Source: Litoditis marina (lineage: Eukaryota; Nematoda; Chromadorea; Rhabditida; Rhabditidae). From it: a DNA stretch of 64,000 nt. The notes under the pieces were generated by a model. The model saw only the letters and a program-made list of their open reading frames with translations, was not told the DNA's origin and ran no database searches. The stretch spans positions 3,408,013-3,472,012 of the forward strand of contig OZ038433.1 in the NCBI GenBank assembly GCA_964036275.1, in the 5' to 3' direction. Shown in pieces: positions 1 to 64,000 of this stretch (the first letter of the stretch is position 1; every line of letters begins with the position of its first letter). The position numbers were made by a program, and so were the translations under genes.

Positions 1-1130
1 AGAAGATTATCATTTTTTGTAATATTATAACTAAGTTTAAGTATAATTGGAATTTTTCGCTAAGAACATATAGGATGTATAGTTATTTAGGCTCCATCAT
101 GTATAATTCAATTGTATAAGTGTTAAATTGTGTTGTTCACAATTATATAACTGTAGACTAGGTAGGAACATATTTTTGTAGTTTTTTCGCTGTGTCATAG
201 TTCAAATGTATGACCATAAGCGAGAATGACTAATAGGTAGACATTTAATTCTAACTTACCGAGATAGAAAGAGTGAGAACATCAAAAAGGCTATTAAGTT
301 TTTACAAATGGCACATACGTTTCCCGCAAACGATCTCGGAGTTTCTTGCAAACGGCCACTATATATTTGTAAAACAGCCATTTCTGTCTGCCTTTGCCTC
401 AGGTACGCAGATTCCGGTCTCTACCGTACAGGTTCAAAGAAGGATTTTCTCATTCTTAACTCGTTTCCGCTCGAGGGCGAGCTATCTGAAAGAGGGGGGA
501 TATCGTGTACGCCTTGCGCGCCCAACACATCTAGTTCCTATCTGTGCTGGTCCCTCAACTGAGCAGCTGACGCAACTACGCCACTCCAACAATTGGTCCC
601 TCACGCCACCCAAACAATACATTAACCTGTCAACAAAAAGGTGATGATTGATTGCTCATCAGTCGTAGCTGACAGCCTCCAACATCAAACGGAAGCCGAC
701 ATTATTCCTACCAACCGATACATCATATCCGGTCACACCTGTCAACCTTCTAAGACGCCGACGTCAACTATGACAAGAACATGACAACCTGTCATCCCAC
801 GTGAAGCCACCTGCCCGAGATCAAAGGTTCCGACGACACCACCTGACAGAAGAAGGTGTATATAAGCAGCCCTCCAGCCAGAGAAATCAGTCCAGTCCAC
901 AGCTCCGATGTGATCGCCTTTCCTCCGCGGCCGAGCACGCTCCGTGCACCTATTCACCTATCTCCCCCTCAATGCAAGGATTACGGTATCCATTCTAACC
1001 CCTATAACTAACTAAGCATAGTCATTCTCATATTCGTATATTGATGTGTTGTCTTACATTATACTCTATATAAACATATATAATCCACACCCTGTTCGTG
1101 TTATAAGCTACAGTATCAAAGCAGGAATGT
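1..1130. other. Non-coding region with LTR-like promoter stretch
   Basis: I see no convincing gene here. Open frames at 273-644 and 308-562 have no recognisable domain or splice context. From about 620 to 1,130 the sequence resembles a retrotransposon LTR or promoter: a TATA-like box at 859-865 (TATATAA), an initiator-like stretch rich in CAGTCC about 30 bases later, then an AT-rich tail. No second LTR, primer-binding site or pol coding is visible, so a solo LTR is only a guess. Confidence 0.3.
859..865 (+). promoter_or_regulatory. TATA-like box in LTR-like stretch
   Basis: TATATAA lies in a GC-richer stretch about 35 bases before a CAGTCCAGTCC initiator-like sequence. No gene starts just downstream, so it may be a relic of a solo LTR. 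Confidence 0.25.
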
Positions 1131-1395
1131 CCAGAGTCCTGATATGGAGGATCCGGGAGATTTTTCTCTGAACTTCTGTTAGCTTACACATAACACGGAA
1201 AAGAGCGTAAATATTGGTTATCTTTAACATTAATCAAATCCTATTAATTTTTTCTCAAATTCTCAATAATCAATAGTAATTTCTTTGTTCTAAATTACCT
1301 CCCAGAGTCCTGATATGGAGGTCTTGGGAGATTTTTTTGAAACTCAAGATAGCTTAAAATACGAAAAGGGACATAATTATCGATTTTTTTTCGAA
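1131..1395. repeat. Two diverged tandem copies of a 171-bp unit
   Basis: CCAGAGTCCTGATATGGAGG occurs at 1,131 and again at 1,302. Each copy is followed by GGGAGATTTTT, a GCTTA stretch and an ACGGAAAAG-like stretch. The second copy can form a small CTCCCA...TGGGAG hairpin. The origin is unknown. Confidence 0.55.
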
Positions 1396-1511
1396 TTTAC
1401 CAAATTATACGTTAAAATTATTAAGAGGTCCTGATAGTAGTATAGTTGGTATTCACATATGTCTTTTGTTTGCAAGAAGTACAAAAACGTCAATGTGGCA
1501 TCTGTACTCAC

Positions 1512-1619
1512 CATATCCAATCGGGTAATTGTGTAACAAGTATAAGCAGAAGAACCATGGAAGAACACACACAGGGAAGCAGAAAGCAGGATGAACAGAA
1601 CCACTGGGTAGAAAAATTC
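1512..1619 (-). CDS. Possible orphan membrane exon
   Basis: On the minus strand a good acceptor (TTTTTCAG) and donor (GTGAGT) flank a 36-codon phase-0 block beginning EFFYPVVLFILLSASLC. It is strongly hydrophobic, like a transmembrane segment. I could not chain it with certainty to any neighbour, although another candidate exon with a signal-peptide-like start lies upstream at 3,750-3,577. It may be one exon of an unrecognised membrane protein or a chance frame. Confidence 0.22.
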
Positions 1620-2080
1620 CTGAAAAACCACTGTTTGTTTTCTGCAGCTCCCACAACGGTAGTAAATAATGGTATTATTAGTTTTACTACACTGAAAGCC
1701 CCAAAGTGTCTGACTATTCAAACTGAATTAAGAATGAGCTTATATGGTTCGCTTAGAGAAAAGTGCGTAGTGTTTGTAGTTTCAACCCATCATATCCCAG
1801 TCACAATTCGAAAACTGTGCGATGTAGGCAGAACAAACTACAAGATATTGTCACTTCTTGTACGACTATCGCCACTGAATGATCACCAACTACGATAGCG
1901 ATTTACCTTCGCTTGAGTGTCTCCGAGTAGCATCGCGCCAGAATCTGTTTTCTCATTCCAGAAAATTATCAGACGTGGGGTTGAACCCATGAAGCCGAGC
2001 CAGCACACAACAAAATAGTAGAACCAGATGAGTCGAGTTGACCAGATCTGAAAAGGGAGGATCATAAGGTGATCGATCAA

Positions 2081-2150
2081 CTCGGGGTAGTCAAGTGGTT
2101 ATCGTGCGGCTGTCGCTCACGTGACGCGGGTTCGATCCCAGCTCGTCGCT
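2081..2150 (+). pseudogene. tRNA-like sequence (SINE head or tRNA pseudogene)
   Basis: The stretch has an A-box-like TAGTCAAGTGG and a B-box-like GGGTTCGATCCC at tRNA spacing. A T-arm can be drawn with one mismatch. The acceptor arms do not pair and the anticodon stem is poor, so this is not a functional tRNA. A tRNA-derived SINE head or a decayed tRNA (Asp-like loop) fits best. Confidence 0.35.
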
Positions 2151-2609
2151 GAATCTTCATGGGAGACCGCAAGAGCTGGTAACAAAGTTCAGTGATGTCT
2201 ATCTCCACCCCCTTCTACGAAAAGTTTGTTCACGGTTGATAATATGATTTTGGGGTGTTGTGTAGTTCTACGAAGGATGTAAGACACGGCTGGAATACTT
2301 ATTATCATAATCAAAACTAGTTCACTCCGTTTAATACACTTCGTTGTGTGCAAGAACCGAGTCTGTTCTCTGAAACAGGCGTACGAATCCCAATAGTGTG
2401 GTGTCCACACGGTCCCAAAATCCAAACTACAAATTTTTCGAAATTCATACCTTTTTGTATGACAAGGGGTACTTGAGAGCGGTGAACCTATTGAAGGCAA
2501 TGATCACATTCCCACTGCCAAGGGCGACGATCATGAACAGATCGAGAAAACGAGTCAGCTGTAAACAAAGGGTTGTAAACAACAATACAACTCAATCTGG
2601 TCAAATCAA

Positions 2610-2720
2610 TGATCCCACTCAGAACGATTGGCGCCAATTTTCTGCGATTGGCCAGCTTCCCAGCCAATTGGACAGCCACTTTTGTACCGGCCTCAGCGAG
2701 AGACTAATCGCTCTGAGCAT
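2610..2720. repeat. Dispersed repeat sharing sequence with 22,985-23,180
   Basis: The stretch around CTCAGAACGATTGGCGCCAA, followed by ATTGGCCAGCT and CAGCCAATTGG, recurs in inverted orientation near 23,010-23,175. It is probably a degraded member of a foldback transposon family. Confidence 0.5.
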
Positions 2721-3576
2721 TTTCACTGAGATTTTGGCAGCATGCCAACAACAATTTTTTGCGCTCGTCACCATGTTGAAGTTTTTAAAGAATGTGACTC
2801 TCTCCGAGCGATTGATAACTCTCATTAAATGGTGTGAGTTCAATGCTTCTCTACGGGAAATAGAAGTTTTCGCCACGATTTATGGTCAGTTTCATGAAAA
2901 CTTTCCGTTTTCAAGCTGGACCAATGTAACAAAAATGTCAAGAGTACCTGAACCGTCCAGTTCATCTCCGTTCCGAATAAATCAAAATAGTTGAATTTCC
3001 GTGGTCGTAAGAGAAGTTCCATAAATAGAAACTGCGCAAACTCAATGAACGAGTGATATAGAAACAGGGTGTAGAACGAGGTGCGAAAAACGGAACATTT
3101 CCGACGAGCTGAAAAAAGGTGTTCGTTTGATCAATTAACGAAGAGATTGGGTTGATTAGTTTGTTAATTGCGTGGTTCCGGGAAATATATGTGTCTGATA
3201 CTATTAGGGAACAAGAACGCGTTTTATTTCATTAATTGGGTACATTACGTAGTGTATAGTAGAGTGAGTAAAAAAGTCAGGTAAAACGTTCACACTCCCT
3301 CTTATGCTGGTCGTTGATAATTACAACTAGTGCAATGTGACAACTTATGTTGCACTGTAGTGGATTCTCACATGAACTTGTTCATCAATTTTGGTACATT
3401 CCCATTTAATTTCATAATATTTTCAATAGAGAATACTCAAAATCAAAGTGGGTATGAAGATGTTGTCAGCCCAGGCGGCATAGCAAACCGTCCATACTCA
3501 TGGGAAGTTTACAGAGTCTCATGAACACTTCGTGAGCTACTCGTGGTCTTCTAATGTTGTAGCAATCTGTAGAATC

Positions 3577-3750
3577 TCATGAGAAGTTCGTGGGATATTG
3601 CTCATGAGAGATTTTTGAGGGATTGCTATCGCACCAGGGTAAAAACCTTGGAAACAACTTGTACATAGACTCATTGCGAGTAGTAGGCCACTCACAACTG
3701 ATAAGTGCTCCAATCACACATCCGTAGACGAGAAAAGTGAAGAGTTTCAT
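3577..3750 (-). CDS. Possible secreted peptide or first exon
   Basis: The 57-codon frame starts MKLFTFLVYGCVIGALIS, a textbook signal peptide (basic n-region, hydrophobic core, small residues before Cys). CEWPTTRNESMYKLFPR follows. A possible donor (GTTTTT) follows that arginine, so the frame may be exon 1 of a longer secreted or membrane protein. No homologous family is recognised and the downstream exons are unclear. Treat it as a candidate only. Confidence 0.25.
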   Translation of the reverse strand: MKLFTFLVYGCVIGALISCEWPTTRNESMYKLFPRFLPWCDSNPSKISHEQYPTNFS

Positions 3751-5374
3751 GACAATTATGACAATAATCAAGCCGGGAACAGACATTCAAACCGATAATA
3801 TTCTGAATAAAAAGTATGAATTTCAACAGATAACCTATATGAACAGAAATTTTCCACAGAAAATTAGGATATAATATAACATGGCTGAGTTTCACTAATG
3901 GCCACCATTGACAACCATATAATCATGGTACAACTTTGAGAAGGAGAATATGCAGCACAAAGCATGAAACTTCTAGTGAACTCCTCAGAAGAATCTTTCC
4001 AGGATATACCAATATGAAAGGTTTCATTTGAGAGATAAATTGGAGAGAGAAGTAGACAAGATAAAAAGAGAGAGATGCGTAAAGGAGCCACAGAATGGAA
4101 ATGAGGGACAGGGGTATGGAGGGGGTGATTTTTCATTGTAACCATGCCTGTGTCTGGTTTGATGTGCCTGTTCTCTATATTCCGTTATGTACCAATTGTA
4201 TTACGGAATTAGATTGGGAGCCAGAACTTTTCCAATCAAGTAGCGGCGAGGGTAATTCGATCATTCGTACAATGATTCATTCATTTTTTCTGGTAGTAAC
4301 TTAGTTGTGAGAACAGGATACGGTAGGGTTCGGTTTTCCAGAGCAAGCCTGTACGTGGTATTTTGCTGTGTCCCGCCGTGTTTGTAGTTTGATCTCGTTG
4401 ATCTTTGGTTGAATTTCGTGAAATATGGCGTGTATCGAGAACAAAGTACATCGAAGATGCGTTCTCTTCCTATGTATAAGACTTGGACATTCACTAGATT
4501 TGAGAACGTCTTTCTTTTCCTGTTCATGAACAAACATGCCATCCAAATTTATAAATATTTATAGTTTTCGTATTCGAAAACGCCATTTTCGTTTGAGACC
4601 AGTAAAGGAGAGGGATACTCTTACAAAATCTTTTAAATGTTGGGTCTAAACCGAATTGGCTGTCAACAAAAGCGCACTATGAATGTACCCATGAAACATT
4701 CGCGTGAATGATTCTATTCCACCCTGTTTTGCTTCAGTAAACTAGTTTACTAAATAGTTTCAATATAGATACAACTAATTATAATGATGAACCAAAGGAA
4801 AAATCCGCATGTTATAATCTCAGAGATGCATACGTTTTACGTTAGCCTGTGTAATAATTTTTTTCGGCTGTAAGTGATCGCACAAACCCTCGATTAGCAC
4901 CAATATTTCCAAAATTTATAGAGTAACTTCATTAAAACATGATACTCACAGATGAATCCAGATCGAACGGAGGTGAAAAGACTAGAGATATAAGGGAACC
5001 GTAAGTAAGAAATTAATCAATAGACTTCTCTAAACTAAAACTACCGAATCAACAACATTTCTATAACCAAAACGTACAGAATAACACGATGGTGTCGCAC
5101 CAAAGCTGACTAGGAGACATGAAAATGAGCTGAAGACAGAATAATATGCAGGATAAGATAGAGGATATATCAGGACAATTGCACACGTTTCACCTTTTAA
5201 AGACACAAAACAACTAAAAATTATGTTTTTCATAGTCAAAAACAAAGCATGCAAATTAGAGAAATCGAACCATATCGAACTCGAACTAATGTTATAACAA
5301 ATAATGAATTCGATGAAAAATCACTCAACAACTCTTTGCATAAATGGTAAAAGATGTTTCAGAACAGTTTGTGA
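3751..5374. other. Stretch with no supported gene
   Basis: AT-rich intergenic sequence. Short frames on both strands lack splice context or recognisable motifs. One copy of the dispersed TGTTTGTAGTTTGATC motif sits near 4,378. Confidence 0.5.
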
Positions 5375-8300
5375 TTACGAATACAATGGATCTAACTCTT
5401 GCCTATTTCGCCGACTGAAGTTCGAGCGAGAATCACTAGAAGATGACAGGACAATCATTTCCTGTAAAACAACACATCAATTTTTCCGACCTATCGAAAA
5501 GTCTCGAGCTGACAAGCATCAGTGAAACTACATTCTACGATAACCGTCTAGGCACGAATATTTAAAAGTTTCCCAAAATAAAACTAACAGTGAAACTGAT
5601 ATTACGGCCCAGCTGTATAAAAAATTTAATATACTTGAAGACTATCTAAAAGCGTTTTTACTACAATATACAACAAAATTGAAAAATGATAAAGGACTGA
5701 CCTTAAACTCCTTGTTGGTGAACTCGTTATCGGGATTTTCTCTGGACAATTCCACATCTTCTGCACAACACAGGAACAGGGTGTCAATTGCCATCTCGTA
5801 CACGGAGAGGAAGCAGTTGGAGATCAAATAGGCACAGACGAAAATGACCAACACCGGCAGCCAGGGATGCGCCAGCTCGTTCAAATCCTGAAACAAATGA
5901 ACTGTTCAAAGCTTTCCGTGAAATATTATTCAGACGATCTAGAACCGAGTCCCTAAGCTTATGTTCAATGTTCAACTTGAACTATACTGCTAGTCAATTG
6001 CACAGTCACTTGAAACAAGTGAAACACAGCGAAACTCAGAGATGTGCAAATACAGAGAGAACGATGCTTTACTAGAATGCTTTGTTTACGTGACTATTCA
6101 ATTCACTACTGGTATACGTCATACAACTACTGATGATTCTTATGCACAAACCGGCAAAATCTGACGTATCTTCAAAAACCAATATCTCTCACGATCAAAA
6201 GAGTCGAATTACAAATTTTTATCTAATTTCTAATTTCAGCTCACAAACGTTTGGGACACGTACAAAAAAGCCTAAATTACCCCATTTTACGAACTGAGCT
6301 TATAGGTCATTCACAATAGTATATTGGCAAGCACCTGAAACTACATGATGTTGTGCTTAAACACTTACACATTGTGGAGACAAACCATACCTTGTTGAAC
6401 ATGGCTATAGCTGCTGTTATAGTTGCCACAATGCACTTGGCCAGGAAGAGAACTGCGTCGCCAACCGTGTTCACGGTAGCAACATCGACTGCATTGTCCA
6501 GCAGAATATTCACGGCCTGCAAATCAGTATATACTTACGATATCAGCAATAGTACATAATCAATACTACCATGAGTACAGTATAGTAGAGACAATAAAAT
6601 GCTCATAGCTTTTAGTGTATACAGCCAATTTTAAGCAGAAATAGCGACGGTAGCGCACGCCAAGAAACAGTCGTGTTTCTGCCAGGTGGCAGCTGGCAGC
6701 CCGATCGATAATCATGTTTTGCTTGCAGTTCGGTCAGCGGCAAAATGCCGCTTGAAATAAGAGAACCTGTGAAATAGCAAGTGAGCCTAGTTCTTCGTTT
6801 CTGTGAAAACTTGGTATCGTGCTGTACGAAATAATTGGAATCATTTTTGACCGAAGCGACTTACACTACATCAGTCACTCGTGGTTAAATTGACTGCTTA
6901 GATGAAAATAGTAAAAACTAACCACTTTGGCAGCTGGACAAAAACTGGCTCCACTATACGAAATGACCGTGTACGCGTTGTTGTTTATGTAACTGAGGCA
7001 GCTTTCGATGCACCCGAGAACACAGATGAAACACATCAACAACTTGCGAGCCAACGGATTCTCGACAGCTTTCATTCTGAAAAGTAAGAAAAGTTCATCA
7101 TGAACAGAAACAATTAAAAAATTCAGGCTAATCAAAGTGGTGTTTCGACTGATACCGACAGTATAATCGATAATCATGATTTGCGTGCGTTAACATCACT
7201 GCAAACTTCAATTTTTGAGGCGAAAAGATTGAAAGTATGCGTGGTTCATTTTCGGTAGATTCGTTGAGAAAAAACCGAGTCATATAACGCTACCGCACAG
7301 TCACTGAAATATTTGTCCGCTCAAATAGAAAAATAAACTTACTTGGCGTAAATCCACATGAGAATATAGCGTGGAAATCGGACCAACGTTATGATGAACG
7401 AACCAAGTGCAGCCGAACCGAGGTGATATCTGCAAAGTTCGATGAATATTTCGGCAAGTTCGAATGGGATTCACACTCACACGCTCATCACATTTTGACA
7501 TTTCTCGCAACACACATTCTCCAGCAGAAATGTAAACAACAAATAAAAGGCAAAACTCTCAGGCATACGAAGTATTACAATGAGAATTGACACCAATCTA
7601 CAATCTGGTAACTGCATGAGAGCTTTTAAATAGTAAGAAAATCTGGGAGTAGTTTACAATTGTCCCCCACTAGGGTTGTTAATCGAGTTGAAAATTTCGA
7701 GTTCTCGAGTTTCGAATTTTTCAAGTTTTGAGAAAAACCGAGTTTTTCGAGTTTCGAGTTATTCCAGTTTCGAGAATTTCGAGTTTTTCGAGTTTCGAGT
7801 TGAACTCGAATTTCGAGTTTCGAGTTTGGTCGTTGAGTTTCAGGACTTTATCGAGACAAAAAAAGAGAATTTTTTGAGAAATTCTGATTTATTTCTCATG
7901 ATTACGCGAGAATCGTGAAAAAGAAGCATTTTTTTTTGAAATAGCTGAGAAAGTGCTATAAAACGCTCATTTGTCTCTCTTTCCTGACTTGAAACAAAGC
8001 CAAACTCGAAACTCGAACTTTTCGAGTTTCAAAAATTTCGAGTTATTCGAGTTTTGGAAATTTAGAGTTTTTCGAGTTCGAGTTTCTTGCGGTTTTTAAA
8101 AAACCGAGTTTTTCGAGTTTCGAGTCGAACTCGAAACTCGAAATTTCGAGTTTTTTCGAAATTCGAGTTTGGCTTTAACAACCCTATCCCCCACCCTGAG
8201 GTGGGGGATAGGGTTGTTAAAGCCAAACAAAGGTGGGGGGCGATTGTAGTACGGGCCCTTTTAACCCATTTTCGACAGGCTTGGGTTGAGTGGGGGGTGA

Positions 8301-11300
8301 TTGTTCATCAGTTCCGGGTATGTACTATCACTCCCCATTTTGTATTGTGGGGGGTGATTGTTCATTGTCGAAGATGTACAATGTCCCCCCAGCCCCCACC
8401 CATTTACCAATTACCCTCCACCTTCGCGCGATTTCTCTAGGATTTCAATTAGGTGGGGGGTTATAGTACCACGAGGGGGGCGATTGTACATTTTTCCCGA
8501 AAATCTAATGTACCTGACGACGTTATACATTGAAGAGCAAACAGCAGAGCGAGACTGTCCTGGTTCCCCACGACGACTGAAAAACTCAAGCAAACTACGA
8601 AAATTGAACGATACTACAAGAAAAGGTCACGTCAATTCTTCAAACCTTAGCAAACGTCAGAAAACCGGCTCCCTTCTCGAGGGTAGTGGAAAAAATGTAT
8701 TTTTGATGTTTGACGTAGCTGAATCGAAAAGTGATGCTGTGGAAAAGTCACACTGTACTGTACGTGGTCAGTTTAGAGAATAGACGTTCAGTAAAAAAAC
8801 TCACGTATTGAAATACCACATACTGATGGCACCAGCTACAAATAGACGCTGGCAGGCCATGACAAATTCACAGAGCCACACGAAACCAACCAACTGGTAC
8901 AACATCATTATCCTGCAAGTTACTAAAACAAGCTAGTTGGCAATATTGCACAAAACTCTATTAATTCTCACAATTCTGTAATTGTGCTGCTTAAAACAAG
9001 CTACTTGGCCAAAAAAAGTCTGTAGAACACTTTTGAAATCAAGATTGTCATGCGTAACATGGATAATAGCTTTAGCTTGTCTAATGTCGCTTTTTCTCCA
9101 TTTCTCCAATTAAGTGATGAAAACTTGTATCGTACTAAGAAACGGTGATGGACTAACCTGGTCGTCTCAGTCATGTTCGTTTCTATTATTGTTATTGTTC
9201 CATTTCCGCCATCCGAAATCAGACGAGTAACGGGTTCTCCTGAAGAAAACACAAAGCTCATTCTGATTCACTTTAACACATTTAAAGCAATAGTAATAAA
9301 AACTCTTGAACAGTTGATATTAAGGAATTCGAAAAAGTTACACTAACCAGCTGTGTAGAGTACCAATCCTGCACTTATCGAATACATGGCGATAAGTACC
9401 ACAGCCAATGAAGAGAAAATCGGCTGGAAGAGCAGGAAAGGCATGGCTGCCAGGGCCTGCAAAATGAATTAATGAATGTAGAAATGAGAACAAAATATAT
9501 AAAGAAACCTCGACAAATTCTCACTAAGGCGATACAAAACAACAGTTACACCTTACACCGCGAGTATGAGTGATATATGGGCAACTTTTCGAGCTAGCTA
9601 ATGTTGCCGATAGCTATACTTCACCTGGTTTGCATCCAATTCTCCTTTTCAAATTGAACGAAATGACGAGATACACTTCGCTAGTGTATGGACAAAATAC
9701 GATTGGACAAAATCAAACTTGTACTCACCTTGGACGCCTTTTTGAACAGATCCACCATCTTCTTACCGCGCGGAAAAAGACACCAGACCACGACAGTTAC
9801 AAATATCTGGAGAAGGATAAATTAGATAAAACTTATTAAGAAAATGGGAAAAATTTTGTATTGTATTGACGAACTTGGCTGAATGATCAGAAAAAATTCA
9901 GAAATAGGAAAAAAAGGCGAGAATATTTGCCCTTTTCGACTCAAAAATAGTGTGATTGTACTATTGCAAAAAATACTTCGCACCTACGTATATACTGGAG
10001 GACTCACCGTGATAACAGTGGCTCCTATTGCCAGTCCTAGCACCGTGAGCTGGCTGGTATTCTTGAATTCAAACCATGATTGGAATGAACTCTCGCCCAC
10101 GTTGAAGAACTCGGCTACTTGCACCTGAATCAATAAGACATATATCATCTTCTATATGTGTGATCTTTCTGTGACGTTTCGGCAGAGACAAAAAAGCCTG
10201 GGGGCATAGTGTTGAGTGGAGGTTAGTCCCACTGTGTAATGAGCGGCTCCACCTAGTAGTGCGATAATAACAAAAAAACTGCTAATCTTTCCTTGATTAT
10301 AGGTCTCCCCTAGCCCGACCTATGATGAAGTTGAGGTGTTAAGGATACCCAGTCAGTTAATCAGAAAATCGCCCCTACCCTATGCAAAACAAACAAAGTT
10401 ATTTTTGGCCCCAGCGTACCTGGGGACTGGCCGTAGTTCTCAGGATACCGTCGCCTTGAACCAGGGCAGTTCCATTCATAGCCTCGGTATTCGTGTAGAC
10501 CAGATACACAGAATACCACAAAGCAGCCGCAATACCTGCAACACCAAAGTTCTACCACAACCTTTATGGTGATTAATATTCAAACCAACTGGTCGGTTAA
10601 CTATAGTGCCCTTACTAGAACAGCATTTATGATTGATGGCTAACGGCAATAGATCATGTGCACGAACCATCCCAGACAGGGGCAAGTAGGAATTACGTGT
10701 TCAAGTTCAAGTATTTTCGCACGTGTATTCAAGGTCAGTCCGAAAACCAAGACAATACAGTAATCCGTACTTGCTTGGGATAGAGTCCGAACAAAATGTT
10801 ATTTTCACCATTACATTACCTAAAGCTAATTCTTATACAAATCAGCACATATCTATATGTCATACTCTCAATTACGCTATTACGCAGCCTATGTTGCATG
10901 CTTATTCTTACCGAATATGATTGAACACAGTCAAAACAGAACGAAACCAACCAGCCACAACCAGAACTATGAGAATGTAGACGAAGTATATGACGACTCC
11001 CGCGAAGAAACGAAGAACATATACGGTGACCAATGAAATGACTGAAAACAAAAAAGCGATCAAACACTTGAACTGGTGGCTTCATGTCTGAGCAAGTTGA
11101 GCTCTCTATGGGCTCCTCCTGGATGTGACAATCGAATACATTTAACCTAAACAGCTGGTGCAAAACTGGCACTGATCCTGCAGACAGGGCTAAAACCTTT
11201 TTTTTAAAGGCTACCCAAATAAAATTTAATTTATACCACCATTCACCCTCCAACAACCAAAGCATGGCAATACACAGTTAAAAAAAGTAAAAATAACGAA

Positions 11301-14143
11301 ATTAGAACTGAGCTAACCGAAAGCAACAGCGCACATTCTGAGGATTAGTGGAGCGGCGGAGACAATGTCGCTCAAGTAACTTCGCACAAAATCCAATTCG
11401 ATAACCTGGAATTATGTAGAACTGACCAATTTGTCTGAGAAATGCAGTTTGAGTGTGAAATGCTTGAGAAAATTGTTTGAGATGTGCGTAGGTGATAGAA
11501 TTCCAGAACCTCGAGGTTAGAGGTGAAGTAGAAGCTGCCCCGAGGTGACCGGCAAGTTTCTTCCCGAACCGACACTTCCCGAACCAAAATCGAACCGATT
11601 CTTCCCGAACCAGTTGGTTCGGTCAAAAAACCGAACCACTTGGTTACAAACCGACAGGAAACCGAACCAAACCCTAACAAACGTTACGTAGCCGACCAAA
11701 TTCAGCATCTATCAGTGGAATTGGCTCGGTTCCATCTTTGTCAGCCTTAATTTGGTTCGGTTTTGAACGAACCACCTGGTTCAGGAAGAATCGGTTCGAT
11801 TTTGGTTCGGGACGAGTCTGTTCGGGAAGAAGTTCACCGAGGTGACCAAGATCTTAAGATATGAAACCCAATCACTTGTCGAAAAAGCAAGACGGGTGGT
11901 ATCAAGACTTTGAGTGAATAACACACTTTCTTAGAAATTTCAGTTAAAATAAAAATAAAATACAATGCAAGTAACAAACAGTTCCAAAAATAGAATGTTC
12001 GCTAACCTTGTTCACCAACTCTTGGCCAAATGTGAGAATATCCTCCGGGATACATCGATTCATGATGGAAAGACTGGAAGTCACATGTTCCGAAAAACAT
12101 TTGTATTTGTTCATTATTTAGCCAACCATTTTTATGTGAATAAATTCGATTTTTTCAGACTACGCCGAAAATTGATGGTTATAGTGTTATTGTGCTAACT
12201 GAGAGCTAGCTGAAGACTGACATGTTTTTAAATTTAGGGCTCGGAGGATCCCTTTTTAAAACAGGGTCCCGTTAGGTTAGTTTGAAAATCCTTTTCAAAT
12301 GAAAATACAACCTAATGGATCGGATGTTCGAGATGGCCCAACCAAAAGCACGCTGCTGTATGATGACTGAAGGAGATTGAGCTAACCTTTTCATCACTGG
12401 GAGTTTCGGGCAGACGCCAAACACACTTCCATCCTTCGGCATATTCAGAGAGGCATCTTTGGAGACACATAGCGAATTGTTGAACGCCGCGGCCTGCTCG
12501 CGAATATCTGAAACGAACAAAGAACATTTTATTTATTCTCTTTTTCAATTTTCATTTGAACTGAAAAGGTTGACTTCTATGCATAGAGCCCACCCGAAAA
12601 CACCAACTCCCTCACATACTGAGAAACTATGAGAAATGAGAGCTGGCAGACTGGCGCTTATTTTCGACTATTAGGACAGGCTTCACGAGGACTGTCTCTC
12701 GAGTCTCGCATAGCTTGAAAACAAAACACAAAACCAATTTGCGTAACAACACTCTATCACACATTTTTACATTTACATCCGGTCGGACCCAGAAAAACGT
12801 CTGAAAGACTGAAAGCGAACAATGACATAACAAACCTTCTGCGGTGAACAGATTGTGAACAGGACATTCGCGAACACAGGTCCAAACAGAGTCCAAAGGT
12901 CGTGTCACGTTAAGAGGAAACATGTAGCTGCAAGAAATGTGATGGAAGCACCGAAATCTACGCAGCAAGGCTCAAATAGGAAAATAAGAAACAAACAGCA
13001 ATTTTCGAACAGTCCGGCGAGAAATTCCGACGACCGCTACGAAAAGATCCCTCGTGGTAAACAACGTTATTTACGAAATCGGAAATTTTCCGGACTCCAA
13101 GAAACCAACCGGCGCTGCGTCATGTCTTGTCCCGACAGCTCGAACTCTCTTCTCTCGTCGTCTGCGCCTCCGCCGTCTGTTCGCACAACTATGATGTCAT
13201 TCGTGCGACCACACGTGTTCCCGAAACTGTCGGATCCGTAGAGAATACGGTAGGGGTCCCCGTGCGACAGTGCGTACCATGAAGTTGTGCCCTGGAACGA
13301 GACAAACTGTAACGTGAACAAAACACACACCAATTATGATACTGTATGGTACATGACCAGTTAATCCGATTCCAAAAAGAGAGAAAACTCACCAGTCCAC
13401 AGCAGAAGAGGAATAGGATAAGAAGAAAGAAGCAATCCGTACACGACCTTCTTCCTTTCTGAAAATACCTGATTAAGAAAACACCGAGTCCTTTATGATT
13501 TGTCCTGATGCGAATACTGTTCGTAAAACGTCAACCGAGAACCGAGGCAGGAGGCACATGTGATTTAACGCTGACGGAAACAAGACGCGTAAAAAGTATC
13601 AGCCTGGAGCCTGACCTAAGCCGGAGAGGCAGACACTACACACAAACATCGGCTCACTCTTGTGTGAAAAACCATATGGTTGGAAATGGGGTCTCAAAAT
13701 GACCTGGTTCTGAAATTAGGGTAAGGTGTCCTGTATTGTGAAAGCAAAAAATTCAGCTGGTGCTTGGGCAGACTCAGACAATTTACTTCCAGGCGAGCCG
13801 TGGTATGCCACTGGCGTTAGAGTCAGCTCGTTTTCACGTACGCCGTATTTTTGTCACAGGAATGAATTTGATCATGAAAGTGACAAATCACGTTTTCCCA
13901 ACAAAAACAGCCAAAAAGTTCCTAAACTTCCACGGCACCTGGAGAAGGAGAAAGGTAGCAAAGGTGACCAAAAGAGGTCTAAACCTCTAAACAACTGTTG
14001 AGACCTAATGTAGGCACTAACGACTAAGCATATGTCTCTAACGTACACACGATAAGAATAGTCATGATATGAAAATAACTTACATTTAGAATGATGTCAT
14101 GGTGCGTGGGATCCGCCGAGCAGCACCCGAGAAGACAACACAT
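5375..14143 (-). CDS. chtl-1: Choline transporter-like protein (SLC44/CTL family)
   Basis: Multi-pass plasma-membrane choline transporter-like protein. Twenty exons join in consistent phase: 14143-14084, 13458-13393, 13291-13110, 12927-12836, 12507-12387, 12073-12007, 11405-11318, 11041-10952, 10535-10420, 10124-10008, 9806-9729, 9456-9348, 9239-9158, 8912-8805, 8576-8514, 7429-7343, 7076-6923, 6516-6391, 5887-5702, 5461-5375. The product is 692 aa, near the family's usual 650-700. Seen in order: a Cys-rich N-terminus (MCCLLGCC), first TM, a large Cys-containing loop (GNTCG, CVRECP, VCPKLPV), a run of TMs, then the CTL signatures [50 protein letters not shown] and [17 protein letters not shown]. 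These match SLC44A1 as I know it. A likely trans-splice acceptor lies at 14,205. Many introns use GTTAG or GTTGG donors. The last exon, after the conserved core, is the least certain. The gene symbol assumes orthology. Confidence 0.92.
5983..6116 (+). mobile_element. 134-bp MITE, copy 1 (intron of chtl-1)
   Basis: The element is flanked by TATA and has terminal inverted repeats of about 33 bp: AGTCAATTGCACAGTCAC on the left and GTGACTATTCAATTCAC on the right. It has the same 134-bp length, including both flanking TATA, as the copies at 19,735 and 20,089. Confidence 0.8.
7661..8166. repeat. CGAGTTT-rich tandem repeat in a chtl-1 intron
   Basis: Long runs of CGAGTTT, TTCGAGTTTCGAG and reverse-complement variants, bounded by TAGGGTTGTTAA on the left and TTAACAACCCTA on the right. 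The same edge motif followed by AACTCGAAAA repeats occurs at 46,285. It looks like a simple-repeat-filled element with short inverted ends. Confidence 0.7.
8167..8228. repeat. Perfect 29-bp inverted repeat with 4-nt loop
   Basis: Arms 8,167-8,195 and 8,200-8,228 are exact reverse complements (GTTTGGCTTTAACAACCC... and ...GGGTTGTTAAAGCCAAAC) around CTGA. The palindrome contains the edge motif of the CGAGTTT element and opens into the G-rich stretch that follows. Confidence 0.9.
8196..8500. repeat. G-rich repeat (GGTGGGGGG motif) in a chtl-1 intron
   Basis: Several copies of GTGGGGGGYGATTGT and complementary C-tracts lie beside exon 15 (8,576-8,514). G-quadruplex formation is possible. Related G-tracts occur at 30,283-30,435 in the kinase intron. 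Confidence 0.6.
11515..11850. repeat. Foldback element rich in GGTTCGG in a chtl-1 intron
   Basis: The left part (TTCTTCCCGAACC, CCAAAATCGAACCGATTC, CGAGGTGACC) is repeated in inverted order on the right (GAATCGGTTCGATTTTGG, GTTCGGGAAGAAG, CGAGGTGACC). The arms are over 100 bp but imperfect. It is probably a non-autonomous foldback transposon inserted in intron 6. Confidence 0.7.
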
Positions 14144-15961
14144 CACAGAAGCAGTGTATGTGATTGGGAATAAAACACGATTTGAAGATACTTTTTTCTG
14201 AACTCTGAAAGAATTATAAGGAAAATGAGAAATTGATACAGAACACTATATTGAAAACTAATAAATTTTGATACGGCCTAGCTAATCAGTTAGTACTCGT
14301 ATGAATTAAAAACAAAATATTCAATATATAAGATATATAAGATGAGTGTGAAGGGATAGTATGAAGGACATTTCAAACATTTCAAAAAATGAGAATTAGT
14401 TAAAAACTAACTTTGAACAAAAGTGCAAGTTCAGATCAGCGAATTCATACAGATAGGATTTCGATCAACATTGCTATGCTGGCGGAAAAGAATAGAGAAT
14501 GTAACAATAATGAGTAATTCGTAATGAATGAGCGATTGGAGAGATAAGAATTATTGATTTTCGGATTATGATGATATTTCAAATGCGATGGGTTACCGCC
14601 AACTGTAAACGTAGTGCGCGTTAGTTGCAATGCGTCCGAATCTCCAAATTCTTCCATACAAAGAAGTAATGTAATGTAAGTTTGTATTATTATTACTAAC
14701 ACAATTTTCAACGAAAAAAGTTGTGAACAGTTCCTCAAAACAGTGAGAAGGCTTCTAAGTTATTCGCTCCGAAGTAGAACTGTATCAAAATTAGCATTTC
14801 TTCGCGTGGGTGGTGTTGATAGAATAGGACGTGTGATTGCTCAAAAGACCTTGTAGCGCGAATGGTTTGAAAACAAGCGACTGCATGTTAATCGATTACA
14901 GGTCGGGGTATCTAAATGACTCATTTCGGACCAGAGATAATGGGACAAAACGGGCCAGTATGAGATACGGTGGTAGACAAACAAAAAACACCTAAAATGT
15001 CATGTAACATCCAAATACATTGAACTTACTTCATGGGAATGACCATATATATGTAGTTAGACCTGTTACATGCAGTAGTTGATGAATTTTGACCGAAAAG
15101 CAACAGGATCAAACTACAAACTACACAGAACAATATACATCGACATAGCCTTGCTCAAAATGAACGAACCCTATAGGTTTGTTCTAATGATCCCACCGCC
15201 GAATTGCAGAAACCCAGTGAACAAAGAGAGTCCCTTCTTCCGACACTATTGTGTGAGAATGCGCCGGGCTTAACTGGCATACCAGGTTTATTTGTTCTTT
15301 CACTGAAACCTACACCGAACCTACAAAGAGACAGGCAAATGCATTTGAGACGCCGCGTTGCAAAAAATAATGTGTTACAATGCGGTAAAAAATAGAAATT
15401 GAGTTTTTCTCAACCTGTCTAAAAATGAGAGCTTGACTGGCCATATAGCCTCGAACTATGAAAGTTAGAAAAGTTGTGTCATGTTTTGCCAAGCTTGAGC
15501 ACTTTTTACAGCGGTCGTTCTCGATATATGTAACGAACTGGGATTACTTTTTGGGAAAAGTCTACGGCAGGGTCACAGAGAAACTAGACACGTGAAATTG
15601 ACCTGTGAAGTACGACGGAAATTTACTAGTTTTTTTTTTACAGAATAATACAGAACATGTAAGAAAACGGTACAATATATAGCAAACTGCTGAAGCCGAG
15701 TGCTCACGCGGAATAGGTCTTTCTCCTCTACTGAAAAGTGCAAGTTTCACCGCGATTGGCATACACAAACCGCGTGAGTGCGTTTTCCTGAAAACGCGTT
15801 ACGAACGAGGGAGAACTGTTCTCATTTCTATAGCTGGGCGATCAGTCCGGGTTGTCCATTCATGGTGAGCGAGCTTATTTATTATTTTTCTTATTAAGTT
15901 TGCTTTTGCGCAAGTAGTTCTTAATTTTAGAGAGTAAATACAACTGGCCAATTCCACAAGG
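14144..15961. other. Intergenic region without supported gene
   Basis: The chtl-1 5-prime side. It includes the presumed trans-splice acceptor near 14,205 and a TAGTTTGATC-family repeat near 15,085-15,130. No exon chain could be built on either strand. Confidence 0.5.
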
Positions 15962-16153
15962 AACCCGGTATTTCGTTAACCCAATCAGTTAACCGTAACC
16001 GGGTTACCTGGTTAACCCTTTTGTTAACCACTTGTTAACCCTCTTTTACAATGTTATTTGGGGCAAATTGAGGGTTACCAAGTGGTTAACAAAAGGGTTA
16101 ACCAGGTAACCCGGTTAATGGTTAACGGCTAGGGTTAACGAAATACCGGGTTA
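15962..16153. repeat. Foldback element built from GGTTAAC repeats
   Basis: The left arm starts AACCCGGTATTTCGTTAACC and the right arm ends GGTTAACGAAATACCGGGTT, with TGGTTAACCCTTTTGTTAAC mirrored inside. The arms are about 80 bp around a loop near 16,050-16,065. Most of the arm is a run of GGTTAAC/GTTAACC heptamers. It lies 320 bp upstream of the next gene's start. Confidence 0.85.
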
Positions 16154-16472
16154 AATATAGAATTCGCCAATACAACTAACTTAGGGGTAGCTCTAAGTGA
16201 GGCAGGCAAAATCGGTTGTTTTATTGTTTTCTGTGTGTTTGTGGTTTCATCCCGGTAAGTTCTAGAGCAGAGAGAATTATGCGACGTTTGAATTTTTTTT
16301 CGTTCTCTTTCATTTATTCACGCGGCACTCAGTAATCGAAAAGCTTGTTTTTTTATGAACGATGCCAAACTTTATGTATGCCTCATGAGCAACTCAAATT
16401 CGAGAATAACATTTTGGACACCCCCGCTCCACGAGCCCTTAAAGTTTTTTAAATCTCTAGTTTCAGGGAAAT

Positions 16473-19400
16473 ATGACCACGAAACAGAATCGGTCACCTG
16501 AACAGTCGAAGACAGCGTAAGTTGTAGAATATAGAATTTAGAACTCACATGACGTTATAGAGCACAAGCGAAGAATCGGAGGATTATGAGAAGTTATCGG
16601 CAATTCTCATTTCTCCTGAACAACTGTCAAGCTCTCTTTGAACTTGACCGAAACGGCGGTTGTAACTAAGAAGCGATCTATACTTTGTATTTTTGTGTTT
16701 TACTAACACTTTTTTTTATTTTTAGAACTTTCGAGTCTCTCGAGTCTTCTGGCACTGCCACGGGTACGGCCACGGGAACCTCGCCAAGTAGTCACGATGG
16801 GAGCACAGGTGGAAAATACCTGATTCTTTTTGTTTTTGAGAAAGAGCTACAAACCCACTAGGAAATTCTTCAGATAACTTGCTACCATTCATAGACCCTG
16901 ACCATTTAGGTCAACGTGTAGCACCAGTACTAGTTGTCAATGCACCCTCCGCGCGAAATTGGCTTGGTAAACTGAGTGTTGATAATTGCAACTGGGGTGT
17001 GCGTTTGTGTTTGGTGTGTGCTGCGTGCATGATTCGCTGCTCGTGAATCGGGCGCCAAACGAACTCATTCGAATTTTTCAATAGAATTTGATATTTTTCT
17101 TCATTTTTTCAACTATTTACATATTAATTAGACGTTTTAACTGATCCAGTTCACTCGGCTGTAATAATCTACTGTGTTTCGAATCATGCCACTAAATCTT
17201 GGTCAGTTTTAGGGAACATAACGTCCATTCAGTGAAGTGAGTCCACTTCACCTTACTTTTGGGGTAAACAGTGTACTTGTTCTTCTTGGAGAGAGTCAAA
17301 AACAAGGCAACCCTTTGAACTAGCAAAGTACATCGATCGTTGAGACTTGGTTAGAACGTAGAATGAAGATAAAATAATGCTCTGAATGTGCCATATGTGT
17401 TATGTATGTATTTTTATGTCAACCGACTGTGATCTAAAGCTATTCTCAAACTTAAAGTATACTTCTAGAAGCGATTGGAGCACTTACCCCTCGACTTGCA
17501 CAGAAAATATCGGTTGAGAACGATTTTAAACAAGACACGAGGACATACAAGAAGTGAGTTACAAATGAAGTTCCACGATTCAGTATCGTATTTTTTTTGA
17601 CACAAATCTGATATGAGATATAATCATTAAATCAATGTCACAAGTCAAGCGGTAGCGTATTGAATGTTGAAACTTCTGCTGTGTGTTTCAATAGAGATTT
17701 TCTCCAATAGTGAAAAATATCCCATGAACACGAGTGTAAGAGTATCGTAATAATAGTAAAAATGTCTCGAACCCGATGTTTACTTTGATCAAAACGCTTC
17801 AGAGTTAACTTGAATCACTTCTGATGATCTGGAACTATAATTTGAAAAAGAACACATCAGAATAAGTTTATTTCACAAAAATTTGTATTGCGGATAGTTT
17901 ACCATGTTTTCTCGAGATACTAGGCAAATATCAATAACATTTATTTGAGAACTTTTCGTCCATCAGAATGTTTACGAGTACATTAGATCTCGGAAACTTG
18001 TGTACTTTTGAACATATAGGAGGGTATTCAAACAGAGTTGTAGTTTGACTTGCGTACACATTAACATTTCGCAAATTACGCCAGAAATGCAGCGAAATCA
18101 AACTACAAATACAGCAGAAAAGACAACGAACAGTTCAAGATAGCTCAACCTCGAGCGACACCTATGAATTTTTGATCCGTGTTAATTGCACTGCTGTTTA
18201 CGATAATAATAGTCGAGCAACGTTCAAAAAAAGTTTGGTGTTTAGTGGATTAGCTCTGTGTTCAACACTTGAACGTTTCTTCTGTTCGCGTTCATCCGCT
18301 TACGAGCTTACGAGTTCATCCGCTCCAACTAGACGTTCACAAGTTCCGAGTTTGTCAGTTCACGATTATACCAGTTCACCAATTCAACTTCACCTATTCA
18401 CTTTCAGAAATTTCATGGCCTAAGGAGATACTCAAAATATATCGATTAAAATGAAACTGCTACGAATACTTGGCGTATTATAGTGAAATGCAGAAAAAAC
18501 TGTACTGATTGTGTTAATTCAAATGACAGTTTTGAACATAATGTTATCAACGTTACCATTGACCGCTGTTTCTCTCGGTAACTCTGTTTTCTTTTCAGAA
18601 TTGTCAACAATAAGATGGGCACATCTACGAATTCTTCCCTCATCCTTCCCTCAATTTCTGATCAAGTTTTTTCTGTCATACTTTTATTCTGCGATCTCAT
18701 TATTTTATATTGTTTGTTTCCTTAATAAAGTGTTTTCTCCCCAAAATGAGAATCAAAACAACAGCGAACACCTCAGAAAGACGGATTCTGGATACATATG
18801 AAATACAGGCGTATAATTTACGGAACATGTTTTTAAACACCTTATTACCAAGGTAATAATCAAGCTGATGAGTAGCCAAAAATTCATCTACTTCACTTCA
18901 CTTCTTTTGATTGTGTCTCGCAATCACTCTCGTTGAGCAGATTCCAGCGCCTATCGCAGAATATATGAAAGTGAAAGGATTTTGTATTATTTTACCGTTT
19001 TAAAAATGAAAGTATGCTAGAATACAATAAGCTTCAAATATTAGCTATTCATAGTTTTGAATTATTGACTATTTATAGTTTATTAGATTGTAATTATTTA
19101 GACTCTAACTGTGAAGATTCCTAGTTGAAGTTTGAATTTGCCGCGCGTTTGGAACTCTACACGCCAAACACCGATCAGCACACGCAATTCGCAATCATGC
19201 ACACCAAACGCACACACGAATACGCAGGGTTGATTTCGCGCGAGGGGTACCCTGACAACTAGTAACGAAGCCGTTGAAAGTTCGAACATTTTGTGATCAA
19301 ATTGAGTATAATTCTCGTACTCAGAAACCGTGAATATTCAGTGATTAGCTAACTACAAAAGAGAGAGGATCGAGGTGGATGAGAGCTCAGAGAATCTGAA

Positions 19401-20741
19401 TTTCGCTGACAAGCACGCTAACCGTCAATGAGATGAATAGTGGTGGTGATCAAACTACATTTTCGATACAAGTGTATATTTCCAGCCACGGAGACCTCCG
19501 AGGAGTCGACCTCTCGCTCTCCCCATCCCTCCGATACCTCCTATGAGTTGTCCGCACTGGCCAGCCAGTTGGATCAAATTGGTGGGAAAAACTATAATTC
19601 CCTAAACCAATTTGATCTACTATCTTATAAGCCGTTCGGATCGAACTAAAAAAACAACCATACGAATGATGTGCTTTTCTAGAAGTGGTTTAAGTTTTTC
19701 CTCTTCTGTTCTTCTCAGTTCAACAACGTTATTGTATACTGTTAGTCAATTGCATAGTCACGTGAAACATGTTAAACACAGCAGAATTCAGAAACGTGCA
19801 ATGACAAAGTGCACGATTCGTCATTAGAATACTAAGTTTACGTGACTATTCAATTTACTTCTAGTATATGAAAACTATGAGAAAGATCAACTTTTTGAAG
19901 CCCCATTTGTCAATCGTTTCAACTACAATGGTGCATAAACGGTTCTCACGAATTGAGAAAAATGTTCCAGAAGCCTCTGTCCAGGTGCGCCAGGAAGATT
20001 TGAAATGGATTGGAGAGGCAAAAAAATACGTGGCCAACGAACCAGTTTTCCGTAGAAAAGTACCGGTAAGTGGATATGCCATTACAACTATACTAAAAGT
20101 AAATTGAATAGTCACGTAAAGTCAGCAATCTAATGAGGAAACATACACGTTGTAATTGCACGTTTCTGAGTTGTGCTGTGTATAACATGTTTCACGTGAC
20201 TGTGAAATTGACTAACAGTATATAGAAGGGTTGCCCTATACCGTACTGGGTATGTTTTGAGGTGTTTCACCGTGTATTCAGATTTCAATCATTTCTTTTG
20301 AGTTGTTGGTTCTATAAATATTCTATTCTACAGTCAACTTCACCTATATGCGTACATTTTACTATTTTCAGAAAATGAAGGTAACTCGCAAGATGCAAAC
20401 CTGTCGCACAACTACGAAAGGATATACCAAACTGTTCAGAGAGGTGAAAATTTCACAGTTGCTGTGAATAATATCTGAAATATCAACTATTTCATCTTTT
20501 AACTGATAGTACATTCGGCATTAGACAAAAGGAATAGTTTCAATATTGACAGCTACAGTAGTCTCCGATTCTTAGATGCAGTGTGGTTTCTCGTTTGTAA
20601 CCTATAGTGCGTTGTATAATAGTATTTTATAGTACTTTGTACTTTGTGAAGACGAATACCGTACCCTTCCATTTTCAGGTACAGCGCCGCCGCCCTGTGT
20701 CGCCTCTTCCGTCCGGGACCACCACTGCAGTAGCCAAGTGA
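16473..20741 (+). CDS. Uncharacterised Ser/Thr-rich then basic protein
   Basis: No family recognised. Exons: 16473-16516, 16726-16808, 17469-17553, 19486-19581, 19865-19930, 19971-20065, 20372-20443, 20679-20741. All phases agree except between 17,553 (phase 2) and 19,486 (needs phase 1), so at least one exon or another acceptor is missing there. The N-terminal half is low-complexity and polar (SSGTATGTATGTSPSSHDGS, SEESTSRSPHPSD). The second half is charged: a YENYEKDQLFEAPFVNRF block, QEDLKWIGEAKKYVANEPVF, then basic stretches (FRRKVPKMKVTRKMQ, VQRRRPVSPLPSG). There is no signal peptide or TM, so a nuclear or cytoplasmic role is a guess. The intron at 19,931-19,970 is only 40 nt. MITEs flank exons 5 and 6 of this chain. 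Start chosen as the first ATG after a TTTCAG acceptor. Confidence 0.6.
16905..17085 (+). repeat. Degenerate dispersed repeat, copy a
   Basis: Contains ACTAGTTGTCA, CGCGCGAAAT, TGTGCGTTTG and GGTGTGTGCTGCGTGCATGA. The same words in the same order occur on the opposite strand at 19,110-19,285, so the two form an inverted pair within one gene. Confidence 0.6.
18036..18118. repeat. TAGTTTGATC-family repeat copy
   Basis: GTTGTAGTTTGACTTGCG and AAATCAAACTACAAATACAG lie as imperfect inverted ends about 45 bp apart, in the long intron before 19,486. Confidence 0.5.
19110..19285 (-). repeat. Degenerate dispersed repeat, copy b (inverted)
   Basis: Read on the minus strand it has ACTAGTTGTCAGGGTACCCC, CGCGCGAAATC and TGTGCGTTTGGTGTGCATGA, matching the copy at 16,905-17,085. 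It lies in the long intron before the exon at 19,486. Confidence 0.6.
19735..19868 (+). mobile_element. 134-bp MITE, copy 2, ending at a splice acceptor
   Basis: TATA-flanked, with inverted ends (AGTCAATTGCATAGTCACGT and ACGTGACTATTCAATTTAC). Its right end reads TTTACTTCTAG then TATATG, which is exactly the acceptor of the exon starting 19,865. The first coding bases of that exon therefore come from the element end. Confidence 0.85.
20089..20222 (-). mobile_element. 134-bp MITE, copy 3, inverted
   Basis: Same family in the opposite orientation to the copy at 19,735. It starts TATACTAAAAGTAAATTG and ends TTGACTAACAGTATA. It lies in the intron after exon 20,065, so the two copies bracket exons 19,865-19,930 and 19,971-20,065. 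Confidence 0.85.
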
Positions 20742-21674
20742 TACCCCCACTCCCTCTCCTACAACTTGACAGAATACCGCTCTGTGTCAGACATATCTCG
20801 ATGTATGAACATGAAATTTCCTGCATTTTCTCGAATAAAGATGTACTCATCCTAGTCTTCGTTCCTGGTAGAAATAAACACATGTTTGTGGTAAAACACA
20901 AACAAAAAAAATGGCAGCAACAGGAACAGCTGTTTCTTGAATCGAGTGATTCAATATTGCGGAAAAAAAAGAGAAAGTAGAAATCGACATGAACAATAGG
21001 CAAACACATTTTGATACAAACAAACAATTGAAGCAAGACAAACTTTGCAGGCCCAGGCCTTAAGTTTTTGTAGAACTTTTCAGAAATTCTCATGTGTTCT
21101 CAGAAAGAGCGAAATTCAGTCTTGTTAGTAGTTTGACGCAATACTTACCTTTTTTGAGCCTTCACATATTGGCATTGATCCAGTGACAACTTCTTGGAGG
21201 AAGGGGGGAGAGAACTGCTTGTGAAACATGCATTCCTGTTGTAAAATACAAACGTATTACTATTCGAGTAGTATTACCTATTAAAAAGCTGCTATGAATG
21301 ATGTTAGCGTTTTCTAGAGTAGAACTTTTTCTCGAACTTTTTTCAAATAAATTTCTCGATATTTTTTTGTTGAGCGGTCACTGCTCTCTGTAGTTTGCTC
21401 CCTGGTTGTAACCCCGGCCGCCGTCATCAATTACCGCCAACCAAAACACTTGCTGTAAACAAAACTAAAATTCGATGCTGCTAGTTATCTTATTTATTAC
21501 GTTGAGTAAGTACGTTTTATTACAAGCTGTATTTTGTGATAATGTGGCAAATATTGCACACATTTTGATTTCACCTCAAAATCTATGCTGATTTTGTTTT
21601 TGTTCTCCGTTAATTCAACAGTAACCACCTTTAAATATCAGAGTTATCTGGGGAACTAATATATTTGTTACAGA

Positions 21675-24600
21675 ATGCCATTCTTAATTTACGTTTCAAT
21701 CTCTGTCATCTTCGCCGTTATTATTTTGGCTTCTTTGCGATTTATTTGGCGAAGAAGAAAAATAGATCACTCAATCAATATTCCGCTATTTGAGGTGAGA
21801 TGTCCTTTAAAGAAGGACGATTATGTGGACCAATCCCGTTACATCGGTCCTTTAAACTGCAATTGAAAAATATATTGCGGTTTAAAGGACTGAAGCGTTG
21901 CGATTGGACCACATAATCGTCCTTCTTTAATTCATTGTTTCCAACCGATTTTCACAGTTCTCAATAGTAGTTTTTTGTTTCTGTCACTAAAGTGTTTCAA
22001 TAGTTCATTACGTATTTCCTTCTCGTTAAGCATTAGTGTTTAATCCTATCCTTTACAAGTTAATTCAAGTTTGATGAGCAGAGTGAGTTTAGGTGATGTT
22101 GGAAAAACATATTCCTTCACTTTTCGCTATATTCAACTTATCAAAATTGATGATTTGCTACATAACAACAAAGTAAAGAAATAGTTAACTCCCTAGTTTA
22201 AAGGCCGGCGAATTTTGGCAATTCAGAATCACATTCCTGTTGTTAGAGAATTGGGCTGTTCTCCTTTTCAGGTTTCTGATAACTTGAATGAAATTGCCAG
22301 ACCGCCTGCAGTTAGTCTACAGAAGTGGGAGAAACGAACATTCGATAAAAGAATGGTGAGTTATCTCCTACGTGATGACAGAAAAGTTTTTGAACTTGAT
22401 TGTCGATTGTCTATACAAAACATTCGATATGAAATGAAACGCGTGTTTGATAGAATTGATCTATACCTGCTTCGCTTCAGTCCATCTAGTATAACAGGAA
22501 GGGAATCAGAATACAGTGCACAAATTATGGTCTCATTCGGCGCGGATAATATTGAAACAAACTAAAGTTGTAGAATGAAGCTCTTGGTAACGTGAACGGT
22601 CATTTGATTCTGATTTTTCAGAAATATCGTCGTTTTTCAAATTGTGAATGAAAATACTGTTTTTAGGACTCAAACATATTTCTGAAATGCACGGAGCAAT
22701 CGAAGGAAATGTCGACTCAAAATCTCATAAAGGACGAACACTACGGAGAAGTACGTTGACACTTTGAAGGCGATTTAGATTATGTTTGAATTGCAAACAG
22801 CAGGTAACCCTTTTCTTCATGGATCGATCTATCCGAAAAGTTGTTCATCGAAAACATAGCTTGCACCGGCCACGTTTTCAGCTAAACGCGCATAGAACGT
22901 ACATTTTTTTGACATTTGGAGGCACCTTCTGTGAGCAAGACATGAAACGGTAGATCTATGTTGCGAAATATTCAGACCACGTTCTCTTCATATCAGAGCT
23001 TGACCTCTGTTCTCAGACAATTCCCAGCCAATTGGCCAGCCACTTTTTTATTGGCTGGGCGAGAGAGTGTGCAGGTCAGAGAGACCCAGATGTCTGCGGC
23101 CTCATTGACCTGCACACTCTCTCGCTTTTGTAGCTGGCCAATCGAAGAAAATTGGCGCCAATCGTTCTGAGTTATAGCTCTCACGAGTTTGGTTATGTGC
23201 CAAAGATTACTCCTGGCGTTATTAAACGTTTCAACTTCTTTTAAAGTTTGGTTACCTCTGGATGTTTTTTCATGTTTTTTATCCAGATGTTTTCTGTTGA
23301 TCTAGCCACGCCCCGGTCTCGCCGACCACTTATCGTTCTGGAGGTGGGTACAGAAATCAAACGTTTATTTGGTTATACTCGTCAATTTTGTGATCCGTAT
23401 AAATCACGTTTATACCATGTGAAAACATTTCTTTTCGAAAAAGCTCGCCAGCACTCAACATTTCGTTTTTAATTTTACTTATGAAAATAAGTGGCCGCGA
23501 AAAATTGGATATAATCAACATTAACACTTTCGAACTGTTTACTCGTCATCACGATCATTTCCAGAACTCTCCCGTGGCCCATTTACTGTCCTACTTTCCG
23601 CCGCAGCATTCGACAAAGCAGGAAGTAGGTGGCTATATTATGGTTGGAGTTAGTTTTTGTAGTTTTTTTTACGGATTTCGTGGTCTCGTTCGTGGCACAG
23701 AACTAGATTTATAGAATTTTTTTTGAGTACAGGTGGTTTTGAGTCACTAACTATGACGGCAAATTCACATGTTGAATTGTGTAAATGAACGCTGACTGAT
23801 AATAACCGATTTTTCATGTGTCCTACTTCTAGTTCACTAACGCTACAAAATAGTTGAATTTATGGTTATGCTAAAACTCTACAGGACCAACTTTCCGAGA
23901 CGTCATCCCTATTCGAGTATGGACTGGGGACGGTCAGTGTTTTGTAATCTACCCTCTAAGTTGATTTTTAATGACTTTTATGCGTTGTATTGAACTAATA
24001 CGAGACTATAACATGAATGTATCTGACAGACTCATATCAAACACATAAAAGTTTCGCATAAGTAGTGCAAGTAGAACAGGGTGAAGATCACGGAAGAAGT
24101 TAAACAAGCCAAATCGAAGAAATTTCAGGCTCATTTTGCACGCTAACACTTTTTCTCTGCTACCGTTAACTTCGATTCGGTAATGTTTATGCAGTATCGA
24201 ATTAAATCTGCTAAGGGTTGCAGACGCCAAGTCGCTGCGGTTCGCTGCAAACACAGACTCCATCCGAGTACAGTATGCCATTGCCCACCGGCAGTCAGAC
24301 ATACTTACGGTCAGTTACATTGTTTTGCGACTTCTGAGAGTGATAAACTTAAAATGGACAAAGTCCAATAGATGATTCACCTACACGAGTGTCACAATTA
24401 TATATCGCAGAAACACTTCGAAATAGGGAAATTTGTTCTATTATTTTTGTAGTCTGATTCTTCGGTATTTCGTCAATGATTTCAATCATCTCATATCAAA
24501 GTATCAAACTACAAATAAGATATCTAGTTTCAATAGATTTTCCATTCCTCTAGTAGTGCTTATTTGTTGATCTGAATACTGAATATCATAATACATAAAA

Positions 24601-24830
24601 TGATGGATTTATTGTTTGATCTAACTTTATATGGGTAAGAGTAATAGTAATGAACTAAGAGTAATGAACTATTATTACTACTGATTCAGATACCCATCCC
24701 CGATGAGTGGTATTCTCCTCTCCCCGGAAGGCTTGATTTGTGCTCCATTGATCGAATTTGGATCGGAGGAGTATCTGGTCTGATTTGTTTTGACTTCAAT
24801 ATTTATTTCACACATCAGCATTCACAATAG
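21675..24830 (+). CDS. Small single-pass membrane protein, unknown family
   Basis: Seven exons, all joining in phase 0: 21675-21794, 22272-22355, 22667-22750, 23287-23343, 23565-23624, 23885-23932, 24690-24830. Predicted 197 aa. Residues 2-22 form one TM (PFLIYVSISVIFAVIILASL), followed by WRRRK, the usual stop-transfer charge pattern, so the tail is probably cytoplasmic. The tail has no recognised domain; it is rich in Ser, Pro and acidic residues (SPVAHLLSYFPPQ, DQLSETSSLFEYGLG). The start is the first ATG after a TTACAG acceptor. The uniform phase-0 exons argue that the model is real. It may be nematode-specific. Confidence 0.65.
21807..21930. mobile_element. Foldback MITE with TTAA ends
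   Basis: Arms of about 56 bp (TTAAAGAAGGACGATTATGT and its complement at the right) surround a short AT loop. The ends TTAAAGAAGG...CCTTCTTTAA suggest TTAA target sites. It begins 12 bases after the 5-prime splice site of exon 1 of the membrane-protein gene. Confidence 0.85.
22985..23180. repeat. Foldback repeat related to 2,610-2,720
   Basis: Internal inverted repeat GCGAGAGAGTGTGCAGGTCA / TGACCTGCACACTCTCTCGC about 35 bp apart, flanked by CAATTGGCCAGC and GCTGGCCAATCG. It ends with ATTGGCGCCAATCGTTCTGA, shared with 2,610-2,720. It lies in an intron of the small membrane-protein gene. Confidence 0.75.
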
Positions 24831-25443
24831 TGCAATACTACTGTTTTTTCCGCGTTTATTCGTTTTCTAATTTTGTAGCTCAAATTCCACGACTATGCTC
24901 CCTTTTCGATGCATGAAAAACTACCTCTACTCTGTTCCAACGTAGAATATAGATAGGGGTTTCATGATACTCTTCTACCTCAATGTTTTGAACTGTATTA
25001 TGTTTCTGTTCGTTGTCTCAAGCATAACTGACCGGTTGCACCACTGTATGATTTTCGACTTGTTCCCAGAAGACGACTTTCGAGCAACACACCTATTCTT
25101 AAGACCATTCTGGTCGTTCATTTCTAGAGGATTTTCTCGATTCTAGATGTTCTGTGAATAATGTTGTCATATTTTCTTTTCAGTTTCGCTGTAATTCCTA
25201 TTTTTAAATCAGTCAGTACACGTTTGAAAAACATCGATTCATTACAAATTACATATACGTGTATTTGCAAAATATGCTCAAAATCTACTTGTGAGTTAAC
25301 ATTAATGCTTATTATTTCGTTGATTATTTTAAAGTCTTAGATGCATGTATAATGTGAAATGTTCTGTACAATTACAAGTGGAAAATGAACTTGCTAAAAG
25401 AGTTTTGTTGTTTTCGAAACCACCAGAGTGCTACATGTGCTGA
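24831..25443. other. Convergent intergenic spacer
   Basis: Lies between the 3-prime ends of the plus-strand membrane-protein gene and the minus-strand receptor gene. AT-rich. The frame at 24,964-25,146 has no support. I see nothing further. Confidence 0.5.
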
Positions 25444-28400
25444 CTAGTTCTCGACACGTGCATTGTAAGACACTGTGTTCTGCGTGGTTTGCGCCCTAGT
25501 CTTCTCCGCGCGGAATATTTTTCTTTTAACCCATATTCTATACGGCGCAACGAAATAGATGGTGAGCAGTGAGTCGAATATGGCCGGAAGGGCATTGGTG
25601 AGAGTGGACATATATTCACTGACGGGGATACGATAGTGGAATGTGGATACGAGGGCATAGTGTGTCACCAGTGGAATGTAACAGAAAATGGGCATCAAGG
25701 TCTGGTAGGTCAAAGCCTGAACGAATATATATTATGGTAACAGAAATATGCGGGAGTATTCCGATGAGCAGTTTCACCCTGCGTGTCTTCGAAAAGCACT
25801 GTTTCTTTGAATTTTACCACTGTTTGGGTTCGCTCTTTCCGAAGCTTTCCCAGACGGGTCTGTTTTCCTATCCCCCTATGTTTGTAGTTTGAGTCTGAGG
25901 TCAGGTCCGTGAATAACGGCATGTTACGACATCAACATACAATGATGATTTGGTCATTTTCAACAAAGAAAATACTAATTTCTGAGTTTCATCATTGAAA
26001 AATGATCTACTAATTCCATTGATAGTTGTTATAGAACAAAGGTTACCTTCACGAGCATTCTCGAAGATTTCATGGTTTTCTCGGAGTAACTGGCGGAGTT
26101 TTTTTTGACAAAACGGAGAATTCTCCAGCGCCAATACAGTATGATAAAAGGTAGAAACCAAGCCCCAGTGAGTAGAATGAGGGTGTTTATTTGGAATATA
26201 GGGTCGGCGACCGACTTGAAGCCCCCGAAACGCCCGTATCCCGAGAGGTTGTATACGGGATAGAAGGCTATCGCTGAGGACATCACTTTTTTGAACTCGA
26301 ATGGAGCTAGATGGGGAGTTATCTGCAGAGAAGAAACCAGATTATAACGTTTTTGTTTGAAAATTCAGTAGGTCACATGAGTATGTATTTACAAGCGATA
26401 CCTCATCGTCAAGTGTGAGAAGAGGTGGAAGTTTGACTCAAGCTGCAACGGTGAGAGTGTCTACTTCGTTTGTTCCATCGCAGTTCAAGTTCGAACTCTA
26501 CTTGGAACTTGTACGAGACTAACCAACTTCTGTATGAAAATTGACTCCTTTTACCCTGTGATACAACTTTCAACCGCGGGTGTTATCTAAAGTACCAAAG
26601 TTATCGATTATTTTAAAAAGGGTTGAAATAGTTTTGGACATGGCAACAGAACTGTAAACGTACATACTTACAGTGAAACATGAAAATCTAATTGGTCGGT
26701 CAGTTCATGCGTGTGTGTCTTTGAGTACTACTCGAACTTACCAGCATGCTCACGGGAATGATAGATACCACTACCATATTAGTCACCAATCTTTTTCTTG
26801 TTATTGACTTGGTTTGAATAAGGGAATACCGAAAATGCATGGCCAGAGCAGTAGCAAATACTCCACTTATTCCGAATGCGTTGGAGACGTTGTAGGTCAC
26901 AAAACAGACCTACATACTATCAAGATAAACATTGTTGGGATCACCATGTTCATGGGTTTCTCAAGTTTTATGTTGTTTTTGTTCTCCTCGCTTCAAAGCC
27001 ATATATTAGCTTTGTAGTTATCATACAAACTTGGTACCTAGCGTTTCCATTTCTGATTTCTATGGTCTATTGATGTTCAAATGATGTATGACTGTATTAG
27101 ACTGTATTAAAATGAATGGTTGAATAAACCTTTGGGTTCTCGTTCTTATTCTATATATTTTTGGCCACACGTCATCAGGGATTGTGTCAAATGGTGTTGC
27201 TCACCTATAATAATTATAATTCCTACTGACCCTCATACAGTATGATTACAGTAGTAAGAACCGCAGTAGGAATGAAAATGACTACACCTCAGCTGATATC
27301 CATCTACACGGGCCTATTGGAAGAAGCGCCAGACTAGTAGGGGTGGACAGAGATCTGAAAACAGTTATATGAATGTGCTCAGTAAAAGATGAACCCAAAA
27401 ATCGTTTCGACCCGATTCAAGACGATTTTTGGGTTTTTCTCAGAGGGTTAGGGTCATCATCAGTTCAACCCCACTGAGAAAATGAAAACAGGACGAAAAG
27501 ACCCACTGACCGTCTTCTAACGATGAATTGTGAAAAATGGACATTGCTTACACTGAAAACACTTAGACCAGCAGATGTGTATATATTTCATTCTGCAGCG
27601 TGACAAATATAAGGAGTCAGCAAAGAGTAAGCATGTTCGAGTCATCTCATCGATGTGATACACTGTTTTTGACATATGTTTGGAGTGCGAAAGCTTAAAC
27701 TATTAACAAAACTGAATGAATCAATTGACTTGTTCATTTCTGCAATTTTTCATCTTTGACGAAACTACCATGCTTTTGAGGCGAGAAAGCATTAATAATG
27801 TTATTGGTGTAGTTTTGTGTTTTCACATTTAATAAATCAAAAATATTATATTGGAACGTGTGACCCGTGGGGTTGAACTTTCCACGTCCTTTAGCACGAA
27901 AAATACCTGTTCTGTAGTAAAATAGCAACGATTGCGATTATCAGCTGATTCAAAGTAGAGTTGAACAGAACTATACGATAGTCTTCGAAAGTTGATGGAC
28001 TTCTGAATACTGTGAACAGTGGACTCTTGGAAGGATGATTTCAATTGTCACAGACACATACATATGCTGTAGGTGAACTCCACTGAGATATAACAACTTG
28101 TGGAACTGTCTTCTCTATAGTGTCTTCTCATTGGTATTAGTTTCGCAATTGATTCCATCACAACGATCACTCATTTCTAGTGAAAAATTCAGCCGAACCT
28201 TCCAAATGCCAACTGTTTCTTCTTGGTTAGTCCGTACCGTCAATCCAAACATTTTTAGGAATTCATTGAAGTTCATTGCAGAATGTTTTGTCAAATTTGG
28301 AACCACAGGAAAAAAAATGTTCAAGTACGAAAATGTATGGTCCACTTACTTGGTCCAAATGAGATAAAGAAGAAGAGTACAAATGGGTACAACAACTATG

Positions 28401-28468
28401 GCGAAGGCTATGAAACAGCAATGAATAACAAACTCGTAACCAGAGGTGTCGATTATGGTAATATTCAT
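25444..28468 (-). CDS. Seven-TM chemoreceptor, serpentine class delta-like (srd)
   Basis: Predicted nematode chemosensory G-protein-coupled receptor, expected in sensory cilia. Six exons join in perfect phase: 28468-28350, 28002-27907, 27354-27288, 26909-26742, 26322-26047, 25716-25444, giving 332 aa. Seen in order: N-terminus and TM1 (CFIAFAIVVVPICTLLLYLIWTKSP), DYRIVLFNSTLNQLIIAIVA (TM2), SLALLPIGPCRWISAE (TM3 entry), FGISGVFATALAMHFRYSL, NMVVVSIIPVSML, a large loop with YNLSGYGRFGGF, a TM ending FLPFIILYWRWRIL, and SSRMLVKALTYQTLMPIFCYIP. The last TM is LPAIFDSLLTIYFVAPYR, a signature close to the srd/str superfamily ending. The frame is intact, so this is probably a gene rather than a pseudogene. 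The exact srd assignment is from memory of family motifs; srj or str are alternatives. Confidence 0.83.
27392..27435. repeat. 14-bp-arm hairpin in receptor intron
   Basis: AACCCAAAAATCGT and ACGATTTTTGGGTT are exact complements around a 16-nt loop. It lies in intron 2 of the receptor gene. Confidence 0.7.
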
Positions 28469-29799
28469 TTCAAACCAAAATATAAGAAATTAATGTGAAG
28501 CTGTCAGTATTGACAAAACCTGAAAATATTTGCTCGTTCAGTAATGTATGAGAAGTTATAGCGATGTGATAACACGGAGATATTTGGATTTAGACTCTTT
28601 TTTCTGAAAATAGAATTTACCTGATGCGTTCTGCAGGGTTTGTAGTTAGTCCACTGCTCAGACTGAGTACGTAGGTTATGTTTATGGGAGCCCAATTGAA
28701 TAAATAGCTTAGGTAAGACTTTCGAGTGAGCGAACTTCATGAATAGGGCACTGTTTCTGCTCTCGTGACATGTAAACTTATGATCTTTCCTCTTTTACGC
28801 GTGTACTGAAAATGTTATTTGAACCCACTACAGAGCTCACAGAATTATGTTTTTTCGAACATTGGACAGAGAGATCAAGTTCGAACTTTTCCATACAAAT
28901 ATTTGATTTGATTTGATACATTTGAAAGTTTCATTAGTGGTCGGTTACCCTTGTTGCAACTGTTCGATAGAAAGAAGTTTTTCTAAACGCAGTATTTTCA
29001 TGAGAAACAGCTGAAATGAAACGAACAAATGCCAGAAACAGATGGCTGCTAATGTTGCGAACTGTTCTGAATTGAGTTGGTAAGCAGTCTAGGTAGACGC
29101 AACGATTTGTAGCCCATGACAATCTTTGAACTCTTCCCGATCAGTTACTCAGTTGTGGAGGAGTTAAAATTTTTATTTCAAGCAAATTACAGATGAAAAC
29201 CAACATGAAAAGTTTTAGAATTCAGACCGGTAATGTCTAGTTTGTTCAGACTACGTTCAGAAACCGGAAAACGTGCGCAATCTTCCGGAAAATTCTTTTC
29301 CCGCCGTTTTCCAGTGTAATTTCCTGTTCGTACTTTCTGTCAGACGTTTTCGAGTAAAGTGTACGAGCGAAACGATGGCTACTCTTCGGGATTCATTCGA
29401 GTTCCTGCTCGTCTACTAACCAGTCACTCACAATCGGTTGGTTTTCCTGAAATTTTTCTGTTCCGCTCTTTCAGTTCTGTATTGTTTATTCAATTTTCAG
29501 GTTTCTTTCTAGACTTTAGAGTGATGTTGAGGTTAGGTTCAGGCTAAGATTACGTTAAGGTTAAGCTTAGGCTAGATTGAGGTTAGGAAATTTGTTCGAT
29601 TCTGAATCAAAAAAGTTGAATATCATAAGGAGAGCAACTTAACGTTGACAATTCCTCTACAGAGTTATATTGAGGTGAAAAAAGCTTTCAGTTGAATAGG
29701 AATAACCCGACACAAGTTTAATTTGGATCAATTTATGAATAAACATAGGAAAATTTCTCAAAAAATGTTCTTCTCAAAACTATTTTCTCCCTTTTCCAG
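28469..29799. other. Divergent intergenic region
   Basis: Separates the start of the minus-strand receptor from the plus-strand kinase and probably holds both promoters. No clear TATA pair was found. A degenerate run of GGTTAGG/TTAAGG words lies at 29,523-29,590. No gene supported. Confidence 0.45.
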
Positions 29800-32700
29800 A
29801 TGGATGAGAACAGTCTCCCATACTTCCATGGAGCTCTGATGGACCAAGATGTTAACACCATTTTACAGGTGAAAATACAACGTAACATAATTTTACTCAG
29901 ATATTTGTAGTTCCAGTGAAATTTTCTATTTTGATCATTCAAGAATAAAAACCACACTATACTGAAGTCTGAAGCTATGCAATTTATGAAAAACTAGAAT
30001 ACTGTTTCTAAATTGTTTTTCTTCTAATTCCGTACCTTTTTGTTGCAAACTTGTTCAGAACCAATATTACTCTGGTTGTTTACCACTTACCAAACAACTT
30101 ACACACATACAATAATCATACATTAATCATCAAACCTAGAAGAAAAAAGCAAGAAAGAAGGGGGAGTGAAAGTAACTTACATAGACCTTCGCAACATGGT
30201 AGAATCTAGAAATGCATTCTTCTCCGAGAGTGCATCAACATGTTAACGTAAAAAGTAAACATTTCCGGTGTTGAAGTTCAGCCCCCCGCCGACCCAGGTG
30301 GGGGGTAAATAGTAAATGTCGAAGTTGATTTTTGACCCCCCCCCCCTCTCATGGATTTTCAGGTTTTAGCTTGGGTGGGGGGTTGAAGTGCTACGGGGGG
30401 ACTCAACTAAAATGGGGGGGGGGGGCGATACTTCAACTTTCCCGGTTTTTGTTTATTGTCAGTTGGATCTTGATACACTCATTCACGGATTGAGAACTAA
30501 CTAAGCCACTACGAACAGGGCACTATCCAATGAGTAGGCTTGCTTTGAGGAGAATGAATCATATAACTACTTAATCAATCACGGATCCTTTTCGAAAGTT
30601 TATGCGTTTACAGATATTTCAAGTTATTTTCTATTTTCATTATCCTGGTCTTCTACCTCATTTTATTTTGCCCATTTCTAGGATAAATCGTACCCCAGTC
30701 TGAAAAAGATGGTCGAGTCGTGCATGAAGGAACCACTTGTACACAACAAGCAGACCATTCCACTCAGAAAGCCTATTGCCAAGGGAAAGTTCCAGTTGAC
30801 CCATCCGGATATCAAAATGATGAAAAAGGTACCAGCATTCAATTTTACCGCCTAATATTCTGGACAAAACATGGCTGAGTTCACGATAATTTCATGAAAA
30901 GAGTACTTTTTTAAGTTGCCCAGGTGATACCGGATGGTACCGTAATCATTTTCACGTGACATAAAGGAGAGTAATTATACGCCGTATTTTTTCTGATTGA
31001 AGTAGTATATTCCAAAGTATAATTCTCTAGAATGTATATGATCTTGATGAAAATAGTGAAACATATTTGCTCAATTCCAGATCGGTTCTGGGGCGTATGG
31101 AACCGTGTTCCGCGGTCTTCTTATTCGTGATTCCAAGGTAAACAAATTCTCAGTTTGACTGTGAAGATAATGGCAATGTCCGAGTTGTAGTCTGATCTTG
31201 TTTTTCTCTTAGTTCAGACTGAGATGACGTGGAATCGAACTACATAACAGCGGTTTCACCTCATATGTACAGTTTCGAGCCGTCCTGTTTCCTCAGGATA
31301 GTGTGAAGCACGATGATTTGAAAAGGAATCGCTCGAAAACTTTCGCGACAACATTTTCACTACAAAATCTACACTTCAAAGCAAGCTAAAAGATTGATTA
31401 CTTTCACTACAAGCCCTTATCTGAAGAGTTATAACTGAAAAGGCGGCCTATTGGTCGTTTTCTAAGTGGTCGCCATGAAGAAAGTTTTTCTAGTTTTCGT
31501 GTTAATATAGTTCAACGCGAGCAAACTCATTATTGTTATAATTAGCATAATTTTCATTAATATTACTACTATTGTCATATTTTTCAGGTTATCGCTGTAA
31601 AGAGACTGGATTCAGATGGGGCTGACGACGAGGCGTTGGCCGAGATGATGAAGGAGGCCAGGGTCATGCAGTTGTACGACCACAAGAACATCGTCAGGTG
31701 GGCCCACAGTTGTAGTTTGATCCTTTCAAGGTTGATAGACTGTTTATGAGTTCATGGGAAATATTTGATTTTTCAAAGCAAGGTGAAAAAAATTAAATAT
31801 GATCAATGTAGTTTGATCTCAAAACAATCCTTAATAATGAAGGTCAAGCGAAAAACAACTGGATCAAACTACAAACACAGAAGGATAGCAATACATTTAT
31901 TGTCAGGGCGTTCTTTTCAGTGTGATGAAGTGAAGGGTGTTTTGATTTTCAAGGTTTTCGGGGTGAGACAGAAGGGCACTAAATATTTTCTCCCATGTTC
32001 AGCTCGAAAAGTTGTTATTTTTTTCTGTGTTCCAGATTCTACGGTTTCATCGTGGACCGTATGCCGTATCTTCTGGTCATGGAATATTGTGAGGGAGGGT
32101 CTGTCGAGGACAAGCTGCTGGCGGCTGGGAAGGTATAGTCTCTGCAATCTTGACGTGGTCTATCACAATTTTAAATTACGATTGTTTTGCACAGAAAACG
32201 TGCGTTCTATAAAAGTCCTTTTTTCACATACTGTAACAAGGGTGAACAATCACTTGCAATACTTTCTGATTGTGGAGAAGCTCCTTGGTGAATAACTACT
32301 TGAAAGTTTATTGGCAGGCAGCCAAAGGTGGGAATGGTGAAGCCTATAATTCTTTCTGTGTTTTTAGAAGATCAGTGTTGGCACCCGTGTGGATATGATT
32401 GCTCAGGCTGCCACTGGGTTGGAGTACCTGCACTCGAAACAGTTGGTTATTTTTCTGTTAGATCATGAGAAACAATTGATTACTTTTATGATAGAGCTTA
32501 AGCAACAGTTGGTTACCTTTCCACTAGTATTCATTTACTTTATCATATATTTACAAGGACTTGCTTGTAAACCAGTTGGTTTCTATCCTACTGGACTTTA
32601 TTCATTTGGTTACCTCGCTACTAGGACTTGGTTACTTTTCCACTGAATTCCATAGGGCATCATCAAATCAGAACTGTAATATGGTCTGGAACACTAGTGT

Positions 32701-34491
32701 TTCGTGGTTTATTTGTAAAGTAATTCACTTTACTTAAATTTTAACTTTAATTTCAGGTGTATTCACCGCGACATTGCCTGTCGAAATTGTCTGCTCGATA
32801 AAGGGACCATCAAACTTGCCGACTTTGGAATGTGCCGTATGACATCCGTCTACAAAGTGGATCTGAACAAGCCGCTCAACGTGAGATGGCTGGCTCCTGA
32901 GGTTTGTGTTTTGGAATGAAAGGAGACCGGAGAGCAACATGGTTTCTCGTAAATCTGCTGTATCCTACTTTTGATTGGACGCGTTGCGTGTCGCGCGGCA
33001 TTGTCATGTGAATGTCACGTGGACTGATCAAACTGATATACGAGTTATTTGTGCTCTCTGATCTCAACACAGTTGAAAGCAGCCCGAAACAAGACCTCTG
33101 CTCAAGTTGTGTTCCGGTCTCCTTTAAAGAGGAAAATACAAATATGACAAATATGATGAGTAAAATATTGAACGTACAAAAAGCTACAATAATGATAATG
33201 CATCATGTTATGTATTTAAAATCAGGAATTTGTTATGTTTAGTGGAAATGAGAAAAAAATTTAGTGAAACAAAAAACTATGTATACTATCGACTGAGGTT
33301 CTTCTTGTATAATAACAGGTGTAATAATATAATAATAAAGTTAAATTGCACCCTTTTTCAATCAATCAAACAATTCATCTCTAGTACGGTACCCTAAGTT
33401 TAACGTGAAAGAAAACTTATTCGTTACAATTACAGTAACTTTAGCATAGTCAAAATCGCAGTATAGGACCAATTTTCAATGTGTTTTACCCCCGAAACTA
33501 CAAACTACAAACTGGAATTGTTTTCGTTCAACTTCAGGTGTGGCGTAACGGCGAAACTCGCTACAACACCGACATCTACGCCTTCGGAGTCATGATTTGG
33601 GAGATGTTCGAGATCCCGTACAATTCGCCCTACTCGGAATGGAAAGCAGCCATGGTCAAGGTCTGTCTTTATCTCTGCTCTCTCTCTCTGACACTCTCCC
33701 TCTCTCTCCATGACCCAGTCTCATGTTTTTCTCTTCGTAATAATTCAATTTCATTTTGATTCAATTTAAACACCATATTCAAACTCTTCTCTTTTCCCAA
33801 GAACCAAGTTTAGCTCAAAATGTTGCTGAACACATTTAATGTTCGCTTGCGGTTTGCCTCTCTCTTCTAAGTTTATCTCAAAGACTTCAATAACACTTAA
33901 AACTAACTTGTGAAGATTAATTTCTTACAACAAACTCAGAACTTTGACACTTTCATTTGCAGCGAAAAGTGATGGCCGGCTATCGAATGCAGCCCTCTGA
34001 GCACATGCCGGATGAGATGGTGCCCGTGTTGGAAATGTCCTGGAACCAGGTTCCGGAAAAGAGACCGGACGCCACCGAACTCAGGAAGATCTGTGACGAG
34101 ATCAACAAGGTATGCTTGTAGTCGGTACTTTGCAATAGGCTAGCTCAACTTGAGTACTTTATACTTATTTGAACGACTTTTAGTCGAACTTCTACTTGAA
34201 GAAAGTACTTCATATTTATAGTCCCGATGTTTTTCACTGTTAATTGTACAAACGGGGCTATGCTTGATGAATCTTAAATAGATACTCAAAATTTGGAAGA
34301 GTTATTATTTGAGTTCTTCTGTTCGAACAATACAAAACATAGCATGAACAAACTGTTTGTAAGTGAATAAGTGAATGTGTTTTGTACAATAAAAACAAAC
34401 ATGTTCTTTCCAGAAGATCAACCCTAGCGGGGCCGTCCTTCTGAAGGCGAAGGGCCAGTCTAGCCGCAGCCAGATCAGCAAGATGGGCTGA
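29800..34491 (+). CDS. Fer/Fes-like tyrosine kinase with interrupted SH2
   Basis: Cytoplasmic tyrosine kinase of the SH2-kinase type expanded in nematodes. Ten exons in phase: 29800-29868, 30682-30828, 31081-31137, 31588-31697, 32036-32132, 32368-32441, 32757-32901, 33538-33660, 33963-34109, 34414-34491. Product 348 aa. Residues 1-23 are the beginning of an SH2 domain (YFHGALMDQDVNTIL). Exon 2 is its end plus linker (SLKKMVESCMKEP). The middle with the FLVR arginine is absent. The kinase domain looks complete: GSGAYGTV loop, IAVK lysine, EMMKEA glutamate, CIHRDIACRN catalytic loop, ADFG, RWLAPE, DIYAFGVMIWEMF, EKRPDATEL. HRD-x-A-x-RN is the tyrosine-kinase form. A TTTTCCAG acceptor abuts the ATG, so a spliced leader may be added there. 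AATAAA follows at 34,603. The G-rich intron 1 insertion may explain the lost exon. Confidence 0.87.
30283..30435. repeat. G-tract/C-tract repeat in kinase intron 1
   Basis: GGTGGGGGGTAAATAG, CCCCCCCCCC, GGGTGGGGGGTTGAAG and a run of about 12 G. It resembles the G-rich element at 8,196-8,500. It lies where an SH2-core exon would be expected. Confidence 0.65.
31700..31882. repeat. TAGTTTGATC-ended MITE-like repeat
   Basis: CAGTTGTAGTTTGATCC on the left and GGATCAAACTACAAACACAG on the right form inverted ends about 150 bp apart in kinase intron 4. A shorter relative lies at 31,186-31,252 (GTTGTAGTCTGATCTTG ... CGAACTACATAACAG). Confidence 0.6.
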
Positions 34492-35021
34492 ACAATCAAC
34501 GATCAAAAAACTTGCGACAAGAACAAATTTGTCTAAAACTTTTCCAGTTTCCATTGTCTCTGTCGAAAATCGCCTCCAATTGTCAGTTGCCGTTTCAAAG
34601 CTAATAAACTTTTTCTCGTGCAAGACTTTTTCGAGTTCGACACAAAAATGAATTTTATCAGTCCTTCTCGCTGGTTAATCTTTGTTCGTTCTTGTTTATT
34701 TTGTTTGTTCGTTTTTTGAAAGCGGTTGCCCTGAATCCCTGAATCATTGTACCTTCATTCTCCCTGTAGATATAACTGAAAATGGATGAGACGGCCGACA
34801 GTTTATCTGAATCGGTGCTTCTTACAACTTACATTTCTGCTGATAAACATCTACTCAGTGTTGTGGCTGGTGGCGGAGGTTGGCATGAATATGATATTTC
34901 CCAACGCGAACTTTTCTTTTTCGATTTTCGAATCGAAAAAATAACATCGCTTTGAAGAAGAAAGAGAGAAAAAAGGATGTTCTTTTTGAATCCTACGATT
35001 TTTCAAACAGCCTCCATTATC
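34492..35021. other. Kinase 3-prime flank and host side of Helitron insertion
   Basis: Contains the kinase 3-prime UTR with AATAAA at 34,603. From about 34,620 to 35,021 no gene is visible. The Helitron 5-prime end follows at 35,022. Confidence 0.5.
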
Positions 35022-35942
35022 TCTATATATAATTCCCTTGCTTGGTGTGTCTGTCCGGAATTCCTTCACTGTTGCACTTTTTGCCGGAAAATGGGCGAAT
35101 TCTTACACTATTGCACTTTCTGACTGAAAAGGCGTGGAAGCCGTGCTTTTTGCTTTTCATTTTTATGGATTCGGTTCGTGTTTCGGTCTGTGACTGAATT
35201 CGGCAATAAGAACAGGAAAGCGAATAAGCCAAAATGATAAGAAAATTTATAACTAATTACAGGCGAATTTCTCCACCGACTTCTTCCCCTCCGGAACCAC
35301 AACTTCTCTCCTTTTTCTTCACATGTGTACTCTTTTTGAAGTTGAAGTAAAATAAAAATGTTAATAAAACTGTACTACTGTCTCGATGTGTGAAAATTGA
35401 GAAAGTTATCGCAGAGAACGGAGAAGGAAGTTTTCAAAAAGATTGTTGACGATTCTTAATCCAATGTTTTACCTAATTCAATATTTTGTTATCTGTTAAA
35501 TATATTTGACTGATATAATCTATTTATACTATGTTTGAAGAGACAGGTTTCAAGAAGAGAGAAATTTCAAGAGAAGCTGTTTGCTTTTCATTGTTTTCTG
35601 TTTTGGTTTATGTTCGGTGACAGACGGCAAAGAGCATTGGTTTTTCGATTTTTGAAAAAGGTTGACACACTTCAAAAATTAAATCCATTGATCCATTGAA
35701 CCGGAAATTTGTCACATTTGAAATTGAAAATAATGAAGACCAAAGAGAATACGCCTGTGGTAATAAAAGAAAAGAATTGCAGGATTACGTGAGCAATTAC
35801 GTGTGAATGAGGATTTGATTTTCCTTTCCAGGGTTTGTTATATATATATATATATATGATTAAATGAAATGATGTTAACCAGCTTAAACATGAATTGAGC
35901 AAGAAAACAGTGAAATTTGCGAAACATGTAGAGTAATTTCCG

Positions 35943-35949
35943 TATAAAA
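35943..35949 (+). promoter_or_regulatory. TATA box of the Helitron gene
   Basis: TATAAAA lies 49 bases upstream of the first ATG (35,992), followed by GGGGCTGAGTGAGGC and an initiator-like TAATCATT. The spacing suits a short 5-prime UTR without trans-splicing. Confidence 0.6.
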
Positions 35950-35991
35950 GGGGCTGAGTGAGGCTCTGTAATCATTATATCAACACACAAC

Positions 35992-38900
35992 ATGTCTATC
36001 AAGAATTTATTCTACATTATGTCTCTCATGGCGAATGTCACCGCCGATATACCACCAGAGCCAGCGCCACCGGACCTCCATCCACTATCACGTCATACTA
36101 CATCATCAAGGTAACTTTACTGCATCTACGTGTACAAATTACCACCACCACCAAACCGAACACTGCAAGATTTGCCGTGAAGTTTCTAGAAATATAAAGA
36201 CTCAAATGATTTGGGAGTAGAGAGAAATGCCTCAATCAAATTCAATTACAGAAACACAAGTATTGGTCGTAATGGGTCTCTTCCTGACTCTCGCTCCAGA
36301 AGCAGATTGTCTGAAAGTGACAGTGAAACTACTCAACTTGAGGAAAGCAAAAAGGAACGCGCCGCAAGACTCCAAAGGGAAAGAAGACGAAGGTAAATTC
36401 TATCTAACCAACAATTCTTTGAATATCTCTTTGTCTATTATTATATCAAAATTGTGTTCCAACATTGTCCAATTCAGTGTCCAATACAACAGTTTCAGGG
36501 CGAGTCTGGATAAACGGGCACAACAATTGAGAACGGAACCACAATCAGACCAACCATCCACCAGTCAAGCCATGTTCCAGCCAATGCTACCAGCAGAGGT
36601 TGACCGAGCCCAGAATGTGAACGGAACAGAAACAACGAATATGCAAAGGTTGTTAATACGGAATGTTACACCCTTCAATACTCTCCGCTACAAATGACCA
36701 CCCAGTTCTCCGTCATACCGCAACAGCAATATTTCTTTGAACATAAGCTAAACGAAACAATTATCGTGAAAGTACTGTAGAGAAAATTACAAAAACAATT
36801 TACAGAAAAACGAATATTGGTCGCAATGTGTCCCGTGACTCTCGCTCCAGAAGCAGATTGTCTGAAAGTGACAGAGAAACTACTCAACTTGAGGAAAGCA
36901 AAAAGGAACGCGCCGCAAGACTCCAAAGGGAAAGAAGACGAAGGTAAATCCTATCTAACCAACAATTCTTTGAATATCTCTTTGTCTATTATTATATCAA
37001 AATTGTGTTCCAACATTGTCCAATTCAGTGTCCAATACAACAGTTTCAGGGCGAGTCTGGATAAACGGACACAACAATTGAGAACGGAACCACAATCAGA
37101 CCAACCATCCACCAGTCAAGCCATGTTCCAGCCAATGCTACCAGCAGAGGTTGACCGAGCCCAGAATGTGAACGGAACAGAAACAACGAATATGCAAAGG
37201 TTGTTAATACGGAATGTTACACCCTTCAATACCCTCCGCTACAAATGACCACCCAGTTCTCCGTCATACCGCAACAGCAATATTTCTTTGAACATAAGCT
37301 AAACGAAACAATTATCGTGAAAGTACTGTAGAGAAAATTACAAAAACAATTTACAGAAAAACGAATATTGGTCGCAATGTGTCCCGTGACTCTCGCTCCA
37401 GAAGCAGATTGTCTGAAAGTGACAGAGAAACTACTCAACTTGAGGAAAGCAAAAAGGAACGCGCCGCAAGACTCCAAAGGGAAAGAAGACGAAGGTAAAT
37501 CCTATCTAACCAACAATTCTTTGAATATCTCTTTGTCTATTATTATATCAAAATTGTGTTCCAACATTGTCCAATTCAGTGTCCAATACAACAGTTTCAG
37601 GGCGAGTCTGGATAAACGGACACAACAATTGAGAACGGAACCACAATCAGACCAACCATCTACCAGTCAAGCCATGTTCCAGCCAATGCTACCAGCAGAG
37701 GTTGACCGAGCCCAGAATGTGAACGGAACAGAAACAACGAATATGCAAAGGTTTTTTTTCACTTCGAACAATAATGTTGATATAATTATATTGAAAATCT
37801 GAAGTTCGTGACAGATCAAACTACATCACACATTTGACAGTCTAAACTACATCTCTAAATTGAAGAACCTTTAATCGTTTTACAAGTACTCTCTTCTCAT
37901 CCATCCTCTTTTCATTTCATCTTTCGAGATTTCAAACTATATTCATGTTGAAAATCTAATGTTTACAAGAGATCAAACTACATCACACATTTGACAGTCT
38001 AAACTACATCTCTAAATTGAAGAACCTTTAATCGTTTTACAAGTACTCTCTTCTCATCCATCCTCTTTTCATTTCATCTTTCGAGATTTCAAACTATATT
38101 CATGTTGAAAATCTAATGTTTACAAGAGATCAAACTACATCACACATTTGACAGTCTAAACTACATCTCTAAATTGAAGAACCTTTAATCGTTTTACAAG
38201 TACTCTCTTCTCATCCATTCTCTTTTTATTTCGTCTTTCGAGATTTCAAACTATATTCATGTTGAAAATCTAATGTTTACAAGAGATCAAACTACATCAC
38301 ACATTTGACAGTCTAAACTACATCTCAAAATTGATGAACCTTTAATCGTTTTACAAGTACTCTCTTCTCATCCATTCTCTTTTTATTTCGTCTTTCGAGA
38401 TTTCAAACTATATTCATGTTGAAAATCTAATGTTTACAAGAGATCAAACTACATCACACATTTGACAGTCTAAACTACATCTCAAAATTGATGAACCTTG
38501 AATTTTCTACCAGTACTCATATTCATTCTCTTTTTATCTCATCTTTCGAAATTTCAAACTATATTCATGTTGAAAATCTAATGTTTACAAGAGATCAAAT
38601 TACATCTCACATTTGACAGTCTGAACTGCATCTCAAAATTGAAGAACCTTGAATCTTCTACCAGTACTCAGATCTCAAATTTCAAAAGTCTTTCACTGTT
38701 CGCACCAGTTTTCATAATTAATCTCCTTTTTATCATTCGGTAGTTCTCGCTATGTTACTACAGATGCTTATGTGATCACTGTTTGTTATCATGTTCAGGT
38801 AATGTAATCTCGAGATTATCTCATTAGTTCATGCTCAGAAAACCGACAGTGTGTTACGGTTAAAAACGTATGTATTTTTATTCGTTACGTTTTATCACTG

Positions 38901-41900
38901 TACTGCAGCAATCCACGGGAGATCACCGCAGAATTGTGTTCATCTTCGAATGGCCTGAATAATAGGGAACTGGATGCAAATTATGTGGAAACTGAACGCG
39001 AACGGGAGACTCGACTTCGAAGGGAGCGAAGAAACCGGTAAAACCAATATATCATGTCGACTATTTAAAATTCATTTGTTTAAAAACTTTCAAGTGCGGG
39101 AAAACATTATGTTAAACGCATATTAACGCGTGTTCACAAATGGCTCAAGAATAGAACCGAGAAATGACGACTATTTGTTGACAGTAAAGATAGCAAACTA
39201 ATTTATTTCCAAGAGAAACCGTGGAACAGCGGGAACGAAGACTAGCAACCGATGCTCAGAGAACAGCGGAAACGCGGGAAATGTGAGTTTCATAGAATAA
39301 TTGATTGTGTCTACACCTGATTGCATCAAACCACACGTAGAGCAGCTTCTCATTTTGGATGTAGGTTTACTGATACATAATTGGTCACCTTTCAAGAGAA
39401 AACGAGGAACAACGTGCACAAAGACTAGCAACCAAGGCCCAGCGTACAGCAGCCAACCGCCGGAGGTTCGTCACACTGTTTTCATTGTTGTCTGCCATCC
39501 CCGAATCGTATTTTTTCTGTGTTTTACGTTTTCTTTTTGTGTTTGTGTTGCATGTAACTGGCGCATAAGTGAAATGTTGTTTTTCAGTCAATCTCTAGCA
39601 TCTATAGAGGCAAGGAGAGCGCAGGAAAGAGAGCGTCATCGCGCTCGGAACAATGTGCCTAATGAACCAGTTGGATTTTCCTCGAATGTGGTTCCTCAGC
39701 ACTATCTTGGTCCTATGACTACTAAATGTACTGCTTGCGGAGCTAAATATTTTCAAGGTACATCACATCTACTCATTCAACGCGGTTTCAACAATTTCAG
39801 TGTGATTGTTTTTCTATTGTGATTTATTCTACACTTGACACATATTTCACCTCCAAACTTTCCAGGAGAGTGCAATCAACAGAACGGAACATCGAATATA
39901 TGCTGTAATTTTGGGAACATCAATATTGACCATTTCTCGGACTTCCCTGATGGTATCAAAAAGCTATTCACTGGATCTACACCTTCAAGTACCAACTTTC
40001 GAAACAATGCCAGAAATTTCAATAGTTCGTTGGCGATGGCTTCGATGGGTTGCCAACTATCTGTGCCCAGTGGACCAGGACCTTATTGTTATAAGGTCCA
40101 TGGTCAAGTATATCATCACGTGGGCCCTCTGGAACCACTGCCCGGAGCTAGCCCGCAATTCGGCCAATTGTATATTCTTGACAGTCAGCAGGCAGCTGAT
40201 GAGCGGATGGGCAAAGCGGTGAACTCAAAATGCGAGCCGGCAATTATGAAGTATTTGAGCGAAATGATTTTGGACATCAACCCCTACGCACAAAGTTTCA
40301 AGATGATGAGTCGAGTGGCACTAGAAGAAGAGAGAAAAGCAGCAGCTTTGCATCTTCCACGTCCCAATGTGCGAATGATGTTTCACATCGACACCTCTAC
40401 CGATCTAAGAAGATACAACGTACCCGAGACAAATGAGGTGATTTCGGTTAAAGTTAATATACAATAATAGACATTCATCCGAAATATGACATAAAAGGCA
40501 TTCATCCATATGACGTGTTCAAAACTATGTGGTTTTCATTCAGGTGGCCGCAGTGTTCGTGGGAGAAGAGAACGACGTACCATCATCTAGGAGCATTGCT
40601 GTCCACTTAACCGGTGGCGGTCTTCAACAACTACGCGACATCGATAAACTTTGTGACCCGCTCACTTACCCCCTGTTTTTCCCAACAGGGAGATTTGGGT
40701 GGCATCCAGACATGACCAGGACGGTACAAGATCCGAGCAGGCGACGTACAAGAGTGACTCAGCGCGAATATTATTCGTTTCTTCTCTCAATGCGTGAGAG
40801 CTTCAACCCCCTCTTTCATGGTGGCAAGCTGTTTCAACAGTTTGTTGTAGATAGTTGGGTGAAAATTGAACAGAATCGTCTCAACTATGCAAGAACCCAC
40901 CAAGAAGAGCTCAGATCGGATGCTTACCAGTCGCTTCTCGACCACGTAAATACGGGGGTGGACAGTACTGTTCCAGGAGCCAGGATAATTCTTCCTTCCT
41001 CTTTCACTGGCACGCCTAGAAACATGCAACAGGGGTACCAAGATGCAATGAGTATTGTTACGAAATACGGCAAACCAACATACTTTCTAACTGTTACATG
41101 CAGTCCGAGATGGAGGGAAATCTTGGAAAACCTACTTCCTCATCAGACAGCCAGCGATCGACCGGATTTAGTCGCTCGAGTATTTAATTTGAAGTTAAAA
41201 GCTCTGTTTGACGCTCTGCTGAAGGATCACGTACTTGGAGAAGTTGCAGCATATATCAGCGTGGTGGAGTGGCAGAAACGAGGTCTACCTCACTGCCACA
41301 TGCTTCTCACAATGAAACCTGATTTCAAGCCCCGTACTCCCGAAGAAGGTGAGATTATCCGTGTTTCTGAGTTACGTGTGTTGTCTTGCTGCATTAATCT
41401 TTAACTTCTGATGGAGTTGAGTCACAGATGTTCTCATTTTGAGCCTTAACCAAGAACTCTTTTTTTTCTGTTTTTTTTCCTTTGCGAGAAGTGAACTACG
41501 AGAAAAACATTCAGTTGCATCAAACGAATAGCACACATCACACCATGCGTATAATTTCAGTGGATAGAGTCATCAGAGCGTTCCTCCCTGACCCTCTGAC
41601 AGAACCGGAACTATTCGAGATCGTTTCATCGGCTATGATGCACAAAAACTGTGGCGTTAACAACCCATCCGCTCCCTGCATGAAAGATGGAATTTGCTCG
41701 AAAGAATTCCCGAAACAACACCAGGACCAGACCAGAATCGAAGACGACTCCTTTCCCCTGTACCGACGACCAAACGACGGAAGGACAGTGACAATTGGCA
41801 ACGTGGTAAGATTTACCGAGCACGCTTTGAGCTCTGACCGAATTAACATGACCAACAATAACTTTTGCAGGTCTATGACAATCGATGGGTAGTGCCCCAT

Positions 41901-44900
41901 AACGCCTACCTCTGTTTACGTTTCAACGCGCACATAAACTTAGAAATTTGTTCTATGTTGCACGCGGTCAAATACCTGTTCAAATACGTTTACAAAGGTA
42001 TTGACCGCGCTACGTTGAGACTAAAACAAGTAGAGCAGACAGCGAATGGACGACCAGTCGACGAGATAAAGGCTCATTTGGACACCCGATATATTTGCGC
42101 ACCAGAAGCTATTCACAGAATCTTCGAGTTTGATGTTCAGCGCAAGTCCGATGTGATCTACCGCCTTCAAGTGAGTTGTTGATTTGGTTTTAGTTCAGTT
42201 CGTTCGATTATTTGAGTCAGATAACATCTTCAAGCTCATTCTAAATTTCATGTCAGCACCATAATCAAAATCAAACATAAACCTCTACACTATATCGAAA
42301 TTAACATCTTTGTTACATTCGTTAACGATAACCAAGAATGTACAGGTACACCTTCCTGAACAGCAAACCGTCGTCTTTCAAAATGGAAAACTAGATGCGG
42401 CTTTGCAGCGTGCCGGATCCAAATTCACTACGCTGACAGCTTGGTTGGTTTACACTACATACTTTGAACGTGAGAAAAATTTTGATTCAAGTGATTCAAT
42501 TCATCATCATCACCTGAAATGCATAAGAACCACCTTTCCAGGTTCAAAATGAATAGAGAGTTTGATCCAACAGCACCGAATGCATCGGGGATAGATCCGA
42601 GAGAATGTCTGTACATCAATTTCCCAGAGTATTTCACCTTTGTGAAGGTAAGCCATTGTATGGATATGCTACTAAAACGTTGTATGTCTTATATTTTTTT
42701 TGCATTTTTTTGCATTTTTATTTGATTTTTTTAAACGTTGTGGTGGTGAAATAACAGTCGCGGTGGCTGCACTCAACTTTGTTTTTGAGTGCAAAAATAG
42801 TTTCATTGGTAAATTCCAGGCCAGTGGTCTATGGAAAATACGGCAACGCGGTATTCGTCAGATTGGTCGAATGTATATGTGCAGTCCAAGAGATATAGAA
42901 CGCTACTGTCTTCGGTTGATTCTTTTGTGTCGGAAAGGGTTGACTTCGTTTGAAGATGCCCGTACCATCAATGGTACAATTTTTCCCAGCTTCTCTGCCG
43001 CAGCCAAAGAGTTGGGTTTATTACGCGACGAAAACAACTTTGACCGTACCATGGCAGAGGCTGTTGTGTATGGTATGCCTTCTCAACTTCGATCATTGTT
43101 CGGTGCATTGTTGGCGTTCTCGGATGTTAACGATCCACCTGCGCTATGGAACAAATATCTCAACGACCTTTCGGAAGATTATTTACATCAAGGTACGTGT
43201 ATTACTTGGAGAACAACTCATACAGAACAAAATTTAGCGGGTGTCATCAGGCTAACAATCCAACGCTGCAATTACAGATAGTGATGTTTTCTTTAAGTGT
43301 GTTCACAATTTGATGTACCGATGCGTTCTTTACTTTGGTGTAAATCCAGTCCAACCTTTTTCCAGGTTATTCTGCGGACGATTCTCACGCCCATGCTTAT
43401 TTTGATGTACTGGATAGCGCTTCATGCATGGGTATTGATCTGAAAAAGTACATCACTCCTCCAGCTTCCAGACGTCCCCTCAATGCACAGCAACAGCTGA
43501 GCTCTATCGATCACGCAACTGTTGGAGCTGATATGTATTCAAAGTTAACTGTCTCCCAAAAAGCAGCTGCCGATAGTATACTACATTCACCTGCATCTGA
43601 TGGTTCACGTTTGTCATGCTATTTTGTTGATGGTCCTGGCGGCAGCGGAAAAACTTTTCTCTATAATTGTCTGTATCACATATTTCTCGGAGAGGGTAAA
43701 AAGGTCGCCTGCGCGGCGTGGACTGGAATTGCAGCTAACCTATTACCGGAAGGAAGAACATTACATTCACTATTCAAACTGTCAATTCCACAGCTTAATA
43801 AAATCAGTACCATCAAGAATCAATCCAAAGAAGCATGTATTCTTCGCGATATTGACGTGTTTGTGGTCGACGAATGTAGCATGATCCCTCGATGTTCTCT
43901 CGATGCAATAGATCAACTACTTCGTGATACTATGTCCAACAACATTCCGTTTGGAGGCAAACTGATGATACTGGGTGGAGACTTTCGGCAAGTGAGTGTC
44001 AGCATTTTTGATAACTAACGTTGAAATGTTGCCTTGGTTCATATTGCGTTTGCAAGAACATAATAGATGATGCGCGTAAACAAGGTTGAATTTAACATTT
44101 AAGTGGTTGACAACCCCACATTCTATCTGTACCTTACTCAATTAGTTGAATGAAATTCTCGAACATATATTTTTCCTCAGTTTTTGTGACGACTACCTAG
44201 CCTATTTGAGAAAGAAAATTCAGGTTTTGCCCGTTGTGGAAAGAGGTCGTGGTGGCGATGCTGTCGAGGCTTGCTTGAAGCATTCCCCGTTATTTTCTTC
44301 CTTCCAAAAATTCACACTCATGCAAAATATGCGAAGTCTACCTGGATCTAATGATTGGTCGGAATTTCTATTATCAGTGGGTAATGGTACATTGGAAGAG
44401 GATGAGGACGGATGTGTGCAAATACCTGAATCTATGATTTCACAAGGAAACCTACTGTCAGAAGTATTTGAAGATCGATTCGATGATCCAAACATTTTTT
44501 CTGATAGAGCTATCCTTGCGCCGAAAAACGTAGATGTGAATGACATGAATGAGAGCGTGTTACAACGGCTCAGTGGTCAAGAAAGAGTTTTCCGAAGCAT
44601 CGATGAAGTGAACTCGGATGACGCAGACGACGTCATTAATTTTCCCGTGGAGTTTCTCAACAAACAGAATCCAGCCGGCTCTCCTCCTCATCTGTTGAAG
44701 CTTAAGGTATTAATCGTTATTAGAAAGCTTTGCAAATTTTTCAGCGTCACCCAAGTGTCCGAGCATACTTTAATATATACTTCAGGTGGGATGTGTGATC
44801 ATGCTATTGAGAAACTTGGATGTTTCAAATGGGTTATGTAATGGTACCCGATTTGTGGTGATAGCATTCAGTGCTCGAATTTTACAATGCAAATTTATCT

Positions 44901-45372
44901 GTGGAGCAAGAAAAGGATCCGTTGTTTTCATTCCGCGCATAGACAACTTCACAGAGAAAGGTATATTACTTTATGGAAATGATGCTCTACCAGGAAACGG
45001 AAGAAAAGAAAAAAATGGACACAAACTTTGAAAAAATATTCTGTTCACCATTTTATAGTCATTTCGTATTCATAAATGTTTGAAACTAATAATACCCAGT
45101 CAGGATATTTTAAAAAAATTTCTTAAAATTAGTTTTCAGGTTTGCCCTTTCGTTTAAGAAGACGTCAATTCCCTGTACGACTGGCATTTGCTATGACTAT
45201 TAATAAGTCGCAAGGTCAATCACTCACACATGTCGGTCTCTATCTACCGCAGCATGTATTTGGTCATGGACAGTTGTACGTGGCTATGTCTCGCGCACGG
45301 AGCATGCAGGGATGCAAAATATTGTCGCTCTCGGGAACTTACAAGAATGTTGTCGAGAAAAGTGTTCTGTAA
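35992..45372 (+). CDS. Helitron Rep-helicase protein
   Basis: Rolling-circle transposase with an N-terminal HUH endonuclease and a PIF1-type helicase. Exons: 35992-36110, 36252-36392, 36499-36648, 36806-36943, 37050-37199, 37357-37494, 37601-37750, 38909-39037, 39214-39282, 39397-39465, 39588-39757, 39866-40437, 40544-41348, 41561-41805, 41871-42170, 42346-42469, 42542-42647, 42820-43192, 43366-43991, 44224-44706, 44786-44960, 45140-45372; about 1,820 aa. Seen in order: Arg/Ser-rich repeats, Cys motif [11 protein letters not shown] with CC further on, Rep motif [16 protein letters not shown] motif [10 protein letters not shown], tyrosine motif YLFKYVYKG, Walker A GPGGSGKT, Walker [20 protein letters not shown], and C-terminal [10 protein letters not shown] and YVAMSRARS. 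All catalytic residues are present. One phase conflict, between 42,469 and 42,542, may inactivate it or reflect a wrong splice choice. There is no OTU or endonuclease fusion. Confidence 0.9.
36252..37750 (+). repeat. Triplicated exon pair (551-bp unit) in the Helitron
   Basis: Three consecutive copies of an intron-exon-intron-exon block. Exons 36252-36392/36499-36648, 36806-36943/37050-37199 and 37357-37494/37601-37750 encode almost the same Arg/Ser-rich and Gln/Pro-rich segments. Copies 2 and 3 are offset by exactly 551 bp and differ at very few positions, so the last duplication is recent. Confidence 0.92.
37814..38690 (+). repeat. 157-bp tandem repeat in a Helitron intron
   Basis: GATCAAACTACATCACACAT recurs at 37,814, 37,971, 38,128, 38,285, 38,442 and 38,593. 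The period is 157 bp four times, then 151. The last copy is diverged. The unit carries the CAAACTAC motif also seen in dispersed repeats of the window. Confidence 0.93.
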
Positions 45373-45652
45373 GATAACGTGTCATTAATTTAATAAACAT
45401 TTTAATGCATTTCTACTTACAATGTTATGAAACGGACGAGCACAAAACGGTTGTACATCCAAGAACACCATAAAGTTAGGCAGTCGTACATTTGTATTTA
45501 GATAACCCTAACGGAATATGCTAAACAATATTAACGCTTTTCATGATTTCAACATCACTGGACGTGTCCAAACAACTCAGTTTTCGTTATAATATTGCAG
45601 CCTAAACTCATCAAGGGAGGGGCCCGGGCGTTAGCCCGGGCTACCTTCCTTG

Positions 45653-47045
45653 TCCACCTCTATATTTGGGTAGTTTGGTGTGTATGTCCGAAAATCTCAC
45701 AGTTTGCACTTTTGGTCGAAAATTGGGCGAATTCCATCACTATTGCACTTTCTAACTGGGAAGGCATGGAAGCCGTGCTTTTTTCTTTTTCATTTTCAAT
45801 TGGCAGTGGGATGGGGAGTGGTGGATCACTGTTTTTTTTTTCGCGGTAAGAAAATTAAAACGAGTTAACGTGAGCTACGCTGCAAATTTTGGAAAAAGCC
45901 ATTTTGCCTTACTGGCGACTTGGGAGGCGGCTGGGATGTATTGAAACAGGTAATTATATTTATTTTTGGTTTATTATCTCTCTTTGTGTTTCTCTTTCTT
46001 TTTCTCATCTCTTTTTTCTCATACTCTCATTTTCGTTGTGTATGTGATTGTGTATGTGTTAACCCACACTTCGCATTTTCACTGTCTATGTTGGCCTCAC
46101 TGTTTTCATTCTAGCTATGTGAATGCTCAGTGTTTCCGCTGTCATTGTGAGCCCGACTGTTCTCATTTTAGCTGTCTATGTGAATCCACACGGTTTCAAT
46201 TTTTGCTGTGTATTTGAGCTCCATAGTCTCAATTTTCGCTGTGTAATGGAGCCCCACTGTCCATATTTTTGTTGTCTATGTGAATTAGGGTTGTTAAAAA
46301 TAAAACTCGAAAAACTCGAAAAAAAAAACTCGAAAAAAAACCCCACTACTTTCATTCTCGCTGTCTATGTAAGCCCCACTGTCCCCATTTTCGCTGTTAA
46401 TGGGAGCCCCACGGTTTCCAGTTAGCTGTGTGTGCGAGCCCCACTGTTCCCATTTTCGCTGTCTATGTGAGCCCCACTGCCCCCATTTTCGCTGTCTATG
46501 TGAGCACCAATGTCCCCATTTTCGCTGTCTATGTGAGCACCAATGTCCCCATTTTCGCTGTCTATGTGAGCCCCACTGTCCCCATTTTTACTGTCTATGT
46601 GAGCCCCACTGTCCCCATTTTCGCTGTCTATGTGAGCCCCACTGTCCCCATTTTTGCTGTCTATGTGAGCCTCACTGTCCCCATTTTCGCTGTCTATGTG
46701 AGCCCCACTGTCCTCATTCTCGCTGTCTATGTGAGCCCCACTGTCCCCATTTTCGCTGTTTATGTGAGCCCCACTGTCCCCATTTTCGCTGTTTATGTGA
46801 GCCCCACTGTCCCTATTTTCGCTGTTTATGTGAGCCCCACTGTCCCTATTTTCGCTGTTTATGTGAGCCCCACTGTGCTTGCTTGCTTTGTATGTTGTTT
46901 TTGAAACCATTGAGTGGGTGAAGTGAGAAGAAAAATGAAAAAAAAATAGAGGGAAAGAAAGGAGAAAAGAGAGAGCAGCAAGCTGTCGACAGCCTAGACT
47001 CATCAAGGGAGGGGGAGCCGGCTTTAGCCGGCGGCACCTTCCTTG
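45653..47045 (+). mobile_element. Helitron-like element 1 (33-mer class)
   Basis: Starts TC directly after the autonomous element's hairpin. The subterminal region has TTGCACTTTTGGTCGAAAAT and GGCATGGAAGCCGTGC, then a conserved GGCTGGGATGTATTGAAACAG|GTAAT sequence that looks like a splice donor, then the 33-mer array. It ends with hairpin GCCGGC-TTTA-GCCGGC in CAAGGGAGG...CCTTCCTTG (47,004-47,045). A CGAGTTT-type insertion (AGGGTTGTTAAA) lies at 46,285-46,340. No protein gene. Confidence 0.75.
46341..46880 (+). repeat. 33-mer minisatellite array
   Basis: About 16 copies of GTGAGCCCCACTGTCCCC + ATTTTCGCTGTCTAT, with degenerate copies back to 46,030. The period of 33 is a multiple of three, so several frames on both strands stay open without coding. 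Confidence 0.92.
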
Positions 47046-47227
47046 TCCTTTGTATATTTCGCTTACTTGGTTTGTCTGTTTGTTTGTTTGTGCAATAGTG
47101 AAGGAATTCGCCCATTTGCCGGCTAAAAGTGCAAAAGTGAAGGAATTTCGGACAAACCAAGCAAGCGAAATATATTCAGACTCATCAAGGGAGGGGGAGC
47201 CGGCTTTAGCCGGCGGCACCTTCCTTG
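47046..47227 (+). mobile_element. Miniature Helitron-like element 2 with inverted ends
   Basis: Only a 5-prime end, its inverted copy (TATATTTCGCTTACTTGG ... CCAAGCAAGCGAAATATA) and a 3-prime hairpin (47,186-47,227, GCCGGC type). There is no internal array. Confidence 0.65.
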
Positions 47228-47300
47228 TCTATTAATATATTTCGCTTGCTTGGTTTGTCCGAAATTCCTTCACTTTTGCACTTTTAGCCGGCAAATGGGA
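47228..47300 (+). mobile_element. Truncated 5-prime end of Helitron-like element 3
   Basis: Begins TCTATTAATATATTTCGCTT and breaks off near 47,300 into an antisense 33-mer array that belongs to the next, reversed element. Confidence 0.6.
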
Positions 47301-48395
47301 AAGTGGGACTCAGATACACAGCAAAAATGGGGACAGTGGGAATCAAATACACAGCAAAAATGGGGACAGTAGGCTCAAATACACAACAAAAAGGGGGGGA
47401 CAATGGGGCTCACATAGACAGCCAAAATGGGGACAGGGGGGGGGATCAACCACACAGCAAAAAATTGGACAGTGGGGTTCAAATACACAGCAAAAATGGG
47501 GACAGTGGGGCTCAAATACACAGCGAAAATTAGAACAGTGGGAGCTCACACAGACAGCAAAACGAAAACATTGGGGATTCACTTACACATAAAAATGGGG
47601 ACAGTGGGATTCACTTACACATAAAAATGGGGACACTGGGACTCACATACACAGCAAAAATTTTGACAGTGGGGCTCAAATACACAGCAAAAATGGGGAC
47701 AGTGGGGTTCAAATACACAGCGAAAATTAGAACAGTGGGGCTCATACAGACAGCGAAATGAAAACGTTTGGGATTCACATACACATCGAAATGGGGACAG
47801 TGGGACTCACATACACAGCAAACATTTGGACAGTGGGGCTCAAATACACAGCAAAACTGGGGACAGTGGGGCTCAAATACACAGCAAAAATTAGAACAGT
47901 GGGGCTCATACAGACATCGAAATGAAAACGTTTGGGATTCACATACACATCGAAATGGGGACAGTGGGACTCACATACACAGAAAAAATTAGGACAGTGG
48001 GAATCAAATACACAGCAAAACTGGGGACAGTGGGGCTCAAATACACAGCAAAAATTAGAACAGTGGGGCTCATACAGACAGCGAAATGAAAACGTTTGGG
48101 ATTCACATACACATCGAAATGGGGACAGTGGGACTCACATACACAGCAAAAATTAGGACAGTGGGAATCAAATACACAGCAAAAATGGGGACAGTGGGGC
48201 TCAAATACACAGCAAAAATTAGAACAGTGGGGCTCATACAGACAGCGAAATGAAAACGTTTGGGATTCTCATACACATCGAAATGGGGACAGTGGGACTC
48301 ACATACACAGCAAAAATTAGGACAGTGGGAATCAAATACACATCAAAATGGAGACAGTGGGACTCACATACACAGCAAAAATATCTGTAGACTAT
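47300..48395 (-). repeat. 33-mer array, antisense, with 164-bp higher-order unit
   Basis: ACAGTGGGGCTCACATACACAGC-type units. Blocks of five units repeat every 164 bp between 47,768 and 48,320 with few changes, which shows recent block duplication. Confidence 0.88.
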
Positions 48396-48571
48396 CAAAA
48401 GTATCACGTAGAGTGTGCCCTTCAATTTAACTCAACAATATTTACTGAAAATGACTTTCCAGCAACATCTGAATGGGAACGGTGGGGCTCACATAGACTA
48501 CAAAATAGGAACAGTGGGGCTTACATAGACAGTACTGAACTTTTTTAATCTCTCTCTCTCTCTCTCTCTCT

Positions 48572-48631
<60 letters not shown>

Positions 48632-49040
48632 TTTTCACACTGTTCCTGAATACACACAACCTAAATACACAACGAATACAATACCCCTTTCTACAAAAAA
48701 AAAGATTCTGAGAGGATAAGTAAGCAATATCATCACATTTTCTATACGGAGAGTGACCTAATCATTTGAAAACCGAAATAAAAAGCAATTCTCACCTTTT
48801 CAGTATATTGCAGCCTCTTTTGATTGTTAAATACAATTAATTAAAGTATTGTAGCCGAAAATATTGCAGCACTACCGCCACCATTCTCATCTCGGAACAA
48901 AATGAAAAAGCAAAAAGCACGGCTTCCACGCCTTTCCAGTTCTAGAGTGCAAACTGTGTGATTTCTCTCGATTTTCGACTAAAAGTGCAAAAATGAAGGA
49001 ATTCCGGACACACAAACAGACCAAGCAAGGGAATTATAGA
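47301..49040 (-). mobile_element. Helitron-like element 4, reverse orientation, 3-prime truncated
   Basis: Its 5-prime end is at 49,040 (reads TCTATAATTCCCTTGCTTGG on the minus strand, almost as in the autonomous Helitron). Going leftward come the subterminal region, a CT microsatellite and an antisense 33-mer array with a 164-bp higher-order period (47,768, 47,932, 48,096). It is a reverse-complement copy of 51,577-52,510. Confidence 0.7.
48549..48628. repeat. CT/GA microsatellite
   Basis: About 80 bp of TCTC repeats with one interruption. Its inverted counterpart is at 51,988-52,050. Confidence 0.97.
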
Positions 49041-49159
49041 CAAGGAAGGTACCCCGGGCTACGCCCGGGTCCCTCCCTTGATGAGTCTAGATCGGTGGTT
49101 GCGTCGATAAGTCTTTTTCATCTTCAAAAGTCCTCGAGCGAGATAGCTTTCTTCGACAT

Positions 49160-50165
49160 AGAGTGCGACTGTTTTCTTTAACATAGAGCGCGAAAGTTTT
49201 TTCTTAACATAGAGCGCGAGGGTTCCCCTTAACATAGAGCGCCGGAGTTCTCCTTAACATAGAGCGCGAGAGTCTTAACATAAAGCGCGAAAGTTCCCCT
49301 TAACATAGTGCGCAAAAGTTCCCCTTAACAAAGAGCGCGAAAGTTCCCCTTAACAAAGAGCGCGAAAGTTCCCCTTAACATAGAGCGCGGGAGTTCTCCT
49401 TAACATAGAGCGCGGGAGTCTTAACATAAAGCGCGAAAGTTCCCCTTAACATAGAGCGCGAAAGTTCCCCTCAACAAAAAGCGCAAAAGTTCCCCTTCAC
49501 ATATGGCGCGGGAGTTCTCCTTAACATAGAGCGCGCAAGTCTTAAAATAAAGCGCAAAAGTTCCCATTAACATAGAGCGCAGGAGTTCTCCTTAACATAA
49601 AGCGCAAAAGTTCTTCCTAATCTGAACATAGAGCGCGAAAGTTCTTCTTAACATAGGGCGCGAAAGTTCTGTTTAAGATAAAGCGCAAAAGTCATCCTAA
49701 ACATAGAGCGCAGTATTTCTCCTCAACATAGAGCGCGGGAGTCTTAACATAGAGCGCGGAAGTTCTTCTTGGCATAGAGCGCAAAAGTTCTCTTTAAAGG
49801 AGGGCAGAATGGAAAGCTAGTTTAGGTACCCCGGGGTACCTAAACATAGCGTTGCGCGCGTCAAAACCGACTAAAACATGTTAACAGTATGCAAATTAGG
49901 TTGGTTAGTTTGAATGAAGAATAGTATTTATGAGTTTCGCTCGAGCAGCTCTTTCATATTAACTTTCCTTTCTGTCCCCCTTTAACATAGAGCGCAAAAG
50001 TTCTTCTTAACATAGAGCGCGGGAATTCTCCTTAACATAAAGCGCTAAAGTTCTTCTTAATCTTAATATAGAGCGCGAAAGGTCTTCTTGACATAGAGCG
50101 CGGGAGTTCTCCTTAACATAGAGCGCGAAAGTTCTTCTTGACATAGAGCGCGGGAGTTCTCCTCA
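49160..50165 (-). repeat. GCGCTCTATGTTA minisatellite, antisense
   Basis: Units of about 25 bp read TTAACATAGAGCGCGAAAGT on the plus strand. GAAAGTTCCCC and GGGAGTTCTCC variants alternate, suggesting a dimeric higher-order unit. Confidence 0.92.
49794..49985. mobile_element. 192-bp MITE inside the minisatellite, copy 1
   Basis: TTAA-flanked, with inverted ends AAAGGAGGGCAGAATGGAAAG and CTTTCCTTTCTGTCCCCCTTT (written in plus sense, imperfect). It contains a perfect 26-bp palindrome at 49,820-49,845 (GTTTAGGTACCCC and its complement). The inverted counterpart is at 53,039-53,230. Confidence 0.8.
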
Positions 50166-50214
50166 GACTCATCAAGGGAGGGGGAGCCGGCTTTAGCCGG
50201 CGGCACCTTCCTTG
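50166..50214 (+). mobile_element. 3-prime end fragment of a Helitron-like element
   Basis: ACTCATCAAGGGAGG, GCCGGC-TTTA-GCCGGC hairpin (50,173-50,214) and CCTTCCTTG, with no forward-oriented body to its left. Confidence 0.7.
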
Positions 50215-51238
50215 TCTATTAATATATTTCGCTTGCTTGGTTTGTCCGGAATTCCTTCATTTTTGCACTTTTAGCCGGAAATCGGGCGAATTCCTTCACT
50301 ATTGCCCTTTTGGTCGAAAAACGTGTGAGCGGCGTGCTTTCGCTTTTCATTTCCATTCTCGATGATTTTCTCTGCGGTAGTGCTCTGATTTTCTGCTTTA
50401 TGAATCTGATTTTCTGCTCTATAATCGTATTTATCAATTACTGGGAGGCTGCAATGTGCTGAAAAGGTGAGAATTAAATTTTTTACGCTGTTCATGTCGT
50501 CACTACAACTACGTTTTTGGTTTTTTAAAGTCCTTTCATGTATTTGGGTCCTATTAGTAGTTATAATACTTTTTTAATGGAAATTTACACCCTATATGTT
50601 CAACTGTCTTCCCATGTCATTTTCACTATTTATGTGAGTCTCACTGTTCCAATTTTTGCTGTGTATGTGAACGCACTGTTTCCATTCGGCTGTTGCTGGA
50701 AAATTATTTTGACCCCAGTAAATAGACATAGAGGGAGAGAGAGGGTGAGAAAATAAGTCGTGCCTTCTTTGTTTTGCATTTTCGCTGTGTTTGTCAATTT
50801 CCACGGTTTTCATTTTAGCTGTGTATGTGATCCCTACTGTCCACATTTTTGCTGGCTATGTGAGTCCCAGTTGTTTTCAGTCTCGCTGTCTAAGTGAGTC
50901 CCAACGTTCCCATTCTCGCTGTCTATGTGAGTTCCAATGTTTTCATTTCCATTGTCTATATAAATTTCACTCTCCTCATTTTTGCTGTCTGTGTGAGCCC
51001 TACTGTTTTTATTTTTGCTGTCTAAGTAAGCCTCACTGTTCCCAGTTTCGCTGTCTATGTGTGTTGTTATGCTGTTCCAAAAGTAATTGTTGTCACAGGT
51101 TCCATGTTAGAAAGAGGTCTCGCGCTCTATGCTAGAGAGAGGACTCGCGTTCTATGTTAAAGAGAGGTCTCGCGCTCTATGTCAGAGAGAGGTCTCGCGT
51201 TCTATGTAAGAGAGAGAGAGAGGTCTCGCGTTCTATGT

Positions 51239-51315
<77 letters not shown>

Positions 51316-51576
51316 GACTCGCGCTCTATGTTAGAGAGAGGTCTCGCGCTCTATGTTAGGAAGAGAGCTCGCGCTTTATGTGCGGGAGAGATGTCGCGCT
51401 CTATGTGAAGCTATATTGTGGCGCTCTATGTTGTGAAAAAAGTGATTGAAGTGATTAAGAGAAACGTGGGTACGAAAATAGGGAAAACATTGGACAAGTA
51501 CTCCTGGGAGCGCTCGCCAGCCTGGAATAAAAACAAGGGAGGCGGAGGCGGCTTTAGCCGCCGGCGACCTTCCTTG
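50215..51576 (+). mobile_element. Helitron-like element 6
   Basis: Starts TCTATTAATATATTTCGCTT. The subterminal region ends in GCTGCAATGTGCTGAAAAG|GTGAG, a donor-like site. A degenerate 33-mer array follows (50,620-51,070), then a short 25-mer array (51,110-51,420) with a GA microsatellite, and hairpin GGCGGC-TTTA-GCCGCC at 51,534-51,576. It carries both repeat families. Confidence 0.75.
51231..51316. repeat. GA microsatellite
   Basis: Nearly pure GA dinucleotide run inside the 25-mer array. It may have grown from the AGAGAGAG part of the unit. Confidence 0.95.
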
Positions 51577-51980
51577 TCTATTAATATATTTCGCTTGCTT
51601 GGTTTGTCCGAAATTCCTTCACTTTTGCACTTTTAGCCGGCAAATGGGCGAATTCCTTCACTATTGCACTTTCCAACTGGGAAGGCGTGAGCGGCGTGCT
51701 TTTTGCTTTTCATTTTGTTCCGAGATGAGAATGGTGGCGGTAGTGCTGCAATATTTTCGGCTACAATACTTTTAATTAATCGTATTTATCAATCAAAAGA
51801 GGCTGCAATATACTGAAAAGGTGAGAATTGCTTTTTATTTCGGTTTTCAAATAATTAGGTCACTCTTCGTATAGAAAATGTGATGATATTGCTTACTTAT
51901 CCTCTCAAAATCTTTTTTTTTGTAGAAAGGGGTATTTTATTCGTTGTGTATTTAGGTTGTGTGTATTCAAGTACAGTGTG

Positions 51981-52049
<69 letters not shown>

Positions 52050-52052
<3 letters not shown>

Positions 52053-52560
52053 AAAAAGTTCATTACTGTCTATGTAAGCCCCACTCTTCCTATTTTGTAG
52101 TCTATGTGAGCCCCACCGTTCCCATTCAGCTGTTGCTGGAAAGTCATTTTCAGTAAATATTGTTGAGTTAAATTGAAGGGCACACTCTACGTGATACTTT
52201 TGATAGTCTACAGATATTTTTGCTGTGTATGTGAGTCCCACTGTCTCCATTTTGATGTGTATTTGATTCCCACTGTCCTAATTTTTGCTGTGTATGTGAG
52301 TCCCACTGTCCCCATTTCGATGTGTATGTGAATCCCAAACGTTTTCATTTCGCTGTCTGTATGAGCCCCACTGTTCTAATTTTTGCTGTGTATGTGAGTC
52401 CCACTGTCTCCATTTTGATGTGTATTTGATTCCCACTGTCCTAATTTTTGCTGTGTATGTGAGTCCCACTGTCCCCATTTCGATGTGTATGTGAATCCCA
52501 AACGTTTTCATTTCGCTGTCTGTGTGTTTTCATTTCGCGGTGTGTGTGTGTGTGTGTATG
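52050..52560 (+). repeat. 33-mer minisatellite with block duplication
   Basis: TGAGTCCCACTGTCCCCATT-type units; a block of about 160 bp is repeated. It mirrors 47,940-48,540. Confidence 0.85.
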
Positions 52561-52714
52561 TCTGAGGCAAATGCTTTTTGGTCGAGAAATCGGAAAGAAA
52601 TGGTGCACTTTGTAGTTGGTTTTTTGGAGAAAAGCCGTGAAAAATACGTGCTTTTCCGTTTTAATTTTGGATTTTTCTGAAACCGGCTGCTACTAGAAAC
52701 TGAGATTGTGTTGA

Positions 52715-53870
52715 GAACTTCCGCGCTCTATGACAAAAAGAACTTTCGCGCTCTATGTTAAGGAGAACTCCCGCGCTCTATGTCAAGAAGAACTTTCGCG
52801 CTCTATGTTAAGGAGAACTCCCGCGCTCTATGTCAAGAAGAACTTTCGCGCTCTATGTTAAGGAGAACTCCCGCGCTCTATGTCAAGAAGAACTTTCGCG
52901 CTCTATGTTAAGGAGAACTCCCGCGCTCTATGTCAAGAAGACCTTTCGCGCTCTATATTAAGATTAAGAAGAACTTTAGCGCTTTATGTTAAGGAGAATT
53001 CCCGCGCTCTATGTTAAGAAGAACTTTTGCGCTCTATGTTAAAGGGGGACAGAAAGGAAAGTTAATATGAAAGAGCTGCTCGAGCGAAACTCATAAATAC
53101 TATTCTTCATTCAAACTAACCAACCTAATTTGCATACTGTTAACATGTTTTAGTCGGTTTTGACGCGCGCAACGCTATGTTTAGGTACCCCGGGGTACCT
53201 AAACTAGCTTTCCATTCTGCCCTCCTTTAAAGAGAACTTTTGCGCTCTATGCCAAGAAGAACTTCCGCGCTCTATGTTAAGACTCCCGCGCTCTATGTTG
53301 AGGAGAAATACTGCGCTCTATGTTTAGGATGACTTTTGCGCTTTATCTTAAACAGAACTTTCGCGCCCTATGTTAAGAAGAACTTTCGCGCTCTATGTTC
53401 AGATTAGGAAGAACTTTTGCGCTTTATGTTAAGGAGAACTCCTGCGCTCTATGTTAATGGGAACTTTTGCGCTTTATTTTAAGACTTGCGCGCTCTATGT
53501 TAAGGAGAACTCCCGCGCCATATGTGAAGGGGAACTTTTGCGCTTTTTGTTGAGGGGAACTTTCGCGCTCTATGTTAAGGGGAACTTTCGCGCTTTATGT
53601 TAAGACTCCCGCGCTCTATGTTAAGGAGAACTCCCGCGCTCTATGTTAAGGGGAACTTTCGCGCTCTTTGTTAAGGGGAACTTTCGCGCTCTTTGTTAAG
53701 GGGAACTTTTGCGCACTATGTTAAGGGGAACTTTCGCGCTTTATGTTAAGACTCTCGCGCTCTATGTTAAGGAGAACTCCGGCGCTCTATGTTAAGGGGA
53801 ACCCTCGCGCTCTATGTTAAGAAAAAACTTTCGCGCTCTATGTTAAAGAAAACAGTCGCACTCTATGTCG
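52715..53870 (+). repeat. GCGCTCTATGTTA minisatellite
   Basis: Units such as GCGCTCTATGTTAAGGAGAA alternate between CTTTCGCG and CTCCCGCG versions, especially cleanly at 52,740-52,940. Inverted copy at 49,160-50,165. Confidence 0.93.
53039..53230. mobile_element. 192-bp MITE inside the minisatellite, copy 2
   Basis: Reverse complement of 49,794-49,985, at the corresponding place in the repeat, with the same 26-bp palindrome (53,179-53,204). It was therefore inserted once, before the host element was copied. Confidence 0.8.
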
Positions 53871-54179
53871 AAGAAAGCTATCTCGCTCGAGGACTTTTGA
53901 AGATGAAAAAGACTTATCGACGCAACCACCGATCTAGACTCATCAAGGGAGGGACCCGGGCGTAGCCCGGGGTACCTTCCTTGTCCTTTGTATATTTCGC
54001 TTACTTGGTTTGTCTGTTTGTTTGTTTGTTTGTAACCGATTCCATCATTTTTGCACTTTTAGCCGGAAAATGGGCCGAAAACTGAAGCCGGCGATTTTTC
54101 CAGCTAAGACGTGAGAGAACGTGAGCAATTCATTTTCCGAATCGGTTGCTGCTGGGCAGTTTTGCAATAGCAAGTGCAT

Positions 54180-54530
54180 CTTAACTGGGTAGACGAGTTT
54201 CACGCTGTCACGGTTAACAGGAATGGCTTAACGGGGTAGGAAAATGGGTATAAAAGCGCAGCGGGAAGGGGGAGAGTCATTCGAACGCTCTGTTCGCCCC
54301 GAGGATGCCCTGGACTGGAGCTGCTGCCGTGGATTGGACCGCTGATGGTTGGACCGGAGTCCTGCGTAGGAGCCACTGGGGATCCTGCTGCCTGTCGGGT
54401 GCTGCACACATGATGAAGAAGAGAAGAAGAAACTCTGCACCCCAAATAATGTAGACAAAAAGAGATTTCTAATTTGTGTTGTTCTCGGGTTTTGCTGTTT
54501 TGAAACTAATTGTTGTTACGGGTTACCTCC
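54180..54530 (+). promoter_or_regulatory. TATA module 1
   Basis: GTTAACAGGAATGGCTTAAC, then GGGTATAAAAGCGC (TATA at 54,249-54,255), then CATTCGAACGCTCTGTTCGC about 25 bases on, then an open frame starting MPWTGAAAVDWTADGWTGVL. The layout resembles an LTR promoter or leader. It points into the 25-mer array. Confidence 0.6.
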
Positions 54531-55030
54531 GCGTCCCATGTTAGAGAAAGGTTGCTCGCCCTATGTTAGATAGAGGTCTCGCGCCCTATGTTAGGGAGAA
54601 GTCTCGCGCTCTATGTTAGAGAGAACTCTCGCGCCCAACGTTAGAGAGAACTCCCGCGCCCTATGTTAGAGAGAGGTCTCAAGTTCTCTGTTAGGGGAAT
54701 GTCACACGCTCTATGTTAGATAGAGGTCTCGCGCCCTATGTTAGGGAGAAGTCTCGCGCTCTATGTTGGAAAGAGGTCTCGCGCCCTATGTTGGGGGAAA
54801 GTCTCGCGCCCTATGTTGAGAAGTCTTGCGCTCTATGTTAGAGAGAGAGAGAGATATCTCGCGCCCTACGTTAAAAAGTCTCGCGCTCTATGTTAGAGAA
54901 AGATCTCGCGCCTTATGTTGAAAGGTCTCGCGCTCTATTTTAGAGAGAGATCTCGCGCTCTATGTTAAAGAGAGATGTCCCGCTCTATGTTGGAGAGAGA
55001 TGTCCTGCTTTACGTAGTAGAAATCATTGC
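54530..55030 (+). repeat. 25-mer minisatellite
   Basis: GTCTCGCGCCCTATGTTAGG and GCGCTCTATGTTAGAGAGAG units, irregularly mixed. Confidence 0.9.
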
Positions 55031-55389
55031 GTCTCATGTTGATAAAAACGTGATTGACATGGTCGAGACAAACGTGAGTTCAGCAAATGGAGCGAAAATT
55101 AAACAAAAACTCCTATAAGAGCTCGCCAACCTGGAATAAAAACAAGGGAGGCGGAGGCGGCTTTAGCCGCCGGCGACCTACCTTGTCCTTTGTATATTTC
55201 GCTTACTTGGTTTGTCTGTTTGTTTGTTTGTTTGTAACCGATTCCATCATTTTTGCACTTTTAGCCGGAAAATGGGCCGAAAACTGAAGCCGGCGATTTT
55301 TCCAGCTAAGACGTGAGAGAACGTGCGCATTTCATTTTCCGAATCGGTTGCTGCTGGGCAGTTGAGCAATAGCAAGTGCATCTTAACTC

Positions 55390-55715
55390 GAGTAGACGAG
55401 TTTCACGCGATCACGGTTAACAGGAATGGCTTAACAGGGTAGGAAATTGGGTATAAAAGCGCGGCGGAACGAGGGGAGAGCCATTCGAACGCTCTGTTCG
55501 CCCCGAGAATGCCCTGGACTGGAGCTGTTGCGGTGGATTGGACCGCTGATGGTTGGACCGGAGTCCTGCGTAGGAGCCACTGGGGCTCCCGCTGCCGGAT
55601 GCTGCTCGGAAGAAAGGAAGAAGAAACTCTACACATCAGAAATAGTAGACAAAAGAAATTTTTTACTGTGTTGTTTTCGGGTTTTGCTGTTTTGAAACTA
55701 ATGGTTGTTACGGGT
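55390..55715 (+). promoter_or_regulatory. TATA module 2 with open frame
   Basis: TATAAAA at 55,452-55,458 and CATTCGAACGCTCTGTTCGC downstream. An open frame at 55,509-55,736 (75 aa, starting MPWTGAVAVDWTADGWTG) continues into the first repeat unit. It matches module 3 closely. Confidence 0.6.
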
Positions 55716-56290
55716 CACTTCCGCGCCCTATGTTAGAGAGAGCTCCCGTGTTCTGTTAGGGGAAGGTCTCGCACCCTTAGTTAGGAAGAAGACTGGCGCT
55801 CTACGTTAGAGAGAGGTCTCGCGCTCTATGTTAGGAAAACGACTGGCCCTCTACGTTAGAGAGAGGTCCCGCGCCCTATGTTAGGAAGAAGTCTGGCGCT
55901 CCACGGTGGAGAGCGGTCTCGCGCTCTATGTTAGGGAGAGATCTCGCGCTCTATGTTAAAAGGAGGTTTCGCGCCCTATGTTAGAGAGATATCCCGCGCT
56001 CTATGTTAGAAGTCTCGCGCTCTATTATAGAGGGGTATCTCGCGCCCTATGTTAGGGAGAACTTTCGAAAACTCAATCGAAAAAATGTCAGAGAGAGGAC
56101 CTCTATGTTAGAGAGAGGTCTCGCACTCTATGTTAGAGAGAGGACTCGCCCTCTATGTTAGAGAGAGGACTCGCGCTCTATGTTAGAAAAGATATAGCGC
56201 TCTGGAGAGGTCTCCCACCCTATGTTAGGAAGAGGTCTCGCTATTAAAGACATTTTTCGTGCTCTATGTTAAGGAGAGTTTCCGCGGTTT
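55715..56290 (+). repeat. 25-mer minisatellite
   Basis: GCGCTCTACGTTAGAGAGAG and variants, degenerate toward 56,290. Confidence 0.88.
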
Positions 56291-56379
56291 ATGTTCTAAG
56301 AAAAGCCAGAAAGCTCCCGCCAGCCTGGAATAAAAACAAGGGAGGCGGAGGCGGCTTTAGCCGCCGGCGACCTACCTTG

Positions 56380-57758
56380 TCCTACTCTATATTTCGCTAC
56401 TTTGGTCTGTAACAATTCCATCATTTTGCACTTTTGGTCGAAAAGAGAGTGAGGCAAATGATGGAACTGGGCAAAGATGGGAGACGTGGGAGATACGTGC
56501 TTTTTGCTTTTCATTTTCAATTGGTAGTGAGTTGGGGAGTGGTGGATCACCGTTTTTTTTTCGCGAATAGAAACTGGAAACGGGTTTACGTGAGCTGTTG
56601 GAACGCGGCAATTTTGGAAAAAGTCATTTTGCTCTACTGGCGACTCGGGATGCGGCTGGGATGCATTGAAACAGGTATTTGCGATTTATTTTTGACTTTC
56701 TCTCTCTTTCTCTCTGTTTTTCATTCCTTTATCCAACTATTCTGCTTTTTTACTCTTTTTCTCATATGTAGTAGAAAACTGTGAAACTGTAAGTCGCGCC
56801 TCCTTTGTTCTGCATTTTCGCTGTGTTTGTCAATTTCCACGGTTTCCATTTTCGCTGTCTATGTGAGCCCCAATGTCCCCATTTCCGCTGCCTATGTTAA
56901 CCCCACTGTCCCCATTTCTGCTGTCCATGTTAGCTTCACTGTCCCCATTTTCTGTCTATGTAGGCCCCATTGTCCCCATTTCCGATGTCTCTGTGGGCTC
57001 CATCCTCCTCATTTCCGCTGTCTATGTTAGCCCCACTGTCCCCATTTCCGCTGTCTATGTGAGCCCCACTGTCCCTATTTCCGCTGTCTATGTGAGCTCC
57101 ACTGTCCCTATTTCCGCTGTCTATGTGAGCCAAACTGTCCCCATTTCCGCTGTCTATGTGAGTCCCGCTGTCCCCATTTTCGCTGTTTATGTGAGCCCCA
57201 CTTATCCCATTTTTGCTGTATATGTGAGCCCCACTGTCCCCATTTCCGCTGTCTATGTGAGTTCCACTGTCCCCATTTGCGCTGTCTATGTGAGCTCCAC
57301 TGTCCCCATTTCCGCTGTCTATGTGAGCCCTACTCATTCTATTTTTGCTGTGTATGAGAGAGAGAGACGGAGAGAGACACGGAAAGAGGGACATAGAATG
57401 AGAGAGAGGGGGGGGGGTTAATGGAGAGCGTGAGAGAAGAAAGAGAGAATATAAAAGAGTCTCGCCTGTCTTGAGAGAGATGTCTCGCGCTCAATGATGA
57501 AGAAAAGAAGATGAAGAAGATGATGAAGAAGAAAAAAAGAAAAGAAAAAGAAAGAAATGAAGAAAGAATGTTAGGAATAGTTCTCGCGCTCTATGTTGAG
57601 AGAAGTATAGCGCTCTATGACGGAAAGATCCCGCGATACACGTTGAGAATAATTTCCGCGCCCTATGTCTAGGAGAAAAGAGGGCCAGGAAGCTCTCGCC
57701 AGCCCGGAACAAAAACAAGGGAGGCGGAGGCGGCTTTAGCCGCCGGCGACCTACCTTG
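56380..57758 (+). mobile_element. Helitron-like element 10 (33-mer class)
   Basis: Starts TCCTACTCTATATTTCGCTA. Subterminal region with GTGCTTTTTGCTTTTCATTT and GGCTGGGATGCATTGAAACAG|GTATT. 33-mer array 56,810-57,355. Purine-rich tract. Hairpin GGCGGC-TTTA-GCCGCC at 57,716-57,758. Confidence 0.75.
56810..57355 (+). repeat. 33-mer minisatellite
   Basis: About 16 units of GAGCCCCACTGTCCCCATTT + CCGCTGTCTATGT. The CCGCTG variant dominates here, unlike the TCGCTG form at 46 kb. Confidence 0.92.
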
Positions 57759-57939
57759 TCCATATATATATTTCGCTACTTTGGTCTGTTTGTTTGAAAC
57801 TTTTTCGCTGCACTTTTGGTCGAAAAATGGGGAGGAAACTGAGGCAAGCTGGGTGAGGCAAATGGCGTGGGGGAACGTGTGATTTCATTTTTCCCAACCG
57901 GCTGTTGCTGGGATTTGGCAATAGAAAATTTCTCTAAAC

Positions 57940-58265
57940 AGGATAGACGAGTTTCACGCCGTCACGGTTAACAGGAATGGCTTTAACGGGGTAGGAAAAT
58001 GGGTATAAAAGCGCGGCGGGAAGGGGGGAGAGCCATTCGAACGCTCTGTTCGCCGGGAGGATGCCCTGGACTGGAGCTGCTGCGGTGGATTGGACCGCTG
58101 ATGGTTGGACCGGAGTCCTACGTAGGAGCCACGGGGGCTCCCGCTGCCGGATGCTGCTCGGAAGAAAGGAAGAAGAAACTCTACACATCAGAAATAGTAG
58201 ACAAAATTTTTTTTTTACTATGTTCTCGGGTTTTGCTGTTTTGAAACTAATGGTTGTTACGGGTC
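57940..58265 (+). promoter_or_regulatory. TATA module 3 with open frame
   Basis: TATAAAA at 58,004-58,010. The open frame 58,061-58,285 (74 aa) differs from that of module 2 by a handful of residues. The differences include a length change near the middle, so protein-level constraint is not evident. Confidence 0.6.
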
Positions 58266-59480
58266 ACTTCCGCGCCCTATGTTAGAGAGAGCTCCCGTGT
58301 TCTGTTAGGGGAAGGTCTCGCACCCTTAGTTAGGAAGAAGACTGGCGCTCTACGTTAGAAAGAGGTCTCGCGCTCTATGTTAGAGAGAGGACTCACGCTC
58401 TATGTTAGAGAGAGGACTCACGCTCTATGTTAGAGAAAGGACTCGCGCTCTATGTTAGAGAGAGGACTCACGCTCTATGTTAGAGAGAGGACTCGCGCTC
58501 TATGTTAGAGAGAGGACTCACGCTCTATGTTAGAGAGAGGACTCACGCTCTATGTTAGAGAGAGGACTCACGCTCTATGTTAGAGAGAGGTTTCACGCTC
58601 TATGTTAGGGACAGTTCTCGCGCTCTATGTTGAGAAGAGGTCTCGGGCCCGATGTTAGGAAAAGGTCTCGCGCTCTGTGTTAGGGAAAGGTCTCGCGCTC
58701 TATGTTAGAGAGTGGTCTCGCGCATTATGTGAGAGAGGGGTCTCGCGCTCTATGTTAGAGAGAGGTTTCACGCTCTATGTTGAGAAGAGGTCTCGGGCCC
58801 GATGTTAGGAAAAGGTCTCGCGCTCTGTGTTAGAGAGAGGTTTCACGCTCTATGTTAGGGACAGTTCTCGCGCTCTATGTTGAGAAGAGGTCTCGGGCCC
58901 GATGTTAGGAAAAGGTCTCGCGCTCTGTGTTAGGGAAAGGTCTCGCGCTCTATGTTAGAGAGTGGTCTCGCGCTCTATGTTAGGGAAAGGCCTCGCGCTC
59001 TATGTTAGAGAGAGGACTCACGCTCTATGTTAGAGAAAGGACTCGCGCTCTATGTTAGAGAGAGGACTCACGCTCTATGTTAGAGAAAGGACTCGCGCTC
59101 TATGTTAGAGAGAGGACTCACGCTCTATGTTAGAGAAAGGACTCGCGCTCTATGTTAGAGAGAGGACTCACGCTCTATGTTGGCGAGAGGACCCACGCTC
59201 TATGTTAGACAGAGGAATCGCGCATTATGTGAGAGAGGGGTCTCGCGCTCTATGTTAGAGAGAGGTTTCACGCTCTATGTTAGGGACAGTTCTCGCGCTC
59301 TATGTTGAGAAGAGGTCTCGGGCCCGATGTTAGGAAAAGGTCTCGCGCTCTGTGTTAGGGAAAGGTCTCGCGCTCTATGTTAGAGAGAGAGGACCCACGC
59401 TCTATGTTAGAGAGAGGGATCGCGCATAATGTAAAAGATAGGACTCACGTTCTATGTCAGAGAGAGGACTATTGCGCGTC
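58265..59480 (+). repeat. 25-mer minisatellite with higher-order blocks
   Basis: GGACTCACGCTCTATGTTAG units. A marker block containing GGTCTCGGGCCCGATGTTAG recurs near 58,640, 58,790, 58,890 and 59,315, showing block duplications. Confidence 0.93.
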
Positions 59481-59607
59481 ATGTTGAAAGAAAACGTGAA
59501 TTCGACAGATGGAGCGAAAATTGAACAAATACTCTCAGAATCTCTCGCCAGCCCGGAATAAAAACAAGGGAGGCGGAGGCGGCTTTAGCCGCCGGCGACC
59601 TACCTTG

Positions 59608-61201
59608 TCCCTTTCTATAATATTTCGCTTGCTTGGTTTGTCCGGAATTCCTTCACTATTGCACTTTTAGCCGGAAAATGGGCGAAATCACACAGTTTGC
59701 ACTTTTTAACTGGAAAGGCGTGGAAGCCGTGCTTTTTGCTTTTTCATTTTCAATTGGTAGTGAGATGGAGGGTGGTGGATCACCGTTTCATGGGGGGGGG
59801 GGGGGGGGGGGGAGAAAATGGAAATGAGTTGACGTGAGCTGCTTAAACGCGGCAATTCTCGAAAAAGCCATTTTGTTCTACTGGCGATTTGGGAGGCGGC
59901 TGGGGTGCATTGAAAGAGGTATTCATATTTATTTTTGGTTTATTATCTCTCTTTGTGTTTCTCTCTCCTTTTTTTCATCTCTTTTTTTTCTCATACTCTC
60001 ATCTTCGTTCGTTGTCTGTGGGAGCCCCACTACCCCCATTTTCGTTGTCTATGTGAGCCCCACTGTCTCAATTTTTGCTGTGTATGTGAGCTTCACTATC
60101 CCCATTTTTGTTGTCTATGTGAGCCCCACTGTCTTAATTTTTGCTGTGTATGGGATCCCCACTGCCCCCTTTTCGTTGTCTATGTAAGCCCCACTATCCC
60201 CATTTTCGTTGTCTATGTGATCCCCACTGTCTCAATTTTTGCTGTGTATGGGAACCCCACTGTTCCCTTTTTGTTGTCTGTGTCAGCCCCACTGTTCTAA
60301 TTTCTGCTGTGTATTTGAGCCTACTGTCCCCATTTTTGCTGTGTATTTGATTCCCACTGTCCCCATTTTTGCTGTGTATCTGAGTCCCACTTTCCCAAAT
60401 TCGATGTGTATGTGAATCCCCAATGTTTTCATTTTGCTGTCTGTGTGAGTCCCACTGTTCTAATTTTCGCTGTCTATGTGAGCCCCACTTTGCCGTTTTT
60501 TCTGTCTATGTTAACCCCACTTTTCCCATTTGCACTGTCTGCGTGAGCTCCACTGTCCCCATTTTTGCTGTCTGTGTGAGCCCCACTGTCCCCGTTTTTG
60601 CCTTTATATGAGCCCCACTGTTCTCATTTTCGCTGTCTATGTGAGCCCCACTGTTCTCATTTTTGCTGTCTATGTTAGCCCCATTTTCCCATTTCCGCTG
60701 TCTAGGTTAGCCCCACTGTCCCCATTTCCGCTGTCTATGTGAGCCCCACTATCCCCATTTTTGCTGTTTATGTGAGCCCACTTATCCCATTTTTGCCGTA
60801 AATGTTAGCCTCATTGTCCCCATTTGCGCCGTCTATGTGAGCTCCACTGTCCCCATTTCCGCTGTCCATGTGAGCCCTACTCATCCTATTTTTGCTGTGT
60901 ATGAGAGTAAAAGATTGAAAGAGAGACGGAATGAGAGAGAAGGGGGGGGGGGGGGGGTGGTTAATGGAAAGCGTGAGAGAAGAAAGAGAGAATAGAAAAG
61001 GGTCTCGCCTGTCTTGAGAGAGATGTCTCGCGCTCATGTTGAGAGAAGTATTGCGCTCTATGTTACGGAGAGATCCCGCGATACATGTTGAAAATAAGTT
61101 CCGCGCCCTATGTCTAGGAGAAAAAAAGGCCAGGAAGCTCCCGCCAGCATGGAATAGAAACAAGGGAGGGGCCCGGGCGTTAGCCCGGGCTACCTTCCTT
61201 G
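59608..61201 (+). mobile_element. Helitron-like element 12 (33-mer class)
   Basis: Starts TCCCTTTCTATAATATTTCG. Subterminal region with GCGTGGAAGCCGTGCTTTTT, a poly-G run near 59,791-59,812, donor-like GGTGCATTGAAAGAG|GTATT, 33-mer array 60,005-60,905, hairpin GCCCGGGC-GTTA-GCCCGGGC at 61,161-61,201, the same hairpin type as the autonomous Helitron. Confidence 0.75.
60005..60905 (+). repeat. 33-mer minisatellite
   Basis: About 27 units mixing TTTTGCTGTGTATG, TTCGTTGTCTATG and TTCCGCTGTCTATG variants. Variants cluster in blocks. Confidence 0.92.
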
Positions 61202-61599
61202 TCCCTTTCTATAATTCGCCTATTTGGTTTGTCTGAAACTTTTTTCTGCACTTTTGGTCGAAAAATGGTGAGGAAACTGAGGCAAGCTGGGTGAGGCAAA
61301 TGGCGTGGGCAGCGTGTGATTTCATTTTTCCCAACCGGCTGTTGCTGGGATTTGGCAATAGAAAATTTCTCTAAACAGGATAGACGAGTTTCACGCCGTC
61401 CCTTTCTATAATTCGCCTATTTGGTTTGTCTGAAACTTTTTTCTGCACTTTTGGTCGAAAAATGGTGAGGAAACTGAGGCAAGCTGGGTGAGGCAAATGG
61501 CGTGGGCAGCGTGTGATTTCATTTTTCCCAACCGGCTGTTGCTGGGATTTGGCAATAGAAAATTTCTCTAAACAGGATAGACGAGTTTCACGCCGTCAC

Positions 61600-61830
61600 G
61601 GTTAACAGGAATGGCTTAACAGGGTAGGAAAATGGGTATAAAAGCGCAGCGGGAAGGGCGAGAGCCATTCGAACTCTCTGTTCACTCCGTGGATGCCCGC
61701 ACTGGACTGGAGCTGCTGCCGTGAATTTGATGGATGGTTGGAAGTGCTGCTGTAAGAAAAGATAGAAAAGAAGACTCTCTACACATCAAAAATAGTAGAC
61801 AAAAAGAGATTTTTCAATTCTGTTGTTCTC
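61600..61830 (+). promoter_or_regulatory. TATA module 4, shortened
   Basis: TATAAAA at 61,637-61,643 with CATTCGAACTCTCTGTTCAC downstream. Most of the open frame seen in modules 2 and 3 is deleted, but the promoter-like part is kept. Confidence 0.55.
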
Positions 61831-61839
61831 ATGTTTCCG

Positions 61840-63110
61840 CGCCCGATGTTAAAAAATAGTCTCGCGCTCTATGTTAGAAAGAGAGAGAGAGAGAAATCGC
61901 GCCCTATGTTAGAGAAAAGTCTCGCGCTCTGTGTTGAAGAAAGAGATCTCGCGATCTATGCCACAGAGAGGTCTCGCGCTATGTGTTAGAGAGCGGTTTC
62001 GCGCTCTATGTTAGAGAAAGATTTCGCGCTCTACGTTAGAGAAAGGTCTTTCGATTTATGCCAGAGAGAGAGAGAGAGAGGTCTCGCGCTCTATGCCAGA
62101 GAGAGGTCTCGCGCTCTATGCCAGAGAGAGGTCTCGCGCTCTATGTTAGGGGATCTCCCACGCCCTATGTTAGAGAGAGGTATCGCGCTCTATGTTAGGG
62201 GGGATTTCCCGCGCCCTATGTTAGAGAAAGGACTCACGTTCTATGTTAGGGGGGATTTCCAGCACCCTATGTTAGAGAGAGGTCTTGCGCTATATGTTGG
62301 CGAAAGGTCTCGCGCTCTACATTAGAGAGAGGTCTCGCGCTCTATGTTAACGAGAGGTCTCGCGCTCTATGTTGGCGAGAGGTCTCGCGCTCTACATTAG
62401 AGAGAGGTCTCGCGCTCTATGTTAACGAGAGGTCTCCCGCTCTATGTTAGGAAGAACTTCAGCTTTCCATGTTAGGGAGAGCTTCGGCACTCCCTATGTT
62501 AGGGAGAGAGAAGTCTCGCTCTCTATGTTAGAGAGAGGTCTTGCGCTCTATGTTGGCGAAAGGTCTCGCGCTCTACATGAGAGAGAGGTCTCGCGCTCTA
62601 TGTTAACGAGAGGTCTCGCGCTCTATGTTAGGAAGAACTTTAACTCTCCATGTTAGGGAGAGCTTTGGCACTCCCTATGTTAGGGAGAGAGAAGTCTCGC
62701 TCTCTATGTTAGAGAGAGGGATTGCTCTCTATGTCAGGAGGAGATTTCACGCTCTAACTTAGAGAGAGGTCGGGCTTTCTATGTTAAGGAGAGAGTGTCG
62801 CGCTCTATGTAAGCAAAAGGTCTCCGCTCTAAGTTAGGGTCTTGCTCTCTATGTTAGGGAGAGATATCGCTTTCGATGTTAGGAATAGGTCTCACGCTCT
62901 GAGCTAGAGAGAGGTCTCGCTCTCTATGTTAGGGAGAGAGTCTCGCGTTCTACGTATGGAAAATGTCTCACGTTCTAAGTTAAAGAGATCTCGCTTTCGA
63001 TGTTAGGAAGAGATATCGTTCTCTATGTTAGGGAGAGGTCTTGCGATCTATGTAAAGGAGAGGTCTCTCTCTGTGAATTAGAGAGGTATCACGCTTTTTG
63101 TTGAGAAAGA
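61840..63110 (+). repeat. 25-mer minisatellite
   Basis: GGTCTCGCGCTCTATGTTAG units with blocks repeated near 62,280-62,440 and 62,540-62,640. Confidence 0.92.
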
Positions 63111-63209
63111 CTGTTGCGCAATATGTTGAGAAAAATAAGCCAGGAGGCTCCCGCCAGCCTAGGCTCACACAAGGGAGGGACCCGGGCGTAGCCCGGGGTA
63201 CCTTCCTTG

Positions 63210-64000
63210 TCCACTAGTATAAAGCGCTAGTTTGGTGTGTTTGTGGGTTTGTAACAATTTGGCTGCACTTTTGGTCGAAAAGCCAGAGTGATGAGTGAGG
63301 CAAATGGCGTGGAAAAAACGTGATTTGGATGGATTCCATTTCTAGTTCCAAGTGAATATGAATCGGCTGCAGCTGCAAATTGACGAATTGAGCAATAGAT
63401 TTGTTCATTCAAGTTAAACAAATTGGCGTTAATGTCACGTGGGACAAGCGGAGTACACGCGGCCTCAACAGAGAGAGAAAGAGAGAGAGACATAGAGAGA
63501 TATAGATTCGCACTCTATGTTAGGGAGAACTCCCGCGCCCCATGTTAAGAAAAACTTCCGCGCTCTATGTTAAGGAGAAGTTTTGCACTCTATGTTAGGG
63601 AGAATTTGCGCTCTATGTTAGAAGGGAGTTCCGCGCTCTATGTTGGGAAGAACTTCCGCGCCCTATGTTAAGAAAAACTTCCGCGCTCTATGTTAGGGAG
63701 AAATTTTGCGCTCTGTGCTAGGGAATAGTTCCGCGCTCTATGTTAGGGAGAACTTCCGCGCTCTATGTTAGGGAGAACTCCCGCGCTCTATGTTAAGAAC
63801 AACTTCCGCGCTCTATGTTAAGGAGAAGTTTTGCACTCTATGTTAGGGAGAAATTGCGCTCTATGTTGGGAAGAACTTCCGCGCCCCATGTTAAGAAAAA
63901 CTTCCGCGCTCTATGTTAGGGAGAAATTGCGCTTTATGTTAGAAGTTAGAAGGGAGTTCCGCGCTCTATGTTGGGAAGAACTTCCGCGCCCCATGTTAAG
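63210..64000 (+). mobile_element. Helitron-like element 14, runs off the window
   Basis: Starts TCCACTAGTATAAAGCGCTA. The 5-prime end is followed by a unique stretch and a 25-mer array (63,500 onward) that continues past the window end, so the size of the whole array is unknown. Confidence 0.7.
63500..64000 (+). repeat. 25-mer minisatellite, incomplete
   Basis: CTTCCGCGCTCTATGTTAGG units. A block at about 63,530-63,680 is repeated around 63,800-63,960. Confidence 0.9.

Follow-up and report, generated by a model that had tools for sequence, protein, structure and literature searches.

A head-to-tail array of mixed Helitrons in Litoditis marina, with evidence for insertion at resident 3' ends

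Results

The window, i.e., the whole 64,000-nt stretch that was analyzed, holds an autonomous Helitron at the left edge of a head-to-tail array of Helitron units (Table 1); all coordinates are window positions, including those running past 64000. The RepHel exons of the autonomous element were searched one by one, and its Rep region (40529-41404) matches Helraiser 7lcc (5.6e-76). The stop-free stretch at 41862-42179 is the likely site of the two-tyrosine motif. A second autonomous copy, about 99.5% identical (7.3 of about 10.1 kb compared), sits within an array on contig C2. The element follows ATTA in the window (contig C4) and CCTTG in C2, and its right neighbors differ as well. Because the C2 copy has the same two ends between other neighbors, both ends of the element could be fixed. 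The comparison moves the start to 35,020, two bases from that of the original prediction (35,022-45,652), whose element and matching ends otherwise stand. The Helitron identity proposed there is borne out. The autonomous relative does lie at the array edge, but its proposed role as local source gains no support, a near-identical copy being present inside another array.

A regular-expression search found 12 direct junctions in the window and one inverted junction at 49039-49080, in agreement with the thirteen junctions claimed initially. Each direct junction consists of CAAGG, a GC hairpin and CCTTG, followed at zero spacing by TC and the start of an element. Five of the 12 hairpins were folded; their stems extend to the terminal bases with z from -4.6 to -6.1, and 0/200 shuffled sequences were equally good in each case. 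The array had been put at about 18 kb, which is the length left by the window cut; it continues to about 82,840 and comprises 20 units across 37.2 kb, or 47.8 kb including the autonomous element. The autonomous element, like each of the 20 units, begins with 5'-TC, and every unit (20/20) has its own 3' hairpin. Among the 21 direct 3' ends in the array, 20 are directly followed by the TC start of another element, and the DNA after the last is apparently host. The head-to-tail Helitron array is confirmed as a real feature of the locus. The hairpin type is only loosely tied to the preceding sequence, e.g., GGAATAGAAA occurs with type A (61161) and GGAATAAAAA with type C (51534).

Table 1 Features of the autonomous Helitron and the adjoining array (window positions)
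Feature	Position	Strand	Basis or remark
Autonomous Helitron, 10,633 bp, 5'-TCTCTATATA ... CCTTG-3', ATTA just before	35020..45652	+	two-copy comparison
Rep exon, Helitron_like_N, HUH motif PHCH	40514..41401	+	PF14214 3.8e-64
Stop-free stretch, likely two-tyrosine motif	41862..42179	+	seen by eye; no Pfam match
PIF1-type helicase exon	43344..44015	+	PF05970 5.5e-34; Helraiser 7.2e-34
PIF1 helicase, middle part	44146..44838	+	PF05970 3.8e-6
Helicase C-terminal exon (YVAMSRAR)	45133..45369	+	PF13538 5.7e-6, PF02689 2.7e-6, both slightly below curated cut-offs
3'-terminal hairpin of autonomous element, type A	45612..45652	+	folded; identical in C2 copy
Direct junction hairpin starts, first six	45612, 47004, 47186, 50173, 51534, 53944	+
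Direct junction hairpin starts, last six	55143, 56337, 57716, 59565, 61161, 63170	+
Unit 1, contains 33-bp minisatellite	45653..47045	+
Unit 2, 182-bp fold-back	47046..47227	+	structure judged by eye
Unit 3: 5'-end piece (72 bp), inverted cargo (2.87 kb), type-B 3' end	47228..50214	+
Inverted cargo of unit 3	47296..50163	-	preserves 16/18 junction
Unit 4	50215..51576	+
Unit 5, near-copy of unit 16	51577..53983	+
Unit 6	53984..55185	+
Unit 7, 5' type shared with unit 6, about 83-84% identity to unit 6	55186..56379	+
Unit 8	56380..57758	+
Unit 9, contains 25-bp minisatellite	57759..59607	+
Unit 10	59608..61201	+
Unit 11, first 197 bp present twice, exact duplicate	61202..63209	+
Unit 12, ends at 64982	63210..64000 (window cut)	+
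Units 13-20	beyond window, to 82840
Unit 16	70058-72466		outside window

Unit 2 is composed of a 5' end, an inverted 5' fragment and the final ~50 bp of a type-B 3' end. A single 2-base gap is all that distinguishes unit 5 from unit 16 over their full length, and their neighbors differ on either side. The adjacent units 17 and 18 share 93% identity across their first 1.8 kb. Within the inverted cargo of unit 3, 1123 bp match the end of unit 16 (and also of unit 5) with 0 differences, and the directly joined part aligns to unit 18 over 1742 bp (1744 columns) with a single mismatch and 3 gap columns, vs. 81 mismatches and 32 gap columns against unit 17. At the 170 columns that differ between units 17 and 18, the cargo agrees with unit 18 in 152, with unit 17 in 7 and with neither in 11. 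Unit 17 now stands between units 16 and 18, where the unit 3 fragment keeps a 16/18 junction. Because the cargo joins 16 directly to 18, unit 17 looks like a later arrival, which we infer was inserted between them after the unit 3 fragment was copied. The junction could also stem from another array, in which an element of the 5/16 type precedes one of the 18 type.

The original prediction described an array at one locus; the arrangement is found genome-wide. Among 807 scored 3' ends of hairpin types A/D and C (types B and E lie outside this count), 471 are followed at zero distance by the 5' start of another element and 336 have no 5' pattern behind them; these followers are pattern matches, the letters of which were inspected for 42 of 197 in one set and 0 of 274 in another. 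The reversed-pattern control gave 0 matches in each of ten pattern searches. A T directly follows 351 of 355 type-A/D 3' ends. For one 5'-end pattern (n = 134), 121 ends follow CCTTG, 8 follow A and 5 follow other bases, and 5' ends of type TCTCTATATATAATTCCC follow A in 9 of 53 cases and non-A in 44. The 5'-end patterns are exact, so that decayed ends are missed, and decay of old founders may account for the shortage of intact 5' ends after A.

Orientation and clustering were measured on contigs C1 and C2. Neighboring 3' ends within 5 kb share the strand in 91 of 92 pairs, and random placement would give 2.6 such pairs in all. With 12-kb clusters (157 ends), 91/99 inner ends are followed by another element, vs. 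8/31 cluster-last and 1/27 solo ends; the remaining 8 of the 99 inner ends are without an exact 5' pattern behind. With 6-kb clusters the numbers are 86/93, 11/35 and 3/29, respectively. Exact tail-to-tail abutments numbered 0 in 330,132 bases examined. One loose 5'-to-5' match in the examined DNA lies at the edge of locus L010, and was discarded as a chance match in the left flank.

The alignment of junctions was run on 77, which were drawn mostly by a junction-containing query and from junction-rich regions, with those near stretch ends set aside. Across the 2926 pairs, the left side is shared at ≥90% in 51, the right side in 96 and both in 0, i.e., no left/right combination occurs twice. 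Block duplication and unequal crossing over are rejected for these 77 junctions, since no pair shares both sides. The 5' ends of neighbors are slightly more alike than shuffled ones in 2 of 4 arrays (P = 0.025 and 0.012).

Discussion

The autonomous element encodes a RepHel protein with HUH Rep and PIF1-type helicase (the two-tyrosine motif recognized by eye) and has a 5'-TC fixed by two-copy comparison, as expected of canonical Helitrons. Insertion between host A and T is seen on few flanks, and internal copies lie at G^T. Two 5' and two 3' flanks that are host-like, and presumably host, were read: ATTA/TC on the left and CCTTG/TCATAC on the right of the array in the window, ACAGA/TC at L010 and CCTTG/TTAATT at L048. 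The 3' end is CTTG and not the canonical CTRR (PMC4778049), and the hairpin stem, in the 5 of 12 folded, reaches the terminal G instead of lying ~11 nt upstream. The T-rich (T-T) target of Helentron/Helitron2 was not seen, A preceding both array 5' edges read, and Helentron membership was set aside on these flanks. Nor do the near-identical neighbors and repeating junctions of a rolling-circle concatemer occur among the 44 neighboring pairs and 77 junctions compared. The best reading is that these Helitrons are canonical as regards their enzyme, their 5'-TC and the host A^T site, but have an unusual 3' end.

We consider it probable that the insertion site of single elements is CCTTG^T, in a resident 3' end or a junction, rather than the canonical A^T. 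A founder would enter host A^T, and later elements would insert one at a time at a resident 3' end, cutting CCTTG^T regardless of whether that T belongs to the host or starts the following element. The later elements, mostly too short to encode RepHel and full of minisatellites, would be supplied with the protein in trans, and RepHel would recognize the hairpin or the junction as its target. The junction may be such a target since it has the make-up of joined Helitron circle ends, a substrate that is cut with precision by the Helraiser transposase in vitro (PMC5876387). Every insertion would leave two CCTTG^T sites, hence chains would expand from within as well as at their 3' edge, with almost all elements in one orientation and no spacer between them. 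Directly observed, in the genome of one individual, are the exact ends, zero spacing, common orientation, genome-wide extent and the lack of recurring pairings among 77 junctions, together with two elements that each lie between differing neighbors. The similarity of units 17 and 18 and the 5'-end likeness of neighbors are unexpected under independent insertion.

The arrays could instead grow canonically at the 5' edge, each newcomer entering the A^T that arises where a host A meets the initial T of the leading element, so that the youngest element lies at the 5' edge. This has been proposed as an alternative for a maize pair (PMC2267711), A does precede the 5' edge in both C4 and L010, and near-identity to the C2 copy marks the C4 edge element as young. 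We nevertheless regard it as unlikely: that C2 copy occupies an internal G^T junction, unit 17 parts 16 from 18, and intact 5' ends after A (8/134, 9/53) are few against the 336 unfollowed 3' ends, a soft argument because exact patterns miss decayed ends. Also unlikely, to much the same degree, is fusion of different Helitron circles outside the chromosome, through their joined ends, followed by a single integration of the composite at host A^T. Such heteromeric circles agree with A and T as the bases flanking the arrays, the zero spacing and the unique pairings, and Helraiser transposase forms and cuts circle junctions (PMC5876387); however, 20 or more elements would have to assemble as circles, and 16/18 vs. 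16/17/18 suggests stepwise change inside the array, possible on a circle too.

Rolling-circle read-through or re-initiation, yielding concatemers of a source element, is the usual account of tandem Helitrons (PMC4067079; PMC12628747) and of nematode tandem tracts (PMC9071541), and may lie behind the exact 197-bp 5'-terminal duplication in unit 11. As the main process it is rejected, and we hold it improbable for the arrays: in 0 of 44 neighboring pairs do both ends agree at ≥95%, none of the 77 junctions recurs, and each of the 20 units has a 3' hairpin, in contrast to arrays that have one 3' end for many 5' ends. The original prediction, which offered either local read-through or recurrent insertion at one and the same end, is partly supported, the former finding no support on these counts and the latter favored by the unique pairings, the same-element copies between different neighbors and the 16/18 junction. 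Homologous exchange at hairpins or minisatellites, reshuffling older arrays, would fit the loose linkage of hairpin type to preceding sequence (61161, 51534) and is equally improbable; two elements match to the last base at both ends despite differing neighbors, which would require paired exact exchanges, and the origin of exact abutment is left unexplained. An assembly artefact, conceivable in a region rich in repeats, is very improbable given the spread of the 471 pattern-found junctions over many contigs, one relative orientation for nearly all neighbors and the lack of exact tail-to-tail abutments in the bases examined.

Tandem and mixed adjacent Helitrons are already known. Helibat1/Helraiser of bats shares the RepHel with HUH Rep and PIF1 helicase, the 5'-TC, the edge A^T and a 3' hairpin; its 3' end is CTAG/CTRR with a palindrome 11 nt upstream (PMC4778049; PMC5876387), whereas here the end is CTTG, the palindrome runs to the last base and many copies lie on other Helitrons. 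In maize, a pair of adjacent Helitrons at r1, for which consecutive insertion was given as cause (PMC2267711), likewise brings different elements together in head-to-tail order across a G/T junction, but is a single pair of unresolved order, compared with hundreds of junctions and evidence for G^T insertion here. Plant centromeric arrays (Xiong et al. 2016) are also tandem and Helitron-derived, but consist of truncated units, and in many of the arrays several 5' ends go with a lone 3' end (via PMC12628747), while our units have both ends and differing neighbors. Helentrons, HINEs and DINE-1 share internal tandem repeats and short non-autonomous partners; they favor T-rich targets and carry subterminal inverted repeats (PMC4067079), in contrast to the edge A^T and 5'-TC found here. 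In nematodes, according to a review, Helitron rolling-circle replication can produce long tandem repeat tracts (PMC9071541), and one telomere extension of Oscheius tipulae has three sequential Helitron-like components (PMC8022731). No chains of complete mixed Helitrons at such scale were found in the portions of the literature searched, which took in few subscription papers. The present case is new in its scale and in the support it gives to G^T insertion.

In bat and maize, it was left open whether head-to-tail Helitrons form by read-through or by a second insertion at A^T or G^T. The hundreds of junctions, the two elements in differing contexts and the 16/18 junction of unit 3, which looks like a pre-insertion state, all point to insertion at resident 3' ends. 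It is possible, though we put this tentatively, that the lineage exchanged scattered A^T targets for the 3' ends of its own kin, the hairpin serving as both terminator and landing site, and that the arrays, self-seeding and self-enlarging, spare the rest of the genome. If insertion at resident 3' ends is true, a eukaryotic rolling-circle transposon would habitually target its own kind, a sort of safe haven, and its junctions would be a ready substrate for tests with the enzyme.

The autonomous Helitron and its exact ends

The autonomous Helitron was examined against a searched genome of 261.8 Mb. Its Rep exon matches PF14214 (3.8e-64), its PIF1 helicase exon was recovered at 5.5e-34, and both are similar to those of Helraiser (5.6e-76 and 7.2e-34, respectively). 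The five best matches of the Rep exon are all from nematodes (Heligmosomoides, three; Haemonchus; Cylicostephanus; 54-59% identity), which makes a nematode host probable. A second copy starts at C2:23,107,197 (minus strand), inside an array on another contig, C2. In the two long blocks of alignment, its identity to the copy in contig C4, which carries the window at 3,408,013-3,472,012, is 99.62% over 5,983 columns and 99.45% over 2,187 columns. Identity starts exactly at TC, preceded by the CCTTG of another element in C2 versus ATTA in C4. In a 130-base piece from the other end, the last 78 bases are the same as in C4, including the hairpin and CCTTG, after which the flanks differ (TCCTATTC in C2, TCCACCTC in C4). 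The comparison covers 7.3 of the roughly 10.1 kb of the C2 copy, and among the places listed no scored 3' end lies in the 2.8 kb between the read pieces. Because the two copies share both ends and differ in their neighbours, the element extends from TC to CCTTG, and thus stands once at the edge of an array (C4) and once within a chain (C2). Canonical Helitrons, as characterized in the relevant part of PMC4778049, terminate in CTRR with the hairpin spaced from the end, whereas here the terminus is CTTG and the hairpin extends to the last base.

Features of the autonomous Helitron and the adjoining array (window positions)
Feature	Position	Strand	Description
Autonomous Helitron	35,020-45,652	+	Rep + PIF1 helicase exons
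Three similar open frames	36221-37799		155-158 codons each, consecutive, inside the autonomous element
157-bp tandem array	37813-38669		Adjoins the three-frame stretch
25-bp and 33-bp minisatellites	46353-46876, 52714-53868, 58271-59467, others		Related sequence; fill many units
Units 2 and 3	47046-50214		About 45-72 bp of a 5' end, then inverted DNA of kin elements and the last ~50 bp of a type-B 3' end
GGAATARAAA before hairpin	51534, 61161		With type A or C
Start of unit 11	61202-61595		Exact duplication of the unit's first 197 bp
Array end	82,840		Within the next 100 kb beyond the window

The array on C4

Units of 0.18-3.0 kb, which are too short for autonomy, abut the autonomous 3' end with zero gap. 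The thirteen junctions of the original prediction were recovered by regular-expression search as 12 direct and one inverted; applied to the 65 kb left of 45,612, this expression gave no match. The array comprises 21 direct 3' ends. In 20 of them the TC start of another element comes next with no gap, and after the last, at the right edge, stands TCATACAATATGG, which is apparently host DNA.

Hairpin type is loosely linked to the sequence just before it, which suggests exchange of terminal hairpins. Units 2 and 3 are apparently small elements made by template switching. The inner joint of the unit 11 duplication falls between CGCCG and TC, and CGCCGTC is the normal sequence at this place too; it looks as though an internal G^TC had served as an end.

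Genome-wide extent

Among type-A/D 3' ends (n = 355; type A is the hairpin class of the autonomous element), T is next in 351 and another element's 5' start in 197; among type C ends (n = 452), 274 have a 5' start directly after them. Combined, 471/807 3' ends are directly followed and 336/807 are without a 5' pattern after them. Conversely, 5' ends of pattern TCNNNNNNTATATTTCGCTWSYTTGGT occur 8 times after A and 126 times after C, G or T, including 121 after CCTTG; the autonomous 5' type occurs 9 and 44 times, respectively. Reversed-pattern controls for these searches gave 0 matches.

Clustering was analyzed on contigs C1 and C2, with complete lists of 157 3' ends. With clusters defined at 12 kb, 91/99 inner, 8/31 cluster-last and 1/27 solo ends are followed (at 6 kb, 86/93, 11/35 and 3/29). 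On these contigs, 91 of 92 pairs of neighbouring 3' ends at most 5 kb apart share the same strand, and the longest run is 23 ends across 73 kb (C2:23.08-23.15 Mb). In the 330,132 bases of read sequence, elements abut head to tail 79 times and exactly tail to tail 0 times. Pattern lists show dense junctions on both strands at C4:27.72-28.13 Mb. At L047:8139, in a stretch read elsewhere in the genome, a hairpin has inverted copies of one pre-hairpin sequence on either side, forming a long palindrome.

Tandem Helitrons are described, in passages of PMC4067079, PMC5148889 and PMC5876387, from bats, silkworm, Drosophila, rice and maize, with distantly related elements directly adjoining in bat and maize. 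In plants, many arrays combine several 5' ends with a single 3' end (in part of PMC12628747), and a passage of a nematode review states that Helitron rolling-circle replication can generate long tandem tracts (PMC9071541). Compared with the tandem Helitrons in these passages, the chains here consist of mixed elements, each with both ends, in very large number.

Junctions and neighbours

Seventy-seven junctions from the read sequence were compared pairwise over 205 bases upstream and 130 bases downstream of the hairpin. Among 2,926 pairs, the left side is common at ≥90% in 51 and the right side in 96, and none is alike on both sides at this threshold (about 1.7 expected under random pairing), which is compatible with independent assembly of junctions. 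Block duplication, which predicts many both-side matches, is rejected for these 77 junctions by their absence. Rolling-circle read-through, offered in the original prediction, is not supported as the main process: in four arrays of 20, 12, 8 and 8 units, none of the 44 pairs of neighbours is ≥95% alike at both ends, and no pairing recurs among the 77 junctions. Neighbouring 3' ends show no excess similarity over shuffled order in the four arrays (P = 0.12-0.60). Neighbouring 5' ends are slightly more similar than shuffled in C4 (P = 0.025) and C2 (P = 0.012), less clearly in C3 (P = 0.08) and not in C487 (P = 0.37), and the adjacent units 17 and 18 share 93% identity across their first 1.8 kb; both observations count against full independence.

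Probable movement of single elements

Over about 2,409 bases, a single 2-base gap is all that distinguishes units 5 and 16, and their neighbours differ on both sides. Unit 3 contains an inverted 2.87-kb piece. One part of it, 1,123 bases long, is identical to the end of unit 16 (and of unit 5) and passes directly, at a junction, into unit 18 sequence. The latter part aligns to unit 18 over 1,744 columns with a single mismatch and 3 gap columns, versus 81 mismatches and 32 gap columns against unit 17. Among 170 columns distinguishing units 17 and 18, 152 match unit 18 (including all of the first 32), 7 match unit 17 and 11 neither; the unit 18 start lacks 6 bases in this copy. In the present C4 order, unit 17 lies between units 16 and 18. 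The simplest order of events, as read from these sequences, would be that units 16 and 18 were adjacent, the fragment was copied, and unit 17 was then inserted at the internal CCTTG^T. The fragment could instead have been copied from a different array.

Proposed mechanism of array growth

Canonically, a head-to-tail pair can arise only by insertion at a 5' edge, between host A and T; the non-canonical route is insertion immediately after a 3' end, at G^T. For a maize pair, the relevant part of PMC2267711 leaves both routes open. Here the G^T route is favoured because the C2 autonomous copy is internal, because of the case of units 16, 17 and 18, and because intact 5' ends after A are scarce against the 336/807 unfollowed 3' ends, a scarcity that decay of old founders could also produce. 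The Helraiser transposase is described, in part of PMC5876387, as precisely cutting the joined ends of its circle, and the array junction here is of the same make-up as that circle junction. On these grounds, the Rep-helicase protein (RepHel) would accept junctions, and the 3' ends of elements already in place, as target sites.
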